A DNA stretch of 63,039 bases, from the IMG/VR virus record IMGVR_UViG_3300011116_000296, positions 1 to 63,039 of that record; one strand, written 5' to 3'. The notes under the pieces are model-generated. The model saw nothing but the letters and a program-made list of their open reading frames with translations, did not search any database and was not told the origin of the DNA. This document shows positions 1 to 63,039 of this stretch, in pieces; position 1 is the stretch's first letter, and each line of letters opens with the position of its first letter. This DNA comes from a virus. Made by a program: the position numbers and the translations under genes.

Positions 1-179
1 TGTGCTTTACCAGCAATATCACCAGCGGTTTAAGCCGCCGCACCGATGCCACTAGGAACTCCCACGTTAGCCGCAGTACCAAACGCTTGTTGTTGCAAAG
101 GTGAAGCGCCAGCGGTCAATGGGCCACCGTATTCTTGGTATGGAGCTTCGGACAGCGCCTGACCTTTACCCAGCATGTC
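1..179. repeat. Terminal redundancy, copy 1 (assembly overlap of a circular genome)
   Basis: Bases 1-179 align without gaps to 62861-63039 with mismatches at 32, 65, 138, 167, 177 and 178. The mismatches at 32 and 65 lie near the end of this copy, and the other four near the end of the second copy, as expected from error-rich read ends. Each copy gains a false stop codon in the gene crossing the junction (TAA at 30-32 here, TAG at 62998-63000 in the other). The unique circular length is therefore about 62,860 bp. Confidence 0.93.
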
Positions 180-1079
180 AGTCACATAAGGGCCAGCCCA
201 GCTAGACAATGCGGATTCTGTACCGGTTACACCTGCATTAGCGGCAGTGCCAATACCAGAGAGACCACCTTCGGCGTAATGCTGAACAGCGCCACCAGTA
301 GCGTAGGCTTTGGCCAGACCACCGGGCATAAACTTATCTGGGTTAATTTCTTTGCCTTGCTTCTTTGTGCCGGTACGAGCTTGACGGATACGATCCATCA
401 TGTCGTATAGCTTTTGTGCACCGGCATCAGAATTGCCATTACCCAAGTGAGACACAACATCGGCAGGGACAACGAACTCACCATGGCTAAGCGCGGCGGG
501 TTGATCTTTACCAATTTGTGCGGGGATTTCATCAGCCATGCCGTCAGTTTTGCCTTGCAAATATCTACCTTGCGCCAACCCCATTAAACCACCTTGCGCG
601 GCTCTAACTTCTTCAGGAGCTGCCGGGGCTACAGGGGCTTGCGCCGCTACTTTTGGCATAAAAGATACATCACCACCGTAACGAGTGCCGCCAGCACCGG
701 GGCGACGACCGGCAGTAGGAGCGTTCACCATGTTTCGTGTTGCGGTGTAACGGGGAATACTGCCTTGGTATCCAGAAGGTGTAGATGAAGACTTGTTTGC
801 GCCAAGCAGACCGGCCAAACCACCACCCAAAGCGCCAAGCTTAAGAATGTCTAGATTGCCTTTGCTGTCACTAAACAGTTTTTTAAGAAGCCCACTTAGC
901 CCGCTTGTATCAGCAGTGCCGGGAAGAGTTCCACCATAAGTTGGGTCAAATACAGATTCATCCCCGCCACCCATAACTGGGGGAAGCAGACCACCGTACG
1001 TTGGATCAAAAACGCTCTCGTCACCAACGTTATACGTAGGCGGCACTTCAACACCGTAGTCATCACCGTAAATTGACAT
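1..1079 (-). CDS. Virion-associated Gly/Gln-rich protein, N-terminal part of the junction-spanning gene
   Basis: This is the N-terminal 359 codons of a protein that continues on the circle into 62860-61882, about 685 aa in all. The start ATG (1079) follows AGGAAATAACT. The N-terminus holds two copies of a DESVFDPTYGG motif that also ends the upstream 790-aa protein. A short hydrophobic Gly/Leu stretch follows, then a conserved-looking block with SHGEFVVPADVVSHLG and a GAQKLYDMMDRIR helix, seen in other podovirus virion proteins. The TAA at 30-32 comes from one G-to-A mismatch against the other terminal copy (CAA, Gln), so I treat it as a sequencing error. It lies 2 nt downstream of the 790-aa gene in the late operon. 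Role inferred: internal virion or ejection-type component; enzymatic function unknown. Confidence 0.8.
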
Positions 1080-1081
1080 AG

Positions 1082-3454
1082 TTATTTCCTTTTCGCGGTG
1101 TCTTCACCAGCTGGGGTTAAATCAATATTTGACCCAAACAAATCTTCCATCAATTTTATATGGGCGTAAGGGTCTTGCATAGGGGCTTGTTGCGCTGGGG
1201 CTTGTTGTCCATACAAAAGCGCTAATAAACCCATCATATCCATACTGGATGAACTTGATGGGCGTGCGGAGGTTGTTGGAGCCTTGGCCGGTGCTTTAGA
1301 TGTAGCAGCAGGGGGAGTTGCGGTGACTGGCTCCGGTAATGGCAAAGTACCATCAAACGTTGGGTCAAACACATGCTCCTTTGTTTTGTCTCGGTTGCCT
1401 GTCATCACTAGCTCAGGAAGCTTTTCCGCACCTGTAATAGGCGTGGTCGGAAAGTCTTCATCCGGACTTGGCATAGGCCGTTTACCTGTCATCACTAACT
1501 CTTCAAGCTTTTCTGCTGGTGCAGGCGCTATGTATGGTTGCAGTGATTTAATAAATTCGTCTACGCCTGTAGGTTCTTGTTGAACCGTCATTTCTTCTTT
1601 TGGACGGTCTCCCTTTATCACTAGCTCTTCAAGCTTTTTCTCTGGAGTTGGTAAGGGGAGTTCACCTGCATTTTCAAGATTCCTAAGAATGTCTTCGGAC
1701 ACACCACGACCAACGGTATCGCGGTTGCCGGTGATAACCATCTCGTTGTCAGCGTTAATTAGGTTAAGTATTCCTTCGTTGCTCAGGCCGCTATCCGATG
1801 GCTTATCTAGTGTGTTGATACCGATAGACTTTAAGAAGTCATCAGCTTCTTCTATTTGCGGTTCAGCAGTAAAAGATCTTGTAGTTGACGATGGCCCGTA
1901 AAGACTTTCAAGTTCACTGATCGCTCTTTGCGTATTTGCGTCTTCTTCGTCAATAGGGGTTTGTGACCGACTAATAGCTGTGTTAAGTCTATTTTCTATG
2001 AGTTGTGCTTGCTCTTCTGGGTCAAGAGGTGGTTCTGTCGATGAAGGTTCTGTTGATGGACTCAAACCGCTATCTTTTGGCGCTATGCTGCTTAAATACG
2101 GCAACAAAGCCAAGGGGTCGCCACTCTCGATAGCCTTTACTGCGCCAACAGTTTTAGCAACATCTTTAAGATTAATTCCACCAATGTCGGTTATGCCGCC
2201 CAAATTAGCGCCAGAAAATAGCATGGCAAGTGGATCGCCGCTCTTTACAGCACCTGCAAATCTACCTGCGTTGGCAATATCAGACATGCCGCTTATACCT
2301 GCAAGGCCACCCGCGCCCGCAAGACTGGTAATTGCGCCCAGTACATTACCTTGCTTTGCAGCAATAGCGGCGTTAGCAGCCATAGCAAAAGGTTGCAGGC
2401 CGGGAACAAACGATGCAAGTGTTAGCAAAGGCGCAATTTTCCCTATATCACTACTAGACGCACCTTGCGTATAAAAAATTGGGTTTCCCTGAGCATCAAA
2501 CTGGACGCCATAGCCAGTATTGCCCTTACCCTCAAACGTACCGCCAAAAAAGTTACCCTTTTGACGTTCGCTGTAAGTGTTGGGAACAGCTTGACCTGTT
2601 AGCTTGTTTCCAAAAGTTTCTTCGTTTCTGGTTTCATACATGGGATTACCCATGTCATCAGTTCCTACATACGATTCAACTGGACGGGTAATTTTCCCAA
2701 ACTGCTTAATGTCAGTAATACCAATACCAGCCAAAATCTTGGCCATGTCTTCGGCATTCTTTTCCGCAGAGCCGTGACCCGCACCAGACCATTTGCCCGT
2801 TAAACCTTGACCTAGAATTTGTTTTGTTAATGCTTCTGTATAGTCAGTCTTGGGCGCGGGTTTCTCAATGGGCGCTGGTTGAGGCGCAGCAGGAGGTGCT
2901 AAAAGTTCAGGAGGAGGTTCAACAGGAGTCTCAACAGGAGGCGCTATAGGAGCTCTTTCAATAGGCGTTGGTTGAAGTGCGGCAAGAAGATCAACGGGAG
3001 GCTCAACAGGAGTCTCAACAGGAGGCGCAACAGGAAGTTGTTCTGATAGCCTAAAAAGATCTGTTTCAATAAACGATGGTTGAAACTCAACGGGAGTCTC
3101 AACAGGAGGCGCAACAGGAAGTTGTTCTGATAGCCTAAAAAGATCTGTTTCAATAAACGATGGTTGAAACTCAACGGGAGTCTCAACAGGAGGCGCAACA
3201 GGAAGTCTTTCTGGATCTCGTTCTACGTCAAGGCTAAACAAATATTCTAATGGGTCTGTAAATGCAGGTGCAGGTGTTGGAGCAGGTACAGGCGCAGCTA
3301 CAGGTGTTGGCACTGGAACAGGGGCGGGGGCAGGAGCTGGAGCGGCAGGCAAAGACGCAATGCCACCACCGTAACCGCCAAACATATTCCCATCGAACAT
3401 TCCGGTGTCTTCGTAATCCATGAAGTAGTTGTTTGGGCGTTCACGAATAGCCAT
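1082..3454 (-). CDS. Proline-rich repeat virion protein, 790 aa
   Basis: Start ATG follows AAGGATTAAAC. About 30-60 residues in is an Ala/Pro/Val low-complexity run. Two near-identical 28-residue units (core LPVAPPVETPVEFQPSFIET) and shorter PPVETPVE echoes follow. The centre is Ala/Gly-rich and hydrophobic (roughly 340-450), possibly membrane-active. The C-terminal half has four copies of a short motif: EMVITGNRD, ELVIKGDRP, ELVMTGKRP and ELVMTGNRD. The last is followed by HVFDPTFDGTLP, the same motif found at the N-terminus of the next gene. The length, disorder and position after the tail hub suggest an internal virion or ejection protein, but no known family could be assigned. Next gene starts 2 nt downstream. 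Confidence 0.85.
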   Translation of the reverse strand: MAIRERPNNYFMDYEDTGMFDGNMFGGYGGGIASLPAAPAPAPAPVPVPTPVAAPVPAPTPAPAFTDPLEYLFSLDVERDPERLPVAPPVETPVEFQPSFIETDLFRLSEQLPVAPPVETPVEFQPSFIETDLFRLSEQLPVAPPVETPVEPPVDLLAALQPTPIERAPIAPPVETPVEPPPELLAPPAAPQPAPIEKPAPKTDYTEALTKQILGQGLTGKWSGAGHGSAEKNAEDMAKILAGIGITDIKQFGKITRPVESYVGTDDMGNPMYETRNEETFGNKLTGQAVPNTYSERQKGNFFGGTFEGKGNTGYGVQFDAQGNPIFYTQGASSSDIGKIAPLLTLASFVPGLQPFAMAANAAIAAKQGNVLGAITSLAGAGGLAGISGMSDIANAGRFAGAVKSGDPLAMLFSGANLGGITDIGGINLKDVAKTVGAVKAIESGDPLALLPYLSSIAPKDSGLSPSTEPSSTEPPLDPEEQAQLIENRLNTAISRSQTPIDEEDANTQRAISELESLYGPSSTTRSFTAEPQIEEADDFLKSIGINTLDKPSDSGLSNEGILNLINADNEMVITGNRDTVGRGVSEDILRNLENAGELPLPTPEKKLEELVIKGDRPKEEMTVQQEPTGVDEFIKSLQPYIAPAPAEKLEELVMTGKRPMPSPDEDFPTTPITGAEKLPELVMTGNRDKTKEHVFDPTFDGTLPLPEPVTATPPAATSKAPAKAPTTSARPSSSSSMDMMGLLALLYGQQAPAQQAPMQDPYAHIKLMEDLFGSNIDLTPAGEDTAKRK
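3031..3204 (-). repeat. 84-bp tandem repeat within the 790-aa gene
   Basis: The sequence beginning CAGGAAGTTGTTCTGATAGC at 3031 restarts at 3115 and, truncated, at 3199, giving an exact 84-bp period (28 codons). The two full units are nearly identical at the DNA level. This implies a recent in-frame duplication rather than an old protein repeat. Degenerate copies of the PPVETPVE part continue toward 2890. Confidence 0.9.
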
Positions 3455-3463
3455 GTTTAATCC

Positions 3464-4129
3464 TTAAGGCAAAGCCGACACAAAAGAAAGTGTAGCCACA
3501 ACAGACGCAGTGGACGGCTTAGTTGGCGTGCCAGAGGCCGCATAGTGTTCAATAGTAACCAAAGCGTTTGTAGTTGACCAATAAATTTGAACGTAATCGC
3601 CTGCATTCATAGACAAAAAGTAGTTCCAGCCTTTGATGTCGTGAAACGGATCGCCCGGATTTTTACGTGCCGGTAACCCAACTTTACCAGTGGAACCTGT
3701 AATGTCCGTGCCGTTTTGTTTTAGCCAAATAAAAATATCATGCGGTGCGTTATCTGCGTTTTGTACTTGAACGCTAAACTGTAAGTTGTAAATACCGGGC
3801 TTAGTTACTTTAATCTTGGAGCCAGTATCAAGAACAACACTGTTTGAAAAGTCCGTTACAGATAACGCCATCAACGTAGCAGTATTAGCTGTTGTTGTTT
3901 GGCTTGTAAAATCAGAAAACGCACCATAAGGGAACCGAACGCCTGAGCCATCAATTGAGCCTGAACCAGTTTGGAGTTGTCCTAAGATTGCATCAAGCCT
4001 ATTGAAATACAAACGCAAGACGTTGTTAAGCTGATCAATATATTGGGGTGTGTACTGAACAGGAGCCAACGGCAGGTTAGGCGCGGCAACCTGATTAATC
4101 TCGTATTCTGACGTAACAATAAACGTCAT
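3464..4129 (-). CDS. C1q/TNF-like jelly-roll structural protein, 221 aa
   Basis: The N-terminal ~65 residues are helical and hydrophilic (LNNVLRLYFNRLDAILGQL). The C-terminal ~150 residues read as a C1q/TNF-type beta-sandwich: GIYNLQFSVQVQ, an IFIWLKQNGTDI strand pair, then NAGDYVQIYWS and a final VVATLSFV strand. This fold is frequent in phage and bacterial spike or appendage proteins and usually trimerises. The gene overlaps the tail hub gene by 4 nt (ATGA), so the two are probably translationally coupled. Likely role: a tail-tip or spike accessory attached to the hub. The fold is inferred by eye from motif spacing. Confidence 0.7.
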   Translation of the reverse strand: MTFIVTSEYEINQVAAPNLPLAPVQYTPQYIDQLNNVLRLYFNRLDAILGQLQTGSGSIDGSGVRFPYGAFSDFTSQTTTANTATLMALSVTDFSNSVVLDTGSKIKVTKPGIYNLQFSVQVQNADNAPHDIFIWLKQNGTDITGSTGKVGLPARKNPGDPFHDIKGWNYFLSMNAGDYVQIYWSTTNALVTIEHYAASGTPTKPSTASVVATLSFVSALP

Positions 4130-6249
4130 GAGTTACCTCTGCGGCCATCTTGTTTGATGTCAATACGGGGGCTACCCAACTGCCACGCACAGCCAATTTG
4201 GTTAGACGATACTTGCATAATCATCTGACGGCCACGCACACGAACGTAGACCTGACCAGTAAACTGTTCAATCACAGAGGTAGATGTACGAGTCACTGTA
4301 GCGTCTGAGTTACCGCCCACAGAAATAGGGTTGTTATAACCAGAGCCTGAGTTCTGCATCGGGATGAGCGTCATCACCACTTGTGGGTTAGCGGTATCAG
4401 AGCCACGGAACGTAATGTCTGGCAGCATCCTCCACACAAAACCAAAGTGATCGCCGTCATCAATATCAAATTCAGCAGAGCTAATGATGGCTTCAATTGG
4501 CAGAGTTGTGCCAGTCTCGTTATCGTCATTGCCTTGCTCGTGATTCACAAGGTTGTATGAATATGTTGCGGCAAGTGGGTAGTCCCGCAAGCCAGAGTCA
4601 AGCCACGCAGTTCTTGCCATTGTGCCGTATGTCCACACATCTTCTACGTAGTTGTAAGTAACGTAGCTGTCAATGGTAAATGAGTTAGCTGAGCAATAGA
4701 ACCACCAGACTTCATTGAAGCCTTCGTTAGTCCCAGAGAAGACCTGTGCCCACTGAGACAAGTTAATGTCTTGGAATATGTACTGACGCAGATCACAACG
4801 CAGTGTCTGCACACGGCCATCGTATTTGTAAAACTTATCTACGCCCATCCAGTAGATAACACCCGATGCAACCGAAACCGCGTTCTGACCAGCGAGGGAA
4901 ATATTGTCCCCAAGGAGCTGAGTTGACCAAACCGCTGGTGGGCCTTGGTACTGGAGAGAGTACAGCGCAGAGTCTGTAAACACCACAATCTCTTGGCGAG
5001 TCTGAATACAACTGACGATTTCTGAGCCGTGCGACAAACGGATACTACCGGCCTGATTGGTGGCTGAAGGAGTCCAGTCAGTTACAGATTCTTGATCTGA
5101 CCAACGGATCAACATTGGATCTTGGGTTGTGCTACCCAGATCATTACACCCAAAGGCAAACACAAACCGGCTGATGTCAGATACAAAGATAAAGTTCTGA
5201 ATTACTGGGCAGTTAGACGCATCACCTAGATCGGTAATTTTAATACCTCGTGGGGAGAAACTCTGCGTTCCAGACTGAGTACCGCTTGTGTTAATAGCCG
5301 CACCGCCGTAAGTCAAAGACAAGTTACAGGTTGTACCACTGCTGTTAACCACATAGTAGACTGTACTGACGTTTAAACCTGTTGGCAAAGCACCGGTCGT
5401 ATTGAGCGTAACCGCAGTGCCGTTCCTCAAAGCAACTGTGGTTGTTAAAACAGCAGGAGATGCAATTGTGACGGAGAAGGTTGAATTGGATACGCCAACT
5501 TGAGCAGTCCAGTAATAAATGCCACCACCTCTGGGGCCATAAATCAGATCTTCACCAAAGTTAGCCTGACTCCACAGCTGGATAGTGTTAACAGACGATG
5601 TACCAAAACCCCAAGTACCAGAACCCCAAGCGCCGCCACCCCAGCCGGTTAGCGCGACAGCATAGGCCGGGCCAGTATGAATCTCATAAGACGCAGTGAC
5701 CGTGGCTCCGCCACCGGGTGAGCCTGAGATAGCGGTAGCGTTAGGCGTTACTGAAATAACAATTGTGTAAGTATTGGCATCAACAACAGTAACTTGGAAG
5801 TTCTGGTTTAACACTGCGGCAGTGACGTTCGTGCCACCACCGCCAATATCTGTAGCTCCGCTAAAGTTTACAAAGTCCCCTGTGTAGCAGCCATGAGCCG
5901 TGTCGGTGACTGTGACTGTCGTAGAAGCTGTAAGCGCAAATGGGTTGTTATTGATGACTGCGGATGCACGAATGGGCGTAATGTCGTAGTACGCACCACC
6001 ACTGGAAATGTAAAACTTAAGATTAGTGCCAACACCGATCAGGTTATTCCCACCCAGTGTGATCCAGTTCCACAGAGAGCGGCAAACACCTTGAAAAACA
6101 GACGTAGAAATACGAACCCAACCACCGATTTTTTCTGGTGTCCCTTGACGAAAGCGCATCTTATCGGAAACATACCAGCCGTTCTCGGATGTGTACCGGG
6201 TGTTTTCCTTGTTTACACCTGCTTTCAGGGTTAGTTTCTTTAATGGCAT
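4126..6249 (-). CDS. Tail hub / stabilisation protein (P22 gp10-like), 707 aa
   Basis: The N-terminus (LTLKAGVNKENTRYTSENGWYVSDKMRFR, abbreviated) and WNWITLGGNNLIGVGTN blade are typical of podovirus tail hub or stabilisation proteins, which close the portal-adaptor channel below the neck. The later body carries beta-propeller-like signatures: LSHGSEIVSCIQTRQEIVVF, SGVIYWMGVDKFYKYDG and a C-terminal FTGQVYVRVRGRQM. At 707 aa it is longer than P22 gp10 (about 470 aa). The extra length matches two inserted Thr/Gly-rich beta domains, at roughly 95-185 (TAHGCYTGDFVNFSG) and 250-330. There is a GWGGGAWGSGTWG linker at about 205. It sits between the lysis genes and the C1q-like gene. Confidence 0.82.
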   Translation of the reverse strand: MPLKKLTLKAGVNKENTRYTSENGWYVSDKMRFRQGTPEKIGGWVRISTSVFQGVCRSLWNWITLGGNNLIGVGTNLKFYISSGGAYYDITPIRASAVINNNPFALTASTTVTVTDTAHGCYTGDFVNFSGATDIGGGGTNVTAAVLNQNFQVTVVDANTYTIVISVTPNATAISGSPGGGATVTASYEIHTGPAYAVALTGWGGGAWGSGTWGFGTSSVNTIQLWSQANFGEDLIYGPRGGGIYYWTAQVGVSNSTFSVTIASPAVLTTTVALRNGTAVTLNTTGALPTGLNVSTVYYVVNSSGTTCNLSLTYGGAAINTSGTQSGTQSFSPRGIKITDLGDASNCPVIQNFIFVSDISRFVFAFGCNDLGSTTQDPMLIRWSDQESVTDWTPSATNQAGSIRLSHGSEIVSCIQTRQEIVVFTDSALYSLQYQGPPAVWSTQLLGDNISLAGQNAVSVASGVIYWMGVDKFYKYDGRVQTLRCDLRQYIFQDINLSQWAQVFSGTNEGFNEVWWFYCSANSFTIDSYVTYNYVEDVWTYGTMARTAWLDSGLRDYPLAATYSYNLVNHEQGNDDNETGTTLPIEAIISSAEFDIDDGDHFGFVWRMLPDITFRGSDTANPQVVMTLIPMQNSGSGYNNPISVGGNSDATVTRTSTSVIEQFTGQVYVRVRGRQMIMQVSSNQIGCAWQLGSPRIDIKQDGRRGNS

Positions 6250-6257
6250 GGGCGATC

Positions 6258-6734
6258 CTAGGATAAAAACACGGCCCGCTCGTCTATACGGCGTTTCTGT
6301 AGCCCTTTGAGAATTTTACCCCCCGCCATACAATATTTCAACAGTTCTTCTGCCGCGCCTTCCATGTCACCACGAAGAACCTTTTGACGAAGTGTTGAAC
6401 GCTGCAAAGTGCCTAACCCCACATTGAAGGCAAATGATACCAACGCATCAAACTGTCCTTGAGTAAGAGGCACAGGACAATAAGTAGCCACGCCTTTCTC
6501 AAACCTAGCAAGGTCTGCCCTAAGAATTGCATCAACTTCCTCCATTGAGTATTTACGCATAGCCTCTGCGGGCGGTACAAACGCATCCCGCTGGTCTATC
6601 TTAAGCTTACCCTGCTCTGGGAACATGACATGGCCCACGCCCACGGTGTAAAGGCGTGCGGGGCATTTATATGGCATCTGCCTCACGCCCTCGTGATGAC
6701 GGATCATTTTCAGGCACTTATCTGAAATCTTCAT
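6258..6734 (-). CDS. Endolysin, T4-type lysozyme (GH24) with E-C-T triad
   Basis: 158 aa, the normal size for a GH24 muramidase that cuts the glycan beta-1,4 bond of peptidoglycan. The active-site segment reads HHEGVRQMPYKC...LYTVGVGH. It has Glu15, eight residues, Cys24, five residues, Thr30, so Cys replaces the usual Asp (E-8-D/C-5-T pattern). Known family fact: T4 lysozyme tolerates Cys at its Asp20, so activity is expected. The helix QGQFDALVSFAFNVG is the other family signature. There is no signal peptide, so release depends on the upstream holin candidate, whose gene overlaps it by 4 nt. Confidence 0.92.
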   Translation of the reverse strand: MKISDKCLKMIRHHEGVRQMPYKCPARLYTVGVGHVMFPEQGKLKIDQRDAFVPPAEAMRKYSMEEVDAILRADLARFEKGVATYCPVPLTQGQFDALVSFAFNVGLGTLQRSTLRQKVLRGDMEGAAEELLKYCMAGGKILKGLQKRRIDERAVFLS

Positions 6735-7246
6735 TTGCCAAACGCCCGGCCACCAAAGTGGAAAGCAATGATTGAAGCAAACAAAGCTTGGGTTTCAGAA
6801 TCCCAGAGCATTTCGGCCAGCTCAGTAAACGGTACACCACGGCTCCAGCCGTAAGCAAACAGGCCCACGTCAATAAAAAACAACAAGAAGAAGAAGCCGT
6901 AGGTAATAACTGGGCGAACAGAAGCTCGGAGGTTCTTCATCCACTGGCTGGTTCCCTCGTTTAAACTCATGTCGTGGGCATAGATTGCCTGCATTTCTGC
7001 CTGTTGAGCACCGATCAAAACCTGTTTAGTGTTAGCCGCGCTCTCTGTTTCTAGCTGCTCAGACTTGATATGTTCAATGCGTTCTTGAGCTTCAAAGCCC
7101 GCTTTACGCAGTTCCAGCTCACGGGTGATCTGCATCTGGGCTAGGTCTAGCTCATGCTTTTTATCGGCCCGATCTTGGAAGAAATCAAGAATCTTGGGCA
7201 GGCCGCCCATCAAGAATGAGATCAAGGTTGAGAGTAGTGTCAGCAT
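6731..7246 (-). CDS. Holin candidate, GTA-holin-3TM type, 171 aa
   Basis: An N-terminal hydrophobic segment (LLSTLISFLMGGLPKIL) is followed by a ~70-residue charged coiled coil. Then comes WMKNLRASVRPVITY, the hallmark of the 3-TM holin family found in gene-transfer agents and podoviruses. Two hydrophobic helices follow (FFFLLFFIDVGLFAYGW and LFASIIAFHFGG). It would form the inner-membrane lesion that admits the lysozyme. It overlaps the lysozyme start by 4 nt, and its ATG directly abuts the stop of the 49-aa ORF upstream. Confidence 0.82.
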   Translation of the reverse strand: MLTLLSTLISFLMGGLPKILDFFQDRADKKHELDLAQMQITRELELRKAGFEAQERIEHIKSEQLETESAANTKQVLIGAQQAEMQAIYAHDMSLNEGTSQWMKNLRASVRPVITYGFFFLLFFIDVGLFAYGWSRGVPFTELAEMLWDSETQALFASIIAFHFGGRAFGK

Positions 7247-7396
7247 TTAAAGTCCAATCATTCCAAGAAGTTTATCTACAATCTTTCCAGCCAACTCGTC
7301 AGGCAGGAAGCGAAGCAGTCCAAGCACCCACCAAGCAATGCAAAGCCTGACAAAGACTTTGAGAAACATATCAAACTGTTTCTGGTACTCATTCAC
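7247..7396 (-). CDS. Small membrane protein of the lysis cassette, 49 aa (GTG start)
   Basis: Reading from GTG at 7396 gives MNEYQKQFDMFLKVFVRL, then a transmembrane helix (CIAWWVLGLLRFLP) and a short amphipathic tail ending GMIGL. The GTG overlaps the upstream stop in a GTGA, and its TAA (7249-7247) is directly followed by the holin ATG at 7246. The frame fills the gap exactly, which argues for a real coupled gene. One TM helix beside a holin suggests an antiholin or accessory holin. That role is inferred from position only. Confidence 0.7.
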   Translation of the reverse strand: MNEYQKQFDMFLKVFVRLCIAWWVLGLLRFLPDELAGKIVDKLLGMIGL

Positions 7397-7893
7397 CGCC
7401 CACACCTTGACTTAGCGCACAGTTCAGCAACTTCGTTGATCCCCCAGCCAATAGCGCCAAGGAGCATCACAATCACCACAATACCTATCGCCCATTCCAT
7501 CTGCTCTTGCTCGGCTTCTTTGCGGCGCTTTTCTTCAGCTTTTAATGCTGCCATCTCTTTGGCATCGTCCCTGTCCATTTCAGCTTGAAGTGCCTTGGCC
7601 TTGTTCCATACGTCTATGCGACCAGCCTGCATAAAAAGCATCTTTAGCTCTTCTTCAAACCGCTTGGCTTGATCAAGCGCCATCTCAATCTGTAATGCCG
7701 CACCAAGGTTGGATTTCCCGCCTGTACGCTTGGCCTGAAGCATGGCCTTGGTTGCGTTGCTCTTTGCATCAAAAAGCTTACCAATTACGGGGCCGAGGCT
7801 TGCAAGATCATTGGCCACCTTACTGGCCTTCTTGACCATACTGATAGCGCTTTGCAAACCTTCTAACGCCGTGACCGGATCTATTGGAATCAT
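7393..7893 (-). CDS. Membrane-anchored coiled-coil protein of the lysis cassette, 166 aa
   Basis: Residues 1-60 are helical (VTALEGLQSAISMVKKASKVAND). Residues 65-130 are a charged coiled coil rich in Lys/Glu/Ala, and a single strong TM helix follows (WAIGIVVIVMLLGAIGWGI). The short C-terminal tail has two Cys. The layout (cytoplasmic or virion-side helix plus C-terminal anchor) fits no canonical spanin, which would be N-anchored. It overlaps the genes on both sides by 4 nt. Function unknown; lysis accessory or membrane organiser inferred from context. Confidence 0.75.
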   Translation of the reverse strand: MIPIDPVTALEGLQSAISMVKKASKVANDLASLGPVIGKLFDAKSNATKAMLQAKRTGGKSNLGAALQIEMALDQAKRFEEELKMLFMQAGRIDVWNKAKALQAEMDRDDAKEMAALKAEEKRRKEAEQEQMEWAIGIVVIVMLLGAIGWGINEVAELCAKSRCGR

Positions 7894-8042
7894 TTGCGTT
7901 CAACTTTCCGCCACTCTAGGCAAACAACCTTTCGGTTGTAAACATCACCTGTCCATATCCAACGAACACACCTGTACTCAGGCTCCACCTTTGAGGAAGC
8001 ACCCGATAAAAATACCAGCGGCAGCAATAAAAGGAAACGCAT
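7890..8042 (-). CDS. Small secreted protein of the lysis cassette, 50 aa
   Basis: ATG at 8042 opens a 50-codon frame that ends in an ATGA overlap with the 166-aa gene. MRFLLLLPLVFLSGASS is a compact signal peptide with likely cleavage after GA or SS. The mature ~33 residues are basic and aromatic, with two Cys (RCVRWIW, VVCLEWR) that could form one disulfide. There is no lipobox Cys, so it is not a classical Rz1 lipoprotein. No Shine-Dalgarno is visible, and a GC hairpin (8044-8062) ends one base before the start codon. It may act in the periplasm during lysis. Confidence 0.65.
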   Translation of the reverse strand: MRFLLLLPLVFLSGASSKVEPEYRCVRWIWTGDVYNRKVVCLEWRKVERK

Positions 8043-8043
8043 A

Positions 8044-8062
8044 GGGCGGAGTTGCACCGCCC
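8044..8062 (-). promoter_or_regulatory. GC hairpin abutting the 50-aa lysis gene start
   Basis: On the minus strand GGGCGG-TGCAACT-CCGCCC forms a perfect 6-bp stem. One base separates it from the ATG at 8042, and no U-tract follows, so it is not an obvious terminator. It occupies the place where a ribosome-binding site should be. Confidence 0.5.
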
Positions 8063-8069
8063 AACCCAA

Positions 8070-8300
8070 TTACTTAGGTTCTACGTCAGATACTTCAGGC
8101 GTGGCTTCTAAAGCAGATTTCAGCATCGTGAAGAAGGCATCCCTGCCAACTTGGAGCTGATCCAACTGAAACTTTGTAGAGCCAATCTTGCGCTCAAGGT
8201 CTGCAACGTGATTTAACAACATCTGCTGTTGCTCCGTCAGGTCTTCAATCTTGTGCTCAACGCCATCTATGCTTACGATTTGGGGCTGTTGGTTTGCCAT
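8070..8300 (-). CDS. Small coiled-coil phage protein (DUF6447-like), 76 aa
   Basis: After VSIDGVEHKIEDLTEQQQML the protein is one long helix with the pattern LERKIGSTKFQLDQLQVGRD, followed by a short acidic tail. This layout matches the DUF6447-type proteins found in many cyano- and pelagiphages next to structural genes, an assignment from memory. No enzymatic motif. It lies in the gap between the fibre-side genes and the lysis cassette, after an inverted repeat (GCCACC/GGTGGC at 8320-8341). Confidence 0.75.
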   Translation of the reverse strand: MANQQPQIVSIDGVEHKIEDLTEQQQMLLNHVADLERKIGSTKFQLDQLQVGRDAFFTMLKSALEATPEVSDVEPK

Positions 8301-8350
8301 TTCGTATTTCCTTTTAATGTGCCACCAAGATCAGGTGGTGGCTTCCTGTT

Positions 8351-8638
8351 TTACCAAGGTGTGCCAGTAGCTTTTACAGGGTTCTTCAGCAAAGCAATCT
8401 GAGCCGCCAAAGAAGCCTCAGTAGCCTCTTTATCTACCGATTCCCATACCCAACCCAATACAGTTGCTTCTGTAAGGGAAGCATAGGGAATCGCTGGAGT
8501 GCCTTCAGCCCATGAGACAGTTGCGTAGGCAGAGGCAGAGTGTTCTCCGTCTACTGCTGTGCAAGTCCAATGGGCACAATTTACATAGCCTGTTGCCACA
8601 TCACGATCAAGGGTAGAGATTTTCCAAGTAGTAGTCAT
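8351..8638 (-). CDS. Conserved hypothetical phage protein, 95 aa
   Basis: MTTTWKISTLDR, then a VNCAHWTCTAVDGEHSASAY beta stretch and a helical C-terminus (VDKEATEASLAAQIALLKNP) ending in PW. Small proteins with this WKI...AHW...W pattern occur next to tail fibre genes in many podoviruses. The function is unknown. Good Shine-Dalgarno (AAGGTAAATT) before the ATG; it directly follows the fibre gene, so it may be a fibre accessory or assembly factor. Confidence 0.72.
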   Translation of the reverse strand: MTTTWKISTLDRDVATGYVNCAHWTCTAVDGEHSASAYATVSWAEGTPAIPYASLTEATVLGWVWESVDKEATEASLAAQIALLKNPVKATGTPW

Positions 8639-8660
8639 AATTTACCTTTCAGTTTAAAGA

Positions 8661-11588
8661 TTAGATGCCTGCGTCTGCTAGGCGTTTACGGAGTGATTGA
8701 ATTTCTGCCCACATTACAGGAATAAGAGCAGAAGCATCCATGCGCTGATAAACAGGATTCCCATCAGCATCTATTGCGTCTTTTTCTCCCATGTGAGCAT
8801 AGTCAGGTGTTTCGTGAGCAAGGAACATTGGACGCTCTTGTGTAGCACCTTTCATTTTTCCCATATAAACAGGTACAGAGTCAATCAATGCACCACTATC
8901 AGTTACAGGGCCACTAATATCTTTTGCTCTGTAATCAGAAGTTGTGTTGTAAACAACTAAACCACTAGTTCTGTTAAATTCAATAGAACCTCTAAATGTT
9001 TGTCCAGAGTCGCCTGTGTAAAACCACATAAACTGATTGTTTCCAGATGTGGCAGTATTAAACGATGCATATGGTGATTCTGTTGAAGTTGAAGTTGTAG
9101 AAACTGTTGTTAGCCCAGAAGAACTAACGCACAACCGAGCAGTTCCAAGTGTTTGACTCGTAGTCCCCACCAGCAAGTTACCGCTTGAGTCTATACGGGC
9201 ACGCTCTGTGTTGTTAGTGTAAAAAGTTAGTGGAATACTTGTAACTGCTGCAAGTCTTGCTTCTGATGAAGTTGCAAACAATGTTGCTGTTCTTGTTCCA
9301 GCAATATTTAAATCTAATACAGCGCCATCACTAGCATTATTTACTGTAAAAACAGTATATGTACTTCCATAGCTATTAGGGCTTGTTGTGCCTAATCCAA
9401 GATTGCCACCCGCTGTCAGAGTCATTGCCTGAGTAAAGGTAATGGCGTTTCCTGCTGTGCCTGATGGGGCGGTGTACCAACGAGCGGCGGCGCTACCACC
9501 AACGCTTGCGTAGTAAGCAGGGTTAGTATTGATGTATTTCCAGTTTGTTCCATCGTAGTAAGCGTTAGATGCAGTAAACGCATCGTTAAAACCACTACCA
9601 CCACTAAATGATGCCGCTGTTCCAACTTGAATGGCTTTGATTCCACTCCAAGCACTAGGAGTAACTCCTAATCCAAGGTTGCCATCTGCCGAGATGCGTA
9701 AACGCTCTGTAGCATTTGTTCTAAAAGCAAAAGCAACATTATTTGCAGGCCCAATAAGTGCAATACCTGTACCAGTTGGCTCAAGATTTATTTGTGCATT
9801 TGTATTTCCTGATAAAGCAGCAACATTTAATTGTGAAACAGTATTGCTTACAATATGCAAAGGATTTGAAGGTGAACTTGTGCCAATACCTAGATTGCCA
9901 GAGGAGTCGAGGCGCATACGCTCTGTAGTGCCGCCAGTAGCAAATCGGAGGTCTTGGCCCAATGCTCTGCCTATAGAGTCGGTCGTATATGAATAAATGT
10001 ACGCACCAACACCTTCACCAGAATCATCACCGTTAAAAAAGTCAATGCCGCCAATCAGTTGCCCGTTTGAAAGCGTATTTCCGTTGTTTGCAATGCGAAG
10101 TTTTGGGCCATCTGTGTTGTCAGCAGACTGTGCGATTTCAACCTTAGACGCAGGTGAACTTGTACCAACACCTAAATTCCCACTAGCATCCAGAGTCATT
10201 GCCTGAGTAAAGGTAATGGCGTTACCTGCTGTGCCTGATGGGGCTGTGAACCATGCATGACCTGATTCATTTTGACGATACCTAGTTGCTACACCACCTG
10301 TGTATTTGTAAGTCCAACTTGTGCCGTTGTAGTATCCATTCCAAGTCAAAGAACCATCACCAGTACTTGCACCATCAGCAGATATAGAAAAAGCGCCATC
10401 GCCAATGTCCATTGCTCTCATGTTACCCCAAGCACTAGGAGTAACTCCTAATCCAAGGTTGCCGCCGTTGGCATTGATTACGGTGTTGGTTGTTTGTGTA
10501 TTGACGTAAAACACGCCATTTCCAGCCACCAAATTGCCAGATACAGTGCCGTTGTATGATAAGTCTAAATAACCGCCACCTGAAGCATTAATGCGTGCGC
10601 CACCAACAACATCCAATTTATAAGCAGGTGAACTTGTACCAATACCTACATTACCGCTAGTATCAATCCTTAAACGCTCTCCACCACCCGTATACATTGT
10701 TAATGGTAGATAAGTGCCTGTGCCTGTAATGCCTGATTGAAACCTTGCTTCAGTTCCATTTGGCAGAATTCTTAAATAGGCGGCATTTGTAAGGTCAGAA
10801 TTATTAAACGCTGTAAATCCTGAAACTTGACTTGTTCCATTTGGGATAGCATTTATCTGAGTAAAACCATTTGTTGTGCTACTTTGAAATGAAAGTCTAG
10901 TAGCGTCTGTGCCAGTGCTAAAGTCACCAGTAATGCGCTGTCCTGTTGACCCAAAAGTTAAATTAGTGCCATCAAAAGTAAGCGCAGAGCCACTTGTAAC
11001 AACTTTAGAGCCGTTTAAATAAGCAACACCATTCGCAGTACCTCCAGAGAATACTGGGTTGGAAACAAACGAAATAACGCCTGTGCTGTTGGCAATTGAA
11101 GCGGCAGCTGTTCCATCAAGCGCCCTAATGTTTGTGACTTCAAGGTTGGTCACATCAAGGGTTGTAAACACCGCCGAGCCGCCCGTATTGCTGACCTTCA
11201 CAAAGTCAGAACCATTCCATGCACAGACAGCAGACTCACCAGCAACAATCGTCACGCCCGTAGTCGGGCCAGCGCCTACCAACTTAACGGAGAAGCCGCC
11301 TGTGGTGGCGTTGATGACTGTGTAAATCTTTGACTGCGCTGGGGCTGTCACGGTACGTAATGCCGTACGTGCGCCTGAGAAGAGCAAGATGGCTTGACGA
11401 GCCGTGTTCGCAGCGCCTGTGGTTGTGGTCAGTGTGACATCTGTGTCAGTGCTGACGTTGGTCGTACCCGCAACAGAGGTATCTAGCAGGGATGTAATGC
11501 TGTTGTTTACAGTGTCACCCCATGTGCCGCTCAGTTCGCCCTGTACTGGCAGTGCCAGACCCAAGAGTGATGTGTATGCTGTAGTCAT
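8661..11588 (-). CDS. Tail fibre with C-terminal S74 intramolecular chaperone, 975 aa
   Basis: Receptor-binding fibre candidate. The N-terminus (TSLLGLALPVQGELSGTWGDTVN) is the common virion-attachment start of such fibres. The long centre is made of imperfect repeats such as GNLGLGVTPSAW, NVGIGTSSPAYKLDV and AITFTQAMTLDASGN, predicted beta-helical. The C-terminus holds SDYRAKDISGPV at about residue 884, whose Ser-Asp is the self-cleavage dyad of the S74 endosialidase-type chaperone. It ends with a helical SLRKRLADAGI. The chaperone trimerises the fibre and then cuts itself off. Start ATG follows AGGAGCATTGA. Confidence 0.92.
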   Translation of the reverse strand: MTTAYTSLLGLALPVQGELSGTWGDTVNNSITSLLDTSVAGTTNVSTDTDVTLTTTTGAANTARQAILLFSGARTALRTVTAPAQSKIYTVINATTGGFSVKLVGAGPTTGVTIVAGESAVCAWNGSDFVKVSNTGGSAVFTTLDVTNLEVTNIRALDGTAAASIANSTGVISFVSNPVFSGGTANGVAYLNGSKVVTSGSALTFDGTNLTFGSTGQRITGDFSTGTDATRLSFQSSTTNGFTQINAIPNGTSQVSGFTAFNNSDLTNAAYLRILPNGTEARFQSGITGTGTYLPLTMYTGGGERLRIDTSGNVGIGTSSPAYKLDVVGGARINASGGGYLDLSYNGTVSGNLVAGNGVFYVNTQTTNTVINANGGNLGLGVTPSAWGNMRAMDIGDGAFSISADGASTGDGSLTWNGYYNGTSWTYKYTGGVATRYRQNESGHAWFTAPSGTAGNAITFTQAMTLDASGNLGVGTSSPASKVEIAQSADNTDGPKLRIANNGNTLSNGQLIGGIDFFNGDDSGEGVGAYIYSYTTDSIGRALGQDLRFATGGTTERMRLDSSGNLGIGTSSPSNPLHIVSNTVSQLNVAALSGNTNAQINLEPTGTGIALIGPANNVAFAFRTNATERLRISADGNLGLGVTPSAWSGIKAIQVGTAASFSGGSGFNDAFTASNAYYDGTNWKYINTNPAYYASVGGSAAARWYTAPSGTAGNAITFTQAMTLTAGGNLGLGTTSPNSYGSTYTVFTVNNASDGAVLDLNIAGTRTATLFATSSEARLAAVTSIPLTFYTNNTERARIDSSGNLLVGTTSQTLGTARLCVSSSGLTTVSTTSTSTESPYASFNTATSGNNQFMWFYTGDSGQTFRGSIEFNRTSGLVVYNTTSDYRAKDISGPVTDSGALIDSVPVYMGKMKGATQERPMFLAHETPDYAHMGEKDAIDADGNPVYQRMDASALIPVMWAEIQSLRKRLADAGI

Positions 11589-11597
11589 TCAATGCTC

Positions 11598-12380
11598 CTA
11601 ATTCGTGTCGATTTGTGTCCAGCCCGGATTTTGGGTGTCACTAACCTGTGTCCAGCCCGCAGACTGAACGTTGTTGATATTTTGCCAGTTTGCAGTCTGC
11701 GTGTCATCAATAATTTCCCACAAAGGCCGCCCCATTACTAAATCAGATATTGTCGCCAATTCAACCACAGAAGCCTTGAACTGCGCTACCGCCGCATCTA
11801 CATCTGACACAGTAGCAGATTCTGAGATAACACCGTTAAATGTAACCCCAGCACTCACAGTCTCACTGCCTGTCGCTGTTTCACTAACCTCTGCACCAAC
11901 TGAAACATTACTCGATACCGCATCCGATCCAGTCACTGTCTCAACAATAAACGCCAAGAACGTGAAAGCCGCCGCTGTTGCATCAGTTCCTGTAGCAGTT
12001 TCTATGATCTGGGCTAGGAAGTTTGCAAAAGCCTCATCAGTATCAGAAACAGTAGCAGTCTCACTGACCGACACCCCATAAGTTGGGATGGCGCTGATAG
12101 CATCACTGCCCGTGGCTGACTCACTAACCGCCGAACCAAATGTTGCCGTTGCACTTATTGCGTCTGACCCCGTACTTGTCTCGCTAACCGAAGCATTGAC
12201 TTGAACCAAACTGGACACAGCATCTGTGCCTGTAGCGCTCTCCGCAACAGCGGATCCAAAGGTTACAGCTGAAGAATCGGCATCTGTCCCTGTCGCAGTT
12301 TCAGCAACACTCCGGTCATAGACTGAATCACCCCAGCCAGCCTGACCCCATGTGCCAGAACCCCAGCCGCCTTCAGCCAT
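11598..12380 (-). CDS. Repeat structural protein with ten 20-residue units, 260 aa
   Basis: N-terminus is Trp/Gly-rich (GGWGSGTWGQAGWGD), like the linker in the tail hub. Ten units of exactly 20 residues follow, with core VSETATGSDAVSA. They are separated by variable hydrophobic halves (VTFGSA, VQVNAS, FANFLAQ). The C-terminus has three ~11-residue units of the type NVQSAGWTQV. The regular 20-residue period suggests a solenoid or extended beta stalk. It lies between the fibre and two small beta-rich genes, so it is probably a fibre or collar accessory. No specific family recognised. Confidence 0.85.
   Translation of the reverse strand: MAEGGWGSGTWGQAGWGDSVYDRSVAETATGTDADSSAVTFGSAVAESATGTDAVSSLVQVNASVSETSTGSDAISATATFGSAVSESATGSDAISAIPTYGVSVSETATVSDTDEAFANFLAQIIETATGTDATAAAFTFLAFIVETVTGSDAVSSNVSVGAEVSETATGSETVSAGVTFNGVISESATVSDVDAAVAQFKASVVELATISDLVMGRPLWEIIDDTQTANWQNINNVQSAGWTQVSDTQNPGWTQIDTN
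11735..12311 (-). repeat. 60-bp (20-residue) tandem protein-coding repeat array
   Basis: Ten consecutive units encode the S-E-T/S-A-T-G-S/T-D-A core at a constant 20-codon spacing. At the DNA level the units are diverged except around the SE-ATGSDA core, so the array is old compared with the 84-bp duplication at 3031. Confidence 0.85.
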
Positions 12381-12387
12381 TTAGACC

Positions 12388-12966
12388 TCAAGCAGCGAGG
12401 CTGAATGTGTAAGTTACAGACAAAACGTCACCAGAAACCACTGAGCGGTCGCCGGGCGAAGAAAAGTCAGCCGCAGAGAACAACGTACCAGTCGTACCAC
12501 CTTTAGCACTACCGCTCGTCAAGAACGCACCACCAACAGTGGAAGTGGCATTGATGTTGAACGTAGCAGGCGAGGCCGCATTAGTCACCACAGAAGGATT
12601 CGCCGTAGTCGCTGTAACAAACGTAGCGGCCACACGGGTTGAATTGCTGTAAGGCGTTACTTCAGTCCAGCCAGCGTGAGAAGCCATCGTATCGCCAGCC
12701 GCCGGTGTATTAGAAGCGCCAGCACCGTACAGACCAATATACCAAGTGGTAATCTGGGCTACAGAAGTCAAAGCAGTACCGGCCATATAAGCCAGACCAG
12801 CGTTAACCACCAAGTTCTTGGTATCAGCAGACCACTTTAGATTGCCGTCTTTATCGTGGCATTCAACGTGGTAAACGCCAGTAGCCTTGGCTTGTTCGCC
12901 TGACTGGGTGCCAGCAATAAGACCGCTAGAAATATGGTCAGTTACTTTAAGTTTCTCTGTGGTCAT
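12388..12966 (-). CDS. Beta-rich virion protein, 192 aa
   Basis: GVYHVECHDKDGNLKWSAD and NLVVNAGLAYMAGTAL lead into a Thr/Ala/Ser-rich beta domain with TTWYIGLYG and ending VLSVTYTFSLAA. Proteins with the ECHDKDGNLKW...NLVVNAGL signature are common in tailed phage structural modules. Their role there is undefined, often suggested to be a head or tail decoration. It sits 10 nt below the 138-aa gene in the same operon. Function not established. Confidence 0.78.
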   Translation of the reverse strand: MTTEKLKVTDHISSGLIAGTQSGEQAKATGVYHVECHDKDGNLKWSADTKNLVVNAGLAYMAGTALTSVAQITTWYIGLYGAGASNTPAAGDTMASHAGWTEVTPYSNSTRVAATFVTATTANPSVVTNAASPATFNINATSTVGGAFLTSGSAKGGTTGTLFSAADFSSPGDRSVVSGDVLSVTYTFSLAA

Positions 12967-12975
12967 ATTGACTCC

Positions 12976-13392
12976 TTAATTAGAAGAACGAATTAATGCT
13001 GCTGTGGCTGTGTTAGCAGGCATTGTGATGGTGAAATTGGTAGAAGTCTTGTCAGACCCAAAGTCTAAGACAGCAATTGACTTGTTGCCTTGCGTGACGT
13101 TGTAGATCAAAGCACAACGAGCCGTAACCGATGCGTTAAACACCACATCAGCAAAATCTACATACGCTGTATACCCAGACGAATTGATAGTGATGCCGGT
13201 CAAAACTACACCACCAGCCACATAACCTGTGCCCGTAACTTCAGCAGCGGTCGTGTAAACGGTAGTGGCTTCGTTTAAATTTGCATTGGCGGTGTACAGA
13301 GCAATCTTTAATGTATCCGTAGATAGGTCGTGGATGCCCGTGTACAACTCCTTTTTGAAGCTGGTCGTTTGGGTTTGTAAGATGTAACTCAT
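12976..13392 (-). CDS. Beta-rich virion protein, 138 aa
   Basis: The sequence contains FKKELYTGIHDLSTDTLKIALYT, then alternating short strands (GTGYVAGGVVLTGITIN, YVDFADVVFNASVTARCALIYN). It ends in TITMPANTATAALIRSSN. The LKIALYT...YNVTQGN-type pattern recurs in phage structural modules beside neck genes. It overlaps the 279-aa adaptor by 4 nt (ATGA). It probably has a virion decoration or tail accessory role, by position only. Confidence 0.78.
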   Translation of the reverse strand: MSYILQTQTTSFKKELYTGIHDLSTDTLKIALYTANANLNEATTVYTTAAEVTGTGYVAGGVVLTGITINSSGYTAYVDFADVVFNASVTARCALIYNVTQGNKSIAVLDFGSDKTSTNFTITMPANTATAALIRSSN

Positions 13393-14228
13393 GAAACTGA
13401 AACCCTGACTTGTCCATCTCTGTAACTATCTGCTCTTTGCTTGCCGTCTGACAAGTTTTTATACAGAGCAATAGCTTGAACGTAACGTTCTTGCGCAAGA
13501 GCAACCATGCCTTGCTCACCCTTCATGTATACCAACGCTTCACAGATTGTGCCGTACAGCAGTACAGAGTCAAAGTTATCGCCAAGCCAAGTAGTGCCCG
13601 CAGTGACGATGGACTCTGGATAGTAGTTGTAATGCAGCTCTGCGTTGTAAGCTGCGCTAGGTGTCGGGCCAACAATGAACGTTAATTCATTCACATTGTC
13701 TGAGCGTGGGCCAAAGATTGCGTAGTGTTTAGGCTCACTGACTTGCGCAGACAAAGGATACGCCTCACGAATGAAGTTAACATCTTTGTTCAGCAGATAC
13801 AGATAGTCGCCTTGGAAGATTACAGAACCAGACACCGTGCCGCTGTTAGCAACAGTCAATGTAATGGTTGTACCGGCAATACTGCGAACCTGAGCATTTG
13901 TACCGATACCTGTTCCTGTTACTTGCTGACCTGCTGCAATACCTGTGGTGCTTGCTACTATGATTGTTTTCTGACCAGCTGTGCCGGTAGCGGTTGTGGT
14001 GTTGTACGGATACAAAGCCAAGCTGTACACAGACAAGAAGTCCGATGGGCACTCAAGATACTTATTGCCAGTGGTCAAAAAGCCCGTCACGTTCTTTCGC
14101 AAATTAGCTGGCTGCGCGGTGTTATAGATGCGCTGCTCCGCCTGACGAATGAACGTATTCATGTTGTCAGTTGGGAAAGAGTTCTCGCAGTAATCACTTA
14201 CCTGCGTGACAAGCTCTGTGTAGTTCAT
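13389..14228 (-). CDS. Neck/tail adaptor (SU10 adaptor-like), 279 aa
   Basis: MNYTELVTQVSDYCENSF, FIRQAEQRIYN and a C-terminal helix pair (YGTICEALVYMKGEQGM, YVQAIALYKNLSDGKQ) match the adaptor family that docks under the portal in short-tailed phages such as SU10. A Thr/Gly-rich beta insertion (TATGTAGQKTIIV to SGSVIFQGD, about residues 78-145) interrupts the core. A related-looking insertion is in the other adaptor at 15076-16002. It overlaps its neighbours on both sides by 4 nt. Confidence 0.78.
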   Translation of the reverse strand: MNYTELVTQVSDYCENSFPTDNMNTFIRQAEQRIYNTAQPANLRKNVTGFLTTGNKYLECPSDFLSVYSLALYPYNTTTATGTAGQKTIIVASTTGIAAGQQVTGTGIGTNAQVRSIAGTTITLTVANSGTVSGSVIFQGDYLYLLNKDVNFIREAYPLSAQVSEPKHYAIFGPRSDNVNELTFIVGPTPSAAYNAELHYNYYPESIVTAGTTWLGDNFDSVLLYGTICEALVYMKGEQGMVALAQERYVQAIALYKNLSDGKQRADSYRDGQVRVSVS

Positions 14229-14491
14229 GCCATCGGGCCTCTTGCAAGCGTGCCTTTAGTGGCACAACCTATACCACGGATTTTAATACCGCTGGTCTTT
14301 GTTTCAGGCGCGTTCTTGGCATTGTTGTAATTGCCAACACTCATGCGCATGGTGTCTGTGCTTGAAATGTCAGAGTCTTTACCGGGGTTGGTAGAAGCTT
14401 TAACAACTTTGCCAGTCATTGTGTGGGGCACAGCATAGACTGAAGCATCGCCAACTTCTTTGCCCATTATTTTCTTGCTAAATTTAGCCAT
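14225..14491 (-). CDS. Small basic virion-cluster protein, 88 aa
   Basis: FSKKIMGKEVGDASVYAVPHTMTGK begins a short basic protein with a Gly/Ser/Asn-rich centre (SSTDTMRMSVGNYNNAKNAPETKTSG), ending in KIRGIGCATKGTLARGPMA. The IRG-GCATKG tail resembles the Lys/Gly motif of the neighbouring small proteins. No known enzyme motif. It lies in a run of tiny genes interleaved with the neck adaptors, so it is probably packaged or used in head completion. Confidence 0.68.
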   Translation of the reverse strand: MAKFSKKIMGKEVGDASVYAVPHTMTGKVVKASTNPGKDSDISSTDTMRMSVGNYNNAKNAPETKTSGIKIRGIGCATKGTLARGPMA

Positions 14492-14493
14492 GA

Positions 14494-14682
14494 TTAGCCT
14501 CTTTTCTGTGCGGCAATTTTTGCCAAGTTGCGACCCATTGCCTTCATGTTAGCATTGGTCTTACCACCGCCCTTGCCTTTACCGCCGGACATCTCGCCGA
14601 CTGTAGGGCCGCTATCACCCAAGTTTTTACCTTTGGTTTTGCCTTGTTTGGCAATGCCGTCTGCTGATCGTGTAAACGCCAT
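14494..14682 (-). CDS. Lys/Gly-rich small protein with ADGIA-GKTKGK motif, 62 aa
   Basis: The ATG at 14682 is chosen over an upstream in-frame start because GAGGAG lies 6 nt before it. The protein starts MAFTRSADGIAKQGKTKGKN, continues Gly/Lys-rich and ends in a basic helix (NANMKAMGRNLAKIAAQKRG). The TR-ADGIA--GKTKGK motif recurs in the proteins at 16508-16786 and 16789-17235. Strongly basic and likely disordered; a DNA- or capsid-interior-binding role is possible but unproven. Confidence 0.72.
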   Translation of the reverse strand: MAFTRSADGIAKQGKTKGKNLGDSGPTVGEMSGGKGKGGGKTNANMKAMGRNLAKIAAQKRG

Positions 14683-14692
14683 AATTAACTCC

Positions 14693-15076
14693 TCAAGATA
14701 TTGATACTGTACCAACAAATGTCGTTGCCACCAAGTAGTTTGGAGTCAACCCCGCATCATTTAAACTAGCCCCGCCAACCGGCTGCCAGCCCCACTGAAT
14801 GTCTCGTGAACCACCAGACACGTTACCGTTGACGTTTACACCCGAAGTCACATAAGTTGTGTCTTTACGAGGATTACGCAAAGCCTGTGGATCTTCTACT
14901 GGGAATGTTCCCAACATCAATTGAGGCTGATCTGGGTCCCAACACGTAGGACACACCAATAGCTCGTACTTACGCTGCTTAATAATCTCAGTCTTAAGCC
15001 GCTTAAGTCTAAACTGTTGGCCGCAGCGATCACATTCAGCAATCGCTATCTTGCCGGATGCAAACCTATTTCCCAT
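14693..15076 (-). CDS. Zinc-ribbon virion-cluster protein, 127 aa
   Basis: IAECDRCGQQFRLKRLKTEI...LLVCPTCWDP gives two CxxC pairs about 26 residues apart, a zinc ribbon in the N-terminal half. The C-terminal half is Gly/Asn/Val-rich and beta-like (VTSGVNVNGNVSGG, NYLVATTFVGTVSIS). The ATG shares one base with the stop of the 308-aa adaptor. Similar ribbon proteins sit between neck genes in several podoviruses. Function unknown. Confidence 0.75.
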   Translation of the reverse strand: MGNRFASGKIAIAECDRCGQQFRLKRLKTEIIKQRKYELLVCPTCWDPDQPQLMLGTFPVEDPQALRNPRKDTTYVTSGVNVNGNVSGGSRDIQWGWQPVGGASLNDAGLTPNYLVATTFVGTVSIS

Positions 15077-16002
15077 TATGTGTTACCAATATACATCTGC
15101 CGTGGCACAAACCGAACCGCTGCTTTTTCACGGTCTTCGCCAGCTGCAATCTCAAACGTTTCGTCATACATCTGCTTGAGCATCTGGATGCGGGGCATCA
15201 ACTCAGGCACTTTAATAGCGATGTGATACGCCAAGCCCGCCACCAAGCAGGGCAAGAAACGGAAATTCATGTCAGCTGTTTCAATACCAGCGCCAGCATC
15301 TTGCACTCGGCGCAGTCTCCAGTACACAAACTGATAGGGGGTAGAGTTGTCTGGAGTAGGCCAAACGGTTACAGCTGGAAGCTGAGGCACAAATACCGCA
15401 GTTCCGTCCGCTTGAGAGGCAGCAGTTGTGTTGTTTTGACCACGGAATACACCGCCAAGGACATTGCCTGAGATGTAGGTGTAGTAAATATCTTCCGTAC
15501 CAAGACGGATAAAACCAGAACCCGCCAATCCAACAACGCTGCTTAGCGTTATTGTGGTGTCCGTTGCCGTAATCGCGCCCACCAAGACCGAAGTTGTTGG
15601 GTTAACTTCGCCAGACAGCCTTTGAATCCAGACTTGAATTGGGCGAGCTTGCTGAAGCTTGTTTGGAATAGTGGCATAAGTAGAAACGCTAATGCGTGAA
15701 ATAGTTAGGTCTGCCTGAGTAGACGAAGTGTTCTGACCGGTACGGATGACATGTTCAAGCAAATCAATCGTGTCAGTTGGCAGTGCGTATGTAGCCAAGC
15801 CGGGAGTCAGGTTAATGAACCCCTGCTCCATGGTCCACATGTTAATACCCTTAGACTGCCACTCAATGGTCATCAGGTTCATTGAACGACGAGCAGTTCT
15901 GAGGTCATAGCCAGAACGCATCTCACGGCCCGCACGCTCCCAAGCTTCCTCGGCGATCTCCGTGAAGTCCATGTTGAAGAGGGTTGAGCCGGTAGTGGTC
16001 AT
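15076..16002 (-). CDS. Neck adaptor (P22 gp4-like tail accessory factor), 308 aa
   Basis: FTEIAEEAWERAGREMRSGYD, LRTARRSMNLMTIEWQSKGINMW and LPTDTIDLLEHVIR are the core of the P22 gp4-type family, the first ring below the portal. The C-terminal QFVYWRLRRVQDAG, PCLVAGLAYHIAIKVPE and MYDETFEIAAGEDRE helices complete it. It is longer than P22 gp4 (about 166 aa), as in other environmental podophages. A beta insertion (ITATDTTITLSSVVGLAGSG to NNTTAASQADGT) accounts for part of this. Unlike P22 gp4, no muramidase motif is visible. Confidence 0.85.
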   Translation of the reverse strand: MTTTGSTLFNMDFTEIAEEAWERAGREMRSGYDLRTARRSMNLMTIEWQSKGINMWTMEQGFINLTPGLATYALPTDTIDLLEHVIRTGQNTSSTQADLTISRISVSTYATIPNKLQQARPIQVWIQRLSGEVNPTTSVLVGAITATDTTITLSSVVGLAGSGFIRLGTEDIYYTYISGNVLGGVFRGQNNTTAASQADGTAVFVPQLPAVTVWPTPDNSTPYQFVYWRLRRVQDAGAGIETADMNFRFLPCLVAGLAYHIAIKVPELMPRIQMLKQMYDETFEIAAGEDREKAAVRFVPRQMYIGNT

Positions 16003-16232
16003 CTAAATCCTGCCGTTTTCTTTGCAATAGTTTTGGGTTGAGCCACAAACTGTTTACCAGCTGCCTTGCCTGCGCGTTTAGCACGGGTCGTAGCCGCATA
16101 TTCCGATGGCGTCAAAGACTTGATAGCTTTCTCAGGCAAATATCTCTCGCCCGTCTTGCTTGACGGTTTACCAGACTTGGTGCGCCACTTCTGGTCGCCC
16201 CAGTCTTTGAGAGATTTTTGAGGAGCTTTCAA
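15999..16232 (-). CDS. DUF5872-like small basic protein, 77 aa
   Basis: SLKDWGDQKWRTKSGKPSSKTGERYLP then AIKSLTPSEYAATTRAKRAGKA is the conserved block of the DUF5872-type phage proteins. The tail is Lys/Ala-rich (QPKTIAKKTAGFR). Overlaps both neighbours by 4 nt. The family is common near head-tail genes, with unknown function. The high Lys content suggests nucleic acid or internal virion association. Confidence 0.75.
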   Translation of the reverse strand: MKAPQKSLKDWGDQKWRTKSGKPSSKTGERYLPEKAIKSLTPSEYAATTRAKRAGKAAGKQFVAQPKTIAKKTAGFR

Positions 16233-16504
16233 TCTTTGTAACCCCCACCAGCTTCTTTGTACTTCTTAGCAACAAGCTGAGCTTTACGGGCTGACCACTG
16301 GCCTGCGCCTGTACCGTGGGTTGCCGCAGCTTTTACCTGAGACACAATCTTTTTACGCAGACCGGGTTTGGTGTAGTTTCCAGCAGCGTTGACTTTACCG
16401 CCTTCAGCATACTGCGTGAAATCAGTGTCGTCACGGCGAGCTTTACGCACGCCTTTGGGCATTTTACTGGGGGAGATGGCCCCCATACCACGGCTGGCCA
16501 ACAT
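16229..16504 (-). CDS. Conserved small phage protein (AGNYTKPG...GQWSARKAQ), 91 aa
   Basis: MLASRGMGAISPSKMPK, an FTQYAEGGKVNAAGNYTKPG linker and a C-terminal helix GQWSARKAQLVAKKYKEAGG ending in GYKD are a recurring pattern in phage structural modules. They are often beside DUF5872 proteins, as here. Basic and small. The ATG lies a few bases after the stop of the upstream gene. Function unknown. Confidence 0.74.
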   Translation of the reverse strand: MLASRGMGAISPSKMPKGVRKARRDDTDFTQYAEGGKVNAAGNYTKPGLRKKIVSQVKAAATHGTGAGQWSARKAQLVAKKYKEAGGGYKD

Positions 16505-16507
16505 GAT

Positions 16508-16786
16508 TTAGCACATCTTTCCGCGTGTTTTACCACGCTGAGCGATACCGTCAGCAGCTCTAGTGTAGCCACCAGAAGACATCTTTTTAATCTTACCGCC
16601 TTTGGCTTTACCCACAGTGGTAAGTTTATCGTAGGTAGCGCCAGCGGCTTCGCCAGCAGCTTCATCAGCGGCGGCGTCCATCATTGCTTTACGCTTTGCA
16701 CGGATCTCGGGAGTAACGATGTCATCAATAGTGACATCAGGACGACGAGGCTTGTATTTTTTTGCTGCTTCAGGAGTCATTGGCAT
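16508..16786 (-). CDS. ADGIA-GKTRGK motif protein, 92 aa
   Basis: I start at ATG 16786 (MPMTPEAAKKYKPRRPDVT); an in-frame GTG at 16795 lies too close to any ribosome site. The N-terminal half is helical with IDDIVTPEIRAKRKAMMDAAADEA. The C-terminus is KKMSSGGYTRAADGIAQRGKTRGKMC, which is nearly the same tail as the next gene upstream. Ends in Cys. Confidence 0.72.
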   Translation of the reverse strand: MPMTPEAAKKYKPRRPDVTIDDIVTPEIRAKRKAMMDAAADEAAGEAAGATYDKLTTVGKAKGGKIKKMSSGGYTRAADGIAQRGKTRGKMC

Positions 16787-16788
16787 GA

Positions 16789-17235
16789 TTAGCACTTCCC
16801 GCCGTAGTTCATTTTGACCATCTTGCCTTTGGTTTTACCTTTGCTGGCAATACCATCAGCAGCGCGTGTGTAGCCACCAGACGAAAGTTTGGTCATAGCC
16901 TCACCTTTATGCAAGCGGCCTTCGTGTTTGTTCACGGCCTTCTGCATCATTTTCTTGTCCATCTTGACGTCTTCATGGGCCATGCCACCTTTGGCCATCT
17001 TGCCTTTGCCGTCAGCAGCAAAGTCAGGAACCATCTTGCCACCCTTGTTGACCATAGTCATACCGCCATCTGCGTAACCTTTTTTCATATCGCCACCTTT
17101 AGAAAATTTCTTGCCTTTATCGGCCATGGAAAAATCTTTGCCCACAGACTGTGGGACGCCTACTTTCTTGGCGAACGATGGGTTGTGCGCCACCGCTTCC
17201 ATGAAATTGTGTTGTTTTTTGGAACTACTTGGCAT
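16789..17235 (-). CDS. Lys/Gly/Met-rich virion-cluster protein, 148 aa
   Basis: SSSKKQHNFMEAVAHNPSFAKKVGV-PQSVGKDF is a conserved N-terminal helix pair seen in many phage small proteins. A low-complexity Lys/Gly/Met segment (KKGYADGGMTMVNKGGKM, KMAKGGMAHEDVKMDKKMM) follows. It ends in KLSSGGYTRAADGIASKGKTKGKM and YGGKC. Composition suggests a flexible, strongly basic internal protein. Its first base overlaps the stop of the 82-aa gene. Confidence 0.75.
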   Translation of the reverse strand: MPSSSKKQHNFMEAVAHNPSFAKKVGVPQSVGKDFSMADKGKKFSKGGDMKKGYADGGMTMVNKGGKMVPDFAADGKGKMAKGGMAHEDVKMDKKMMQKAVNKHEGRLHKGEAMTKLSSGGYTRAADGIASKGKTKGKMVKMNYGGKC

Positions 17236-17483
17236 TATTTGCCTCCCGCGTACCAGTTAACAAGTTGAACTAAGCCCGCGCCTACAACGCTACTAGCACC
17301 ACCAACAAGCATCAAAACCTTCCAGCCACCTTTAGCCTCGGATAAAGTCTTTTCAATAGCTGTTAGTGTTGTTTGCATAGCTTTCATGTTTTCCAACATC
17401 TTATCCATATCATCTTGCAAATGCCTGATGTCGGATGCGTGTGTAGCTAACTCTCTGGCTGTTTGAATGGCGTCATCAGTCAT
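17235..17483 (-). CDS. Coiled-coil protein with C-terminal TM helix, 82 aa
   Basis: About 50 residues of amphipathic helix (LATHASDIRHLQDDMDKMLENMK, AMQTTLTAIEKTLSEAK) lead into one TM helix (VLMLVGGASSVVGAGLVQLVNWY). The shape resembles XhlA-like hemolysin or holin accessory proteins, but it lies in the head-neck cluster rather than with the lysis genes. Function unknown. Confidence 0.7.
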   Translation of the reverse strand: MTDDAIQTARELATHASDIRHLQDDMDKMLENMKAMQTTLTAIEKTLSEAKGGWKVLMLVGGASSVVGAGLVQLVNWYAGGK

Positions 17484-17484
17484 T

Positions 17485-17730
17485 TCAGCACTTCCAAGCT
17501 CTAAGTGATTTATTGATGCGTGAGTCTGGATCTTTGGCGGTCTTGGCGGATGTCAATTTCTTTTTCATCCCTTCCATCCTCGCACAGAAAGAGTCTCGCC
17601 GAGAGCCGCCTTCTGGCTGGGGAGGTTTCAAGTTCATGCCTTGCTTTTTGGCGGAGGCGCGACCCTTGGCATTCAAGCCACCCTTGGGGTTCTTGCCCTC
17701 TTTCCTCTGCCATGCTGGACTCTTAGCCAT
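17485..17730 (-). CDS. DUF6321-like small basic protein, 81 aa
   Basis: ATG 17730 gives MAKSPAWQRKEGKNPKGGLN, the conserved start of DUF6321-type phage proteins. AKGRASAKKQGMNLKPP, SRRDSFCARMEGMKKKL and the closing DPDSRINKSLRAWKC are the rest of the family pattern. Longer in-frame starts exist but would run further into the upstream gene. The chosen start overlaps it by 8 nt. Function unknown; basic protein of the head-neck cluster. Confidence 0.76.
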   Translation of the reverse strand: MAKSPAWQRKEGKNPKGGLNAKGRASAKKQGMNLKPPQPEGGSRRDSFCARMEGMKKKLTSAKTAKDPDSRINKSLRAWKC

Positions 17731-17995
17731 AGAACGCCACCGCTGCGCAAGTTGCGCCAACAGAAACCACCAAACTGGTCGAGCAAATTACGCCTTCACC
17801 CGGAATCCAAATACTAGACACGCCAGCAGCGCCAATAGTAAAGGTGAACAAGGTTGTTGCGCCGTCTTTAATAACGATGGTAGTTGCGCCCGTAGCGCTG
17901 TACCACAATCCTTTAAAACGAGTGCGACCGTTATAGGCGGTAGTGTCAGTGCTAACTGGGCACGTTGCGCCTCTTGTATCTGTTTGCATACCCAT
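17723..17995 (-). CDS. Small beta-rich virion protein, 90 aa
   Basis: ATG 17995 (MGMQTDTRGATCPVSTD) has AAGGAG 7 nt upstream; an in-frame TTG before it has no such site. The rest is short strands: RFKGLWYSATGATTIVIKDG, TLFTFTIGAAGVSSIWIPGEGV and a hydrophobic end. This layout is typical of small phage decoration or tail proteins. Follows a UUCG hairpin (18015-18030) downstream of the 144-aa gene. Confidence 0.68.
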   Translation of the reverse strand: MGMQTDTRGATCPVSTDTTAYNGRTRFKGLWYSATGATTIVIKDGATTLFTFTIGAAGVSSIWIPGEGVICSTSLVVSVGATCAAVAFYG

Positions 17996-18014
17996 AATCA
18001 ATCTCCTTGTAAAT

Positions 18015-18030
18015 GGGGGCCGAAGCCCCC
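18015..18030 (-). terminator. UUCG hairpin in the late operon (possible attenuator)
   Basis: Minus strand GGGGGC-TTCG-GCCCCC, a very stable tetraloop hairpin between the 144-aa and 90-aa genes. It is followed by ATTTACAAGGAG, not a U-run. Partial termination or mRNA-end protection is possible; a full terminator is unlikely. Confidence 0.5.
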
Positions 18031-18038
18031 TAGATTAA

Positions 18039-18473
18039 TTAGTTTTGGTTGCCAACAGGAAAGCCAACTCCGTCAGAGCCGCGAACAGTGTAGGTCACGC
18101 TCAACACACCAGCAGAAGCGGCGGTAGCAGTGAAACTAAGAATAGCGTCAGTTGAACCTACGTTAGCCATTGTGCCCACGTTTGCAGCAGTAACGGTCAA
18201 TGCGTTTAAACCAGCGGCAGTAGAAAGCGTACCAATGATAGTGCCACCAACAGTCACGTTAGGTGTACCAGCAGCGCCGGTGGTCATATAAGCCTGAACG
18301 TTGCTAATGATAGATCCAGCGGGGATCATCAAAGTTACAGCAGAACCAGCAACCAAAGTTACTTGTTGAGTAACTTGTGCTGCGCCAGTGTTACGAACTG
18401 TGCCAGCAGTAGTGCCGGTTGTGTCTTTGACAGTGCCAAGCAGCCAAGGGCCAAGGTGAGTTGCGAATCCCAT
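18039..18473 (-). CDS. Beta-rich virion protein, 144 aa
   Basis: ATG 18473 (MGFATHLGPWLLGTVKDTTG) has AAGGA 8 nt upstream, better than the longer in-frame start. The protein is Ala/Gly/Thr/Val-rich with alternating strands (QQVTLVAGSAVTLMIPAGS, ISNVQAYMTTGAAGTPNVTVGGT) and ends VRGSDGVGFPVGNQN. Probably a capsid decoration or head-associated protein, as it follows the capsid gene apart from the inserted HNH gene. No family recognised with certainty. Confidence 0.72.
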   Translation of the reverse strand: MGFATHLGPWLLGTVKDTTGTTAGTVRNTGAAQVTQQVTLVAGSAVTLMIPAGSIISNVQAYMTTGAAGTPNVTVGGTIIGTLSTAAGLNALTVTAANVGTMANVGSTDAILSFTATAASAGVLSVTYTVRGSDGVGFPVGNQN

Positions 18474-18499
18474 GATATGTGTCCTTACATACAAGTTAA

Positions 18500-18542
18500 G
18501 TGCATTAATCGGTATGTCGTCAGCCGGGACTGTTTAATGCAC
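18500..18542 (-). promoter_or_regulatory. Inverted repeat in the leader of the 144-aa gene
   Basis: GTGCATTAA (18500-18508) and TTAATGCAC (18534-18542) form a perfect 9-bp inverted repeat with a 25-nt loop. A smaller CCGG/CCGG hairpin lies directly beside it. The region lies between the HNH stop and the ribosome site of the 144-aa gene. It could be an operator, an RNA processing site or part of the HNH element's boundary. Confidence 0.45.
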
Positions 18543-18569
18543 CGGAAAGCCCGGATTAGTTGCAATATA

Positions 18570-19172
18570 TCATGGTGTTTCTTGGGGTGCAACAAGTTTG
18601 TTTGACTTCTTTAAGTTTTCTTCTTGGGTGATAACGCGCAGATTCCATGGCACATGTAGGCCGCACACTTCGTGCGAACGCAGCGGCACAATGTGGTCAA
18701 CAACGTACTGCTCCCCGGTGGTCTGGGTCATGGTGATTGCCATCTTATATATTTCCCGCATGGTAGCTTTTTGCGCAGTGGTAAGCCATTTAGGTGTAAC
18801 TTCGCGGTGTTTGCGCCTACGACTTTTTGTGTCGGCGCGTACCCAAATAATGTTGCGTTCTTTCCACGCATTTTGATATTCGCGTTTGACGTGTTGTGGG
18901 CGAATGGACGCCGCAGCAATCACGGCTTCGCGGTTTTCTTGATACCACTCGTTTTTGCGATCTTTAGTGTCTTCACGTTTGTTGTACTCACGGAAGTAGT
19001 CGGCACGAGTTTCATTGCCTTTTGCCCACTCAACTTTCAAACACTCTACGCAGGCTCCTTTGGTTTTGCGTGCCGCAATGTGCCCATGCTTGCAAGGTTG
19101 TCCAGTGAAATAGTACTTACTGCCGGTTTTCTTGGCTTCTTCGCGGGTCTTGGGTAGGTTTGTGGTGTCCAT
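18570..19172 (-). CDS. HNH homing-type endonuclease, 200 aa
   Basis: N-terminal zinc motif of the phage HNH type: Cys27-KHGH, then Cys41-VEC44. The HNH core is at the C-terminus: VVDHIVPLRS (Asp159-His160), VPWNLRVITQEEN (Asn177) and a final Asn-rich helix. Basic coiled middle segment. It has its own AGGAG site and lies just after the capsid gene's terminator, as expected of a selfish insertion (moron) in the late operon. It would nick or cut DNA at a related locus in competing phages. I see no intron or interrupted gene around it. Confidence 0.85.
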   Translation of the reverse strand: MDTTNLPKTREEAKKTGSKYYFTGQPCKHGHIAARKTKGACVECLKVEWAKGNETRADYFREYNKREDTKDRKNEWYQENREAVIAAASIRPQHVKREYQNAWKERNIIWVRADTKSRRRKHREVTPKWLTTAQKATMREIYKMAITMTQTTGEQYVVDHIVPLRSHEVCGLHVPWNLRVITQEENLKKSNKLVAPQETP

Positions 19173-19214
19173 TTTGGCTCCTGTGACTTAGTTACAGGTA
19201 ATATACCACAGTTA

Positions 19215-19248
19215 TTTTAAAAAACAAAAAAGGCCCCGAAGGGCCTTT
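19215..19248 (-). terminator. Strong intrinsic terminator after the major capsid gene
   Basis: Minus strand AAAGGCCC-TTCG-GGGCCTTT followed by TTTGTTTTTT: an 8-bp stem with a C(UUCG)G tetraloop and a long U-tract. It begins 18 nt after the capsid stop codon. It would stop most transcription leaving the capsid gene, so capsid mRNA is favoured and the downstream tail genes need read-through or a second promoter. Confidence 0.88.
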
Positions 19249-19265
19249 CCGATAAGGCCGAAGCC

Positions 19266-20174
19266 TTATGCGCCGGGGCTTCCGAAGATGCCGAGGGGAT
19301 CAGATACGCCAAAAGAATAGCGTTCGCGGGCCTTGTATCTCACGTTACCCGTATCGAAATCTCCATCCATTCCAGTGCTCATAGGAGTACGGACAAAGTG
19401 CTTCAAGCCGTTAGGCACGTCGGTCAACAGGAACCAAGCGTTGGTGTCTGTCAAGAAGTGGTTAACGGTGTAGCCTTCAGGAATAGAACCGTTGTTCTTC
19501 AATGCGTTGATGTCATTGTCGGTTGTACCAACACGCAATTCTGTTTCCAGCAAACGTGTAGCAACGAACATCAATGAAGGAGGAACAACTAATTTCTTGG
19601 GCTTGGCAGCGATCAGCAAACCGCGCTCGTCTGTCCAAGCAGCGATCTGAATAACTGCGTTTTCCAACGAAGTTTCATTCAAGTCTGCGCCAGTTGTAGG
19701 ACGGTTGCTGTTAGTACCACCGGAAACCAAGGGGTGTGCAGTAGAGCACAACACTTGACCGTCGCCGTATGTAGGGCCGCCAGCAAAAGCGTTGTTCAAG
19801 ACGTAAGCGCCTTTAACTTGCTTTGTGTAAGCCATACCGCGGGCCAGAGCCTTGGTATAACGTGAAGACAAGCTGTCGTACAAGTTATCTTCCACAGCTT
19901 CCTCAGTGATGGAGAAGCCCATCGCAATGGTTTCGTGGGTGTAACGTGCAGTCCATGCTTCTTGTGCGTTGTCATAAGCGATGGCAGAGCCTTCATTCTT
20001 GACAGGTGCAGCAGAGAAACCAGACAGCTTTGTCTCTTCTTCAAAACTACGCTCAGATGTCTCTGTTTCGTAGATTTCTTTGTGCTCTTCGCCGTACTTA
20101 GCGTACTCCAAACCAAACAATGCGTTCAGACCGGGGAGCAACTCTTTCAATAGTTGTGCGCGTGAAATAGCCAT
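19266..20174 (-). CDS. Major capsid protein (HK97 fold, Mu gpT-like), 302 aa
   Basis: LLKELLPGLNALFGLEYAKY starts the N-arm. TKLSGFSAAPVKNEGSAIAYD and the TARYTHETIAMGFSITEEAVEDN segment mark the E-loop and spine helix region. VLCSTAHPLVSGGTNSN and KPKKLVVPPSLMFVATRLLET are typical of Mu gpT-type capsid proteins. The C-terminus has FVRTPMSTGMDGDFDTGNVRYKARERYSFG. Length fits an unprocessed HK97-fold subunit. It lies after scaffold and two head proteins and directly before a strong terminator, as expected of a highly expressed gene. Confidence 0.9.
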   Translation of the reverse strand: MAISRAQLLKELLPGLNALFGLEYAKYGEEHKEIYETETSERSFEEETKLSGFSAAPVKNEGSAIAYDNAQEAWTARYTHETIAMGFSITEEAVEDNLYDSLSSRYTKALARGMAYTKQVKGAYVLNNAFAGGPTYGDGQVLCSTAHPLVSGGTNSNRPTTGADLNETSLENAVIQIAAWTDERGLLIAAKPKKLVVPPSLMFVATRLLETELRVGTTDNDINALKNNGSIPEGYTVNHFLTDTNAWFLLTDVPNGLKHFVRTPMSTGMDGDFDTGNVRYKARERYSFGVSDPLGIFGSPGA

Positions 20175-20187
20175 GGTAAGTTACTCC

Positions 20188-20766
20188 TTAGATACCGGTG
20201 GTATTGTTATACGAGTGAGTGTTGATCTTGACGATCATCTCAACGTATGTGGTTGATGTAACAGCAGTCTCAGGCACAACATCAATGATACGAATTGGCA
20301 ATGTGGCCGTAACGTCAGTAGAAGTTGTAATTGCTTGAGTTGAATTGCCGGTGTTTGTATTACCAGAATTCAATGCCACGGGAGCATTTTGACCAACAGC
20401 AGCGCGGGTCAAAGTAGACATGGTAGTGCCAGAAGACACAACTGCCACTTTAAACAGAGCTGTAGGATCATCAACAATATAAGCCAAAACGTTGCTCACG
20501 CCAGATGACGGAGCATACTGAGCTTGAACTGTTTGACCAGAAGAGTTGGTGTATTGAACGCCGACACAGACGCCAACGCATTGTGCAGCGGCAGTGCCGC
20601 TGGCAATCACTTTGCATGAGCCTGAAGCCAACATTTCAACAAGGTCGCCATCAAAGACAGCGCCGGAATCGACTGGGATCAGTCGAGTAGAACCCGCATA
20701 AGGATTTCCGCCAATACGATTGACTGGCTGAAAACCATAGGGCTTATCAACGGTAGGATATGCCAT
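20188..20766 (-). CDS. Head-associated/decoration protein, 192 aa
   Basis: MAYPTVDKPYGFQPVNRIGGN-PYAGSTRLIPV is a conserved start of proteins encoded directly upstream of Mu gpT-type capsid genes. The rest is beta-rich and Thr/Ser-rich (AQCVGVCVGVQYTNSSGQT, VLAYIVDDPTALFKVAVV, LPIRIIDVVPE). It is probably a capsid decoration or cement protein. 13 nt before the capsid gene. Function inferred from position and fold character. Confidence 0.78.
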   Translation of the reverse strand: MAYPTVDKPYGFQPVNRIGGNPYAGSTRLIPVDSGAVFDGDLVEMLASGSCKVIASGTAAAQCVGVCVGVQYTNSSGQTVQAQYAPSSGVSNVLAYIVDDPTALFKVAVVSSGTTMSTLTRAAVGQNAPVALNSGNTNTGNSTQAITTSTDVTATLPIRIIDVVPETAVTSTTYVEMIVKINTHSYNNTTGI

Positions 20767-20784
20767 TTAAGACTCCAAAAAAAT

Positions 20785-21243
20785 TTAATTACCTTTACCG
20801 AAAGTGACCGTGGACTTACGTTCTTTGAACATAGGCATCCTCGGATCATTTTCGCGCATGTAAGTATTGTCAACAGAACTCATCTGCGCTTCCGCTTGTT
20901 GGCGATAGTACGCATTACGTTGCTCTGTAAACTCTACTGGGGTTTTGCAAAGCAACAAACCACCGACTTCAATACTGTCAGGAAACTTCCCGTTGGAAGA
21001 ACCAAACAGACGGATTTCGGGATGGTCGGAAGCTTTTACGGGTTCCCAGCCTTCGCGTAACTTACCAGAAATGTTAGTGGCGTCGTCTTTACCTAACGAT
21101 GCAATCCTGATCCAGCGAAACGCATAACCCTCCTCCGGATTGGGGTCGGGCAGAAGTTGTGGTGGCATCCATTGCTTTGGACGCTCCATCTTCTCGCGGG
21201 TATCAAGTTCACGAGTCATACGGTTAGTCTTTTCCATTTTCAT
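20785..21243 (-). CDS. Conserved head-module protein, 152 aa
   Basis: A helical charged N-terminus (KTNRMTRELDTREKMERPKQW) precedes a compact domain with GYAFRWIRIASLGKDDATN, GWEPVKASDHPEIRLFG and VGGLLLCKTPVEFTEQRN. The C-terminus is helical and ends with RKSTVTFGKGN. Such proteins regularly sit between scaffold and decoration genes in podophages, with no proven role. It overlaps the scaffold by 4 nt. Confidence 0.76.
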   Translation of the reverse strand: MKMEKTNRMTRELDTREKMERPKQWMPPQLLPDPNPEEGYAFRWIRIASLGKDDATNISGKLREGWEPVKASDHPEIRLFGSSNGKFPDSIEVGGLLLCKTPVEFTEQRNAYYRQQAEAQMSSVDNTYMRENDPRMPMFKERKSTVTFGKGN

Positions 21244-22196
21244 TTCCTCATTTCTTCAGCAACCTTACGGGCGTACAGTTCCAAAGGAACTCCCAACCGC
21301 TTGGCGAGATTCACCTGTGTCTGCGTAAGCACGATCTTTTTAGGCGCTGTGCTACGGGTTGCAGGTGCAACAATGTTGGATTTAGTGCGTTGAGGTTTAG
21401 CATCAACGGACTCTTCGGCTCCAAACTGATCCGAGAATCTTTCCCTAATGTCAGCGTTAATACGTCGATAGTATTCGTCGCTGCCACTTGGTATTCCTTC
21501 ACTCACTAAATCTTCATGCAAGCCTAGGGCATAGGCTGTCATTCGTTTGTTGCTTCCAAACCACTGATTTTGATCTTGCCATGCAAGCAGTTTTTCATCA
21601 ACAGGTGCAGCTTTAGTGGGCTGTTGAGCGATTTGTACAGGAGTTTCTTCTTCCTGTAAAGGGGCAGGCTTAAAATTATTTACTTTATCTGCACGAATCT
21701 TCGCAGTAGTGAGTGCTTCCTGAGCTTCAACTAACTTATCAGTATCGCCAGACTCGTAGGCTTCCTTGTACATGCGCTTAGCAGTTTCGACCTCGTTAGA
21801 GACCACACGCTTAGCCTGTTCAAGAAGGGCAGCTTGGTTCTGATTGACAGAACCTTTAAGGCGTTTGTTCTCTTCCAGCACGGCCTGAGCCAAGCGTAAA
21901 GCCTCTTCTTTTTCACGTTCAGCCGATTCTTTTGCTCGGCGCTCTTCGTGATAACCCTTGGTAAAGTGTTTGATCCGCTTCTGTACGCCCTCGTCGTACT
22001 TGGCCAACTCCTCGTCTGTTACCTCTTTAGGAGGCTCAGCCATGGGTTTGCGGCCACGATCCTCGGCAGGGGTGTCGTCTACGACCTCAATTTCAGGTTC
22101 GCTTTCACCCTCAACTTCAAAATCAACCTTTTCTTCAGCCTTGGCATCTTTGCCTTCAGCTTCGTCAGGGAACTTAAATTCGTCTTTTTCAGCCAT
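21240..22196 (-). CDS. Scaffolding protein candidate, 318 aa
   Basis: Very acidic N-terminus (EKVDFEVEGESEPEIEVVDD), then a central coiled coil (KRIKHFTKGYHEERRAKESAEREKEE and QAVLEENKRLKG, quoted in parts). Another helical stretch rich in Glu/Lys/Ala follows, and a basic C-terminal helix (LAKRLGVPLELYARKVAEEMRK, in part). Composition, length and position between portal and capsid genes fit a scaffold that directs procapsid assembly and leaves before packaging. No protease motif. Confidence 0.82.
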   Translation of the reverse strand: MAEKDEFKFPDEAEGKDAKAEEKVDFEVEGESEPEIEVVDDTPAEDRGRKPMAEPPKEVTDEELAKYDEGVQKRIKHFTKGYHEERRAKESAEREKEEALRLAQAVLEENKRLKGSVNQNQAALLEQAKRVVSNEVETAKRMYKEAYESGDTDKLVEAQEALTTAKIRADKVNNFKPAPLQEEETPVQIAQQPTKAAPVDEKLLAWQDQNQWFGSNKRMTAYALGLHEDLVSEGIPSGSDEYYRRINADIRERFSDQFGAEESVDAKPQRTKSNIVAPATRSTAPKKIVLTQTQVNLAKRLGVPLELYARKVAEEMRK

Positions 22197-22206
22197 GATT
22201 TACTCC

Positions 22207-22608
22207 TTAAGGACGCTGGATACCACGAGGGTCTTGCACAACAGCCTGAACAGAATCATCATTGATGAGTCGCCACTCTGTACCATGAATCTTCATGCGG
22301 GTTCCCGTGTTAGGACGTACTAACACAAAGTCACCTACTTTGCAGCTTGGGCCAGATGGGAATCTGGTCGCGTCTTTGAACGCATCGGGGCCAATCTTGG
22401 CAACGAATAACACGGGGGAGAGAAGCTCCTCGTTGTACATCATCTGCGCAGATTTAATAATCCCTGTCTCGCTCAACTCTTCTTCTGCCTTGGGCAACAT
22501 ACACAGCAAATGGTACGTTGCTGGATCTGGCACTTGTTTGGCTTTCTCTTCAGCAGAGGTATTGAGCACCCCGCTTAGATCAACCGCACTGACATCAAAT
22601 TCATTCAT
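22207..22608 (-). CDS. GroES-like co-chaperonin, 133 aa
   Basis: ATG 22608 is preferred, as AAGGA lies 8 nt upstream; ATG 22614 is too close. The fold markers are ATYHLLCMLPKAEEELSETGI, a mobile-loop-like segment (IIKSAQMMYNEEL), SPVLFVAKIGPDAF, then CKVGDFVLVRPNTGTRMKI and EWRLINDDSVQAVVQDP. The last matches the GroES strand order (GD-VL...G---K--G-EY-I---D--AV). Comparable to T4 gp31 in idea: it would cap host GroEL to fold the capsid protein. It sits between portal and scaffold genes. Confidence 0.78.
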   Translation of the reverse strand: MNEFDVSAVDLSGVLNTSAEEKAKQVPDPATYHLLCMLPKAEEELSETGIIKSAQMMYNEELLSPVLFVAKIGPDAFKDATRFPSGPSCKVGDFVLVRPNTGTRMKIHGTEWRLINDDSVQAVVQDPRGIQRP

Positions 22609-22795
22609 CTTCATATTCCTTAGTCTTACGCACGAGGTCAGCAAGTTCATACTGCGCGGTTTGCAGACCCCGGATAGTTCCGCACAGTTCTTTGTAGTGG
22701 TCGTGGGATTTAGCTCCACCACCACTGACAACATCGACCAACTGCTTGACGTGTTCATCAAGCTTACCGTTCAACACTTCAAGCAAGTTAGCCAT
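22601..22795 (-). CDS. Small coiled-coil protein, 64 aa
   Basis: MANLLEVLNGKLDEHVKQLVD, a Gly-rich turn (VVSGGGAKSHDHYKEL) and a second helix (GLQTAQYELADLVRKTKEYED). The ATG follows the portal stop by two bases, and the end overlaps the GroES-like gene by 8 nt. No known function. It may be a head assembly cofactor. Confidence 0.72.
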   Translation of the reverse strand: MANLLEVLNGKLDEHVKQLVDVVSGGGAKSHDHYKELCGTIRGLQTAQYELADLVRKTKEYEDE

Positions 22796-22797
22796 GA

Positions 22798-25314
22798 TTA
22801 CTCCTTATTACTCTGCATTAGTCTCTGCTCATGGACTTGCCCGCCGTGAGCCATCTTCTGCTGGTGCATCTGTTGCTGCTGCATCATGGCTTGTTGCTGC
22901 TGGGCTTGAGCCTGCTGCAACTCCATCTGCTTGGCCGCCATCTCTAAGCCGTGTAACTCTTGGGCTTGAGCAATCTCTTGCTGCAACCGCATCGCTACCA
23001 TGGCTGGATCTTCTCCAGCTCTAGCTGCGCTTTCCTGCGCCTTGAGTGACAACTCCTCAGCTTTGAGCTGCAAGTCACCTTTGACTTTGAGCGCCTTGAT
23101 TTCAGCTTCTTGCTTCTTGATCTGAAGTTCAGCCTGCTGCATCTGAATGATCGGATCTTGGGCCTGCGCCATCGCTTGCTGCTGAGCTGCTTTGGCTTTG
23201 TCCATCGCGAGGAGCTGCATAGACGCCTGCGCCACAAGTTTAGAAACTTGTACTTCAACGTCGTTATCAAGCTGTGCATCTGGTGCAGGTAGTGTTGCGC
23301 CCAACTGCTCTTGAACTTTCTGACGATACTGGAACGCCAAGTGTTCAGCGACGTGAGCCATGATCGCGCCCTGCATCTGCTGAGCCATGGGACTTTGACC
23401 AATCTGACCCATGATCATGGGGTCCTGCATCATGCTGGTGTGAACAGCAATGTGTGCATCGTGGTCTTGGTGGATGAACGCCTTAGTGGGCTTGCCAGTG
23501 AGAAACGACATATTCTCCGACACGGGGTCGCGTGGGGTCTGGTCATCATCAATGGGCACTAACTTATCTGCGTTCTTGATGCCAAGCACTTCGATCATCT
23601 GTCTGTGCAACTGTGGCAAGTCGTAAATCTGTGGTGCGCCCTGAGCCAACTGAATCACAGCTTGGTACTGCATGATGCGCTGAGCCATCGTTGCACTGTT
23701 GGGATCTGACACAGGAATCACTGACACCATGTCGTAGTCAGCTTGCTTCGCTTTGCGATCACCTTCAACTGGATCGAAGCTGTACTCTGGTGGGGTGTGA
23801 TCACGAATGATGTCACGCAGCAACTGGAACTCTTGCTTCATGCTGTAGTGAACACGAGCTTGAACCGCAGACATTGTCTTCAACTGACGCTCCAAGAGAG
23901 CTAGCGTTGTACCGACAGGTGCGTTAGCGCTCATGTCGCTGATGTTCATATCAGCTATTGAACCCAGACGACGACCTTCTTCTGTTATGCGATCAAGCAA
24001 CCCCGCCAAAACTTGACTTGGCTCTTTGTACGGCAGGGGCATGATGTTGTCACGCACTGAACCTGACGGCACGTCTACATCACGGAACTCACCGGGGTTG
24101 ATCGGCGTGTCATCTCCCTTGATACGCAGACCGCGTGCTTTAAGGCCGCCGGGCAAGTTAGACAGCGTACCTGCATCAACGAGCTGTCTGATGAGGGACG
24201 TACCTGCACGGGCGTAGCCACCGATCAAGTGAATCAAACCTAGACCATAAGCACCGAAGCCGGGGACGTATGTGTACTGCACAAAGTGTTGACGCTTGAG
24301 TTTTCTCTTGTCGTCCTCGTTCCAGTTGCGGCGGATGGCCAACACAGCGTTAGTGCCACGCTCGATTGTGATGATATACGGCAGAGCAATACCATCTTCA
24401 TCTTCATAACCGGGCAGGTCGTAGTCGATGTGCACTTCCAAGACTTGATAGCGATCATCGTCTGTCAGTGAGTAACCCTGATCCTCGGCTTTCTTCTTCT
24501 CCACATCTGTGTGGATCGTGACAGGTTCACCCAAATCTTCATCAACGTAGAAGCCCGCAACCTGCAACTTCTTCATCTCATTCTTGGTCTTACGCATGAC
24601 GTGAGTCAGACGCTCAGATGTCGCCGCGCTCGATGCACCGTACGGAATGATGATGTCTTCAGCTGGAATAAACATCGCCACTTGACGATCAAGTGACGGG
24701 TCAAAATAAACTTTCTTGAACGCCGCGCCCGCTAGTCCTAAGTTATACAACATGCGCTCATGCTCAGGGCGATACTCAGTCATCACCTCGGTGAGCTGAT
24801 AGTTCATGTCGTCTCTTACACGCTCAGCCGCCTCTTCTTTAAGTTTATCAATTGCGCCGATGATCTCGGTTTTGACCGGACCCTGAGCAGGGAACGTTTC
24901 AATAATCGTCTCGCTCTGGAACCGTACAGCAGCTTCTGTGAGTACCGTTGAGAAAACACCGCAAGCACCGAGCCACGGTTCAGTACGCTCTTCATACTTC
25001 ATCCCCAAAACATCTAAGCCCTTGACATACATCTCAACCCACTCTTTACGTGAGTTAATGTCCGCATCCACCATCTCAATGATGTCGCTCGCAACTTTCT
25101 GCAATTCACCCGAGTCCATCTCTTCTGCAAGGTTGGCATCGAAGTCTTCGCCCTCTTCGTCGGGCATCAAGTCAATCTCCATGCCGTCAAGCCCGATGCG
25201 AACACCTTCTGGATTCTCGATCTCGATCTCTATCATGGGTTCATCACCCATATCTTCCAACGCACTCAAGCCCAGTGGAGCTTGTGACAATGAGGGGACC
25301 ATATTCGTAGCCAT
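22798..25314 (-). CDS. Portal protein (podovirus type), 838 aa
   Basis: Dodecameric portal at the packaging vertex. Acidic N-terminus (MPDEEGEDFDANLAEEM), then the wing/stem region with DINSRKEWVEMYVKGLDVLGMKYEERTEPW (in parts), GACGVFSTVLTEAAVRFQSE and ETFPAQGPVKTEI, typical of P22/SU10-type portals. LTHVMRKTKNEMKKLQVAGFY and QHFVQYTYVPGFGAYGLGLIHLIGGYARA (in parts) follow. The C-terminal ~200 residues are a Gln/Ala/Met-rich helix, probably the barrel inside the head. Start has AAGGATAGAT upstream. Length is within the range for this group. Confidence 0.92.
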   Translation of the reverse strand: MATNMVPSLSQAPLGLSALEDMGDEPMIEIEIENPEGVRIGLDGMEIDLMPDEEGEDFDANLAEEMDSGELQKVASDIIEMVDADINSRKEWVEMYVKGLDVLGMKYEERTEPWLGACGVFSTVLTEAAVRFQSETIIETFPAQGPVKTEIIGAIDKLKEEAAERVRDDMNYQLTEVMTEYRPEHERMLYNLGLAGAAFKKVYFDPSLDRQVAMFIPAEDIIIPYGASSAATSERLTHVMRKTKNEMKKLQVAGFYVDEDLGEPVTIHTDVEKKKAEDQGYSLTDDDRYQVLEVHIDYDLPGYEDEDGIALPYIITIERGTNAVLAIRRNWNEDDKRKLKRQHFVQYTYVPGFGAYGLGLIHLIGGYARAGTSLIRQLVDAGTLSNLPGGLKARGLRIKGDDTPINPGEFRDVDVPSGSVRDNIMPLPYKEPSQVLAGLLDRITEEGRRLGSIADMNISDMSANAPVGTTLALLERQLKTMSAVQARVHYSMKQEFQLLRDIIRDHTPPEYSFDPVEGDRKAKQADYDMVSVIPVSDPNSATMAQRIMQYQAVIQLAQGAPQIYDLPQLHRQMIEVLGIKNADKLVPIDDDQTPRDPVSENMSFLTGKPTKAFIHQDHDAHIAVHTSMMQDPMIMGQIGQSPMAQQMQGAIMAHVAEHLAFQYRQKVQEQLGATLPAPDAQLDNDVEVQVSKLVAQASMQLLAMDKAKAAQQQAMAQAQDPIIQMQQAELQIKKQEAEIKALKVKGDLQLKAEELSLKAQESAARAGEDPAMVAMRLQQEIAQAQELHGLEMAAKQMELQQAQAQQQQAMMQQQQMHQQKMAHGGQVHEQRLMQSNKE

Positions 25315-25322
25315 ATCTATCC

Positions 25323-26828
25323 TTAGTAGTACGCAGCTTTTCTACTGCGAAAATATCTCTCTTCTTCAGGCTCGTCGCTTGGTAAGCGAATAAACCCGCC
25401 TTGTCTGAACCGCATGAGTGCTAATGTTGTTGAGTCAACCAAGTCATCATTTGTACCCGACGGAAAGTCGTTACATTCTTCAATAACTTCTTTAGCCCAC
25501 CTGCGGTCCGGTGCAAACACTACTCCTCCTTGGAACAGTGCAGAAACCGCGTTCACCCGTGCGATCTTATCTTGTCCTTTACCCGGAGTAAACTCACCCA
25601 CAGGCACGCCCATGCGCCTAAACTCTTGGTAAAGCGCTGAGCCGTTGGACTTCTTCTCAACAATAAATACATCAGGCTCCCACTCTTTGTACTCCTCAAG
25701 CACCAAGGCTTTAAGGTCTGGGTACTCCAGTCGTTTCTTAATTGAGTTGAGCAAAATAATTGCGTAGTTGTTTGTCTCTTCGTTGAAGAACACACCCCAC
25801 GTTGTCAGTGCGTTGTAGTCAGCCCTGTTGTTAGACTCTTGCGCCGCGTCAAGACTCATAATCGTGAACTCACACTGAGGCGGGTCGTCTTTTTCCCAAA
25901 TCTGCCACCATTCGCGCTTAATAAGAGCGCCTTCCTCAGAGACGGGGTTCTGCATGTACTGGGCCTGCCAGTACCGTGGGTCCATACCCGCTTTTTTACC
26001 GAGCAATTCTTCAATAGACCAGAACTCACCCCACAACGGTTTGTCATTCAAGATGGCAGGGAACTCAACAATCTCCCACTGGTCCACATCTTCCTCGCGG
26101 CCCATCTGGTTCACAATCATTCCGGTCAAGTCAAGTTTTGACCACCTTGTCATCACTATAATGATAGAGCCACCCGGCATAAGACGCTGCAAAGGGCCAG
26201 ACTGAAACCACTCCCAAGCAGGAAGAAAGACATCGGGGCGTCCGGTTTTAGCTTCTTGTTCCGAGTGAGGGTCGTCAATAATAAATAAATCAGCGCCACG
26301 ACCAGCAAGAGCACCTCCGACACCAATAGCAAAGTATTCTCCGTTGAAATTTGTACCCCAACGTGACGCAGACTTACTATCAGCTTGCAATTCGATCTGC
26401 GGAAACACGTCCCGATAAGCTTCAGAACCCACCAAATTACGCACTCTACGGCCAAAATTCACCGCCAAATCGGCAGTGTGGGAGGCCATAATGATCTTTT
26501 TATTAGGGTATTTACCTAGAAACCACGCTGGTGCAAGGTAAGAAATCATCTCAGACTTGCCGTGACGGGGGGCAATGTTCACAATAACCCGTCTTTTCTT
26601 GCCGTTGGCTATGTCTTCGAAAATTTTGGCCAGTCTTTTGTGGTGTGGACCCACTTTATAGCCCGGATATACGTGATCAATGAAGGTTAAGAAGTCATCT
26701 TTACCCACTTCCTGCACAGATTCACTGTCGTATGTCCTCAAAAGCTCCAAAGTATGGATTTTTTGCTCCAACGGCATCGTTGGAAGGGCATCTTTGATGG
26801 CTTTTAGCTGTTCAGGCGTTATCTTCAC
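25323..26828 (-). CDS. terL: Terminase large subunit, 501 aa
   Basis: DNA packaging motor and nuclease. The ATPase domain has Walker A APRHGKSE (86-93), an adenine-side IIMASHTADLAVNFGRRVRN and Walker B LFIIDDPH (181-188). A coupling motif lies near VMTRWSKLDLTG. The RNase H-like nuclease starts at FTIMSLDAAQ (Asp327), with IVEKKSNG (Glu about 382) and a C-terminal NDDLVDSTTLAL acid pair. Start is GTG, overlapping the small subunit gene by 17 nt. The arginine-finger form of Walker A (PRHGKS) is common in podophage and related terminases. Confidence 0.95.
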   Translation of the reverse strand: MKITPEQLKAIKDALPTMPLEQKIHTLELLRTYDSESVQEVGKDDFLTFIDHVYPGYKVGPHHKRLAKIFEDIANGKKRRVIVNIAPRHGKSEMISYLAPAWFLGKYPNKKIIMASHTADLAVNFGRRVRNLVGSEAYRDVFPQIELQADSKSASRWGTNFNGEYFAIGVGGALAGRGADLFIIDDPHSEQEAKTGRPDVFLPAWEWFQSGPLQRLMPGGSIIIVMTRWSKLDLTGMIVNQMGREEDVDQWEIVEFPAILNDKPLWGEFWSIEELLGKKAGMDPRYWQAQYMQNPVSEEGALIKREWWQIWEKDDPPQCEFTIMSLDAAQESNNRADYNALTTWGVFFNEETNNYAIILLNSIKKRLEYPDLKALVLEEYKEWEPDVFIVEKKSNGSALYQEFRRMGVPVGEFTPGKGQDKIARVNAVSALFQGGVVFAPDRRWAKEVIEECNDFPSGTNDDLVDSTTLALMRFRQGGFIRLPSDEPEEERYFRSRKAAYY

Positions 26829-27366
26829 TGCGGATTACCTTAGCTTGAACGTCAATTGTGCGTTTTTCCAGTTTAGCCAGCGTCTCAAGCAGCTCTTTTT
26901 CCACTTCTTCAAGGGATTGCTGCTTGTGAGTGACCTCAGTGCGCTTCTTAAATGCATCAACGCCGTCTACATCACCCAATGCCTTGATTGCGCCAAGTCT
27001 GACGGTACTGTTTGGGTTCTCTGTTTCGGCAACAAGCTTGTTTACAACGTACAACTTGAAGTCTGCCAGCTCCCGCACGATCATGTGGTCATACGTAGCC
27101 ACCATACCAGCAAGATATGCAATGGTTTCGTTGGGATAGTTAGCTAATTCAGGTGTTGTTTTATTAGCAACAACCTTTTCCATCAACTCACGGGCTTGGC
27201 CCTTGTGCTCGGGGGTGGGTTCGATGGGGTTTCCATTTAAGTCAGAGATCATTTTGACCGTGCGGGCACGCATCTCAATCTCTTCCTTTGGGGAAAGAGG
27301 TGGCATAGCCTCGGTGGCTGAGGCTGGTAGCGGAATATCCGCGTCGACATTAGGCATCATCTGCAT
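26812..27366 (-). CDS. terS: Terminase small subunit candidate, 184 aa
   Basis: Helical protein directly upstream of terL. A charged segment (SPKEEIEMRARTVKMISDLNG) leads into a helical core (TIAYLAGMVATYDHMIVRELADFKLY, in parts). GAIKALGDVDGVDAFKKRTEV and a C-terminal coiled coil (EEVEKELLETLAKLEKRTID) follow, good for a ring-forming recognition subunit. Start is uncertain: an in-frame GTG at 27381 merges with the AGGAG, so I use ATG 27366, with ATG 27360 and 27357 also possible. No classical HTH is obvious. Assignment rests on position and family memory. Confidence 0.72.
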   Translation of the reverse strand: MQMMPNVDADIPLPASATEAMPPLSPKEEIEMRARTVKMISDLNGNPIEPTPEHKGQARELMEKVVANKTTPELANYPNETIAYLAGMVATYDHMIVRELADFKLYVVNKLVAETENPNSTVRLGAIKALGDVDGVDAFKKRTEVTHKQQSLEEVEKELLETLAKLEKRTIDVQAKVIRSEDNA

Positions 27367-27476
27367 AAGAGGGAATCGCACTCCTATAAAAGTGTTGGGT
27401 TGGCCGTCGTCCGCAAGTTAAAAAATTTGCACGGTTGCCCCAACGAAATAAATATAACACAAATTTGTAAAGGGTG

Positions 27477-27491
27477 GTAGGAATCCTACCC
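27477..27491. promoter_or_regulatory. Perfect 7-1-7 palindrome upstream of the late operon
   Basis: GGTAGGA-A-TCCTACC is a perfect 15-bp palindrome lying about 110 bp upstream of the small terminase gene, in the 193-bp gap (27367-27559) after an HNH gene. Its half-site is AG/C-rich and differs from the ATTCCAA palindromes at 30794 and 30836, although the spacing (7-1-7) is the same. G-runs flank it. It is an operator candidate for late transcription. I could not identify a convincing minus-strand -35/-10 pair beside it. Confidence 0.5.
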
Positions 27492-27559
27492 GGGGGGTGT
27501 TCCTATATCGAGGGGGGTGGGGTAAACCCTAGGCCAATTTTGAAATGCTTGGCGTTGGT

Positions 27560-28078
27560 TTATTTTTGAAGGGGGCGTCTTCCGTTAACGGACCCCCACG
27601 GTCTGCGGTTGGTAATTTGTTCTTGTTTGGTCGCCCATCTGCAGTTTTCCGGACTATAACTTTTTGTATTATCTAGTCTGTCTATGGAATGCCCAGTAGG
27701 TTTGGTCCCCATATCCTCAAAAAAGCATAGCCAGCCGGTTTTGCCATTTTCCCCAAATCTCCAACGGTCGCAGACCGTTATGCCGCTCCCACCGTACCTT
27801 GAATAGCTGGGTTGTTTTGGGTTGTAGCATCGGGCAAGCATCGCCGCGTGGGATTTGTGGGTGTAGTTGCGGCGCTCTTCGTCGGCGGTTTTTATTAGTG
27901 CGGCACGAAACTCATCTGCGTAGCAGCCGCATGAACTTGTATTTCCATTTTTAAGCTTAAACCCCAGTACCACCTTAGTGTTGCCGCAATCGCAAAGGCA
28001 GTTCCAGCGGGCATTGGATTTTTTATCCCGGCTGTGCAAACTCTGCACAATTAGTCTACCAAATCGTTGCTGCTCCAT
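27560..28078 (-). CDS. HNH endonuclease, 172 aa
   Basis: ATG 28078 (MEQQRFGRLIVQSLHSRDKK) has AAGGAAT just upstream; longer frames start without a site. A zinc-ribbon-like part (WNCLCDCGNTKVVLGFKLKNG, SSCGC) precedes ARCYNPKQPSYSRYGGSGI and VCDRW. HSIDRLDNTKSYSPENCRWAT follows, the diagnostic block of a large family of free-standing phage HNH enzymes. It stands alone at the divergent boundary between the early (plus) and late (minus) modules, a typical site for a homing endonuclease. A sequence-specific nicking role is expected. Confidence 0.85.
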   Translation of the reverse strand: MEQQRFGRLIVQSLHSRDKKSNARWNCLCDCGNTKVVLGFKLKNGNTSSCGCYADEFRAALIKTADEERRNYTHKSHAAMLARCYNPKQPSYSRYGGSGITVCDRWRFGENGKTGWLCFFEDMGTKPTGHSIDRLDNTKSYSPENCRWATKQEQITNRRPWGSVNGRRPLQK

Positions 28079-28265
28079 AGGATTCCTTAGGTGGGGGTAT
28101 GGTGGGATTGTATCTGATTTTTTATATTTTTGTGTATATATGTGGGTTTGGGAAAACATTTAAAAAGTGTGGAGTGATTTGTGTAAGTCTTAGAGTAATG
28201 GGGAACACGGGAGTCCCAAAGGCTCCTTGGGTGGTCGGGTATGGGTGGGTTCGACCCGCCAGAAC

Positions 28266-28301
28266 TTTACTTTTGGTTATGGGATGGGGTATAAGTAAAG
28301 T
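28266..28301 (+). promoter_or_regulatory. Early promoter P1
   Basis: TTTACT (28266-28271), an 18-bp spacer and TATAAG (28290-28295), with predicted +1 at A28302. Same architecture as P2 and P3, and likewise preceded by a TTC...GAA dyad (28250-28264). It drives the first early genes. The rest of the 279-bp divergent region 28079-28357 is AT-rich toward the HNH gene, with a TACAAT box at about 28110 on the minus strand but no matching -35. Confidence 0.75.
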
Positions 28302-28329
28302 ATCAGACAGACAATTCGGTGTGTTTGAT
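28302..28329 (+). promoter_or_regulatory. 5'-terminal leader stem-loop of the P1 transcript
   Basis: ATCAGACAGAC...GTGTGTTTGAT can pair from the very first transcribed base (with G-U pairs). Equivalent stem-loops start at the predicted +1 of P2, P3, P4 and P5. Such 5'-end hairpins protect mRNAs from RNase E/RppH-type decay; that role is inferred here. Confidence 0.6.
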
Positions 28330-28357
28330 TTGTTCAACGCTTTAACTAGGAGAGATT

Positions 28358-28546
28358 ATGTTTAAAGCATTATGGGTTTGGTTGACTCACTACAAAGTGA
28401 TCATCCAGTGGGAAGACAAGACGTTTGTGCACTATGCATACACGATGAACGAAGCGCTCAGTTGGGCGGCTCAGTACAAGCTGACGCACACTGTAGTGCT
28501 AATCGGCATCAGAGGCAAGCTAGTCGCGGCGCGAGGCGATTGGTAA
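28358..28546 (+). CDS. Early protein, 62 aa, unknown
   Basis: MFKALWVWLTHYKVIIQWED then MNEALSWAAQYKLTHTVVLIGIRGKLV. AGGAGA lies 7 nt before the ATG. First gene after promoter P1 and closed by its own UUCG terminator, so expressed as a single early message. Mixed alpha/beta composition with many aromatic residues; no signal peptide or TM helix that I trust. Such isolated first early genes often counter host functions, but nothing here shows a target. Confidence 0.75.
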   Translation: MFKALWVWLTHYKVIIQWEDKTFVHYAYTMNEALSWAAQYKLTHTVVLIGIRGKLVAARGDW

Positions 28547-28549
28547 CAC

Positions 28550-28573
28550 GAGGGGCTTCGGCCCCTCTTCTTT
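28550..28573 (+). terminator. Intrinsic terminator after the first early gene
   Basis: GAGGGGC-TTCG-GCCCCTC (28550-28567) followed by TTCTTT. Perfect 7-bp stem with UUCG tetraloop beginning 4 nt after the stop. The next gene starts only 16 nt later without its own promoter, so read-through must occur. Confidence 0.85.
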
Positions 28574-28588
28574 AACTAGGAGAGAGTA

Positions 28589-28774
28589 ATGCAACAGTCA
28601 AACTTAGACGCCGTGCATCAGGTCATAGTTGATGCAGTTCAAATGTGGGCCAGTGGATTAACTACTGACAACGAACTTTGTGAAGCGCTTCATGGAATCC
28701 ACTTAGGTTTTGCGGAGCACAGAAACAACATGTCCGAATTGATAGACCCAAACACTGGGCTTCGATACAAATGA
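28589..28774 (+). CDS. Early protein, 61 aa, unknown
   Basis: MQQSNLDAVHQVIVDAVQMWASG and LCEALHGIHLGFAEHRNNMSE are two amphipathic helices; it ends TGLRYK. AGGAGAG site upstream in the context CTTTAACTAGGAGAG, the same leader as the previous gene, suggesting duplication of the translation start region. Overlaps the next gene in an ATGA. No known family. Confidence 0.72.
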   Translation: MQQSNLDAVHQVIVDAVQMWASGLTTDNELCEALHGIHLGFAEHRNNMSELIDPNTGLRYK

Positions 28775-28962
28775 CAGTCGGTCAGACCAACATTTGGCGT
28801 AAGCATGTGATGGTTGCTATGAGGGAAGCGCTACATCAGCGCCGACCTCTTAGTGTCCTACCTAGTCGATATGAGTTTTTTAAGAAGGCTAGGGAACAAG
28901 TGGCTCGCGCAACGTTTTGCGCAAAGCTAGATGGCGATGAGTACAGCAGACTCAAGCGCTGA
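28771..28962 (+). CDS. Early basic protein, 63 aa, unknown
   Basis: MTVGQTNIWRKHVMVAMREALHQRRP, VLPSRYEFFKKAREQVARATF and a short end YSRLKR: small, basic and helical. Coupled to the upstream gene through ATGA, and followed within 3 nt by a strong terminator. Unknown function. Confidence 0.72.
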   Translation: MTVGQTNIWRKHVMVAMREALHQRRPLSVLPSRYEFFKKAREQVARATFCAKLDGDEYSRLKR

Positions 28963-28964
28963 CC

Positions 28965-28991
28965 AAGGGAGCTTCGGCTCCCTTTTCTTTT
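28965..28991 (+). terminator. Intrinsic terminator
   Basis: AAGGGAGC-TTCG-GCTCCCTT (28965-28984) then TTCTTTT. Perfect 8-bp stem, UUCG loop, U-rich tail. Confidence 0.9.
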
Positions 28992-28995
28992 GGTC

Positions 28996-29108
28996 TTTGA
29001 TACCAGTTATTTGTCGTCGCGAGCGTTTAGCGTGCGCGAGTCAAGCGAATGACTTAGCCGTTCACACCCCGCTGAAACTGTACTTTAAGACCTAGGGTCA
29101 GCTATAAC
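28996..29108 (+). repeat. Intergenic regulatory repeat, copy 1
   Basis: TTTGATACCAGTTATTTGTC, a CGCGAGC...GTGCGCGAG inverted segment, the TTCA-N8-TGAA dyad and a promoter, in that order. The same order recurs at 29839-29951, and without the promoter at 30634-30720. It joins a terminator to the next promoter, so it is a complete spacer unit. Confidence 0.8.
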
Positions 29109-29114
29109 TATTAC
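29079..29114 (+). promoter_or_regulatory. Early promoter P2 with +1 stem-loop
   Basis: TGTACT (29079-29084), an 18-bp spacer and TATAAC (29103-29108); predicted +1 is A29115. The transcript starts with ATCAGG (29115-29120), which pairs with CCTGAT (29137-29142). The dyad TTCA (29061-29064)/TGAA (29073-29076) ends 2 bp before the -35. Confidence 0.78.
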
Positions 29115-29171
29115 ATCAGGTAGACAGTTCGGTTTGCCTGATATTTTGTAACTTGCTTTTAAGGAGATATT

Positions 29172-29780
29172 ATGTCTAAAGCAAAACAATCCGCCCCTTC
29201 ATTGGGTTCTGTAACAGTCACTTCTATGAAAGAAGCTGGCTATCAGTCAGCGATCAGCGATGAACGCAAAGACAGCGTAGCGCGGTATGTCTACGCTCAA
29301 TGCCCTAACTTCACTGATGAAGTCAGCGATGAAGTCAAAACCCAACTTCGTGCGGGTTGGGCGCTTCGTTGGCAAGAACTGAACCCCGCTGTCAGCTATA
29401 ACGAAAGCTGGGTTCCTGTAGAAAATGGTGCGCATGTAATGTCCGTTGACGTATGCTTTAGCTACAGTCAGCAAGCCTTTGGACAGCTTAAAGAAGCTGA
29501 CCCAATTAAGCATGGCATTATCAAGGGTGTTCGCGATACTTTCAATAAGTATGCTTCTAACCGAATGGCTGACTTGAAAACGGCTGTTCGTAAGGTAGAG
29601 AACGAAGGCAAGCCGAAAGTGAAAGCGCCTACAAAGTCCTTCACGAAGTATGTTGAAGAAACATTCAAGGCTATGAAGGCCAGAGCTAAGACAGCGAAAG
29701 CGCGGGGCGATGATACATGCCCTGATGAAGTCAAAATCAGAATGGCTATCGATGCCTTCAATAATGTACTAAGCAAGTAA
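29172..29780 (+). CDS. Early protein A, paralogue of the next gene, 202 aa
   Basis: AAGGAGATATT precedes the ATG. Shares with the 197-aa gene long blocks including DEVKTQLR-GW-LRWQELNPA, SYSQQAFGQLKEADPIKHG, VENEGKPKVKAPTK and a C-terminal IDAFNNVL. A variable N-terminus and a mid-loop (YNESWVPVENGAHV) differ. Soluble and helical, with no catalytic motif that I recognise. Each paralogue has its own promoter, leader hairpin and terminator, so high early expression is expected. Candidates would be host takeover or DNA-binding roles, both speculative. Confidence 0.82.
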   Translation: MSKAKQSAPSLGSVTVTSMKEAGYQSAISDERKDSVARYVYAQCPNFTDEVSDEVKTQLRAGWALRWQELNPAVSYNESWVPVENGAHVMSVDVCFSYSQQAFGQLKEADPIKHGIIKGVRDTFNKYASNRMADLKTAVRKVENEGKPKVKAPTKSFTKYVEETFKAMKARAKTAKARGDDTCPDEVKIRMAIDAFNNVLSK

Positions 29781-29790
29781 CATTGCACCG

Positions 29791-29826
29791 AACCTAGTCA
29801 GCCGAAAGGTTGGCTAGGTTTTTTTT
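29791..29826 (+). terminator. Intrinsic terminator after early gene A
   Basis: AACCTAGTCAGCC-GAAA-GGTTGGCTAGGTT followed by TTTTTT: a 13-bp stem with G-U pairs, a GAAA tetraloop and a long U-tract. Confidence 0.92.
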
Positions 29827-29838
29827 CGCCTGTAGCTT

Positions 29839-29951
29839 TTTGATACCAGTTATTTGTCCCCGCGTGCGCTAAGTGCGTGCGAGCCAAGCCGATCGTTTAC
29901 TGATTCACGCCTCGCTGAAACTTTACTTATGTGTCTTGCATCGGGTATAAC
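29839..29951 (+). repeat. Intergenic regulatory repeat, copy 2
   Basis: Same order as copy 1: TTTGATACCAGTTATTTGTC, GCGTGCGCTAAGTGCGTGCG, GCCAAGCCGATCG, the TTCA-N8-TGAA dyad (29904-29919) and promoter P3. High identity to copy 1 in the first 20 bases and in the dyad-promoter block. Confidence 0.82.
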
Positions 29952-29957
29952 TTAAAC
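29922..29957 (+). promoter_or_regulatory. Early promoter P3 with +1 stem-loop
   Basis: TTTACT (29922-29927), an 18-bp spacer and TATAAC (29946-29951); predicted +1 is A29958. The RNA begins ACCAGATGACA, which pairs with TTGTCTGG (29974-29981). Confidence 0.78.
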
Positions 29958-30004
29958 ACCAGATGACACGGTGTTGTCTGGACAACCGCTTACTTGGAGA
30001 TACC

Positions 30005-30598
30005 ATGAGCAAAGCAACAAAACCCCAAGAGACAATCGTCTCATCATTCAAAGATGCCGCATATCAATCGGCAAGATCTAGTGAAACAATGGCAGTTATT
30101 GCCCGTTTCGTATACGAGCAGTGCCCTACATTCTGCGAATCACAACCAGATGAGGTCAAAACTCAACTGCGCCTCGGATGGGGCTTGAGATGGCAAGAGT
30201 TAAACCCTGCCACTACATTCGATTCCGATTGGAAACCAAACCCCAAGGGAGGTTTCACCAACAGTCTGGATTACTGCTTGTCATACTCTCAACAAGCATT
30301 TGGGCAACTCAAAGAGGCCGATCCAATCAAGCACGGTGTCATCAAGGCCGTGCGTGATAACTTTAACAAGTATTGTTCCAACCGTCTTGCCGATCTCAAG
30401 GTCGCGGTGCGCAGAGTTGAGAATGAGGGCAAGCCCAAGGTCAAAGCCCCTACAAAACAATTTGACGAGTTTCTCAAAGAGTTGTTTACAACAGCAAAAG
30501 CCCGTGCCAAGACTGCCAATGCACGAGGCGACACAACTGCACCCAATGAGGTTAAATTGCGCCAAGCAATCGATGCCTTTAACAATGTTTTGAAATAA
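30005..30598 (+). CDS. Early protein B, paralogue of early protein A, 197 aa
   Basis: ATG 30005 (MSKATKPQETIVSSFKDAAYQ) is preferred over an upstream in-frame ATG at 29963, because it aligns with the start of protein A and has GGAGATACC before it. Shared blocks: VYEQCP, DEVKTQLRLGWGLRWQELNPA, SYSQQAFGQLKEADPIKHG, NRLADLKVAVRRVENEG and AIDAFNNVLK. Protein divergence is substantial, so the duplication is not recent although the regulatory units stay similar. Unknown function. Confidence 0.83.
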   Translation: MSKATKPQETIVSSFKDAAYQSARSSETMAVIARFVYEQCPTFCESQPDEVKTQLRLGWGLRWQELNPATTFDSDWKPNPKGGFTNSLDYCLSYSQQAFGQLKEADPIKHGVIKAVRDNFNKYCSNRLADLKVAVRRVENEGKPKVKAPTKQFDEFLKELFTTAKARAKTANARGDTTAPNEVKLRQAIDAFNNVLK

Positions 30599-30605
30599 GC
30601 ATCTG

Positions 30606-30636
30606 TGCACCGTCAGTTAACGCTGGCGGTGCATTT
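30606..30636 (+). terminator. Hairpin terminator after early gene B
   Basis: TGCACCGTCAG-TTAACG-CTGGCGGTGCA: an 11-bp stem with one G-U pair, then TTTG. The U-tract is short, so termination may be partial. Confidence 0.65.
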
Positions 30637-30720
30637 GATACCAGTTATGAGTCCTCGCGTGCGCTGAGTGCGTTCGCGTGAGCCAAGCCGATCAACTACC
30701 GTTTCAGGGGTACGTGAAAT
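30634..30720 (+). repeat. Intergenic regulatory repeat, copy 3 (without promoter)
   Basis: TTTGATACCAGTTATGAGTC, GCGTGCGCTGAGTGCG, GAGCCAAGCCGATC and the dyad TTTCA-N8-TGAAA (30702-30719) match copies 1 and 2. After the dyad the TTTACT...TATAAC promoter is absent and the TTGGAATC array begins. Confidence 0.78.
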
Positions 30721-31250
30721 TTGTTCCAACGTTCCAGCCCAGTTGGAATCTTGGAATCGCTAATTGGAATCTTGGAATCTGAGTAAAAACAAAATTCCAA
30801 GTTGGAATTCCAGTATTTGTCTCTTATGTAAAGTTGTTCCAATTTGGAACCGCTAATTGGAATCTTGTAAGTCCTTGATTTTAAAGAAGAAAACACCACT
30901 TTTGACCTAAAAATTCCAAAATTCCAGTTTTCAAAAAGGACAAAGCTGGTTGGACGAATGATTTGTGAACGCTTGACTGCGTTAGCAAGTGCAACGCAAC
31001 GATTCTGCGCTAAATATTGTGTTTTTCTCATTTTGCCCGCCGTCCCTGCAAAACGCTGGAATCTTGGAATTTTGGAATAAATATAATTTTTTTTTTTTTT
31101 TACTACTACTACTACTCTACTCTTTATAGTCATTTCATAACCTTAGTATTACTTTTCCAGATTCCAATCGTCCCCAATTTGTTCCAAAAACCCGTTCCAG
31201 TTTCACCCCAAAAAGTCTAACTGTACATATCCAATTCCAATCCCTGTACA
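30721..31250. repeat. TTGGAATC/TTCCAA repeat array in the 858-bp non-coding region (origin or operator candidate)
   Basis: The non-coding stretch 30599-31456 holds four TTGGAATC units (30743, 30751, 30764, 30772). Perfect palindromes ATTCCAA-G-TTGGAAT (30794-30808) and GTTCCAA-T-TTGGAAC (30836-30850) follow, with CGCTAATTGGAATCTTG twice (30759, 30851). Many single ATTCCAA or TTGGAAT copies continue to about 31240. A T13 run and an ACT repeat lie at 31090-31120. Iterons next to an AT-rich segment are typical of replication origins. A repressor-binding array is the alternative. Confidence 0.6.
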
Positions 31251-31295
31251 CTACGCCCCAAGCCCCGCCCCCTAACAAAGTCACCCCACACCCCT

Positions 31296-31368
31296 ATGTT
31301 TATTAGTAAAGTTATGTTACAATTGAATCTGAGTCGGGGAATAACCAGCTGAAAACCTCCCTGCCTCA
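31296..31368 (+). promoter_or_regulatory. Early promoter P4 with +1 stem-loop
   Basis: TACAAT (31318-31323) within a ~45-bp block that recurs upstream of 32683 (P5). +1 is predicted at about T31330. TGAGTCGGGGA (31330-31340) pairs imperfectly with TCCCTGCCTCA (31358-31368). At 18 bp spacing the -35 position reads CTATGT, poor for sigma70. The dyad TTTCAC-N6-GTGAAA (31401-31418) and two tandem ATTCAGTTCAA units lie further down the leader. Confidence 0.6.
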
Positions 31369-31456
31369 ACCCATGCCAACCCCAAGACGATGACCAATCG
31401 TTTCACGGGTAGGTGAAATTCAGTTCAACATTCAGTTCAATTTAGTAGGAGTTATC

Positions 31457-31801
31457 ATGAAAGCTAAGTTCGTCCTCTCCCCTGCGGTTAACGCAAAAGT
31501 GCAACGCGAGATGCTCGCTCACCTGCCCCGCTCCATGCGCAAAGCATTGCGCATTACAACCCCAACGGCACAATCCGTTGCCAAATCGCCCATCGACACA
31601 GATGCAGTTGTGTCTGACTGGTTAGCGATTCACGACCCCCTGAACGACAGCGCATATCTCTGCACAAACACAGTCGACCCCGACATGGACATCCACTCAC
31701 ATATTGAGTTCGGTGACATCGACAACGAGTACGAGGGTCTATCAATAGTCAGCATGGGTAAAGATACTCGTCGCTGGCTCAAGGGCTACAACATCCTGTA
31801 A
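31457..31801 (+). CDS. Early protein, 114 aa, unknown
   Basis: MKAKFVLSPAVNAKVQREMLAHLPRSMRKAL is helical and basic. The second half is acidic (TVDPDMDIHSHIEFGDIDNEYEG) and ends GKDTRRWLKGYNIL. Ribosome site TAGGAGTTATC. First gene of the P4 unit. No family recognised. Confidence 0.75.
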   Translation: MKAKFVLSPAVNAKVQREMLAHLPRSMRKALRITTPTAQSVAKSPIDTDAVVSDWLAIHDPLNDSAYLCTNTVDPDMDIHSHIEFGDIDNEYEGLSIVSMGKDTRRWLKGYNIL

Positions 31802-31839
31802 GCAAATTACAGACAACAATTATTCCAAGGAGCAGCACC

Positions 31840-32142
31840 GTGAAAGTACGCACAAGATTAAAACTGCGGGCATACCGCAAAACTGGCGGGCCGATCAATA
31901 TCGGCAACCGTTGTAAGAGTTACGAGCAAGGATGCGTGGTCTGTGAAGCGTATCGCTTCTATGACGAGCGTGGCAGATTCCCAACATGGGAGGAAGTTAT
32001 GTTGTTTGCAGAACACACGCACGCCGAGATGGTTAAGCGCAAGAGCTACAACCTGATGGTTGACGAGATGGTGCGCCCTCTTATTGACCCCGAGATTCAG
32101 AACACGATGCTTAAACTAATTCTTCAGGAGGGTGTGAAATGA
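31840..32142 (+). CDS. Early protein, 100 aa (GTG start), unknown
   Basis: GTG 31840 with AAGGAG 8 nt upstream. KVRTRLKLRAYRKTGGPINIG, two Cys (GCVVCEAYRFYDERGRF), then TWEEVMLFAEHTHAEMVKRKSYN and a helical end. The CVVC pair plus a nearby Cys could bind metal. Coupled to the next ORF by ATGA. Function unknown. Confidence 0.75.
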   Translation: MKVRTRLKLRAYRKTGGPINIGNRCKSYEQGCVVCEAYRFYDERGRFPTWEEVMLFAEHTHAEMVKRKSYNLMVDEMVRPLIDPEIQNTMLKLILQEGVK

Positions 32143-32315
32143 CGGTCAAGTATTACCCGATGGTGTGGATTCTGTGGTGCAACGACAGGAATGAGAATGG
32201 CGTACACATTGTGCATTTGTTTGCTCACAAGATCGAAGCAGAGGCTTACATGCGTGCGTGTAAGGTAGAAGACGAGCATGGCATTTACTGGATACAAGAA
32301 AAGGAAGTTATATGA
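32139..32315 (+). CDS. Small early protein, 58 aa, unknown
   Basis: Frame from ATG 32139 (overlapping the previous stop, ATGA) to TGA 32315 (overlapping the next ATG): MTVKYYPMVWILWCNDRNE, VHIVHLFAHKIEAEAYMRA and HGIYWIQEKEVI. It reads as a compact beta-beta-alpha-beta protein. ATGA overlaps on both sides make the frame convincing. Confidence 0.72.
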   Translation: MTVKYYPMVWILWCNDRNENGVHIVHLFAHKIEAEAYMRACKVEDEHGIYWIQEKEVI

Positions 32316-32533
32316 CAGACCAAACCCAAGACCAACAGCAATGTTTTACGATCCATGTGCATGTAAAGGATGTGTATGGTAAGAGAGTTGCTTACCCCGT
32401 GTGCGACAAAGCGAAGATATTTGCCGCTATTGCAGGGACGACATCTCTGACTGAGACAACGCTCAAGTGCATACGCAAGCTCGGGTTCGACATACATGTT
32501 GTGCCCAATGAGCAACCGACACTGGGAGTGTGA
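32312..32533 (+). CDS. Small early protein, 73 aa, unknown
   Basis: MTDQTQDQQQCFTIHVHVKDVYG, AYPVCDKAKIFAAIAGTTSLTE and TLKCIRKLGFDIHVVPNEQP. Alternating strands and helices suggest a small alpha/beta fold. Last gene of the P4 unit; no terminator seen before P5. Confidence 0.72.
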   Translation: MTDQTQDQQQCFTIHVHVKDVYGKRVAYPVCDKAKIFAAIAGTTSLTETTLKCIRKLGFDIHVVPNEQPTLGV

Positions 32534-32550
32534 CTCAACAAAGTTAGGGT

Positions 32551-32616
32551 AATACCCTATGTTTATATGTAAAGTTATGGTACAATTGAATCTGTGTCGG
32601 GGAGTAACTCAACACA
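32551..32616 (+). promoter_or_regulatory. Early promoter P5 with +1 stem-loop
   Basis: CCCTATGTTTAT-GTAAAGTTATG-TACAATTGAATCTG matches P4 almost base for base, with TACAAT at 32581-32586. +1 is predicted at about T32593. TGTGT (32593-32597) pairs with ACACA (32612-32616), with an inner GAG/CTC. The dyad TTCA (32632-32635)/TGAA (32644-32647) lies in the leader before the ribosome site. Confidence 0.6.
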
Positions 32617-32682
32617 ATGATCGACTACCGATTCAGGGTATCGTGAAATCCAATTCAGTTTTTATTCAGTCAGGAGATAGTT

Positions 32683-32979
32683 ATGGGACAGTTCAAAGAC
32701 ATCGACACAATTCTGCGTCAGATCGCAGACGACGTAAATGTGCATCCCTCCATCCGCGAGGCATTGCGCAATTCAACCCAACCAAACCAACCAACCGCTG
32801 TACAACCATTCGCCAAAGTGTACTTACTTCTGTGTGACGGCGACGTCACCGATGTGTTCACCGACAAAGCAATGGCGATGTATGACATGCATACATGTAT
32901 CAAAGCAGACGAGGAAGAGGGTCTGAACCACGAGTGGCGCGTCATTGTTCGTCAACTCAACACCGACACCCTTCCATGA
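32683..32979 (+). CDS. Early protein, 98 aa, unknown
   Basis: MGQFKDIDTILRQIADDVNVHPSIREAL is helical. After a NQPTAVQP linker, FAKVYLLLCDGDVTDVFTDKAMAM and EEGLNHEWRVIVRQLNTDTLP look alpha/beta. The Shine-Dalgarno is AGGAGATAGTT. First gene of the P5 unit, coupled by ATGA to a zinc-finger ORF. Confidence 0.75.
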   Translation: MGQFKDIDTILRQIADDVNVHPSIREALRNSTQPNQPTAVQPFAKVYLLLCDGDVTDVFTDKAMAMYDMHTCIKADEEEGLNHEWRVIVRQLNTDTLP

Positions 32980-33179
32980 CACCTACATGTTCAGCATGTG
33001 GTGAATTGTTTTCTATTGCTCGCCATAGCATCGGCTATACATTGTGTATGCCATGTGGCGAGAGACAGGCACGGGGTGTTAATCACACCATCGTGCCGAT
33101 GCCCAAGTCCAACTACATCGTTGTGACTGATCGTTCTCTATTACTTAATCTCAACTCAAGCCACAAGGGAGGCCGTTAA
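32976..33179 (+). CDS. Small zinc-ribbon protein, 67 aa
   Basis: ATG 32976 overlaps the previous stop. CSACGELFSIARHSIGYTLCMPCGER gives two CxxC pairs about 16 residues apart, a single treble-clef or ribbon. The rest (TIVPMPKSNYIVVTDRSLLL) is unstructured. It may bind DNA or a protein partner such as RNA polymerase; unproven. Confidence 0.7.
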   Translation: MTPTCSACGELFSIARHSIGYTLCMPCGERQARGVNHTIVPMPKSNYIVVTDRSLLLNLNSSHKGGR

Positions 33180-33180
33180 C

Positions 33181-34089
33181 ATGAACTTTGAACTTCAACA
33201 ACCGAACCACATCATCTCACTCGCGACATCAGCACTTGTCGTATGCGTGGACGTGAACGTGTGGACAGCAACCAAACAGGATCGCGCTATCTCTAACGAG
33301 GTAACAACATCTAAGAAAGCCTCAGCCGATGCAGGTAAGTTCACCAAGAACTTACTCTCGGATTCACCCGACCACAAGGCGCTACTGAACTATCGGCAGA
33401 CCGTGTATAACTGGCTTCAGCGTTCCACGTACGACTGGGCGGGTTCGATGCGTCTGCTTCCAACGATCAACCTTGAAAAGTTCAAGAAGGAGTACGCCCA
33501 ACATGAGCGCGACTTTGAAGCTCTGCTCGAGAAGTTTATTACCGCATACCCGCAGATTGTCAGCGATGCGGCGTTCAAGCAAGGCGACATGTTTAATCGT
33601 TCAGAGTACCCTGAAGCGCAAGATGTTCGTAGCAAGTTCAAGATTCGCTTACATGTATCACAGGTTCCGACATCCGACTTTCGTTCATCCGTGAGCGAAG
33701 CATTGGCAGAAGATCTGAAGAATCATTACGAGCGTCAGACACAGGAGATTATTAACTCTGTGATGGACGATGCGTCAATGCGTCTTGTAGAGATTGCTTC
33801 ACGGTTGTCTAACGCATGTACCGAGGCAACACCCGACGAGGACGGCAAGGTTCGCCGTAAGAAGATCTACGACAGCACAGTCAGCCAAGCCAAGGAGATT
33901 TGCAAGACCATTGAGAACTTCAACTTGACAGGTAATAAAGCATTATCACAGGCAGTAGTTGACCTGAGCTTTGCGCTTGAGAACGTATCGACAGAGGATC
34001 TGCGTGAGAGTTCTTATGTGCGTAGCGTAGTCAAGGAAAACGTGGACGACATGTTGTCTAAATTTAAACCCATCAAAACTTATATGTAA
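33181..34089 (+). CDS. DUF3150-like protein of the MoxR/VWA module, 302 aa
   Basis: GGAGG 8 nt before the ATG. N-terminus LATSALVVCVDVNVWTATKQD, then TSKKASADAGKFTKNLL and a mostly helical body with LLEKFITAYPQIVSDAAFKQGDMFN (in parts), PEAQDVRSKFKIRLHVSQVP and a helical C-terminus. The pattern (VNVWT-TKQD, then K-L, then FKI) matches DUF3150-type phage proteins, known chiefly as neighbours of MoxR-type ATPases, as here. Likely partner or adaptor of the AAA+ ATPase; biochemical role unknown. Confidence 0.72.
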   Translation: MNFELQQPNHIISLATSALVVCVDVNVWTATKQDRAISNEVTTSKKASADAGKFTKNLLSDSPDHKALLNYRQTVYNWLQRSTYDWAGSMRLLPTINLEKFKKEYAQHERDFEALLEKFITAYPQIVSDAAFKQGDMFNRSEYPEAQDVRSKFKIRLHVSQVPTSDFRSSVSEALAEDLKNHYERQTQEIINSVMDDASMRLVEIASRLSNACTEATPDEDGKVRRKKIYDSTVSQAKEICKTIENFNLTGNKALSQAVVDLSFALENVSTEDLRESSYVRSVVKENVDDMLSKFKPIKTYM

Positions 34090-34099
34090 GGAGCTTTGT

Positions 34100-34285
34100 A
34101 TGACAGACCTAGAAATTGTGGCGTTGATCGGCTTTGCAGTCATGACATTCATGTACTACCGAGCACAGCGCCGTGCCGTGTACTTATCTTGCATGTTGGT
34201 AGCAGTAGGCTTGAAGGAAGCATATATCGAGGTAGATGAGACCGATAAGACTTTCAATGTCAAGCGTATCAAGCCGACCAAGTAA
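34100..34285 (+). CDS. Small single-TM protein, 61 aa
   Basis: N-terminal TM helix (LEIVALIGFAVMTFMYYRAQ), then RRAVYLSCMLVAVGLKEAYIEV and a charged end. AAGGAGC before the ATG. It sits between the DUF3150-like and ATPase genes, so the module may have a membrane-linked part. Confidence 0.7.
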   Translation: MTDLEIVALIGFAVMTFMYYRAQRRAVYLSCMLVAVGLKEAYIEVDETDKTFNVKRIKPTK

Positions 34286-34324
34286 TCATTCACCCATCCC
34301 TGAAACATTAATTAAGGAAACATT

Positions 34325-35395
34325 ATGTCCAAAATCAATTTCAACATGAGCGTGTCAATCGACGACTGCACAAACATCATCAAGACAATCGGTAATTCAA
34401 TTACTCCCATCATTGTCTCTGAGCCTGGTTGTGGTAAATCATCAATCCTGAAGATGCTTGAAGCAGATCTCGGTACAGACGACTACGACTATATCTACGT
34501 TGACTGCCCTGTCAAAGACATGATGGACGTTGCGGCATCCATCCCCAACCATGCAAGCAAGACTCTTGAGTATTACGTGTCGTCTCTCTTCAAGCTAGGC
34601 AACGGCAAGAAGAAGGTCATCATGCTCGACGAGTTCATGAAGTCTCCCAAGTTGTTGCAGATTATCTTTACCCGACTCATGCTCGAGCGTAGTGTTGGCG
34701 ACGAACCCCTGCCCGAGGGTAGCATCGTGTTTGGTACAAGTAACAACTCAAGCGACGGCGTAGGCGACAGCATGTTGGCACACGTTGGTAATCGTGTATG
34801 TATTCTTCCAATGGCTAAACCCAACGCAGAGCAGTGGAACGCATGGGCGACTAAGCACAAGGTTGCGCGTCCGATTCGTGCGTGGGTAGCGATGACACCC
34901 AAAGCCATGCGTAGCTATCTGGATAGCGATGAGAGCGACAACCCATATATCTTTAAACCATCATCGCCCGCCCGATCATTCGTGTCACCACGTTCATTGG
35001 CGAAAGCATCTCCCATTGTGGAAGCCAAGGACATCATCGGTGAACAAGCCATGATGGTCGCGTTGTCAGGCACGATTGGCGAAGCGGCGGCTAAGAGTAT
35101 GTCAGCGTTCATTGCACTCGAAGGCAAACTTATCTCTACGGCAGATGTCTTGAAATCAGCATCAACTATTAAAGTTCCTGAAGATGTATCAGCTCAGGTC
35201 ATGATGTTATTCGAGGCAGTCGATGTACTAGAAGTTCAGGATGACCTGAACAAGTATATGCAGTTCGTTGAGCGCATTCCATCGTCCGAAGTTCAGTCCG
35301 TGTTCTTCACCATGATTATGCGCGGTAAGCCCAAGTTGGCACGTTACAACCAAGCGATCAACAAGTGGGCGACAGATAACCACAAGTTGATGTGA
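34325..35395 (+). CDS. MoxR-type AAA+ ATPase, 356 aa
   Basis: Walker A SEPGCGKSS (32-40), Walker B VIMLDEFMKSP (97-107), sensor-1 segment FGTSNNSSDG (about 135-144) and a downstream VGNRVCILPMAKP. These are the marks of MoxR/CobS-like AAA+ proteins, which act as chaperones with VWA partners to insert metals or remodel complexes. The C-terminal ~150 residues are helical and divergent. The VWA-domain partner is encoded 98 nt later, with a 29-residue ORF between. Known fact: the MoxR-VWA pairing is a general rule. The target of this phage version is unknown. Confidence 0.88.
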   Translation: MSKINFNMSVSIDDCTNIIKTIGNSITPIIVSEPGCGKSSILKMLEADLGTDDYDYIYVDCPVKDMMDVAASIPNHASKTLEYYVSSLFKLGNGKKKVIMLDEFMKSPKLLQIIFTRLMLERSVGDEPLPEGSIVFGTSNNSSDGVGDSMLAHVGNRVCILPMAKPNAEQWNAWATKHKVARPIRAWVAMTPKAMRSYLDSDESDNPYIFKPSSPARSFVSPRSLAKASPIVEAKDIIGEQAMMVALSGTIGEAAAKSMSAFIALEGKLISTADVLKSASTIKVPEDVSAQVMMLFEAVDVLEVQDDLNKYMQFVERIPSSEVQSVFFTMIMRGKPKLARYNQAINKWATDNHKLM

Positions 35396-35403
35396 GGTGA
35401 GTA

Positions 35404-35493
35404 ATGCTTACGAGATGGGAAAAGTTTGAGCGAGTGGCGTTGCTGATGTCACTCATCGTTTTATTGTTAGACCTTTTTTACTGGAGACCATAA
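35404..35493 (+). CDS. Micropeptide with TM helix, 29 aa
   Basis: ATG 35404 to TAA 35493: MLTRWEKFERVALLMSLIVL, ending LLDLFYWRP. It has a GAGGTG ribosome site, and its TAA shares a base with the next ATG (TAATG). One hydrophobic helix. The exact fit between two coupled genes supports translation; function unknown. Confidence 0.5.
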   Translation: MLTRWEKFERVALLMSLIVLLLDLFYWRP

Positions 35494-36692
35494 TGTTGAC
35501 TGAAGAAGAACGCGTCAAGAAGGCGCACATTGCCATGATGAAACACCCTGAGACAGCTTTGTATTCAGGTGTGATGATGATGGGCAACACAGAGGTGATC
35601 GACGACGCGATCACTGCGTACACCGATGGTATCAACAAGAAATACGGCAGAGCGTTTCTCAAGGCCGTGTGCAAGACAGACCAAGAAGTAGCAGGCTTAG
35701 TGCTTCACGAGAATCTGCACATCGTATTGCGTCACATGCTCCACAACATTGACTTGTTCAGAGAAGATCGCAAACGCGCAAACATGGCGGCAGACTATGT
35801 AGTGAATGACATCATCATGAACATCAAGGACAAAAACCTTGTGAAGCTCCCCGATGGTGGATGCTATGACCCCAAGTACCACAACATGAACATGCGTGAG
35901 GTGTACAAGTTATTGGAGGGACAGTGCGGTGGTGGCGGAGGAAGTGGTGATTCAGGGGAGGGTGAACAGCAAGGTAACGGTGGTGGTGAGTATTCGTTCG
36001 ACGAGCACGACACCGAAGGCGATGGTCAGCCGATAACCCCTGAGAAAGCCAAGGAGGTAGAGGCGCGTATCGACAGAGCGTTGCGTGAAGGCGCGATGTT
36101 GGCAGGTCGTTTGGGCATTGATCTGCCACGAGCCATTACAGACATTCTCAATCCGAAGGTAGATTGGCGCGAGGTGTTACGCGAGTTTGTTTCTTCAGCA
36201 ACGAAGGGCAAGGACGAGTACACATGGCGCAAGTTCAACCGCAGAGTGTTGCCCAATGATTTGTATATCCCAACTGTGGAGAACGAGACTATCGGAGAGA
36301 TTGTCGTTGCTATTGATACATCAGGTTCGATTGGCGAGAAGGAACTTAATGAGTTCGCCTCAGAACTGGTCTCTATCTGTGAGGCTGTGTCGCCTGAAGC
36401 TGTGCGCGTTCTGTGGTGGGACACCAAGGTTCATGGTGAGCAACTGTTCAGAGACAACTACACAAACATTGGTTCGATGCTCAAGCCCTTGGGTGGCGGA
36501 GGAACTAAGGTTTCATGTGTGTCTGAATACATCAACAAGAAGAAAGTGAATGCTGAATGTGTATTGGTGTTCACCGATGGATTCTTGGAGAACGATGTGC
36601 AATGGCAGATCTCATCGCCGACATTGTGGTTGGTGACACAAAACGCGAGTTGGGTTCCCCCAACAGGTAAGAAAGTTATGGTGAAGGAATGA
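35493..36692 (+). CDS. Metallopeptidase-like/VWA protein (DUF2201/CobT type), 399 aa
   Basis: The N-terminal domain has VLHENLHIVLRHMLHN with His72-Glu73-xx-His76 (HExxH-type zinc site), then AADYVVNDIIM, the layout of DUF2201 putative metallopeptidases. A Gly/Gln/Glu-rich linker (about 140-175) leads to a C-terminal VWA-like domain. That domain has VVAIDTSGSIG (MIDAS Asp-x-Ser-x-Ser, about 275-279), GGGGTKVSCV and VLVFTDGFLEN. Partner of the MoxR ATPase. Together they resemble cobalamin-chelatase-like CobS/CobT machines, but with a protease-like head. Confidence 0.85.
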   Translation: MLTEEERVKKAHIAMMKHPETALYSGVMMMGNTEVIDDAITAYTDGINKKYGRAFLKAVCKTDQEVAGLVLHENLHIVLRHMLHNIDLFREDRKRANMAADYVVNDIIMNIKDKNLVKLPDGGCYDPKYHNMNMREVYKLLEGQCGGGGGSGDSGEGEQQGNGGGEYSFDEHDTEGDGQPITPEKAKEVEARIDRALREGAMLAGRLGIDLPRAITDILNPKVDWREVLREFVSSATKGKDEYTWRKFNRRVLPNDLYIPTVENETIGEIVVAIDTSGSIGEKELNEFASELVSICEAVSPEAVRVLWWDTKVHGEQLFRDNYTNIGSMLKPLGGGGTKVSCVSEYINKKKVNAECVLVFTDGFLENDVQWQISSPTLWLVTQNASWVPPTGKKVMVKE

Positions 36693-36694
36693 TC

Positions 36695-37636
36695 ATGTTT
36701 TACGACATCAACAAAATCAGTTACGAGTCCTTGGCTAACCAAGTCAAGAACAGCAAGCCCTATCGCAACTCAGGCAATGCCTACCCGCTCGGATACAGAG
36801 AGTATTCAGCTCGGCACTTCCGCGCAATGGATGATGGTTCATTCAGTATTTGGTATCTACACCGCGAGTACTCAGACAAGATTCAAGTAGGTGATGTAAC
36901 CGAAGGATGGTGGAGAGATAAGAAACCATTAGGCGTTGTGCGCCCCGACAATTCGTTTGAGTTCACTACTGAGAATGGATTGCATCAAGGCGAGAATACT
37001 CTCTTGTCTGAATTGCTTGGCGTGTACATACATCAAGTGAAAGACAAGGGCGGTGCAGTCATGTCGACTGGTGATGGTGAGTATCCGATCTTCACAGGAC
37101 TGCGGTTTGATATAGGAACGAAGAAGCCCCTGACTCAGTTCACAGTTGTTCAGCCTACCCTGAATCGCAAAAGATCAAACGAGCACATGAAGCAGTACAA
37201 AGAATTCTTAGATGTCTATCCGATGTTTATCAAGGCGATGAACGATAAGGCGGCGTTAGATGTCATCAGAGACTTGTACGATCAATACAACAAGTTTTAC
37301 GGCGCGGAGTTCAACGACAAGACATTGAAAGAGGTGGTCGATAAGAAACACTATGTAGATGCGGCGTTTATTATGTACCTACTTAAAACACATTGGGTGC
37401 GTAGTAATTTTTACTACCACTGGCGTGACGAGAATGCGGGTACGAGTGAACCAAGACTGCCACGCGAATGGCAGGATCAGGTACAAGGTACTGTGAGTAG
37501 GCACTTCCGTAGAACAATGCTTGCAGAAACTAAAGAAGCGTTTGACTGGATTGATCTACCCATTGGTAGATTGCCTAAGACAACATGGGAACACAAAATC
37601 GTTTCACCTACTGGTGAATTGTTTAGACAACTGTAA
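36695..37636 (+). CDS. Unknown protein of the MoxR/VWA module, 313 aa
   Basis: ATG 36695 (MFYDINKISYESLANQVKNS) has AAGGA 6 nt upstream. An in-frame ATG at 36689 overlapping the VWA stop is possible. Aromatic-rich: YREYSARHFRAMDDGSFSIWYL, GWWRDKKPLGVVRPDNSFEFT and HWVRSNFYYHWRDEN. I recognise no family or catalytic motif. Position suggests a substrate or effector of the ATPase module. Confidence 0.78.
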   Translation: MFYDINKISYESLANQVKNSKPYRNSGNAYPLGYREYSARHFRAMDDGSFSIWYLHREYSDKIQVGDVTEGWWRDKKPLGVVRPDNSFEFTTENGLHQGENTLLSELLGVYIHQVKDKGGAVMSTGDGEYPIFTGLRFDIGTKKPLTQFTVVQPTLNRKRSNEHMKQYKEFLDVYPMFIKAMNDKAALDVIRDLYDQYNKFYGAEFNDKTLKEVVDKKHYVDAAFIMYLLKTHWVRSNFYYHWRDENAGTSEPRLPREWQDQVQGTVSRHFRRTMLAETKEAFDWIDLPIGRLPKTTWEHKIVSPTGELFRQL

Positions 37637-37646
37637 GGAGAGAACC

Positions 37647-38600
37647 ATGAACATAGCATTAGATAACGTAGATCAAGACAAACTGAAAGAATTGTTTATA
37701 GCAAAGCCGAGCCTTAGAAACCTCGCGTTCGACTTCTGCACAGCGTTCAATGTCAAGATTAGTCGTATCAAGAATAGTGGTGCACTGCGTCTAGCCACAC
37801 CGAACGGATTGGATGCGGGTGAACTATCTACTACAACTAACTCACGCGATAGAAGTGAAGCGGTTTATATCTATGAGAATCAGTATCTCATCAGGAAGGA
37901 GAAGGCAAGCTCCAACTCCAGTAGAAGTGAGCGTGATTCTAATAAGATTGCAACACTCATTAGAACGCTGAAGAAGAACAACGAGTATCCTAGTGATGTG
38001 GCTATGACTAAGGCTTATGCAGAAGAAATAGTTGTCGCGCTACATCCAGTAAAAGATGGTGCTCGTTATGGCGCACCGAAAATAGAATTGAACAAAGATA
38101 TAACAAAAATGTTGGCAGAATTCTATTTAGGTGTTGACACGCTTTCAATCAAGCAGTACTCTAGCGAACTCAAAGATTCGTACAGTAAATATTTAGTTGA
38201 AATGAAAAAATACGATGAGTCAGCAGACGACTTTAAAAGATTCTGCAAGGGCTTCAAGATCATAGGTATCGCCTATGAGAACTATCATGATGATGGCACA
38301 GTAGCGCCCAAGTACATTGTCGGTGAAGGCGATGTAGTTACTACTGACAATAGCAACGGTAAGGTACTCGTTCAGGGTAGCCTGAAATCCTATTCATCCC
38401 TGAAGGAAGTGCCCGAAGTTGCAGTTGATGCGATGATGATCGCTACATACATGCAAGGTAAATCGACCGAGAGATCTTATTCCAACCGCAATGAATTGTT
38501 TATCGGTAGGATCGACAAGTACCTGAGCGAACTCGACATCGGTGTGGGCTATCGCAACAGCATTGTGTGGGTGGCGATTCCTAAAACGCCAAAGATGTAA
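37647..38600 (+). CDS. Unknown protein with divergent codon use, 317 aa
   Basis: ATG 37647 follows AAGGAGAGAACC; upstream in-frame ATGs lie inside the previous gene. MNIALDNVDQDKLKELFIAK, AFDFCTAFNVKISRIKNSGAL, SEAVYIYENQYLIRKEKAS and a helical middle; the end is AIPKTPKM. About half the Arg codons are AGA/AGG, whereas the ATPase and VWA genes use almost only CGN. It may be a later acquisition. No family recognised. Confidence 0.76.
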   Translation: MNIALDNVDQDKLKELFIAKPSLRNLAFDFCTAFNVKISRIKNSGALRLATPNGLDAGELSTTTNSRDRSEAVYIYENQYLIRKEKASSNSSRSERDSNKIATLIRTLKKNNEYPSDVAMTKAYAEEIVVALHPVKDGARYGAPKIELNKDITKMLAEFYLGVDTLSIKQYSSELKDSYSKYLVEMKKYDESADDFKRFCKGFKIIGIAYENYHDDGTVAPKYIVGEGDVVTTDNSNGKVLVQGSLKSYSSLKEVPEVAVDAMMIATYMQGKSTERSYSNRNELFIGRIDKYLSELDIGVGYRNSIVWVAIPKTPKM

Positions 38601-39016
38601 TGTACAGCGAAACAGAATACATCACCCAATATATGCGCTCACTACACGATGCTAACAAATGGCCTGCCATGCCATACAAGACTCCTGATATGTGGCGCGT
38701 TCCTGTGTACAAAGATGACGATACATACGCCGTTGTTGTACAACCTGACAGAGTGCGGTACTTCACGGCAGAAGCATTACCTGATTTCATGAAGGCATCG
38801 CTCTCAATGATTCAAGCGTTTCCGCCGCCTAAGAAAGAACTACATCATGTATCGGTCACGGATGCTTATATCAATGCCCATGAGCCTAAGCTCGACGATG
38901 TGGGATGGATGGTGTGCAAAGATTTGTACATCGTAATCATGCACGTCACGCAGCTTGGCGAGATTGGGTATAACAAGGAGAAGTCTACATGGCAGATACA
39001 CCTGAACGCAAAGTAA
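38600..39016 (+). CDS. Unknown protein, 138 aa
   Basis: MYSETEYITQYMRSLHDANKWP, MWRVPVYKDDDTYAVVVQPDR and a mixed C-terminus (MVCKDLYIVIMHVTQLGEIGYN). Its first base is the last base of the previous stop (TAATG). It overlaps the nuclease gene by 28 nt. No family recognised. Confidence 0.72.
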   Translation: MYSETEYITQYMRSLHDANKWPAMPYKTPDMWRVPVYKDDDTYAVVVQPDRVRYFTAEALPDFMKASLSMIQAFPPPKKELHHVSVTDAYINAHEPKLDDVGWMVCKDLYIVIMHVTQLGEIGYNKEKSTWQIHLNAK

Positions 39017-39285
39017 AGAAGAAGGTTCTCGCAGAACTGGCTTCAATCGGAGCGTACTACACCATGCCCGTAACAAGTGGATTTGGTAATTCAGGGGTCC
39101 CTGACATTCTATGTTGTTACAACGGATGGTTCATCGGCATAGAGTGTAAAGCGAACGGCGGTAAGCCAACGAAATTACAGCAGTCTCATTTAGATGAGAT
39201 TGAGATGCGGGGCGGCTTGTCGTTCATCGTCGATGAACACAATGTCGGGATTATTAAACAACTCATATTGGACAACGCAAAATGA
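38989..39285 (+). CDS. VRR-NUC domain nuclease, 98 aa
   Basis: The PD-(D/E)XK core is complete in this short protein: ERKVKKKVLAELASIGAYYT, GNSGVPDILCCYNGWFIGIECKA (in parts: GVPD, then IECK) and KLQQSHLDEIEMRGG. Stand-alone VRR-NUC proteins are common in phages and are thought to act as structure-specific endonucleases in replication or recombination. Length is normal. ATGA overlap with the next small gene. Confidence 0.88.
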   Translation: MADTPERKVKKKVLAELASIGAYYTMPVTSGFGNSGVPDILCCYNGWFIGIECKANGGKPTKLQQSHLDEIEMRGGLSFIVDEHNVGIIKQLILDNAK

Positions 39286-39446
39286 AAGAACTTAAATATC
39301 TTACAAGAGCATTACCAACACGTATGTGTACAGACCCCAAGTTTAAATTTAAAAATGCCGCGCAAACAGATGTGCGTCGTACATGGCGCAAGGCGCGTTT
39401 ACTCATGCGACTAGCGAAAGGAAACCCCTATGAAAGCCTTACTTGA
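39282..39446 (+). CDS. Small basic protein, 54 aa
   Basis: MKELKYLTRALPTRMCTDPK then FKFKNAAQTDVRRTWRKARLLMR. Starts in an ATGA with the nuclease stop and overlaps the next gene by 17 nt. Very basic and possibly nucleic-acid binding. Function unknown. Confidence 0.62.
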   Translation: MKELKYLTRALPTRMCTDPKFKFKNAAQTDVRRTWRKARLLMRLAKGNPYESLT

Positions 39447-39612
39447 ATTCGCATACCCCGAAGATGAGCACAAACTTCAACATGCGATGCGAGCAACAGA
39501 ATACTACGATGCACTATGCGACATAGACAACATACTAGCAATGCCTCACACGAAGGCGGAAGCCTACACGAAGATCAGAGCAGTAATACTAGAAGTACTA
39601 GGGGAGGTGTGA
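39430..39612 (+). CDS. Small acidic helical protein, 60 aa
   Basis: MKALLEFAYPEDEHKLQHAM, EYYDALCDIDNILAMPHTKAEA and YTKIRAVILEVLGEV: two helices in the style of small phage antirestriction or regulatory proteins. Site GAAAGGA upstream. Unknown function. Confidence 0.7.
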   Translation: MKALLEFAYPEDEHKLQHAMRATEYYDALCDIDNILAMPHTKAEAYTKIRAVILEVLGEV

Positions 39613-39704
39613 CATGGCCTTTCCCCCCATTCCCAAATCCAAAAGACAAGGGAACCAAACAACCGAAGTTCAACCCTGACAACTACGAGGATGCACCTGT
39701 ATGA
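39609..39704 (+). CDS. Possible micropeptide, 31 aa (GTG start)
   Basis: From GTG 39609 (GTGA overlap with the previous stop): MTWPFPPFPNPKDKGTKQPK and a NYEDAPV end, with TGA overlapping the next ATG. A competing 21-codon frame from ATG 39614 has better ribosome-site spacing. Both are short and Pro/Lys-rich, so only the ATGA/GTGA overlap pattern favours this one. Confidence 0.4.
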   Translation: MTWPFPPFPNPKDKGTKQPKFNPDNYEDAPV

Positions 39705-39889
39705 AAGACGATGACGATGACATTCAAGACTACGTTCGCCCTTGGGTTGGGCTGACAGATGAGGAGATTGAAGACGCTATTGATGATGGCTTTGCATTTG
39801 GTCTGAGTGATGGGAACATATCAAACCAAACCGTGATTCGCTATGTCAGGATTATTGAAGCCAAACTTAAGGAGAAGAACAGTGGCTAA
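39701..39889 (+). CDS. Small acidic protein, 62 aa
   Basis: MKDDDDDIQDYVRPWVGLTDEEIEDAI and DGFAFGLSDGNISNQTVIRY: strongly acidic first half, helix at the end. DNA-mimic-like charge, but without further evidence. ATGA-coupled. Confidence 0.7.
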   Translation: MKDDDDDIQDYVRPWVGLTDEEIEDAIDDGFAFGLSDGNISNQTVIRYVRIIEAKLKEKNSG

Positions 39890-40112
39890 GTTACCTTACA
39901 CATACACAATCTGCCCCGACCAAGAGGCACCCAAGCAATTCACTGCCAGTTGTAAAGACATGGGCGAGATGCTACGGCACAGCCCCAATGGTGATCTGAC
40001 CATCAACCAAAAGCGCACTGCAACATGGGACATGTGGTCAGGCAATCACATGGGTCACATTGAGGAAGCGTTGCATGAGATGACGAAGAAGGAAAAACCC
40101 AATGACAAGTGA
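39882..40112 (+). CDS. Small protein, 76 aa (GTG start)
   Basis: GTG 39882 with AAGGAG 7 nt upstream and a short overlap with the previous stop: MAKLPYTYTICPDQEAPKQF, MGEMLRHSPNGDLTINQKRTATWD and EEALHEMTKKEKPND. Unknown function. Confidence 0.7.
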   Translation: MAKLPYTYTICPDQEAPKQFTASCKDMGEMLRHSPNGDLTINQKRTATWDMWSGNHMGHIEEALHEMTKKEKPNDK

Positions 40113-40596
40113 CGAAGTTTATAAACTGATTGAAGCCAACGGACTGACTTTGCACGGCGACATTGAACACTTTGCCGCCCTTGTCGCTTCTGCCGAGCGT
40201 GAGGCGTGTGCTGAAGTTTGCAAGAAACATGCAGATGTGTATGCGAAGCTTGAACAAAACCCAACAGCGCAGTCGGCATGGGCGGCTTGCATTGATAACC
40301 GTGATGCCATCCGAGCAAGGGGCAATGTCGCTACAAACGACACATCACAAAAACGTGTCGATGAAACAAGTAAAAGCGTACATAAACCTATGCACCCACA
40401 GTTAAAGGCCATGCTTGAAGAATACTTTGACAAATGCTTTGCTGAATCAGCACCACAGCGCAAGCCGCTGACGGATGAGGAGATTAATCGTTTGTGGTCA
40501 CAATCATTGGCAGACACTGAAGGCGAGACATGGCTTCCTTTGCGAGAATTCGCCCGAGCCATCGAAGCCGCACACGGCATTAAGGGGGAAGCATGA
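40102..40596 (+). CDS. Unknown protein, 164 aa
   Basis: Helical N-half (YKLIEANGLTLHGDIEHFAALV, ACAEVCKKHADVYAKLEQN), a linker (TSQKRVDETSKSVHKPMHP), then KPLTDEEINRLWSQSLADTE and FARAIEAAHG. The LTDEEI...FARAIEAAHGI ending is frequent at the C-terminus of small phage proteins of unknown role. Coupled by ATGA to its neighbours. Confidence 0.72.
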   Translation: MTSDEVYKLIEANGLTLHGDIEHFAALVASAEREACAEVCKKHADVYAKLEQNPTAQSAWAACIDNRDAIRARGNVATNDTSQKRVDETSKSVHKPMHPQLKAMLEEYFDKCFAESAPQRKPLTDEEINRLWSQSLADTEGETWLPLREFARAIEAAHGIKGEA

Positions 40597-40757
40597 ACCA
40601 ACCTTGGTACATCAGATTTGGTTGGTGGCTTTGCGAAAAGACAGGCCACCTTGGGGCGCGAACAGGCTGGATTTACAACGGCTATTTTCACAAAGAATGC
40701 AAACTTTGTGGGCGCATTGTGAGTGAGCCAATCAAAGAGGAGAAGAACAATGGATGA
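40593..40757 (+). CDS. Small zinc-binding-like protein, 54 aa
   Basis: Frame from ATG 40593 (ATGA): MNQPWYIRFGWWLCEKTGHL, WIYNGYFHKECKLCGRIVSEP. His-Lys-Glu-Cys-x-x-Cys plus an earlier Cys and His suggest a zinc site. Overlaps the next gene by 8 nt. Confidence 0.6.
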   Translation: MNQPWYIRFGWWLCEKTGHLGARTGWIYNGYFHKECKLCGRIVSEPIKEEKNNG

Positions 40758-40872
40758 AGGTTACTACTGCGTGGTCTGTGGCAAGTACATCGAAGCCGTC
40801 GATGGCGTGATAGTGCATGACGACATACCGCACCCAGACATGGCGTTTGACGATGAGGAGAAGCCACAATGA
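40750..40872 (+). CDS. Small CxxC protein, 40 aa
   Basis: MDEGYYCVVCGKYIEAVDGV then HDDIPHPDMAFDDEEKPQ: one CxxC and a pair of His make a minimal metal-binding knuckle, with an acidic tail. ATGA with the excisionase-like gene. It resembles small phage treble-clef proteins. Confidence 0.62.
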   Translation: MDEGYYCVVCGKYIEAVDGVIVHDDIPHPDMAFDDEEKPQ

Positions 40873-41078
40873 ATGAGCAACTGATGACACAAGAAGAACT
40901 CGCATTCCGTTGGAAGATCAGCGAGGCCACATTGGAGCGCGACAGGTCTCTAAAACAAGGGTGTCGATACCTGAAGATTGGTGGATTGATTCGCTACAAG
41001 ATTCAGGATGTGCTGGAGTACGAAGACGCTTGTACGCATGAGCCAAAAGCAGCCAAGCTACGGGAGAAAAACACATGA
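40869..41078 (+). CDS. AlpA/excisionase-like HTH protein, 69 aa
   Basis: MTQEELAFRWKISEATLERDRS is a MerR-type winged HTH (recognition helix around ISEATLERDR), and YLKIGGLIRYKIQDVLEYE is the wing and final helix of the HTH_17/AlpA family. It could regulate early promoters or bind DNA as an architectural factor. No integrase is present, so excision is unlikely. Confidence 0.78.
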   Translation: MNEQLMTQEELAFRWKISEATLERDRSLKQGCRYLKIGGLIRYKIQDVLEYEDACTHEPKAAKLREKNT

Positions 41079-41191
41079 ACATTGACCCGTTTTCTTTTTT
41101 TGTTGGGGTAGGAATTGCCATTTTTGCAAGACTGTGCATTCTGGTGACAGACGCAATTATTGAAAAAATAAAAAAGGAGAAGAACACGTGA
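41075..41191 (+). CDS. Micropeptide with TM helix, 38 aa
   Basis: MNIDPFSFFVGVGIAIFARL then CILVTDAIIEKIKKEKNT. One TM helix with a basic tail. ATGA overlap at the start and GTGA at the end tie it into the microgene train. Confidence 0.6.
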   Translation: MNIDPFSFFVGVGIAIFARLCILVTDAIIEKIKKEKNT

Positions 41192-41415
41192 GCAAATCAA
41201 AAACACCTGAGCCACTGTACAGGCAGTTCACGCCCGAAGAAGATCGAGGCAAGACACGGGTCAGCAAGTATTACCGAGTCAATCAGAACATGGATGCGCT
41301 GGGTACGGGCTTACACCCATACAACATTGAGTGCAACTTACGAATTGACTTTGATCTTGACGGTGGCATCTACAAAGTTGAGTGGAGCAACAAAGTTCTA
41401 GGAGAAAGAAAATGA
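41188..41415 (+). CDS. Small protein, 75 aa (GTG start)
   Basis: GTG 41188 in a GTGA overlap, with AAGGAG upstream. SKSKTPEPLYRQFTPEEDRGK, TRVSKYYRVNQNMDALGTGLHP and CNLRIDFDLDGGIYKVEWSN: beta-rich C-terminus. Unknown function. Confidence 0.7.
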   Translation: MSKSKTPEPLYRQFTPEEDRGKTRVSKYYRVNQNMDALGTGLHPYNIECNLRIDFDLDGGIYKVEWSNKVLGERK

Positions 41416-41621
41416 TTCACACTGAAGAAGATGACGAGTTCGAGCGCATAGCGCATGAGAACGCTATGAAGTCAGGACAGCCATATCACTACGATGTGTT
41501 TGTATCTCCATCACAGCGTAATACAGTCTTAGAAGAAGTGGCGAAAGAGTTTGACAAGATGAAATCGCTTGGCGATACAGCGGCAAGTTTTTCCGCATTT
41601 GTAAGAGGCATGAAAAAATGA
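41412..41621 (+). CDS. Small acidic protein, 69 aa
   Basis: ATG 41412 (ATGA with the previous stop): MIHTEEDDEFERIAHENAMKS, PYHYDVFVSPSQRNTVLEEV and LGDTAASFSAFVRGMKK. Alpha/beta, unknown. Confidence 0.7.
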   Translation: MIHTEEDDEFERIAHENAMKSGQPYHYDVFVSPSQRNTVLEEVAKEFDKMKSLGDTAASFSAFVRGMKK

Positions 41622-41872
41622 ACAAAATACTTAACCCTTGGGAAGAGTTGGCGCAAGTAGATCGTCCGAGTATTTTTGCGACCGACCCGTACTTTCGTGC
41701 GCGTAACCCAAGCAATCAAATCAAAAGTAAGGAGGATCTAGGATACAAACAATTCGGCACGTTCACACGAGCTAAAGAAAGACAGCCAAACAAACACGAA
41801 GGAGTTTTAACAGATGCCAAGGCCAAAGCCCCCCGCCCCCCTAAAGGCACGATACGTACGTTTGTCCGATAG
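41618..41872 (+). CDS. Small basic protein, 84 aa
   Basis: MNKILNPWEELAQVDRPSIF, ATDPYFRARNPSNQIKSKEDL and a basic tail with APRPPKGTIRTFVR. Its last 59 bases overlap the start of the next gene in another frame, so the tail may be a by-product of that overlap. Confidence 0.66.
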   Translation: MNKILNPWEELAQVDRPSIFATDPYFRARNPSNQIKSKEDLGYKQFGTFTRAKERQPNKHEGVLTDAKAKAPRPPKGTIRTFVR

Positions 41873-41996
41873 GGAATGGCTAATTTTTAAACAACTAGGC
41901 GGTGCTGAATGGCTAAGAGAAACATTAGACAAAAAAGCACCAATGCCCAAGCAGTACTACGACACTTTTCAACAACCAACCAAGGAACTATCATGA
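41814..41996 (+). CDS. Small conserved phage protein, 60 aa
   Basis: VRLSDREWLIFKQLGGAEWLRETLDKK is a conserved helix-turn-helix-like block found in small phage and prophage proteins, probably DNA-binding. AAGGAG lies 9 nt before the ATG. ATGA with the DUF3310 gene. Confidence 0.72.
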   Translation: MPRPKPPAPLKARYVRLSDREWLIFKQLGGAEWLRETLDKKAPMPKQYYDTFQQPTKELS

Positions 41997-42463
41997 TTAA
42001 AAAAATACCAATGTCAAAACAAATTCTTCAATATGTTGCGGCTAACCCCAACGCTAAACCCAAAGACATCGCAAAAGCTTTAGACGCTACAACTGCTTAT
42101 GTGTACACAGTTTTATGGAATGCTAAGAAGAAAACTAAAACTAAACTGCCACGCAAGGTAATGACGTTAAAACAAATCAAAGAAGCGACCGCTCGTGTGC
42201 AAGAGTTTATTAGGCAAGATTTACCCCCGTTGCCGTCAACTCAAATTGAAATGTTTGAACCCGCAACCGATCCAGTCAATCACCCCGCGCATTACAAGGT
42301 GGGTGGCATTGAGACCATCGACTTCATTGAAGCCAAGAAGCTGGGCTACAACCTTGGTAATGTGGTGAAGTATCTTACAAGAGCCGACCACAAGGGCAAC
42401 AAGTTAGAAGACTTGCGCAAGGCGCAGTGGTATCTGACTCGCGAAATCAATTCACTCAAGTGA
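41993..42463 (+). CDS. HTH plus DUF3310 protein, 156 aa
   Basis: ATG 41993 (ATGA overlap). Residues 7-50 look like a winged-helix HTH (ILQYVAANPNAKPKDIAKAL, then ATTAYVYTVLWNAKKK). The C-terminus is DUF3310: DPVNHPAHYKVGGIETIDFIE, then GNVVKYLTRADHKGNKLEDLRKA in parts. DUF3310 proteins are early phage proteins of uncertain role, sometimes called SaV-like. The HTH fusion suggests DNA targeting. Confidence 0.85.
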   Translation: MIKKIPMSKQILQYVAANPNAKPKDIAKALDATTAYVYTVLWNAKKKTKTKLPRKVMTLKQIKEATARVQEFIRQDLPPLPSTQIEMFEPATDPVNHPAHYKVGGIETIDFIEAKKLGYNLGNVVKYLTRADHKGNKLEDLRKAQWYLTREINSLK

Positions 42464-42467
42464 GGCG

Positions 42468-42950
42468 ATGATGCTAGAAGGTATCAAGATACTAGGGGAA
42501 CGTATAGTCAACATGCCTGAACTGTACGACCCAAATGAAAACAGAGTAAAAGAAATCAAGGTAGGCGACCCTGAATTTCCTATGGAACATCAAGTAGATC
42601 AACTTATTCAGCTCGTTTGCGAAAACGCTGATGGAATCTTTACCGATGAAGAAGTTAAATACATCAAAGACTCCATAGTCGAGTGTAGGCGCAAGGTGTT
42701 TAACTCTTGGGTGGTGGGCATCATCGCAGACCAAGATTTAATCTTACCAAGAACCCGAGCGCAAAGTAAGCAGAACGATGAACGCGAGGAAGAGGAACGT
42801 AAGTGGCGCTTGGAACGAGAAAAAGAGAAGCGTAAAGAAATGCGTGAACGACAACTCGCGATGGAGCAGATGGAACAACGCATGAAGCAAGATGAAATGC
42901 TACGTGGTGGTAGAGGTATCGCTTATAACAACTTAACAGGATTGCTTTAA
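42468..42950 (+). CDS. Coiled-coil protein before the polymerase, 160 aa
   Basis: LEGIKILGERIVNMPELYDPNE, then FPMEHQVDQLIQLVCENADGIFTDEEV (in parts). A highly charged Arg/Glu/Lys coiled coil follows (REEEERKWRLEREKEKRKEM) and a Gly-rich end. Its last base is the first of the polymerase start (TAATG). Possibly a replisome accessory; no family known. Confidence 0.75.
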   Translation: MMLEGIKILGERIVNMPELYDPNENRVKEIKVGDPEFPMEHQVDQLIQLVCENADGIFTDEEVKYIKDSIVECRRKVFNSWVVGIIADQDLILPRTRAQSKQNDEREEEERKWRLEREKEKRKEMRERQLAMEQMEQRMKQDEMLRGGRGIAYNNLTGLL

Positions 42951-44818
42951 TGAGTTTAATTACGGTGGATTTTGAGACCTACTACACCAATACTGGACTG
43001 GGTTTCTCCAAGCAAACAACAGAAGAGTACATCCGTGACCCGAAGTTTGAGGTCATAGGCGTTGCTGTTCAGATAGATGCTGGCGACCCAGTTTGGTATT
43101 CAGGCGACCGTGAAACGCTACGCAAGTGGCTTGGGCAATTTGACTGGAAGAATAGCATGGTCATTGCTCACAACATGCTGTTTGACGGAGCGATTCTGAA
43201 GTGGCACTTTGGTATCACACCAATGGGGTATCTCGATACGCTATCTATGGCGAGAGCCATACATGGTGTTGAAGTCGGTGGTTCACTGGCCAAACTAGCG
43301 TTGCGCTACCAAATAGGAGAGAAAGGTACAGAAGTTAATGACGCTATCAACAAGCGCCGTACCGACTTCACTCCCGATGACTTGGCGCAGTATGGTCGGT
43401 ACTGTGAGAATGACGTTAAGTTGACCTACGAGTTGTTCTGCCGTATGGCGCAAGGCTTTCCGATGGAGGAGTTAAAGCTCATCGACATGACCCTGCGTAT
43501 GTACATCCATCCGATGTTGTGCATTGACCAAGACACATTGAAGGAACGTCTCGACGGGTTACAGAAAGAGAAATCAGAATTACTTTCTTCACTGATGGAG
43601 AAGCTTCAGTGCGAGACTGAGGAAGATGTTCGTAAAAACTTGTCAAGCAATAGCAAGTTTGCAAAGATACTACAAGACCTTGACATTGAAGTGCCGATGA
43701 AGGTCAGCCCCACGACTGGCAAGCAGATGCCCGCACTTGCCAAGAAGGACGAAGGGTTCATTGCCCTGACTGAGAGTGAAGATACTTTTATCCAACACTT
43801 GTGCGCTGTGCGCCTTGGAACGAAGTCAACACTAGAGGAGAAACGCATCGAGCGTTTCATGAAGATTGGGGAACGCAATAAGGGAATGATTCCCATCCCC
43901 CTGAAATACTATGGAGCGCATACAGGCAGATGGTCGGGTACTGACAAGATTAACTTTCAGAACTTACCGAGCCGCGATCCAAAGAAAAAGGCTTTGAAGA
44001 AAGCCATCGTACCGCCTGATGGTTACGTCGTTATTAACTGTGACTCATCGCAGATCGAGGCGCGGGTTCTACCTTGGCTTGCGGGTCAAGATGATATTGT
44101 GAAACTCTTTGCTGATGGTGAAGACGTTTACTCTGTGTTCGCGTCTGCTGTGTACGGGCGCAAGATTACCAAGAAAGATCCCATTGAGCGATTCGTGGGC
44201 AAAACTTGTATTCTGGGCCTTGGCTACGGCACTGGGGCTTTAAAGTTACAGCACACACTGTCTACCACGCCCCCGGGCGTAAAACTCACCGAGGATGAAT
44301 GTAAAGACTTGGTTGGCAAGTACCGTCAAATTAACGACAAGATCATCGAGCTATGGGCTGAGGCCGATCAGATGCTTGAAGAGATGATGAACTCAAAGAT
44401 CACCGAGCCTAGGTCGTTCGGTAAACACGACTGCGTATTCTACGACAACGAAGGGCTGATACTGCCCAATGGCTTTCGTATCCGATACACCAACCTACGC
44501 CGCGAGTACGAGGACGGTAAGTCCAAAGTGATGTATGACTCACGCAAGGGCAAGGTCTCTATTTGGGGCGGTGCTGTGGTTGAGAACGTGGTTCAAGCTC
44601 TAGCAAGGATCGTCGTGGGCACTCAGATGGTTGAGATCAACGAGAAGTATCGCGTTGCATTGACTGTGCATGACGCCGCTGTTAATGTTGTTCCTGCGGA
44701 TGAGGCTGACGAGGCTGTGGCCTTCATAACTGGCATCATGTCTAAAGCCCCCGAGTGGGCAACCGGCCTACCTGTCGCATGTGAAGCGGGCGTTGGCGCA
44801 ACCTATGGAGACTGCTGA
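42950..44818 (+). CDS. polA: DNA polymerase, family A with 3'-5' exonuclease, 622 aa
   Basis: Replicative polymerase. Exonuclease: Exo I ITVDFET (Asp7, Glu9), Exo II AHNMLFD (Asp79), Exo III YCEND (Tyr151, Asp155). Polymerase: motif A CDSSQIEAR (Asp365, Glu370), O-helix RFVGKTCILGLGYG (Arg414, Lys418, Leu422, Tyr426) and motif C LTVHDA (His574, Asp575). All catalytic residues are present. Leu422 sits where E. coli Pol I has Phe762. Leu there is a known viral variant that has been linked to slower or temperate-type replication. No 5'-3' exonuclease domain. Overlaps the next gene by 1 nt. Confidence 0.96.
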   Translation: MSLITVDFETYYTNTGLGFSKQTTEEYIRDPKFEVIGVAVQIDAGDPVWYSGDRETLRKWLGQFDWKNSMVIAHNMLFDGAILKWHFGITPMGYLDTLSMARAIHGVEVGGSLAKLALRYQIGEKGTEVNDAINKRRTDFTPDDLAQYGRYCENDVKLTYELFCRMAQGFPMEELKLIDMTLRMYIHPMLCIDQDTLKERLDGLQKEKSELLSSLMEKLQCETEEDVRKNLSSNSKFAKILQDLDIEVPMKVSPTTGKQMPALAKKDEGFIALTESEDTFIQHLCAVRLGTKSTLEEKRIERFMKIGERNKGMIPIPLKYYGAHTGRWSGTDKINFQNLPSRDPKKKALKKAIVPPDGYVVINCDSSQIEARVLPWLAGQDDIVKLFADGEDVYSVFASAVYGRKITKKDPIERFVGKTCILGLGYGTGALKLQHTLSTTPPGVKLTEDECKDLVGKYRQINDKIIELWAEADQMLEEMMNSKITEPRSFGKHDCVFYDNEGLILPNGFRIRYTNLRREYEDGKSKVMYDSRKGKVSIWGGAVVENVVQALARIVVGTQMVEINEKYRVALTVHDAAVNVVPADEADEAVAFITGIMSKAPEWATGLPVACEAGVGATYGDC

Positions 44819-45468
44819 TGAACGCTAAAGACACACTGTGGGCACGTAGAAACGGTTTCAACATTGAGATGTTTAGGCTTCCTGTACAACAAACTCCCGC
44901 ACAATATCAAGCAGAACAAAAGCGCAAGCAACAACTGTTTGCGGCTGACTACGCTACCGAAAAGGCGGCGTCTAACCTAGTGAGCGAACTGCTTGACGAA
45001 AAGGGTTGGAGCTACGAGAAAGAAGTTAAAACAACAAGTGGCAAGGCAATTGACTTTGTTGTGACGGCTATGCACGAGGACCGTGAGATCAAGTTTGGCA
45101 TAGAAGTTAAACGTCAGATGTCACCACACTATCCCAACGGCCTTGCCGCAACAACTCTTGCAGATCATTTAGAGCAAGCGGCGGCTTATGCGCGTGACCT
45201 CAACATGCCTGTATTCATAGGGCCAGTCCAAACAAACAAATCACCAAGCAGTATGTACACGGGCGGCAAGATGGTCGACTCAGTGTGTGCTTTAAATATC
45301 TTTGGTGGTCGTATGAATGTAGGCACGTTCGTTGTAGGCAACACTTGGCACGGCGATAAATTCTTCATGATCTTGCGTGGCGCTTCCTTTTACGAGAATG
45401 GGTTCAACCCAAAGCGTTTAAATATGGTAACTTCTACTGGTTCTAAAAAGGAGCGCACAGATATATGA
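44818..45468 (+). CDS. PD-(D/E)XK-like nuclease, 216 aa
   Basis: EKAASNLVSELLDEKGWSYEKE, then GKAIDFVVTAM and IKFGIEVKRQMS give an Asp...Glu-x-Lys core (D of AIDF, E-V-K). QAAAYARDLNMPVFIGPVQ is the usual helix and strand that follow. C-terminal half is compact and may include an extra domain (MVDSVCALNIFGGRMN). Likely endonuclease for replication or recombination intermediates. Coupled to the polymerase and to the Cas4-like gene. Confidence 0.78.
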   Translation: MNAKDTLWARRNGFNIEMFRLPVQQTPAQYQAEQKRKQQLFAADYATEKAASNLVSELLDEKGWSYEKEVKTTSGKAIDFVVTAMHEDREIKFGIEVKRQMSPHYPNGLAATTLADHLEQAAAYARDLNMPVFIGPVQTNKSPSSMYTGGKMVDSVCALNIFGGRMNVGTFVVGNTWHGDKFFMILRGASFYENGFNPKRLNMVTSTGSKKERTDI

Positions 45469-46127
45469 AAGCCAGTGAAATTAAGTGGTCGTACTCCGGC
45501 CTGAAGGACTTTGCAAATTGTCCAAAACAGTACCATGAAGTCAAGGTCTTAAAGAATTTTAAGAAGGAAGCTACAAAGCAAATGTTATACGGCACGGAGG
45601 TTCACTCTGCGCTGGAGAACTATGTCAAGGATGGTACGCCCCTCGCCAAGAACTATGAGCGGTTCAAATCACAGCTTGACCCCCTGCGGGACATGGAGGG
45701 TACTAAATACCCCGAGCACGAGATGGCACTGACCTACGATAAGAAGCCTTGTGCGTTCGATGCGCCTGACTATTGGGTGCGTGGTATCGCCGACTTGCTG
45801 GTTGTGCGGGATGATGTAGGTTTTATTGTTGACTACAAGACTGGGAGCAACCGCTACCCTGATCCCAAGCAATTGCAGTTAATGGCTCTTATGGCATTTG
45901 AACACTTTCCGCAGCTCCAACACATCAATGCTGGCCTGTTGTTTGTTGCCCATAATCACTTTGTAACTTCTGAATATTCGAGAGACAATATAGCCTCGTA
46001 CTGGGAAGATTTTTACTGGAATCTTGAGCGTTTACGCTTATCCCACGAGAATAATTCTTGGCAGGCTAACCCTACGCCCCTGTGCGGATGGTGTCCAGTA
46101 AAGACTTGTCAATTCCACAAGGGGTAA
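45465..46127 (+). CDS. RecB/Cas4-like PD-(D/E)XK exonuclease with four Cys, 220 aa
   Basis: WSYSGLKDFANCPKQYHE carries Cys19. GTEVHSALENY has the family His (47), RGIADLLVV Asp110, FIVDYKTG Asp123-Tyr-Lys125 and KQLQLMAL the Q-motif. The end LCGWCPVKTCQFHKG adds Cys207, 210 and 215. One N-terminal Cys plus three C-terminal Cys is the 4Fe-4S staple of the Cas4/AddB/RecB-like exonucleases. Expected activity: ssDNA or end-resecting exonuclease in recombination-linked replication. Located right after another nuclease and the polymerase. Confidence 0.88.
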   Translation: MKASEIKWSYSGLKDFANCPKQYHEVKVLKNFKKEATKQMLYGTEVHSALENYVKDGTPLAKNYERFKSQLDPLRDMEGTKYPEHEMALTYDKKPCAFDAPDYWVRGIADLLVVRDDVGFIVDYKTGSNRYPDPKQLQLMALMAFEHFPQLQHINAGLLFVAHNHFVTSEYSRDNIASYWEDFYWNLERLRLSHENNSWQANPTPLCGWCPVKTCQFHKG

Positions 46128-46129
46128 TC

Positions 46130-46441
46130 ATGCCTTATGTAAACAAACCTAGACCGTACAAAAAAGAGTACGAACAACAGAAGGCTCGAGGTGAGCACGA
46201 ACGCCGCATGGAACGCCAGCGCGGACGCCGTTCAATCGACAAAACCGGTGCTGATTCCAATGGAAATGGCAAGGCAGACCGCCGAGAAGGTAAGGATGTA
46301 GCGCACGTTCGCGCCTTAGATAAGGGCGGCTCAAACAAGGATGGCCTACGTATCCAAAGCGTTGCTAAAAATCGCTCGTTCCGACGCGATTCAAAGGGAA
46401 ATTTGGTCTCTGAGACCAGCAAAAAAGAACGCGCTAGGTGA
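46130..46441 (+). CDS. HNH-like small nuclease, 103 aa
   Basis: MPYVNKPRPYKKEYEQQKARG and a basic helix (ERRMERQRGRRSIDKTGADS) precede KDVAHVRALDKGGSNKDGLRIQS and AKNRSFRRDSKG. The DVAH/GG-N/L--S--NRSF pattern is that of phage HNH-like proteins encoded in replication modules; the first motif is DVAH rather than DxDH. It may cut DNA in recombination or packaging. ATG 46130 is two bases after the previous stop. Confidence 0.76.
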   Translation: MPYVNKPRPYKKEYEQQKARGEHERRMERQRGRRSIDKTGADSNGNGKADRREGKDVAHVRALDKGGSNKDGLRIQSVAKNRSFRRDSKGNLVSETSKKERAR

Positions 46442-46471
46442 AAATACCTACGATTCCAACAAAAAAATTAC

Positions 46472-46507
46472 TTGACTTATAAGGTTTTGGCCTCATAATT
46501 AAGTCAA
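46472..46507 (+). promoter_or_regulatory. Promoter with overlapping operator-like dyad upstream of the helicase
   Basis: TTGACT (46472-46477), an 18-bp spacer and TAATTA (46496-46501). An 8-bp inverted repeat, TTGACTTA (46472-46479)/TAAGTCAA (46500-46507), overlaps the -35 and reaches the expected +1 (about 46508), as for a repressor site. As RNA or on the other strand it could also form a hairpin (AGG/CCT inside). Confidence 0.65.
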
Positions 46508-46680
46508 TCGAGGTTCAGTCGTTAGGCGTGAGTGGACTGATGGGGGTTTGTTGCAGTTGCTGGCTTGTTTTCCCCCCGTAAACCACGTCAGTTAGTCGGT
46601 GGGTACTCTCCTATGGACATACTTTCGCCCACGACAGGACTAACCGGATGGGGGGCCGTGCCCCCCGTTCGTAACACACA
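46508..46680 (+). ncRNA. Structured leader RNA candidate
   Basis: The 257-bp gap before the helicase gene holds several ordered stems. They are TCAGTC/GACTGA (46515-46540), GGGGG/CCCCC (46542-46576), GTTAGTC/GACTAAC with inner GTGGG/CCCAC (46591-46644) and GGGGGGC-CGT-GCCCCCC (46650-46666). No ORF covers it. The arrangement resembles a riboswitch-like leader or a small RNA. It starts right after the promoter and ends about 20 nt before the AAAGG of the helicase gene. Confidence 0.5.
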
Positions 46681-46698
46681 ATTTAGTTGAAAGGTAGT

Positions 46699-48264
46699 AT
46701 GAATATAGTTGACAACACCGCACTGCGGTTCCATTGCTCTCATAACGTAGCAAAGCAAATTACTACGTACATTGACAAAAGCGAGCTGATTGGAGCTGAA
46801 GGCGGGCACTCTGAGGTGCTGATGTATTGGGGCATCAACGAGGTGCAAAAGCTCGTTCGCTTACTACCTGACTCTAATAAGATTCCATCTCCCATTGAGC
46901 GTGACTACGAGTGGCCCGGAATGTTTACTCCGTTTGACCATCAACGCGACACTGCTCGATTCCTCACACTACACCGCCGCGCTTTTTGTTTTAACGAGGC
47001 CGGTACAGGCAAGACTTCTGCGGCTATTTGGGCGGCTGATTACCTAATGATTCACGGGCTAGTGAAACGTGTGTTGGTCGTTTGCCCCTTGTCAATCATG
47101 CAAAGCGCATGGCAAGCCGACTTGTTCAAGACAGTGATGCACCGCACTTGCGGTATAGCGCACGGATCAAAGCGCAAGAAAGTTATCAACGGAGGTTACG
47201 AGTTTGTAATCATCAATTACGACGGTGTTAACGCAGAGCGTCAAACAATCATGGATGGTGGTTTTGATCTCATCATCGTTGACGAAGCTAACGCCTACAA
47301 GAACCCAAGCACCGTGCGTTGGAAAAACCTTGCCAAGATAATTCGTCCCGACACGTATCTGTGGATGATGACCGGCACTCCCGCTTCTCAGTCACCCGAA
47401 GACGCATTTGGTTTGGCTAAGTTGGTCAATCCTAATAACATTCCCAAGTACAAGACGGCATGGAAAGATGCGGTCATGCAACAGATCACACGCTTCAAGT
47501 GGATACCCAAGCCACACGCCAAGGGTCTTGTATTCAATGCCTTACAACCCGCGATCCGGTATGAGAAAGCACAATGCCTTGATTTGCCTGACCTGATGTA
47601 TCAGACACGCGAAGTGCCACTCAGCGCCCAAGCCACAAGCTACTACAAAGAGTTGCGCAAAGAAATGCAGATCGAAGCGGCTGGCGAGACTATCAGCACA
47701 GTCAATGCGGCGGCGGCACTTACAAAGCTCTTGCAGTTATCAGGCGGCGCTGTTTATACAGATGACCACAACGTGATTGAGTTTGATGTTTCACCGCGCT
47801 TGAACGTGCTTGGTGAAGTGGTTGATGAGGCATCGCACAAGGTGATCGTGTTTATTCCGTATCGCCACACAATCAAAGTGGTGCAGGACTATTTGACGAA
47901 GAACAATATCACAACAGAGATTATTTCAGGTGATGTTACAGCGTCAAACCGTGCCGCTATCTTTAACAAGTTCCAAACAACCGACACACCACGAGTGCTC
48001 TTGATTCAACCGCAAGCGGCATCGCACGGTGTTACGTTGACTGCGGCAGACACGATTGTGTTTTGGTCGCCTGTGATGTCCGTAGAAACTTATCTGCAAT
48101 GCGTTGCGCGTATCGACCGCGTTGGACAGAAAAACAAAATGACTGTGATTCACCTTCAAGGGTCTGAGGTGGAGAAGCGCATGTACACAATGCTTCAGGG
48201 CAAAGTGGATTTGCACACTCAGTTGGTAGACCTGTACAAAGAGGAAATAGGAGAGACTGTATGA
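46699..48264 (+). CDS. SNF2-type DNA helicase/translocase, 521 aa
   Basis: ATG 46699 has AAAGG upstream; an in-frame TTG 12 nt earlier has none. Q-like FTPFDHQRDTARFL, motif I NEAGTGKTSAA, Ia VVCPLSIMQSAW, II DLIIVDEAN, III WMMTGTPASQSPED, V ATSRAA-like SGDVTASNRAAIF and VI QCVARIDRVGQ define superfamily 2 SNF2-like enzymes. It probably remodels forks or drives branch migration in phage replication. N-terminal ~80 residues are a HARP-like accessory domain candidate. ATGA overlap with the next gene. Confidence 0.9.
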   Translation: MNIVDNTALRFHCSHNVAKQITTYIDKSELIGAEGGHSEVLMYWGINEVQKLVRLLPDSNKIPSPIERDYEWPGMFTPFDHQRDTARFLTLHRRAFCFNEAGTGKTSAAIWAADYLMIHGLVKRVLVVCPLSIMQSAWQADLFKTVMHRTCGIAHGSKRKKVINGGYEFVIINYDGVNAERQTIMDGGFDLIIVDEANAYKNPSTVRWKNLAKIIRPDTYLWMMTGTPASQSPEDAFGLAKLVNPNNIPKYKTAWKDAVMQQITRFKWIPKPHAKGLVFNALQPAIRYEKAQCLDLPDLMYQTREVPLSAQATSYYKELRKEMQIEAAGETISTVNAAAALTKLLQLSGGAVYTDDHNVIEFDVSPRLNVLGEVVDEASHKVIVFIPYRHTIKVVQDYLTKNNITTEIISGDVTASNRAAIFNKFQTTDTPRVLLIQPQAASHGVTLTAADTIVFWSPVMSVETYLQCVARIDRVGQKNKMTVIHLQGSEVEKRMYTMLQGKVDLHTQLVDLYKEEIGETV

Positions 48265-48680
48265 CAGTAAACGATACAGAAGAGTTGGTGTCTGACTACC
48301 TTGAGATTCGCAGGATGCGCGAGTCATTAAAGGCCAACTATGAATCTCAGGACGAAGAACTAAAAGACGCTATGGAGTCGATTAAAGAAGCGCTTTTGGC
48401 TATTTGTAATGAGAACAACCAAAACGGTTTCAAGACAGACAGCGGTACTGTTACGAGACAAGTTAAGGAAAGATATTTTTGCACTGACTGGGATAACTTC
48501 AGGAAGTTTGTCGAGAACGAAGGCTCGATTGATTTGCTTGAACGCCGTATCCATCAGCGCAACTTCAAAGAATTTATGTCCGAGCGAGCTGGAGATGGAT
48601 TGCCGCCCGGTGTAAATGCCCTGCGTGAGTACGACATTGTTGTACGCAAGGCTTCTTCAACCAGTGAAACTTTAGTTTAA
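48261..48680 (+). CDS. Conserved early phage protein (Gam/gp157-like), 139 aa
   Basis: ELVSDYLEIRRMRESLKANYES then a coiled coil (QDEELKDAMESIKEALLAICNE), NGFKTDSGTVTRQVKERYF, DWDNFRKFVENEGSIDLLERRI and LPPGVNALREYDIVVRK. The order (coiled coil, G-V/T strand, W--F--FV, LLERR, PPGV) matches a common phage protein group annotated as Gam-like or gp157-like, possibly protecting DNA ends. The name is tentative. Confidence 0.72.
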   Translation: MTVNDTEELVSDYLEIRRMRESLKANYESQDEELKDAMESIKEALLAICNENNQNGFKTDSGTVTRQVKERYFCTDWDNFRKFVENEGSIDLLERRIHQRNFKEFMSERAGDGLPPGVNALREYDIVVRKASSTSETLV

Positions 48681-48697
48681 TTTAATTAGGAAATATC

Positions 48698-49561
48698 ATG
48701 AGTAACGAACTCGCAAACATTTTTCAAAACGCCGGTGGTTTAATGGAATTGGGCCTCGATGAGGATACCCTTGCCGTAGCCGGTAATGCCACAAAAGGCA
48801 ACAAGCGCATTTCTATCGAAGGTCGCGTATTCCGCAAGATCGTTGGTGGCAAAGAGCAGAGCGTCAACACTGACAACTCTATGAACGTCATCATCGTCAA
48901 GATGGCCCACGATGCATCGCGCACCTTCTATAACTCTACCTACAAGAAGGGTGTGAAGTTGGCCCCTGCTTGCTGGTCAAACGACTCGAAGACCCCTGAC
49001 CCCGAGGTTAAATCTCCTTGTGCGGCAACTTGCGCTGAGTGCCCCAACTCAGTCAAGGGTTCAGGTCAAGGCGGTCAAGGCACTGCTTGCCGACTCTCAT
49101 GGAGAGCCGCTGTTGTACTGCCTAACGATCCCGAGGGAGATGTGTATCAGATCGTGTTGCCAGCTACTTCTGCATTCGGCAAAGAAGAAAACGGTAAGTG
49201 GCCTTTCCGCCCATACATTCAGATGCTTGCTAACAACAACGTGTCTGCGGGTCGTGTCGTAACTAAGATGCAGTTTGACATCAACTTCCCAGTACCCCGC
49301 TTGCTGTTCTCCCCAGCTTCTGCTGTGCCTAATGAAATGCGCGATGCAATCGTGCGTCAAGGTAAAACTCCAGCCGCAGAAAACGCAATCAAGTTGTCTG
49401 TGTTTAAGACTGATGGTGTTGATGAAGTTGAAGCGCCTGCTCAACCAGCCTCGTTCGCTGAAGCTGTTCCCGAGCCAGTGAAACGTGCATCTACAGCTAA
49501 AGCATCTGCTGAAGCGCCTGAAGATGTTAGCGACATCGTTAAAAAGTGGTCTAAGAAGTAA
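48698..49561 (+). CDS. Cys-cluster replication protein, candidate ssDNA-binding, 287 aa
   Basis: GNKRISIEGRVFRKIVGGKEQ starts a beta-rich core (NVIIVKMAHDASRTFYNSTYKK). A Cys cluster follows (CWSNDSKTPDPEVKSPCAATCAECPNS..GTAC) that could bind zinc, then VYQIVLPATSAFGKEE and PRLLFSPASAVP. The C-terminal ~60 residues are Ala/Pro/Glu-rich and flexible, ending with a basic KKWSKK rather than the acidic tail of SSB. Position between helicase and primase favours a replication role; the SSB idea is inference. Confidence 0.68.
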   Translation: MSNELANIFQNAGGLMELGLDEDTLAVAGNATKGNKRISIEGRVFRKIVGGKEQSVNTDNSMNVIIVKMAHDASRTFYNSTYKKGVKLAPACWSNDSKTPDPEVKSPCAATCAECPNSVKGSGQGGQGTACRLSWRAAVVLPNDPEGDVYQIVLPATSAFGKEENGKWPFRPYIQMLANNNVSAGRVVTKMQFDINFPVPRLLFSPASAVPNEMRDAIVRQGKTPAAENAIKLSVFKTDGVDEVEAPAQPASFAEAVPEPVKRASTAKASAEAPEDVSDIVKKWSKK

Positions 49562-49896
49562 TGGCCCGCACATACAGCCCCGAACTACTAAGCATTGTTG
49601 ATACAACTGAGGGGGACAATGTGGGCATCACGCTTGCAAAGGCGTGTATCGAAGCCAACTTGCCTGCCGCATACGTGTCAGCAATTCTCGGTGTATCACG
49701 CATGGGTATTCATGCGTGGTTTCGGGGCGGGTATGTACGCAGTGGTCGTCGTGAAAAAATCAGACTATTCTTAGAACTTCTAAAGGAGGACACTAAAGCG
49801 GGACTCTTGCCAGCCAAGAATCTCAAAGAAGCCCGTACATACACTGAGAACATTCTCGGTCGCGCAGTTACGGAAGCTTCTAAAAAGTCGGGCTAA
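49561..49896 (+). CDS. HTH DNA-binding protein, 111 aa
   Basis: EANLPAAYVSAILGVSRMGIHAWFRGG is a clear helix-turn-helix (recognition helix around SRMGIHAWF), and REKIRLFLELLKEDTKAGLLP continues a helical body. Similar small proteins with the LGVSRMGIHAWFRG block act as transcriptional or replication regulators in phages. Its start shares a base with the previous stop, and a hairpin terminator follows. Confidence 0.78.
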   Translation: MARTYSPELLSIVDTTEGDNVGITLAKACIEANLPAAYVSAILGVSRMGIHAWFRGGYVRSGRREKIRLFLELLKEDTKAGLLPAKNLKEARTYTENILGRAVTEASKKSG

Positions 49897-49914
49897 TAAC
49901 CCATATTGTTTACA

Positions 49915-49939
49915 GGCGAGGCCGGTCCTCGCCTTTATT
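49915..49939 (+). terminator. Intrinsic terminator before the primase gene
   Basis: GGCGAGG-CCGGT-CCTCGCC (49915-49933) then TTTATT. Perfect 7-bp stem, moderate U-tract. Confidence 0.72.
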
Positions 49940-49951
49940 GTCTCTGCGATT

Positions 49952-52828
49952 ATGAACGAACAATTTTTTGATAAGGTATTGCCAACGCAGGGCAACATTT
50001 GTGTAGTCGGAATCAAGGGTGACTCAGTGCGCCCCAAATTCTCTGAGTACCTTAGTGAAGCAATTGACTTCATGAAGGACTTTGATGCTGGTGACTTCAA
50101 CACATTTTTTGCGCTTGGGACATTTGAAGGGTATCAACGCAAGGCGAGTGCGTGTATTTTTATGCGCTCATTCTTTGTTGACCTAGACTGCGGCCCTGAC
50201 AAGCCGTATGCGGCATGGGAAGATGGACTGATAGGACTGCACAAGTTTTTATCTGCCACTGAACTGCCTAAACCGATCATTGTAAATTCCGGTAATGGTA
50301 TTCATGCGTACTGGCCTTTTACAAGTGATGTACCAACTGATATTTGGAAACCGTACGCTGAAAAGTTTAAACAGTATTGTTTAGACAACGGCCTCATGAT
50401 TGATGAGGTAGTTACGGCAGATGCCGCAAGGATTCTTAGAGTCCCCGGCAGTCGCAACTTGAAACGCGCCCCATTACCAGTCGAAGTAATACAAGACGCT
50501 GAACCTACAAACTTTGAAGACTGGGAAGACCTGCTTGGTAAAGTTGAAAAAGCGTTTGACTTGAGCCAAGTTGAAAAGGGTCTTGATGATGAGACCCAAG
50601 CGCTGTTTGACAAGATGAACGGCAATTATGAATACGTCTTCCAAAAGCTTGCGGAGGATAGCTTAGAAGGAGTAGGCTGTGGACAAATTAAATACATTCT
50701 CGAAAACGCGGCTAGTTGTCCAGAGCCGCTGTGGTACGCTGGATTATCTGTCGCCTCAAGGTGTGTTGATGGCGACACTGCCATACATCTCATGTCGGAA
50801 GACCACCCCGACTACTCAAGGGACGAAACGGAACGAAAAGCAGAGCAGTCAAGAAGCGAAGCCGCTTGGGCACACAGTTGCGATGCCTTTGAACGCGAGA
50901 ACCGGTCTGGATGCGCTGGATGCCCACACAAAGGAAAGCTCGGAAAGTCAGGGCCTATTGCACTTGCCCGATCCATCAAACTCGCAGTTGAATACACCGA
51001 ATCCTCTGACGGAACTTCTAGCGATGAAGGAGACGAAGCCCCGAATGAAGCGGAGCCAACTGGGACCAAAAAGGATCCCAAAAACCTCTTAGTCTTTCCT
51101 GAGTTTCTTAAGCCATTCTTCCGTCCAATCAACGGCGGTGTGTACTTTCAACCCCCACCACGTATGAACAAGGATGGTAAGAAAGTCCAAGACCCACCCG
51201 AAATGCTGACACCAAATGATGTGTACCCTATTCAACGGTTGTTTAGTCCCCATGATGGTGAGTGCCTTGTTATGCGCTTACATCTACCACGCGATGCGTC
51301 TCGCGAATTCATGCTACCCCTGAAAGACATCGGCGCATTAGACAAACTCAAGGCAACCCTGCTATCTAACGGTGTTGCATTTGAACCCACGCTCGCTCCA
51401 AAGTTTGCAAGCTATCTAATGAAATGGACAAGTTATTTAATCAACACACAAAAGGCAGACATCATGCGTATCCAACAAGGCTGGACTGATGATCACGAAT
51501 CATTTGTTTTAGGCACAAGCGAAATCTTTAAAGACGAAATCAGGCACTGCCCACCGTCACCAATGTCCAAGAACATTGTGCGCTACGTCAAGAAAAGCGG
51601 CACGTTTGACGGCTGGCTTAAGGCGGCTCGTATGCTCAACGACCCGGGCTATGAGTTCCATGCATTTACATTACTCTGCGGATTCGCAACACCCTTGATG
51701 GAGTTCTCCAACGTCAACGGCATTGTGCTTTCTCTGCACGGTGAGTCTGGTGTGGGTAAGACAGGCGCTTTGTATTCGGCAATGAGCATTTGGGGGTCGC
51801 CCGAGAGTCTGACTGTTAACGATGCTACACCCAATGCGCTAACACAGCGCATGATTACCTCTAAGAATATTACGTTTGGTCTTGATGAGCAGACTAATTT
51901 GGACGGTAAAGTAGCATCTGATGTGGTTTACAAAACTTCTGCCGGTCGTCCAAAGATCAGGCTCCAAGCTTCATCAAACCAAGAACGTGAGTCAGAGTTC
52001 ATCACCCGACTGATTGCGATCATCACAACAAACAACTCGTTGATTGACATCATTTCAACTTACAAGGCAAACACAAGCGCTGAAGAAATGCGTATCCTTG
52101 AGCCGTTCATGACTAGGCCCAACGTCCACGGTTATGAGCTGACGCTTGAACGCGGTAAAGAGATGTTTGATGCGTATCACTTTCACTACGGACACGCTGG
52201 TGAGCCATACGTACAAGAACTGCTGAAAGTCGGCAAGAAAGAGTTAACACGCCGTATTCACATTGAGTACATGAACGTTGCAGATAAGTATTCAAAGAGC
52301 GGTGAGTATCGCTACATCGCCAGTTTGATTGCCAACGTCTACACCGCCGAGCGAATCCTGCGTGAACTGGGCTGGTTTGAGTTTGACATGGTTCGTATCA
52401 TGAATGTAGTTGGCGGTGCGTTCAACGACATCATTAGCGGTAAGCGCAAAGCTGACTCCAATACCCGTGAAGATGTTTTGGGTGACTTCATCAACAAGAA
52501 CATTCAGAACATGTTGGTTGTAAACAACGGCAAAGTATCCACAGCGCCTCGTGGTCCTCTGTACATCAGGGCTGAAGTTGAGGAAAGCACGATCTTTGTA
52601 TCTACTTCCGCGCTCAAAGCGTACCTGCATGAGATCAAGCTAGGCATCAAAGAGTTTGAGACTAAGTTGACCGATGCTGGAGTTATGAAAGGCAAGTTGC
52701 GCAAACAGATGGCGGCTGGATGGTCTGACGCAGTGGGTAGTACAAACGTCCAAGCCTATGCGTTTGAAACTGACTTGACTCACCTGATTACGCCTAAACA
52801 AGAGAATGAGCAAGAAACTACCGAGTGA
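49952..52828 (+). CDS. Primase-helicase fusion (AEP-type primase plus DUF927-like ATPase), 958 aa
   Basis: N-terminal primase domain: SFFVDLDCGPD (Asp77, Asp79), NSGNGIHAYWPF (His118) and DAARILRVPGSRNLK (157-171), the three motifs of archaeo-eukaryotic-type primases. A Cys-rich middle (CDAFERENRSGCAGCPHKG, about 310-328) resembles PriCT or zinc regions. The C-terminal helicase has HGESGVGKTGALY (Walker A, about 597), FGLDEQTN and TTNNSLIDII (sensor), typical of DUF927 ATPases. It would prime and unwind at the fork. The ATG has no clear Shine-Dalgarno and follows a terminator, so its expression may depend on read-through. Confidence 0.88.
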   Translation: MNEQFFDKVLPTQGNICVVGIKGDSVRPKFSEYLSEAIDFMKDFDAGDFNTFFALGTFEGYQRKASACIFMRSFFVDLDCGPDKPYAAWEDGLIGLHKFLSATELPKPIIVNSGNGIHAYWPFTSDVPTDIWKPYAEKFKQYCLDNGLMIDEVVTADAARILRVPGSRNLKRAPLPVEVIQDAEPTNFEDWEDLLGKVEKAFDLSQVEKGLDDETQALFDKMNGNYEYVFQKLAEDSLEGVGCGQIKYILENAASCPEPLWYAGLSVASRCVDGDTAIHLMSEDHPDYSRDETERKAEQSRSEAAWAHSCDAFERENRSGCAGCPHKGKLGKSGPIALARSIKLAVEYTESSDGTSSDEGDEAPNEAEPTGTKKDPKNLLVFPEFLKPFFRPINGGVYFQPPPRMNKDGKKVQDPPEMLTPNDVYPIQRLFSPHDGECLVMRLHLPRDASREFMLPLKDIGALDKLKATLLSNGVAFEPTLAPKFASYLMKWTSYLINTQKADIMRIQQGWTDDHESFVLGTSEIFKDEIRHCPPSPMSKNIVRYVKKSGTFDGWLKAARMLNDPGYEFHAFTLLCGFATPLMEFSNVNGIVLSLHGESGVGKTGALYSAMSIWGSPESLTVNDATPNALTQRMITSKNITFGLDEQTNLDGKVASDVVYKTSAGRPKIRLQASSNQERESEFITRLIAIITTNNSLIDIISTYKANTSAEEMRILEPFMTRPNVHGYELTLERGKEMFDAYHFHYGHAGEPYVQELLKVGKKELTRRIHIEYMNVADKYSKSGEYRYIASLIANVYTAERILRELGWFEFDMVRIMNVVGGAFNDIISGKRKADSNTREDVLGDFINKNIQNMLVVNNGKVSTAPRGPLYIRAEVEESTIFVSTSALKAYLHEIKLGIKEFETKLTDAGVMKGKLRKQMAAGWSDAVGSTNVQAYAFETDLTHLITPKQENEQETTE

Positions 52829-53030
52829 GGCGGCTCCACTTGATGAGCCTGAGTGGCTTTTCCCCTACGAGTACATGCTTGTGGGGGAGAGTTTCTTTAT
52901 CCCAACTATGCGCCCTGCATACATGGGCTACATCATAGATACAACGTCTAAGAAAGTCGGAATAAAAATGAAGACCTTCACTTGCACCGAGAACGGCGTC
53001 CTCGGTGTTCGTGCTTGGCGTATGGGTTAG
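52806..53030 (+). CDS. Small conserved protein, 74 aa
   Basis: MSKKLPSEAAPLDEPEWLFPYEYM, GESFFIPTMRPAYMGYIIDT and IKMKTFTCTENGVLGVRAWRMG. Looks like a small beta-barrel or OB-like protein with a disordered start. Overlaps the primase gene by 23 nt. Last plus-strand gene: its TAG shares bases with the TAA of the convergent 2317-aa gene. Confidence 0.75.
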   Translation: MSKKLPSEAAPLDEPEWLFPYEYMLVGESFFIPTMRPAYMGYIIDTTSKKVGIKMKTFTCTENGVLGVRAWRMG

Positions 53031-56000
53031 GGTTCAACACCCATCATTTCAAAGTCTTCTATGATCCCACGCTTGACTAAGTTTTGAAACTTGACAACAT
53101 TCTTAACAGCTTCCGTGCGTTCCTTGGGTGTTAGGCCCGGCATACGGCGGTAAATGTTTGCCTCTTCCCGCAACTTTTTCAAGTCTTGGTTGATTACTTT
53201 GTTGTAGTGCTCAACTATGTATTCGTCCATCGGATTCTTCTCAACGTATCGGGCATACGCTTCTGGGTTTGAATCCTTAAACATGTTGAGTTTTTGTTGT
53301 TTAGACAAAATCTGTTTCTCAACCTCTGAGAACTGCCGTGCATCGTAGTTTGACGGTGCGCCAAAGAAGCTATCAAACAGCACGGTATCAGTCTTAGGAT
53401 TGAATGCCTTTTCACCAGCCGCCAGCAGACCGTAGTTATATCCAGTCTGAGCCAAACGCATCAGTCCATCGCCATAGGTATTGGCAAAGAAGTACATTGT
53501 GTTTGGACTCCAGTCCACCTTGCCGTCTGTGATTTCAGCCAAAGTACGTGCGGCAGACTTGTACAACTCAGGGATGTTGTCGCCACCTGTGTAAGCATCG
53601 CCATAGCGTGACTGACGGTTGTTGTAAATCTCACGACCCAGACCATCGACGTTCATCACCCACTCAAGGAACGGACGCGCAACGGAAGGCGTTGCAGAAT
53701 CCATTGCCCATGCTGGGAAGTTGTCTATCGGACTAATGCGCGAGACCGGCAGCGGCAAGAACGAATCCAAGCCTGTCACAACAATATTACCTAAAGCATT
53801 CTTAACGGATGAGTTGCCTGTAGCCAACGCTGTAACCTGTGCGCCAGCAGATGCGAATGCGCCAAGACCAAAGCCCCAAGGAATTTGGATTGGTGTTTCC
53901 ATTCCGGGAATATGGAAGCGGGCATAGCGTGACCAGCGGTTTGGATCATCAGTGGCAGTGCGGTTGCGACCTAGATCGTCGTCGTCAGACATCGCCATAG
54001 ACATCAAATAGATTGCACCGCCCATGCCAAGCAAGCCCAAGGTCATTGCGGTAGCGGCCTTCTTTTGTTCGTTGTACTTTTTCAAGAACTCAGCGCGAGC
54101 CACTTTGTCTTTTTGAATGTACTCAGGCAGTTCTTTCAACGCATCTTCTGGATCGCGTAGCATCGGGCCTAGTGTTTCAATAGCCCTGACAGCACCAGTA
54201 GCGGCTGGACGGAAGAACATGAACGCCGCACCAGCGGCACGGCCCCACTCACCAACCTGTTCAAAGTTGGCAAGACCTTTAGCGTAACCAGCGGCTTTGA
54301 CTTGCGCATCAGCAGGGGAGAGATTTTCTGCCAATGCTTGTGACTTGGCGATACGATACGCCGCAGTGCGGCTTGCCAATTCAAACATGTCAGTCCAGAT
54401 GTCAACAAACTTGTCAATCTGATCTTTAGTCTTCAAGATGCCGGTACGGTCAAGTGACTTTTGCAATTCTTTAAACTGACCCTTAGAAGAAAGGCCGGCA
54501 AGATATGACACTTTACCGCCCTGCTCAATAAACTCAAGCATGTCGCGTACATAGCCATTCTTCTTAGCCATCGCTCTAATTTGGTCAAACTTACCTGCCT
54601 CATACAGCGCGGCAACTTTAGCGGCGCGGAACAGACCACCACTTGCTACATCTGTAGCGATAGCGCCAATGTATTGCGCGGCGGCTTTTGGACCCATCTC
54701 AACACCAATTGAGTATGCGTTGGTTAGAGCATCACGGAAGAAGTTAACTGGCGCAAATGCAACGTTGTAACGAGTGTGCAATTGACCCACACCGCTAGTG
54801 ATGTGGTTCAACATATCAATGATCGGCTGAGACTGCTCGTATGTACGGCGGATAGCGTTGCGCTGCGCCTTATCAAAAATCTCAATTACATCAATACTGC
54901 CATCCTTGTTGTAATGGAAGATGACGTTTTCTTTCTTCTCTTCGCCAATGTTCAGGTCTTTATAACGATCTGCAAATGGAATTGTTTTGAAGATACGACC
55001 TTTGAGTAATTGATTGCCATCTTTATCTTTAGCCACAGCGTTTTTAATTGCAAGCGTCACATCCCTACGACCAGCACGCATAGCGGCACGCGTTGCATCA
55101 GTCAACGATTGAACAATAGAGTTATCGGAGTCAGTTTCACGACCTTCAAAAGAGTTCTGACCTTCTTGCAGTTCACGACCATTGCGTTTGCTGTTGAAAT
55201 CAAGCGCGGCATCAGCATCGTTAGTGTACTTTTCTTTACCAGCAAAAGGCACATAGTTTTTCCAACCGTAAAAGTCCACAATACTTTGCACGGGCGCTGA
55301 CCAGTAGTTAGCCTCTTTGTTTAACTCTCTTGTTGCGTCTTGCAACTTGCGCATAGCGGCAATAACTTTGTCCACTTCCTTCTTGTTAGGATCATTCTCG
55401 TAAGAGTTGATAAAGTTCTGAATGGACTTGGGTGTGTAGCCACCAATGACGTTGTACTCTTCGTTATTACGATCAACAGATTTATAACCATTTGGGCTTG
55501 AACCGGTTGGGTCTTTGTACTTAGCTACAACATTATCTAATGCAGTGCGGGCAGTTTCAATCTGAGTCTTGTTTAATGTGCCAGACAACACTTCATCCAT
55601 GATGCGCTCACGGAACTCAGCAGGACTCATGACTTCATTGCCAATTTTAAGAATCTTATCGTTGCTAAGTGGTACATTCAACATGTACTTCACGTCACGA
55701 CGCTCACCCTCGTGCAGACCCATCAGGTACACATGTAAACGCTCGGTCGCTTCTTTAGAGGTCAAACCCGAAGCCTTGGCATAAGCACCGATTGCGCTCT
55801 GCATATCACTTGCAGGAGTATTGACTCTTGTCAAGTACAAGTCTTTGGCACGAGAAGCGGCTAAGGCAATCTGCGTATAGATGTTGTTCAGTTTACTGCC
55901 GCTATAAATAATCTTACCGGCACGGGTCAAGCCATCTTCCCAGCTCTTGATTGCATAACGAGCATTTTGAAACTTAGTCACTAAGTTCATACCACCTTGA

Positions 56001-59000
56001 CGTGTTGTGAACAGTTTGCGCAACGCATTGATACCACTTGTCTCAGGTAGTTCATTACGTTTGATCGCTTCTTCTGTAGTAACGTCAACTTTAGCTGGAG
56101 CTTTTTGTGTGGTTGGTTTTTGTGTAGTTGGTTTTTGTGTAGTGCCAGCGGCTCCTTTGGCTTTTGCAGACAACTCAGCTGCTTCACCAATTGTTTCTTT
56201 ACCAGCAAGGCGCTCAATACCACCTTCAGGTGCGGCAAGAATATCTTGAAAAGCTGCGGCAGCTTCTAACAGCAAGTTACCTTTATAACCGGGGGAACGT
56301 AGAATTTCACGGCGTAGGTTTGTTACGCCACGCTCGTTGACCAATTCGCCCTTCAGCGGAGGAATTTCAGCTATATCAGCTTCTTCAGGACTGTCAAACA
56401 AAGACTCAGGCGCAAGCGCTTCTTTCTCAGCAAGATCCAACTCTCGTTTTTCTTTTTGCTCTCTTGGCGCAATAGTTTTTTCTTTGGTAGCTTTCTGAGG
56501 AGTACCGGTCTTCTCAGTTGGCATTAAAATCTTTTGACGCGTTTGTTCTGGACGGAACAACTTGTACATGAACGCAAGAGTACCTGTGAAATAATCCCAC
56601 AGGTTATCAAACATGCTGTCATACGAGCCTTCGCGCACACCGGTCTCACGCTCAAGCTGCAATTCTTCAGACTGCTCTTGTGTCTTTGCTGTAGCGTACG
56701 CTAGACGAGGAATCTGAATACCAGCCAGTTCGTTCTGGAACTCCATATCGGTCATCGCATAAGCAATGAACTCGTACAGGTTGTCAAACGCATTGGGGTA
56801 CTTACTGCCGAGCTTGGCTTTGGCGGCGCTGGCAATATCAATTAGGCGTTCAACAGACGCCGCTACACGCGGGTCAAGCTTTGTTTTATCAGTGAAGAAC
56901 TGATGAATGATCTTTACAGTAGCGGCGTGAGTCAACTCGTGCAGGATCGTAGCTTCATCCAAACCGTATGGACCAACATATAAAGTATTTGTGTTGGCGT
57001 CGTACTTGGCAATTTGCTCATGTATCATGTTCTTATCGAACACAACATTTACTTTGAGGTCGGCAATGTTGGATAAAGTACCAGCCAATGTGCGGAAAAC
57101 GCCCATTGCAACTGAATCACGAATATTAACAACGCCACGCCGCAAAACCGTCTTACCATTAACTCCTGTAAACGGTACTAGATCGTAGCCGCGCTTAAGC
57201 TTCAGACCATGCCCTTGTGTACTCAAATACTCCAGCACAGATTTAATGTCACCGCGTGCAAGCTTCTTCAGAATATCAAGCGGCAGCACCTGCCCTTTAC
57301 CAGCAGGTTGTGATTTACGTGCGCGTTCACCGGCGGCAAGCATCTCTTGTGTTGCACGGCTTTCAGCTTCTTGCAAACCTTCACGCGAAGCTTGCGCCGA
57401 TAGGTCTTTTTGAACTTGTTTCTTTACGGCACGGAACGCCATATCCTGTTCAAGAACAGTGTCTGTCTTATTTACATCTGCGTACGCTTTACGCGCTTCA
57501 GGAGACAAATCACCCCAAATAGGAAACTCATACGCAAGTCCAGTTTTTTGACTGAACGCGCTACGCTCACGGTTATAACTATCCCGCGCTTTGGCTTCGC
57601 CTGTAAAAGATTCTTCAGATGTTTTACGTGATTCACGATACTCAGCTAATTTTTTAACTGCGTTGTCGTGCTCTACCTGATTGTTCTGCCTGATGTTGTC
57701 ACGGAAATACACGCGACGCTCATCGTCTTTTAGTTCTTTATATGCAGGGAGCGGCTCTTCACCTTCTTCAAGTTTAGAGTTGTAATCTTGACGAGTTTCT
57801 TCGTACAAGTCACGTTGTTCTTGTGATGGGAAGTAGCCTCGTTCTTCTTTTAATTCTTGACCGGCAATAGTCTGTTCGCTAACGGCGGACAAGGGCTGAG
57901 TCTGACGTTCTTTCTCAAACGCCATAGCACTGCGGATACGTTGACCAAAAGCCCGTTGTGTTTCGCCATCACGTTGCGTCAAACCATAGCGCTTACCAAG
58001 GGCTTCACGTTTTTCATCATCGGCAATTTGTGCTTTAGTGCGACGCGCTGAGCCGGCTGAAGGAAGACCATCATCCCCAAAGAGTTTATTGATTAAATCT
58101 TCGTCTTCTTGTAAGGCTGTTTTTACAGCGGGGGCTGCGGGTGGTTTTTGTCCTTGCGCTTCTGCTTGCTGGGCTTGAGTGGTTTGAGTGCCAAGTGGTG
58201 CTCCTGCTGGTTGAGTAGTTTTACGACGTAGTTGTTCGTCTTTTAAAAGTTTATATTCAACATCATCACCACCAAACATCATTTGGTCGGTTAGCTTGTC
58301 ATTTAAGTCTTTGTCTGTAAGCGCGCGTACTTGAGCTTCTGTGGCTATTGGAGCGGGCTTTGTTCCTTTTCCTTCAGCAGCGCCTGTAGCATCCGCTCCA
58401 GTAGAAACCACTCCATTTCGTTGAGCTTCTCCAGCTCCTGCGGCGGGGGGAATGACGTTGGCTGGTTGTGTAAATAACGCAGTGCTCGTTCCAGCTGCTT
58501 CACCGAGAGTTCCTGTAGCATCTTCCGCTCCCTTCGGGCTGATCGTGGATAACGCATCATCAATACTCACTTTAAGTTTTGCGTTTGAATTGCGCTTATT
58601 AGTAAGTTTGTTTTGCTCACCTTTTGTGAGGCTCATGCCACGCGACTCTAACTCTTTGATCTCAGCATCGCGCTTGTCATACTCAGCTTGCATCGCCACA
58701 ATCTTTGGATTGCGCTGTACTTCAGCTATGTCTACTGGCGGCGTTTCAATCACAGTGCCGGGCGCAACTTCTTCAAACTCAGTGCCAATGATTGAAGGCT
58801 TACCTTTTTTCTCAGGTTCAGTTTTAACTTCTTCTGTGATGGCGGTTTCTGCTTCTTGCTTCTGCTGTTCCTCTTCGCGTTGCTTAAGCGCTTCTTGTCT
58901 TAAGACTTCATCACGTATTTGTTGATCTGATTGACGGCCACCAACGATGCCAGTTACCCCGCCCATGCCAGCCGCACCGATTGATGCCATAGCCGCAGTT

Positions 59001-59980
59001 TCGCCCAAGCCCGAAGTCAGGTCACGATCAAGACCAGCGGCGCGGGCCGCAATGTTTTGCGCAAGGCGACCACCAACTTCTTCCACGTTTTCGCTTGGAA
59101 GTTCTTTAAGCGCGCCTGTAACAGCGCCACCCAAAATGCCTTTGCCTGTTTTCTCACCAGCAAGCACGCGCTCAAGCGCACTGCCACCGGGCAAGAAACG
59201 ATTTGCAAGAACGGACAGCGCGTAACCCGATACACCAGCGGCACGGGCTAAATTAATTGTCTCAGCCGCAGCTTGTTCAGCGGGCATTCTCTTAGACAAC
59301 TCTGCATAGATCTCATCGTATGAGCCAGCGCCAATGTCTGCACCTTGTTGTACTGCGCCAGTTTGAAGAGCAGCAGTCGCGCCAGACTTGATAGCGGCTT
59401 TTTTAGCGGCGGCTTCAGCGGCTTCTTTTGCCGTACCTTTAGCAAGTTCTTTAGCCAGCGTGCTACCAGAAGTAAGTGCGGCGGTAGTACCGCCTGTAAG
59501 AGCAGCGGGGATAATCTGTGGAAGTTGTTCAGCTAAGAATGATGTCAGCAGTGCCGGGTCAGAAACAGTCTCACCCAACGCAGTTTTAAATGCGGCAAAC
59601 TGACCTTGCTTTTCTGCTTGCGCAACCTTTTCAGAGCGAGCCTTTTCACGCGCCAACAAAGACGCAGACTTCAAGCCCTTTGCATATTCTTCAATGTCTT
59701 GACCAGCGCCCAATGCGCCTGTTTTAGAAAAGTCACCTGTGGCTAAGCCATAGAGTTGACCGGGCAATTGAACAAGACTACCAATACCGCCCAGACCCGC
59801 TGCGCCTATATCGGTAAATGCTTCACCAAAAGTGCGTTCTGGAATACTAGGCGCGGCAGGTTTAGCGGCAGGTTTTGGGGCCTGCATGTGGGTTGTATAC
59901 GCCCACTGCCACGCTGTATTCTCATCCGGCGCTTCAACTTCGTATTTAGCACCTTCAACGTTTACAGCAAATTTAGCCAT
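53027..59980 (-). CDS. Giant polyvalent virion protein with HExxH motif, 2317 aa
   Basis: Last gene of the late operon. N-terminal EGAKYEVEAPDENTAWQWAYTTHM is a conserved ~35-residue head domain. Hydrophobic Gly/Ala-rich segments (40-330) alternate with amphipathic helices, and then comes a long charged region (350-950). A metallopeptidase-like motif DEATILHELTHAATVKII (HELTH at about 1014-1018) follows, and QFFTDKTKLDPRVAASVE. The C-terminal part has VAFAPVNFFRDALTNAYSIG, which resembles LPD38-type domains of large polyvalent proteins, and a hydrophobic LGLLGMGGAIYLMSMAM. Probably an ejected internal protein that processes the host envelope or delivers DNA. Overlaps the 630-aa gene start by 1 nt. 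Confidence 0.85.
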   Translation of the reverse strand: MAKFAVNVEGAKYEVEAPDENTAWQWAYTTHMQAPKPAAKPAAPSIPERTFGEAFTDIGAAGLGGIGSLVQLPGQLYGLATGDFSKTGALGAGQDIEEYAKGLKSASLLAREKARSEKVAQAEKQGQFAAFKTALGETVSDPALLTSFLAEQLPQIIPAALTGGTTAALTSGSTLAKELAKGTAKEAAEAAAKKAAIKSGATAALQTGAVQQGADIGAGSYDEIYAELSKRMPAEQAAAETINLARAAGVSGYALSVLANRFLPGGSALERVLAGEKTGKGILGGAVTGALKELPSENVEEVGGRLAQNIAARAAGLDRDLTSGLGETAAMASIGAAGMGGVTGIVGGRQSDQQIRDEVLRQEALKQREEEQQKQEAETAITEEVKTEPEKKGKPSIIGTEFEEVAPGTVIETPPVDIAEVQRNPKIVAMQAEYDKRDAEIKELESRGMSLTKGEQNKLTNKRNSNAKLKVSIDDALSTISPKGAEDATGTLGEAAGTSTALFTQPANVIPPAAGAGEAQRNGVVSTGADATGAAEGKGTKPAPIATEAQVRALTDKDLNDKLTDQMMFGGDDVEYKLLKDEQLRRKTTQPAGAPLGTQTTQAQQAEAQGQKPPAAPAVKTALQEDEDLINKLFGDDGLPSAGSARRTKAQIADDEKREALGKRYGLTQRDGETQRAFGQRIRSAMAFEKERQTQPLSAVSEQTIAGQELKEERGYFPSQEQRDLYEETRQDYNSKLEEGEEPLPAYKELKDDERRVYFRDNIRQNNQVEHDNAVKKLAEYRESRKTSEESFTGEAKARDSYNRERSAFSQKTGLAYEFPIWGDLSPEARKAYADVNKTDTVLEQDMAFRAVKKQVQKDLSAQASREGLQEAESRATQEMLAAGERARKSQPAGKGQVLPLDILKKLARGDIKSVLEYLSTQGHGLKLKRGYDLVPFTGVNGKTVLRRGVVNIRDSVAMGVFRTLAGTLSNIADLKVNVVFDKNMIHEQIAKYDANTNTLYVGPYGLDEATILHELTHAATVKIIHQFFTDKTKLDPRVAASVERLIDIASAAKAKLGSKYPNAFDNLYEFIAYAMTDMEFQNELAGIQIPRLAYATAKTQEQSEELQLERETGVREGSYDSMFDNLWDYFTGTLAFMYKLFRPEQTRQKILMPTEKTGTPQKATKEKTIAPREQKEKRELDLAEKEALAPESLFDSPEEADIAEIPPLKGELVNERGVTNLRREILRSPGYKGNLLLEAAAAFQDILAAPEGGIERLAGKETIGEAAELSAKAKGAAGTTQKPTTQKPTTQKAPAKVDVTTEEAIKRNELPETSGINALRKLFTTRQGGMNLVTKFQNARYAIKSWEDGLTRAGKIIYSGSKLNNIYTQIALAASRAKDLYLTRVNTPASDMQSAIGAYAKASGLTSKEATERLHVYLMGLHEGERRDVKYMLNVPLSNDKILKIGNEVMSPAEFRERIMDEVLSGTLNKTQIETARTALDNVVAKYKDPTGSSPNGYKSVDRNNEEYNVIGGYTPKSIQNFINSYENDPNKKEVDKVIAAMRKLQDATRELNKEANYWSAPVQSIVDFYGWKNYVPFAGKEKYTNDADAALDFNSKRNGRELQEGQNSFEGRETDSDNSIVQSLTDATRAAMRAGRRDVTLAIKNAVAKDKDGNQLLKGRIFKTIPFADRYKDLNIGEEKKENVIFHYNKDGSIDVIEIFDKAQRNAIRRTYEQSQPIIDMLNHITSGVGQLHTRYNVAFAPVNFFRDALTNAYSIGVEMGPKAAAQYIGAIATDVASGGLFRAAKVAALYEAGKFDQIRAMAKKNGYVRDMLEFIEQGGKVSYLAGLSSKGQFKELQKSLDRTGILKTKDQIDKFVDIWTDMFELASRTAAYRIAKSQALAENLSPADAQVKAAGYAKGLANFEQVGEWGRAAGAAFMFFRPAATGAVRAIETLGPMLRDPEDALKELPEYIQKDKVARAEFLKKYNEQKKAATAMTLGLLGMGGAIYLMSMAMSDDDDLGRNRTATDDPNRWSRYARFHIPGMETPIQIPWGFGLGAFASAGAQVTALATGNSSVKNALGNIVVTGLDSFLPLPVSRISPIDNFPAWAMDSATPSVARPFLEWVMNVDGLGREIYNNRQSRYGDAYTGGDNIPELYKSAARTLAEITDGKVDWSPNTMYFFANTYGDGLMRLAQTGYNYGLLAAGEKAFNPKTDTVLFDSFFGAPSNYDARQFSEVEKQILSKQQKLNMFKDSNPEAYARYVEKNPMDEYIVEHYNKVINQDLKKLREEANIYRRMPGLTPKERTEAVKNVVKFQNLVKRGIIEDFEMMGVEP

Positions 59981-61872
59981 TATCCTACCCTTGTAACAGC
60001 ACCTTTTGGTGGTGGCGGTATATTAGCAGCTCCACCGCCCGCAGTGGGCAACATTTTTGCAATTCTATCGTTTAGCGCATCAATTGCCGCTTGAGCTTTT
60101 TCTTGTGTCTTAGGATCAGTTGACATATACAACAAGCGCTCTTGCATGGAACGTTGGTCTATCAGCTTTTTGTAGTCAGGATTCTTGTTTAAAGTATCCT
60201 GCCACTTACGCTCTTCTTGCGCTAAAAAATTCTTTTGTTCTTGTATACGACGCAATCTTCTTTCTTCCAATTGCGCTGCGGCAGACTGAGCACGACTGGC
60301 AGCGGTGTCTCTTGCAGTCTGTTCACGACTTAAACGATTATCAAGCGCAGTTTGCTCGCGGCTTTTATTGACCGCTTTTGTATTAAGCAAACTTGTACCA
60401 GACTGCTCCGCTGAACGCTGCTCAGCAATAAGATCTTTAACAGCTTCCTTACCAGCCGCCACGTCTTTGTAACGACCTTCAATTCTGGCCTTGTCAATCT
60501 CAGAGTTAAGTTTGTTAAGCTCATCAAGGAACTTAAGGTCTTCAGCGTCGTAGTTCTGTTTGCCAGACATAGCGCCAACAGCCATATTTTGAAGAACACC
60601 CGCAATGCCACCTTTGGTAGGCTTGCCAGCAGACATTAACGCATCAATCCACAAAGGTTGACGACTATCTTGGATTTCTTTAATCCTTGCTTCGCGAGCA
60701 GCCGCGCGATCTTGCGCGGGTTTTAGCAACGCATCTAAGCCCATAAATTGCGCGTTTTGTTCCATAGCTTTCTTGCGAATAGCTTCTGGGTCTTTTGCCA
60801 ATGCATCCATAATGCTTTTGCGAAGCGCCACTTCCATAGGATCAGTTTCTTCCACAGCGGGTTTAGCTGGCGCAGCTGAGGTATTAACGCTAGGACCGCC
60901 AGCACTAGGTTTATTGGCGCTAGGCGCGTTAGCGACGGGGGGCTTAGATGCGGTTATTGGGTAGCGTGGAACAATTCGGTCGCTCGGTCCCTGTGAAGTA
61001 GGTGTTTGTTCAGTGCGGGCGGTTGCTACAAGTTTTTTCCATGACTCATCACTCATACCAGCGGGACGTACAAACGTTTTGCCGTCTTTGTCTGTATACA
61101 TGTTGTTTACAGTAGGCGAAGCAATATTCCCAGGTTTTTCATATTTTGTACCGGGCCCGCTAGATTGCATAGTAGGCGCTCCACTAGGCGTTTTATCTTG
61201 AGCAGCCCCTTCTTTAGCGCGAATATACCGATCATAGAACGGAGTCATAGTGTCCGAACTTTGATTACCGGGGGTTAGTGCAGGACTTAGATAGTCAACA
61301 TTTGCGCCTAACGCACGTGCGGGACGAATTATAGCGGTGTCAACTGCGCCAGCTAAACCACGAGGAACTAAAGCTGCAATATCCGTAAGGGCGGCTATAC
61401 TTTTACCAGCGTACTCACCGCCGGTTTCACCCAATGCCCTAGCAAGTGCGTCGATCTTTTCTCTGTCAGCTTTACGTTGGGCTTCAAGTTCTTCTTCAGT
61501 AGGGACCTTGCTTTGGTCTTTACCATTAAACGCAATAATGCCGCCGCCAGCATAGTGACGACCAAGGTTAGACATGAGCTGGTCGATACTACCACCTTGA
61601 GCCGCCATGACGGGTTGGCCTTGTTGCTGCATACCGCCTAGCATTTGCTGTAGTTTCTGAACCACAGATGGTTGAGCGCCGCCCGCTTGTATGGCTTGCT
61701 GGTTCTGTGCGCCTTGACGTAGCTCGGCAATTTGCTGAAGCGCGAGTGCGGCTTCTAAATCCGGTGGAATAGCCCCGGGAGGTTGCCCCTGCTGAGCCTT
61801 CTGCACCTTCTGAGCCAAAGGTTGGGGGTTGCCTTTAAATGTATCTACAAGCTGGTCAATTCCGCCGTTCAT
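59980..61872 (-). CDS. Gln/Ala-rich internal virion protein, 630 aa
   Basis: MNGGIDQLVDTFKGNPQPLAQKV, then Gln-rich helices (QKLQQMLGGMQQQGQPVMAAQGGS). IDQLMSNLGRHYAGGGIIAFN follows, a motif seen in podovirus internal proteins. A large Pro/Ser/Thr-rich centre has a hydrophobic ALTDIAALVPRGLAGAVDT stretch. The C-terminal half is coiled coil (SREQTALDNRLSREQTARDTA, RRLRRIQEQKNFLAQEERK). Start has AAGGGATTGAT. It sits between the junction gene and the giant protein; internal core or ejection role inferred. Confidence 0.8.
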   Translation of the reverse strand: MNGGIDQLVDTFKGNPQPLAQKVQKAQQGQPPGAIPPDLEAALALQQIAELRQGAQNQQAIQAGGAQPSVVQKLQQMLGGMQQQGQPVMAAQGGSIDQLMSNLGRHYAGGGIIAFNGKDQSKVPTEEELEAQRKADREKIDALARALGETGGEYAGKSIAALTDIAALVPRGLAGAVDTAIIRPARALGANVDYLSPALTPGNQSSDTMTPFYDRYIRAKEGAAQDKTPSGAPTMQSSGPGTKYEKPGNIASPTVNNMYTDKDGKTFVRPAGMSDESWKKLVATARTEQTPTSQGPSDRIVPRYPITASKPPVANAPSANKPSAGGPSVNTSAAPAKPAVEETDPMEVALRKSIMDALAKDPEAIRKKAMEQNAQFMGLDALLKPAQDRAAAREARIKEIQDSRQPLWIDALMSAGKPTKGGIAGVLQNMAVGAMSGKQNYDAEDLKFLDELNKLNSEIDKARIEGRYKDVAAGKEAVKDLIAEQRSAEQSGTSLLNTKAVNKSREQTALDNRLSREQTARDTAASRAQSAAAQLEERRLRRIQEQKNFLAQEERKWQDTLNKNPDYKKLIDQRSMQERLLYMSTDPKTQEKAQAAIDALNDRIAKMLPTAGGGAANIPPPPKGAVTRVG

Positions 61873-61881
61873 ATCAATCCC

Positions 61882-63039
61882 TTATGGTTTTTTAGGGCCA
61901 AGACCCAAAGAATTTAACAAGCTAGCTACGCTACCCGCGCCCGTCATCACATTTGCAAACGTACTAGGTTGAGCGGTGTTAATGTTCTGCGCAGCCAATG
62001 GTAAACCGCTAAGCAACGATTGTTGGAACTGAACCATCTTGTAGGGGTTTGCCCTAGCTTCTTCAAATGCTGCTTTATCAGCTGCGATACCTTCGGCTTC
62101 AATACCACGTTCTTGTTGGCCAGCGGCAAGTTGCTGTTGCAGGTTACGCAGTCCAAGATCAGCGCCAGAGATACCCAAGTTGCCTTGAGTTTGAGCGGCT
62201 TGCAGTGCAGTGTTAAGTCCTGCCATACCTTGCTGTGCGCCAAACTGTCTTGATTGTTCTGCGGCTGTTTGTGCAGATTGACCAAATTGAGCGGCTTGCT
62301 GTGCGCCAGTCATGGCTTGGTTCTGCTGGAACTGACGTGCGGCTTCTTGAGCTTGCTGTGCAGACATGCCATACTGAGCCATCAGCTGAGCCGCAGTCAT
62401 ACCCTGCGTAGCGCCAAACTGTTTAGACTGCTCGGACGCTTGTTGCGCCTGCATGTTACGGGCTTGGTCAGCGTTGTACTGAGCCATAGCATTTTGATAC
62501 GCAGTATCGTAGCCCTTACCAGTGATATTGGCTAGGTTAGTTCCAAGGTTACGCTGACCTTCTGCGGTCAAGATAGCCTGACGACCACCACCAAACGCAC
62601 CAGCCTTGGTCATTGCAGCTTTGTTTGCTTGCTCAGTAATATCTGCTTGACGACGTGCTTCAGCCAACTGCGGGTTAAGCGATGTCTGCAAGTACGGGTT
62701 CATGTACTGCTGGGCTTGATCTCCACCAAACGTACCGGATGTAAACGCAGTGTTTTGATACTGAGCGGGCGCTTGGAATTGGTTGGTGAAGTTTGTCGCA
62801 GTACCCGCTGCTGGTGCGTTGAACTGGCTTGTAAACTGTGTAGGCGTATACGCCATGCCTTGTGCTTTACCAGCAATATCACCAGCGGTTTGAGCCGCCG
62901 CACCGATGCCACTAGGAACTCCCAAGTTAGCCGCAGTACCAAACGCTTGTTGTTGCAAAGGTGAAGCGCCAGCGGTCAATGGGCCACCGTATTCTTGCTA
63001 TGGAGCTTCGGACAGCGCCTGACCTTGACCCAGCATTGC
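61882..63039 (-). CDS. C-terminal part of the junction-spanning Gln/Ala-rich protein
   Basis: On the circle this continues the protein starting at 1079. From the junction: TAGASPLQQQAFGTAANLGVP, Gln/Ala/Met-rich helices with repeated QAAEQSRQFGAQQGM and AAQFGQSAQTA units, and a tail AGSVASLLNSLGLGPKKP. The TAG at 62998-63000 within the terminal copy comes from a G-to-C mismatch (TAC in copy 1). It is followed 10 nt later by the 630-aa gene. The long Gln-rich helical part suggests an extended internal or tail-stalk protein. Confidence 0.8.
62861..63039. repeat. Terminal redundancy, copy 2
   Basis: Same 179 bases as 1-179; bases 62998, 63027, 63037 and 63038 differ from copy 1 near this end. 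Use copy 1 for those four positions and this copy for 62892 and 62925 (copy 1 positions 32 and 65) to rebuild the true sequence. Confidence 0.93.

Follow-up and report, generated by a model that had tools for sequence, protein, structure and literature searches.

The protection of messages by a 5' stem-loop is textbook knowledge drawn from a handful of genes. In E. coli papA, hairpin-tagged bla and the B. subtilis aprE leader, the stabilising stem-loop lies at or near the 5' end, few or no 5' nucleotides are left unpaired and structure outranks sequence. The PeSL (promoter-early stem-loop) cassettes of T4-type phages are intergenic units of a terminator stem-loop and an early promoter, located around exchangeable small genes. 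The HK022 put RNA is sequence-specific, has two hairpins and mediates antitermination in cis. Among the T7 promoters read by the host polymerase, the C transcript forms a hairpin from +2 and the A2 transcript opens, as judged by eye, with GCTAG-gtaaca-CTAGC, whereas A1, A3 and B have no hairpin. The bla mRNA is stabilised by its 5' hairpin, which impedes conversion by RppH (PMC3997798, citing Emory, Bouvet and Belasco 1992), and B. subtilis RppH requires at least two unpaired 5' nucleotides (PMC3997798). However, sequestration of the 5' end fails to stabilise some mRNAs, namely rpsO and lacZ transcribed by T7 polymerase (PMC3997798).

Here, the window (the whole analysed stretch of 63,039 nucleotides of an uncultured phage) was examined for five promoters, P1 to P5, whose predicted transcripts begin with a hairpin. 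The papA, bla and aprE stem-loops belong to single genes, whereas here all promoters of a block of early-type genes carry one and the hairpins are conserved by covariation across many phages. Stabilisation, established for those stem-loops, is a prediction for the phage hairpins. In having a 5' hairpin, the phage resembles T7 A2 and C and differs from T7 A1, A3 and B.

Results

Promoters and hairpins in the window

The promoter pattern that the sequence-only reading had ascribed to P1-P3 (TNTACT-18-TATAAS-6-AYCAG) has exactly three zero-mismatch matches, at 28266, 29079 and 29922, all on the plus strand as are the features described below. Allowing up to three mismatches gave six matches in the window, compared with a mean of 1.2 in shuffles. 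The second pattern, the TACAAT block proposed for P4 and P5, is indeed present at 31299 and 32562 only (expected 0). P4 and P5 have no good -35 box and carry an extended -10 (TATGNTACAAT) instead. The claim that the predicted +1 A opens the hairpin holds for P1 and P2 but fails for P3, where this base is unpaired and the stem runs from +2 (29959). The P4 and P5 stems begin, as had been read, at the same distance past the -10 TACAAT (hairpins from 31330 and 32593).

The P1 promoter (28266..28295; TTTACT, an 18-bp spacer and TATAAG) is an exact pattern match whose position is conserved in relatives. It is followed by the +1 hairpin ATCAGACAGACAATTCGGTGTGTTTGAT (28302..28329; fold of -10.3 kcal/mol, z -2.2), an ORF for a 62-aa protein with 36 related loci (28358..28546) and an intrinsic terminator located by a terminator scan (28550..28567). 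Most relatives have a different hairpin at the P1 site, GCA..AGCA-ATAG-TGC..TGC. The P2 promoter (29079..29108; TGTACT, 18 bp and TATAAC), again an exact match, precedes the 11-bp +1 hairpin ATCAGGTAGACAGTTCGGTTTGCCTGAT (29115..29142; -14.8 kcal/mol, z -5.3, with covariation), and an ORF for a 202-aa protein (29172..29780) paralogous to the P3 gene. The predicted structure of the 202-aa protein is of low confidence (mean pLDDT of 59). The terminator scan placed further intrinsic terminators immediately 5' of the P2 cassette (28965..28984) and between the P2 gene and the P3 cassette (29790..29821). The P3 promoter (29922..29951; TTTACT, 18 bp and TATAAC; exact match) is followed by the hairpin CCAGATGACACGGTGTTGTCTGG from the predicted +2 (29959..29981; -11.8 kcal/mol, z -2.7, with covariation). 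The longest P3 ORF begins at 29963, within the hairpin, and thus the ATG at 30005, directly preceded by the Shine-Dalgarno sequence TTGGAGAT, is the likely start of this second paralogue (30005..30598).

At P4, the -10 TACAAT (31318..31323), with the extended -10 TATGT and without a clear -35, is followed by the +1 hairpin TGAGTCGGGG...CCTCCCTGCCTCA (31330..31368; -12.3 kcal/mol, z -2.6) and an ORF for a 114-aa protein (31457..31801). The loop of this hairpin is large in this genome, whereas two relatives (L005 and L011) lack the loop and keep the stem. At P5, the -10 TACAAT (32581..32586; extended -10 TATGG) is followed by the +1 hairpin TGTGTCGGGGAGTAACTCAACACA (32593..32616), which folds weakly (-8.4 kcal/mol, z -1.7) and shows covariation, and by an ORF for a 98-aa protein (32683..32979). 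A C-A mismatch in the P5 stem of this genome is a C-G pair in the relatives L094 and L105. The genes under P1, P2, P4 and P5 have no assigned function; PHROG and Pfam searches returned no match for their products, and the P1, P2 and P4 proteins have no homologue among 50,697 catalogued phage records. An Rfam search of 27900-33200 gave nothing above the gathering score, with a single sub-threshold match, to SNORA32, outside the leaders.

Folded from +1, the five hairpins of the window taken alone are no more than moderately unusual (z -1.7 to -5.3). Scanning with a plain promoter consensus revealed no excess of promoters in the region, and a search of the entire window for a -10 box plus a hairpin at +1 was unspecific and cannot list further members. 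Thus, the evidence from the single genome for transcripts that start at a hairpin is suggestive only, and it is the relatives that settle the question.

Position of the hairpin in relatives

The relatives are mostly metagenome contigs. The -10 boxes were picked blind to structure and the hairpins were the most stable compact stems, a compact-stem search being chosen since extra outer pairs blur the stem start. Among 71 leader clusters (73 diverged leaders of homologous genes), the best compact hairpin begins 6-8 nt past the -10 box in 26 (37%, vs. 6.3% in shuffles; binomial P 5e-14), with a mean hairpin energy of -11.2 kcal/mol vs. -6.2 kcal/mol in shuffles. An independent set of 87 cassettes, collected via an upstream 20-mer, shows the same offset in 39 (45%, vs. 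7.1% in shuffles), with offsets of 6, 7 and 8 in 11, 12 and 16 cassettes, respectively (binomial P 5e-22). The offset is absent in about half of the blind-scan leaders; in some of these the -10 box was visibly misassigned or outer pairs were added to the stem. In the 56 leaders with the offset, the stem starts at +1 in 36, at +2 in 14 and at -1 in 6. Relative to the predicted start, the stem therefore lies within about 2 nt of the 5' end, as in the known 5'-terminal stabilising stem-loops, with a peak at +1/+2 and typically 0-1 unpaired 5' nucleotides.

Covariation of the stems

Covariation, the check suggested with the original reading, was assessed by pair counts against shuffled and slid controls rather than with R-scape itself, and was found in the P2-, P3- and P5-type sets. 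In the P2-type set, 96.2% of the cells are paired and 9 of the 11 pairs have changed on both sides, whereas slid arms are only 24-42% paired. The P3- and P5-type sets have 98.4% and 96.3% of the cells paired, with both-side changes in six and three of nine pairs, respectively. In these three sets, structure and not sequence is conserved, as in the 5'-terminal stabilising stem-loops, and both stems and loops vary between genes and between phages. The cells that depart from Watson-Crick pairing comprise 62 G-U and 5 A-C, and this preference indicates that what is constrained is the RNA of the transcribed strand, and neither an operator in the DNA nor a promoter hairpin of the N4 type. Covariation, together with a fixed spacing to the -10 box in both data sets, strongly supports the proposed selection for a 5'-end hairpin of changing sequence. 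These comparisons of sequences establish that the predicted hairpin exists as RNA, is selected while its letters change and is tied to the predicted start site.

Other elements of the cassettes

The 20-mer TTTGATACCAGTTATTTGTC is invariant 5' of P2 (28996..29015) and 5' of P3 (29839..29858), and also occurs in 98 viral contigs. A third copy (TTTGATACCAGTTATGAGTC, 30634..30653) has no early promoter downstream. The single bacterial match, in a Flavobacteriales MAG (L180), has no surrounding cassette and was taken as chance. Dyads adjoin the -35 boxes of P2 (GTTCACACCCCGCTGAAAC, 29060..29078) and P3 (GATTCACGCCTCGCTGAAAC, 29902..29921); the same dyad lies 3' of the +1 hairpin in the P4 leader (31400..31419) and is also present in the P5 leader (32630..32649).

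Discussion

Protection of the 5' end of the message from host RNA-degrading enzymes is probably the best explanation of the hairpins, because RppH and decay that depends on the 5' end are known to be blocked when 0-1 5' nucleotides are left unpaired. In its favour, neither the P1 nor the P2 hairpin of the window takes in the Shine-Dalgarno region. We infer that the promoters are active early, that transcription starts 7 nt past the -10 box and that the hairpin shields the 5' end. Each promoter would be read by a host sigma-70-type RNA polymerase, and the first transcribed bases would fold into a hairpin, typically of 8-11 bp, with 0-1, at most ~2, unpaired nucleotides at the end that bears the 5' triphosphate. 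The hairpin would thereby withhold this end from an RppH-type pyrophosphohydrolase and from the 5'-end-dependent activity of RNase E (or RNase J), and short, separately terminated messages would live longer. The rpsO and lacZ exceptions, the weakness of P5 in the window (z -1.7) and the leaders without the offset were counted against protection.

It is rather unlikely that the nascent hairpin acts on the RNA polymerase itself, by aiding promoter escape, by reducing early pausing or backtracking, or by antitermination as in HK022 put RNA. In favour of this, the hairpin emerges from the polymerase before any other RNA and keeps a fixed spacing to the promoter, intrinsic terminators separate the genes, and P4/P5-type leaders carry another conserved dyad or hairpin further downstream. 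The likeness to put extends to cis-acting hairpins near early phage transcript starts. However, put RNAs have two sequence-specific hairpins, whereas here stems and loops vary freely and the P1-P3 leaders have one hairpin against two in P4/P5; moreover, the units end in strong terminators, as if termination were wanted. A structural insulator for translation, which would block pairing of the leader with the Shine-Dalgarno sequence or offer the ribosome a standby site, is unlikely. In folds of P1 and P2 of the window, an A/T-rich linker stays unpaired, and for each gene the start codon lies at a rather constant distance from the hairpin (medians of 29, 23 and 20 nt for the P2-, P3- and P1-type, respectively). 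Yet this distance is 50-88 nt in P4/P5-type leaders with the position of the hairpin relative to +1 unchanged, and insulation does not require a stem that starts at +1. Recognition by a phage or host RNA-binding protein, with the hairpin for example as an autoregulatory operator of the paralogous P2 and P3 proteins, is quite improbable. It would suit that paralogy, the C-AATTCG-G of many P2-type loops and the GNGG of P3-type loops, but loop identity in the P2-type set is by construction, since the set was selected by loop motif. Other loops occur in P1 relatives (ATAG), P4, P5 and many distant P2 homologues, and unrelated hairpins swap at the P1 site. Differences in stems and loops between genes argue against one sequence-specific binding protein.

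An inverted repeat acting as DNA, either as the operator of a dimeric repressor over +1 or as an extruded promoter hairpin of the N4 vRNAP type, has very little probability. A 2317-aa protein (53027-59980, minus strand) matches the PHROG 'virion RNA polymerase' (phrog_2206, E 1.7e-14), but the best stretch of this match covers residues 988-1093 only; the protein carries the Pfam domain LPD38, has no match to a solved vRNAP and lacks the T7-like motifs B and C. Nothing in a DNA palindrome would favour G-U on one strand, yet the cells comprise 62 G-U vs. 5 A-C. N4 early promoters likewise carry inverted repeats, but these are DNA hairpins centred at -11 and read by the vRNAP (PMC4496689). The hairpins here are RNA from +1 to ~+39, 3' of the start and behind sigma-70-type boxes. 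The N4-type promoter was thus rejected on position, on the polymerase motifs missing from the 2317-aa protein and on the G-U/A-C asymmetry. Least probable, and hardly to be expected, is an attenuator, an intrinsic terminator near the start. In the window, ATTTTGT follows the P2 hairpin, which the terminator scan selected, and 12 of the 56 hairpins have at least five T within the next 8 nt. The other 44, including those of window P3, P4 and P5, have no such run, and an intrinsic attenuator was rejected for want of a T run directly after the stem.

By layout, the units resemble PeSL cassettes in being modular intergenic combinations of terminator and early promoter. The PeSL stem-loop lies upstream of the promoter, whereas here a further hairpin forms the 5' end of the transcript. 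A tentative and rather doubtful extension is that these uncultured phages, as a clade, share a single modular cassette for early expression, made up of a terminator, the invariant TTTGATACCAGTTATTTGTC, a GC-rich hairpin, a dyad, a sigma-70 promoter, the +1 hairpin and a gene. In such a cassette the 20-mer would itself be a second, phage-specific promoter or activator site, whose predicted transcript also opens with a hairpin (peak 7-8 nt behind GATACCAGTTAT). If this is true, the +1 hairpin would be a design rule spanning two promoter classes.

At an entire set of phage promoters, evolution appears to have made 5' stem-loop protection the rule, which marks decay from the 5' end as a selective pressure to which phages may respond in cis. 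The dozens of independently diverged natural hairpins at one spot form a library for relating stem strength and 5' overhang to mRNA lifetime, and +1 hairpins offer a route to predicting, from sequence alone, where transcription begins in uncultured phages. The phage examined here, like dozens of its relatives, would start the messages of a probably early gene block with a hairpin that is most likely protective.

Hairpins at the predicted transcript starts

The window is a 63-kb phage record from IMG/VR. Its leftward genes extend to 28159 and its rightward ones begin at 28358, which places P1 where the two directions part. P1 (28266), P2 (29079) and P3 (29922) all fit TNTACT-18-TATAAS-6-AYCAG without a mismatch, with predicted first transcribed bases at 28302, 29115 and 29958. 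P4 and P5 (predicted first bases 31330 and 32593) have a 40-nt block around TACAAT in common. The common pattern of P1–P3 and the separate -10 block of P4 and P5 claimed by the sequence-only reading are thus both present. RNA folded from the predicted first base forms a terminal hairpin in all five. The +1 A had been taken as the first hairpin base in P1–P3, which stands except for P3, where the fold leaves the first A unpaired. The P4 spacer holds AGTAAAGTT (31305-31313; TGTAAAGTT in P5, 32568-32576), whose reverse complement, AACTTTACT, stands around the -35 of P1 and P3 (28264-28272, 29919-29928); these are perhaps sites of one regulator used in both orientations.

The downstream genes of P1–P5 encode 62, 202, about 197, 114 and 98 aa, respectively; those of P2 and P3 are paralogues (65% identity). 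A PHROG search of all five and a Pfam scan of those scanned gave no match. Their designation as early is inferred from position and sigma-70-like boxes. The terminase is nearest to those of phage DSL-LC04 and pelagiphages (48-52% identity), and the DNA polymerase to those of Rhizobium and KPP25-type phages (32-34%).

Hairpin position in related viruses

The hairpin signal from one genome is weak to moderate (fold z-scores of -1.7 to -5.3 within the window). The window showed no excess of promoters, and a scan for a -10 box plus hairpin also returned many sites expected by chance. Relatives were therefore needed to decide. DNA upstream of the start codons of P1–P5 gene homologues in viral contigs gave 174 leaders. 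Of these, 137 differ within the leader region, and they fall into 73 clusters at less than 75% identity. The -10 box was assigned by a structure-blind promoter score before the most stable compact hairpin was sought. Hairpin starts peak 7 nt past the -10 box, with 26 of 71 clusters at 6-8 nt compared with 6.3% in dinucleotide shuffles, and the mean hairpin energy is -11.2 kcal/mol compared with -6.2. Promoter/leader cassettes retrieved through the invariant 20-mer TTTGATACCAGTTATNTGTC, present in 98 viral contigs, gave 39 of 87 distinct cassettes at this offset vs. 7.1% (P 5e-22), a set independent in its way of finding, with some loci common to both. The offset figures are probably underestimates, because the remainder includes visible -10 box misassignments and hairpins lengthened by weak outer pairs. 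Relative to the predicted start (n=56), 36 hairpins begin at +1, 14 at +2 and 6 at -1.

Covariation of the stems

Nineteen distinct 28-nt P2-type leaders, selected on loop motif and promoter spacing rather than pairing, have 96.2% of cells paired and both-sided changes in 9/11 pairs. None of 500 shuffles attained any observed value, and sliding the arms reduced pairing to only 24-42%. P3-type stems have 98.4% of cells paired, a percentage that is partly circular because the set was picked among hairpin-bearing leaders, and both-sided changes in 6/9 pairs; two of five measures were not above shuffles. The nine P5/P4-type sequences have 96.3% of cells paired and both-sided changes in 3/9 pairs. 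Across these three sets, cells that are not Watson-Crick comprise 62 G-U and 5 A-C or C-A, an asymmetry that fits RNA copied from this strand, not a DNA palindrome.

Hairpins are also replaced outright. In the P1 leader, the window (hairpin at 28302-28329) and two related loci (L018 and L144) carry a P2-like hairpin, and most relatives carry an unrelated one (GCA.AGCA-ATAG-TGC..TGC) at a nearly identical place, suggesting that leader cassettes may be exchanged by recombination. The P4 leader of L005 and L011 has lost most of the loop and retained the stem. In distant homologues the +1 hairpin is of another sequence altogether, examples being ACTGGGCGGCA-ATTC-TGTTGTTCAGT (L112), ATCGATTAGCG-ATTC-TGCTAGTCGAT (L122) and TGAGTCGGG-AGGTAG-CCTGACTCA (L074). 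With the hairpin fixed near +1, covarying stems and wholly different hairpins in distant homologues, the proposal of conserved structure with changing sequence is borne out.

Neighbouring elements

The repeat TTTGATACCAGTTAT(TT)GTC occurs behind intrinsic terminators at 28996-29015, 29839-29858 and 30634-30653, and in 98 viral contigs. GATACCAGTTAT tends to be followed, at 7-8 nt, by the start of a GC-rich hairpin (CGCG...). The repeat is possibly a second promoter class or a putative protein site. A dyad, GTTTCA-N8-TGAAAY (29060-29078, 29902-29921, 30701-30720, 31400-31419, 32630-32649), adjoins the -35 of P2 and P3 but lies within the leaders in P4 and P5; its arms vary together in relatives (TTCCACG/CGTGGAA, CTTCAG/CTGAAG). 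The stretch 30718-31220 resembles a replication origin or another kind of iteron region, with numerous repeats of the TTGGAATC/GATTCCAA type in either orientation and a T run (31088-31101). The primase/helicase gene at 49952 is directly preceded by CATATT and, 6 nt on, AGGCGAGGCCGGTCCTCGCCT (49902-49930), possibly another promoter with a +1 hairpin or else a terminator.

Identity and possible function of the hairpins

N4-type promoters were rejected. The 2317-aa protein (53027-59980, minus strand) matches the PHROG 'virion RNA polymerase' best over residues 988-1093 only, lacks T7-like motifs B and C and has no solved vRNAP relative. It contains a peptidase-like HELTH motif as well as an LPD38 domain, and the label appears misleading. 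Moreover, the centre of N4 hairpins lies at -11 (PMC4496689), whereas those of this phage start from about +1. A conserved attenuator was also rejected, and an Rfam search matched the hairpins to no family. Among the five T7 promoters read by the host polymerase, taken as a small comparison from outside, C has a hairpin from +2 and A2 a short one by eye; A1, A3 and B have no +1 hairpin. Neither Rfam nor the open-access subset of the literature that was searched describes covarying +1 hairpins as a rule across many promoters in a clade of uncultured phages.

The working principle of a 5' hairpin is already known: it makes bla mRNA more stable and hinders RppH, and the B. subtilis enzyme requires two or more unpaired nucleotides (PMC3997798). 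Protection of the 5' end is the most likely role here, its main rivals being an action on RNA polymerase or on the access of ribosomes. Two observations speak against a purely translational role: the folded P1 and P2 hairpins stop short of the ribosome site, and the hairpin-to-ATG distance differs between gene types, the extremes being 10 and 88 nt. Judged from the leaders, the constraint is a stem that opens with transcribed base one or two and leaves sequence and loop free. Such a stem is known to make a transcript a poor RppH substrate, resistant to 5'-end-dependent decay, and would probably do so here. Each message of the P1–P5 block is short, is closed by an intrinsic terminator and thus must survive alone.
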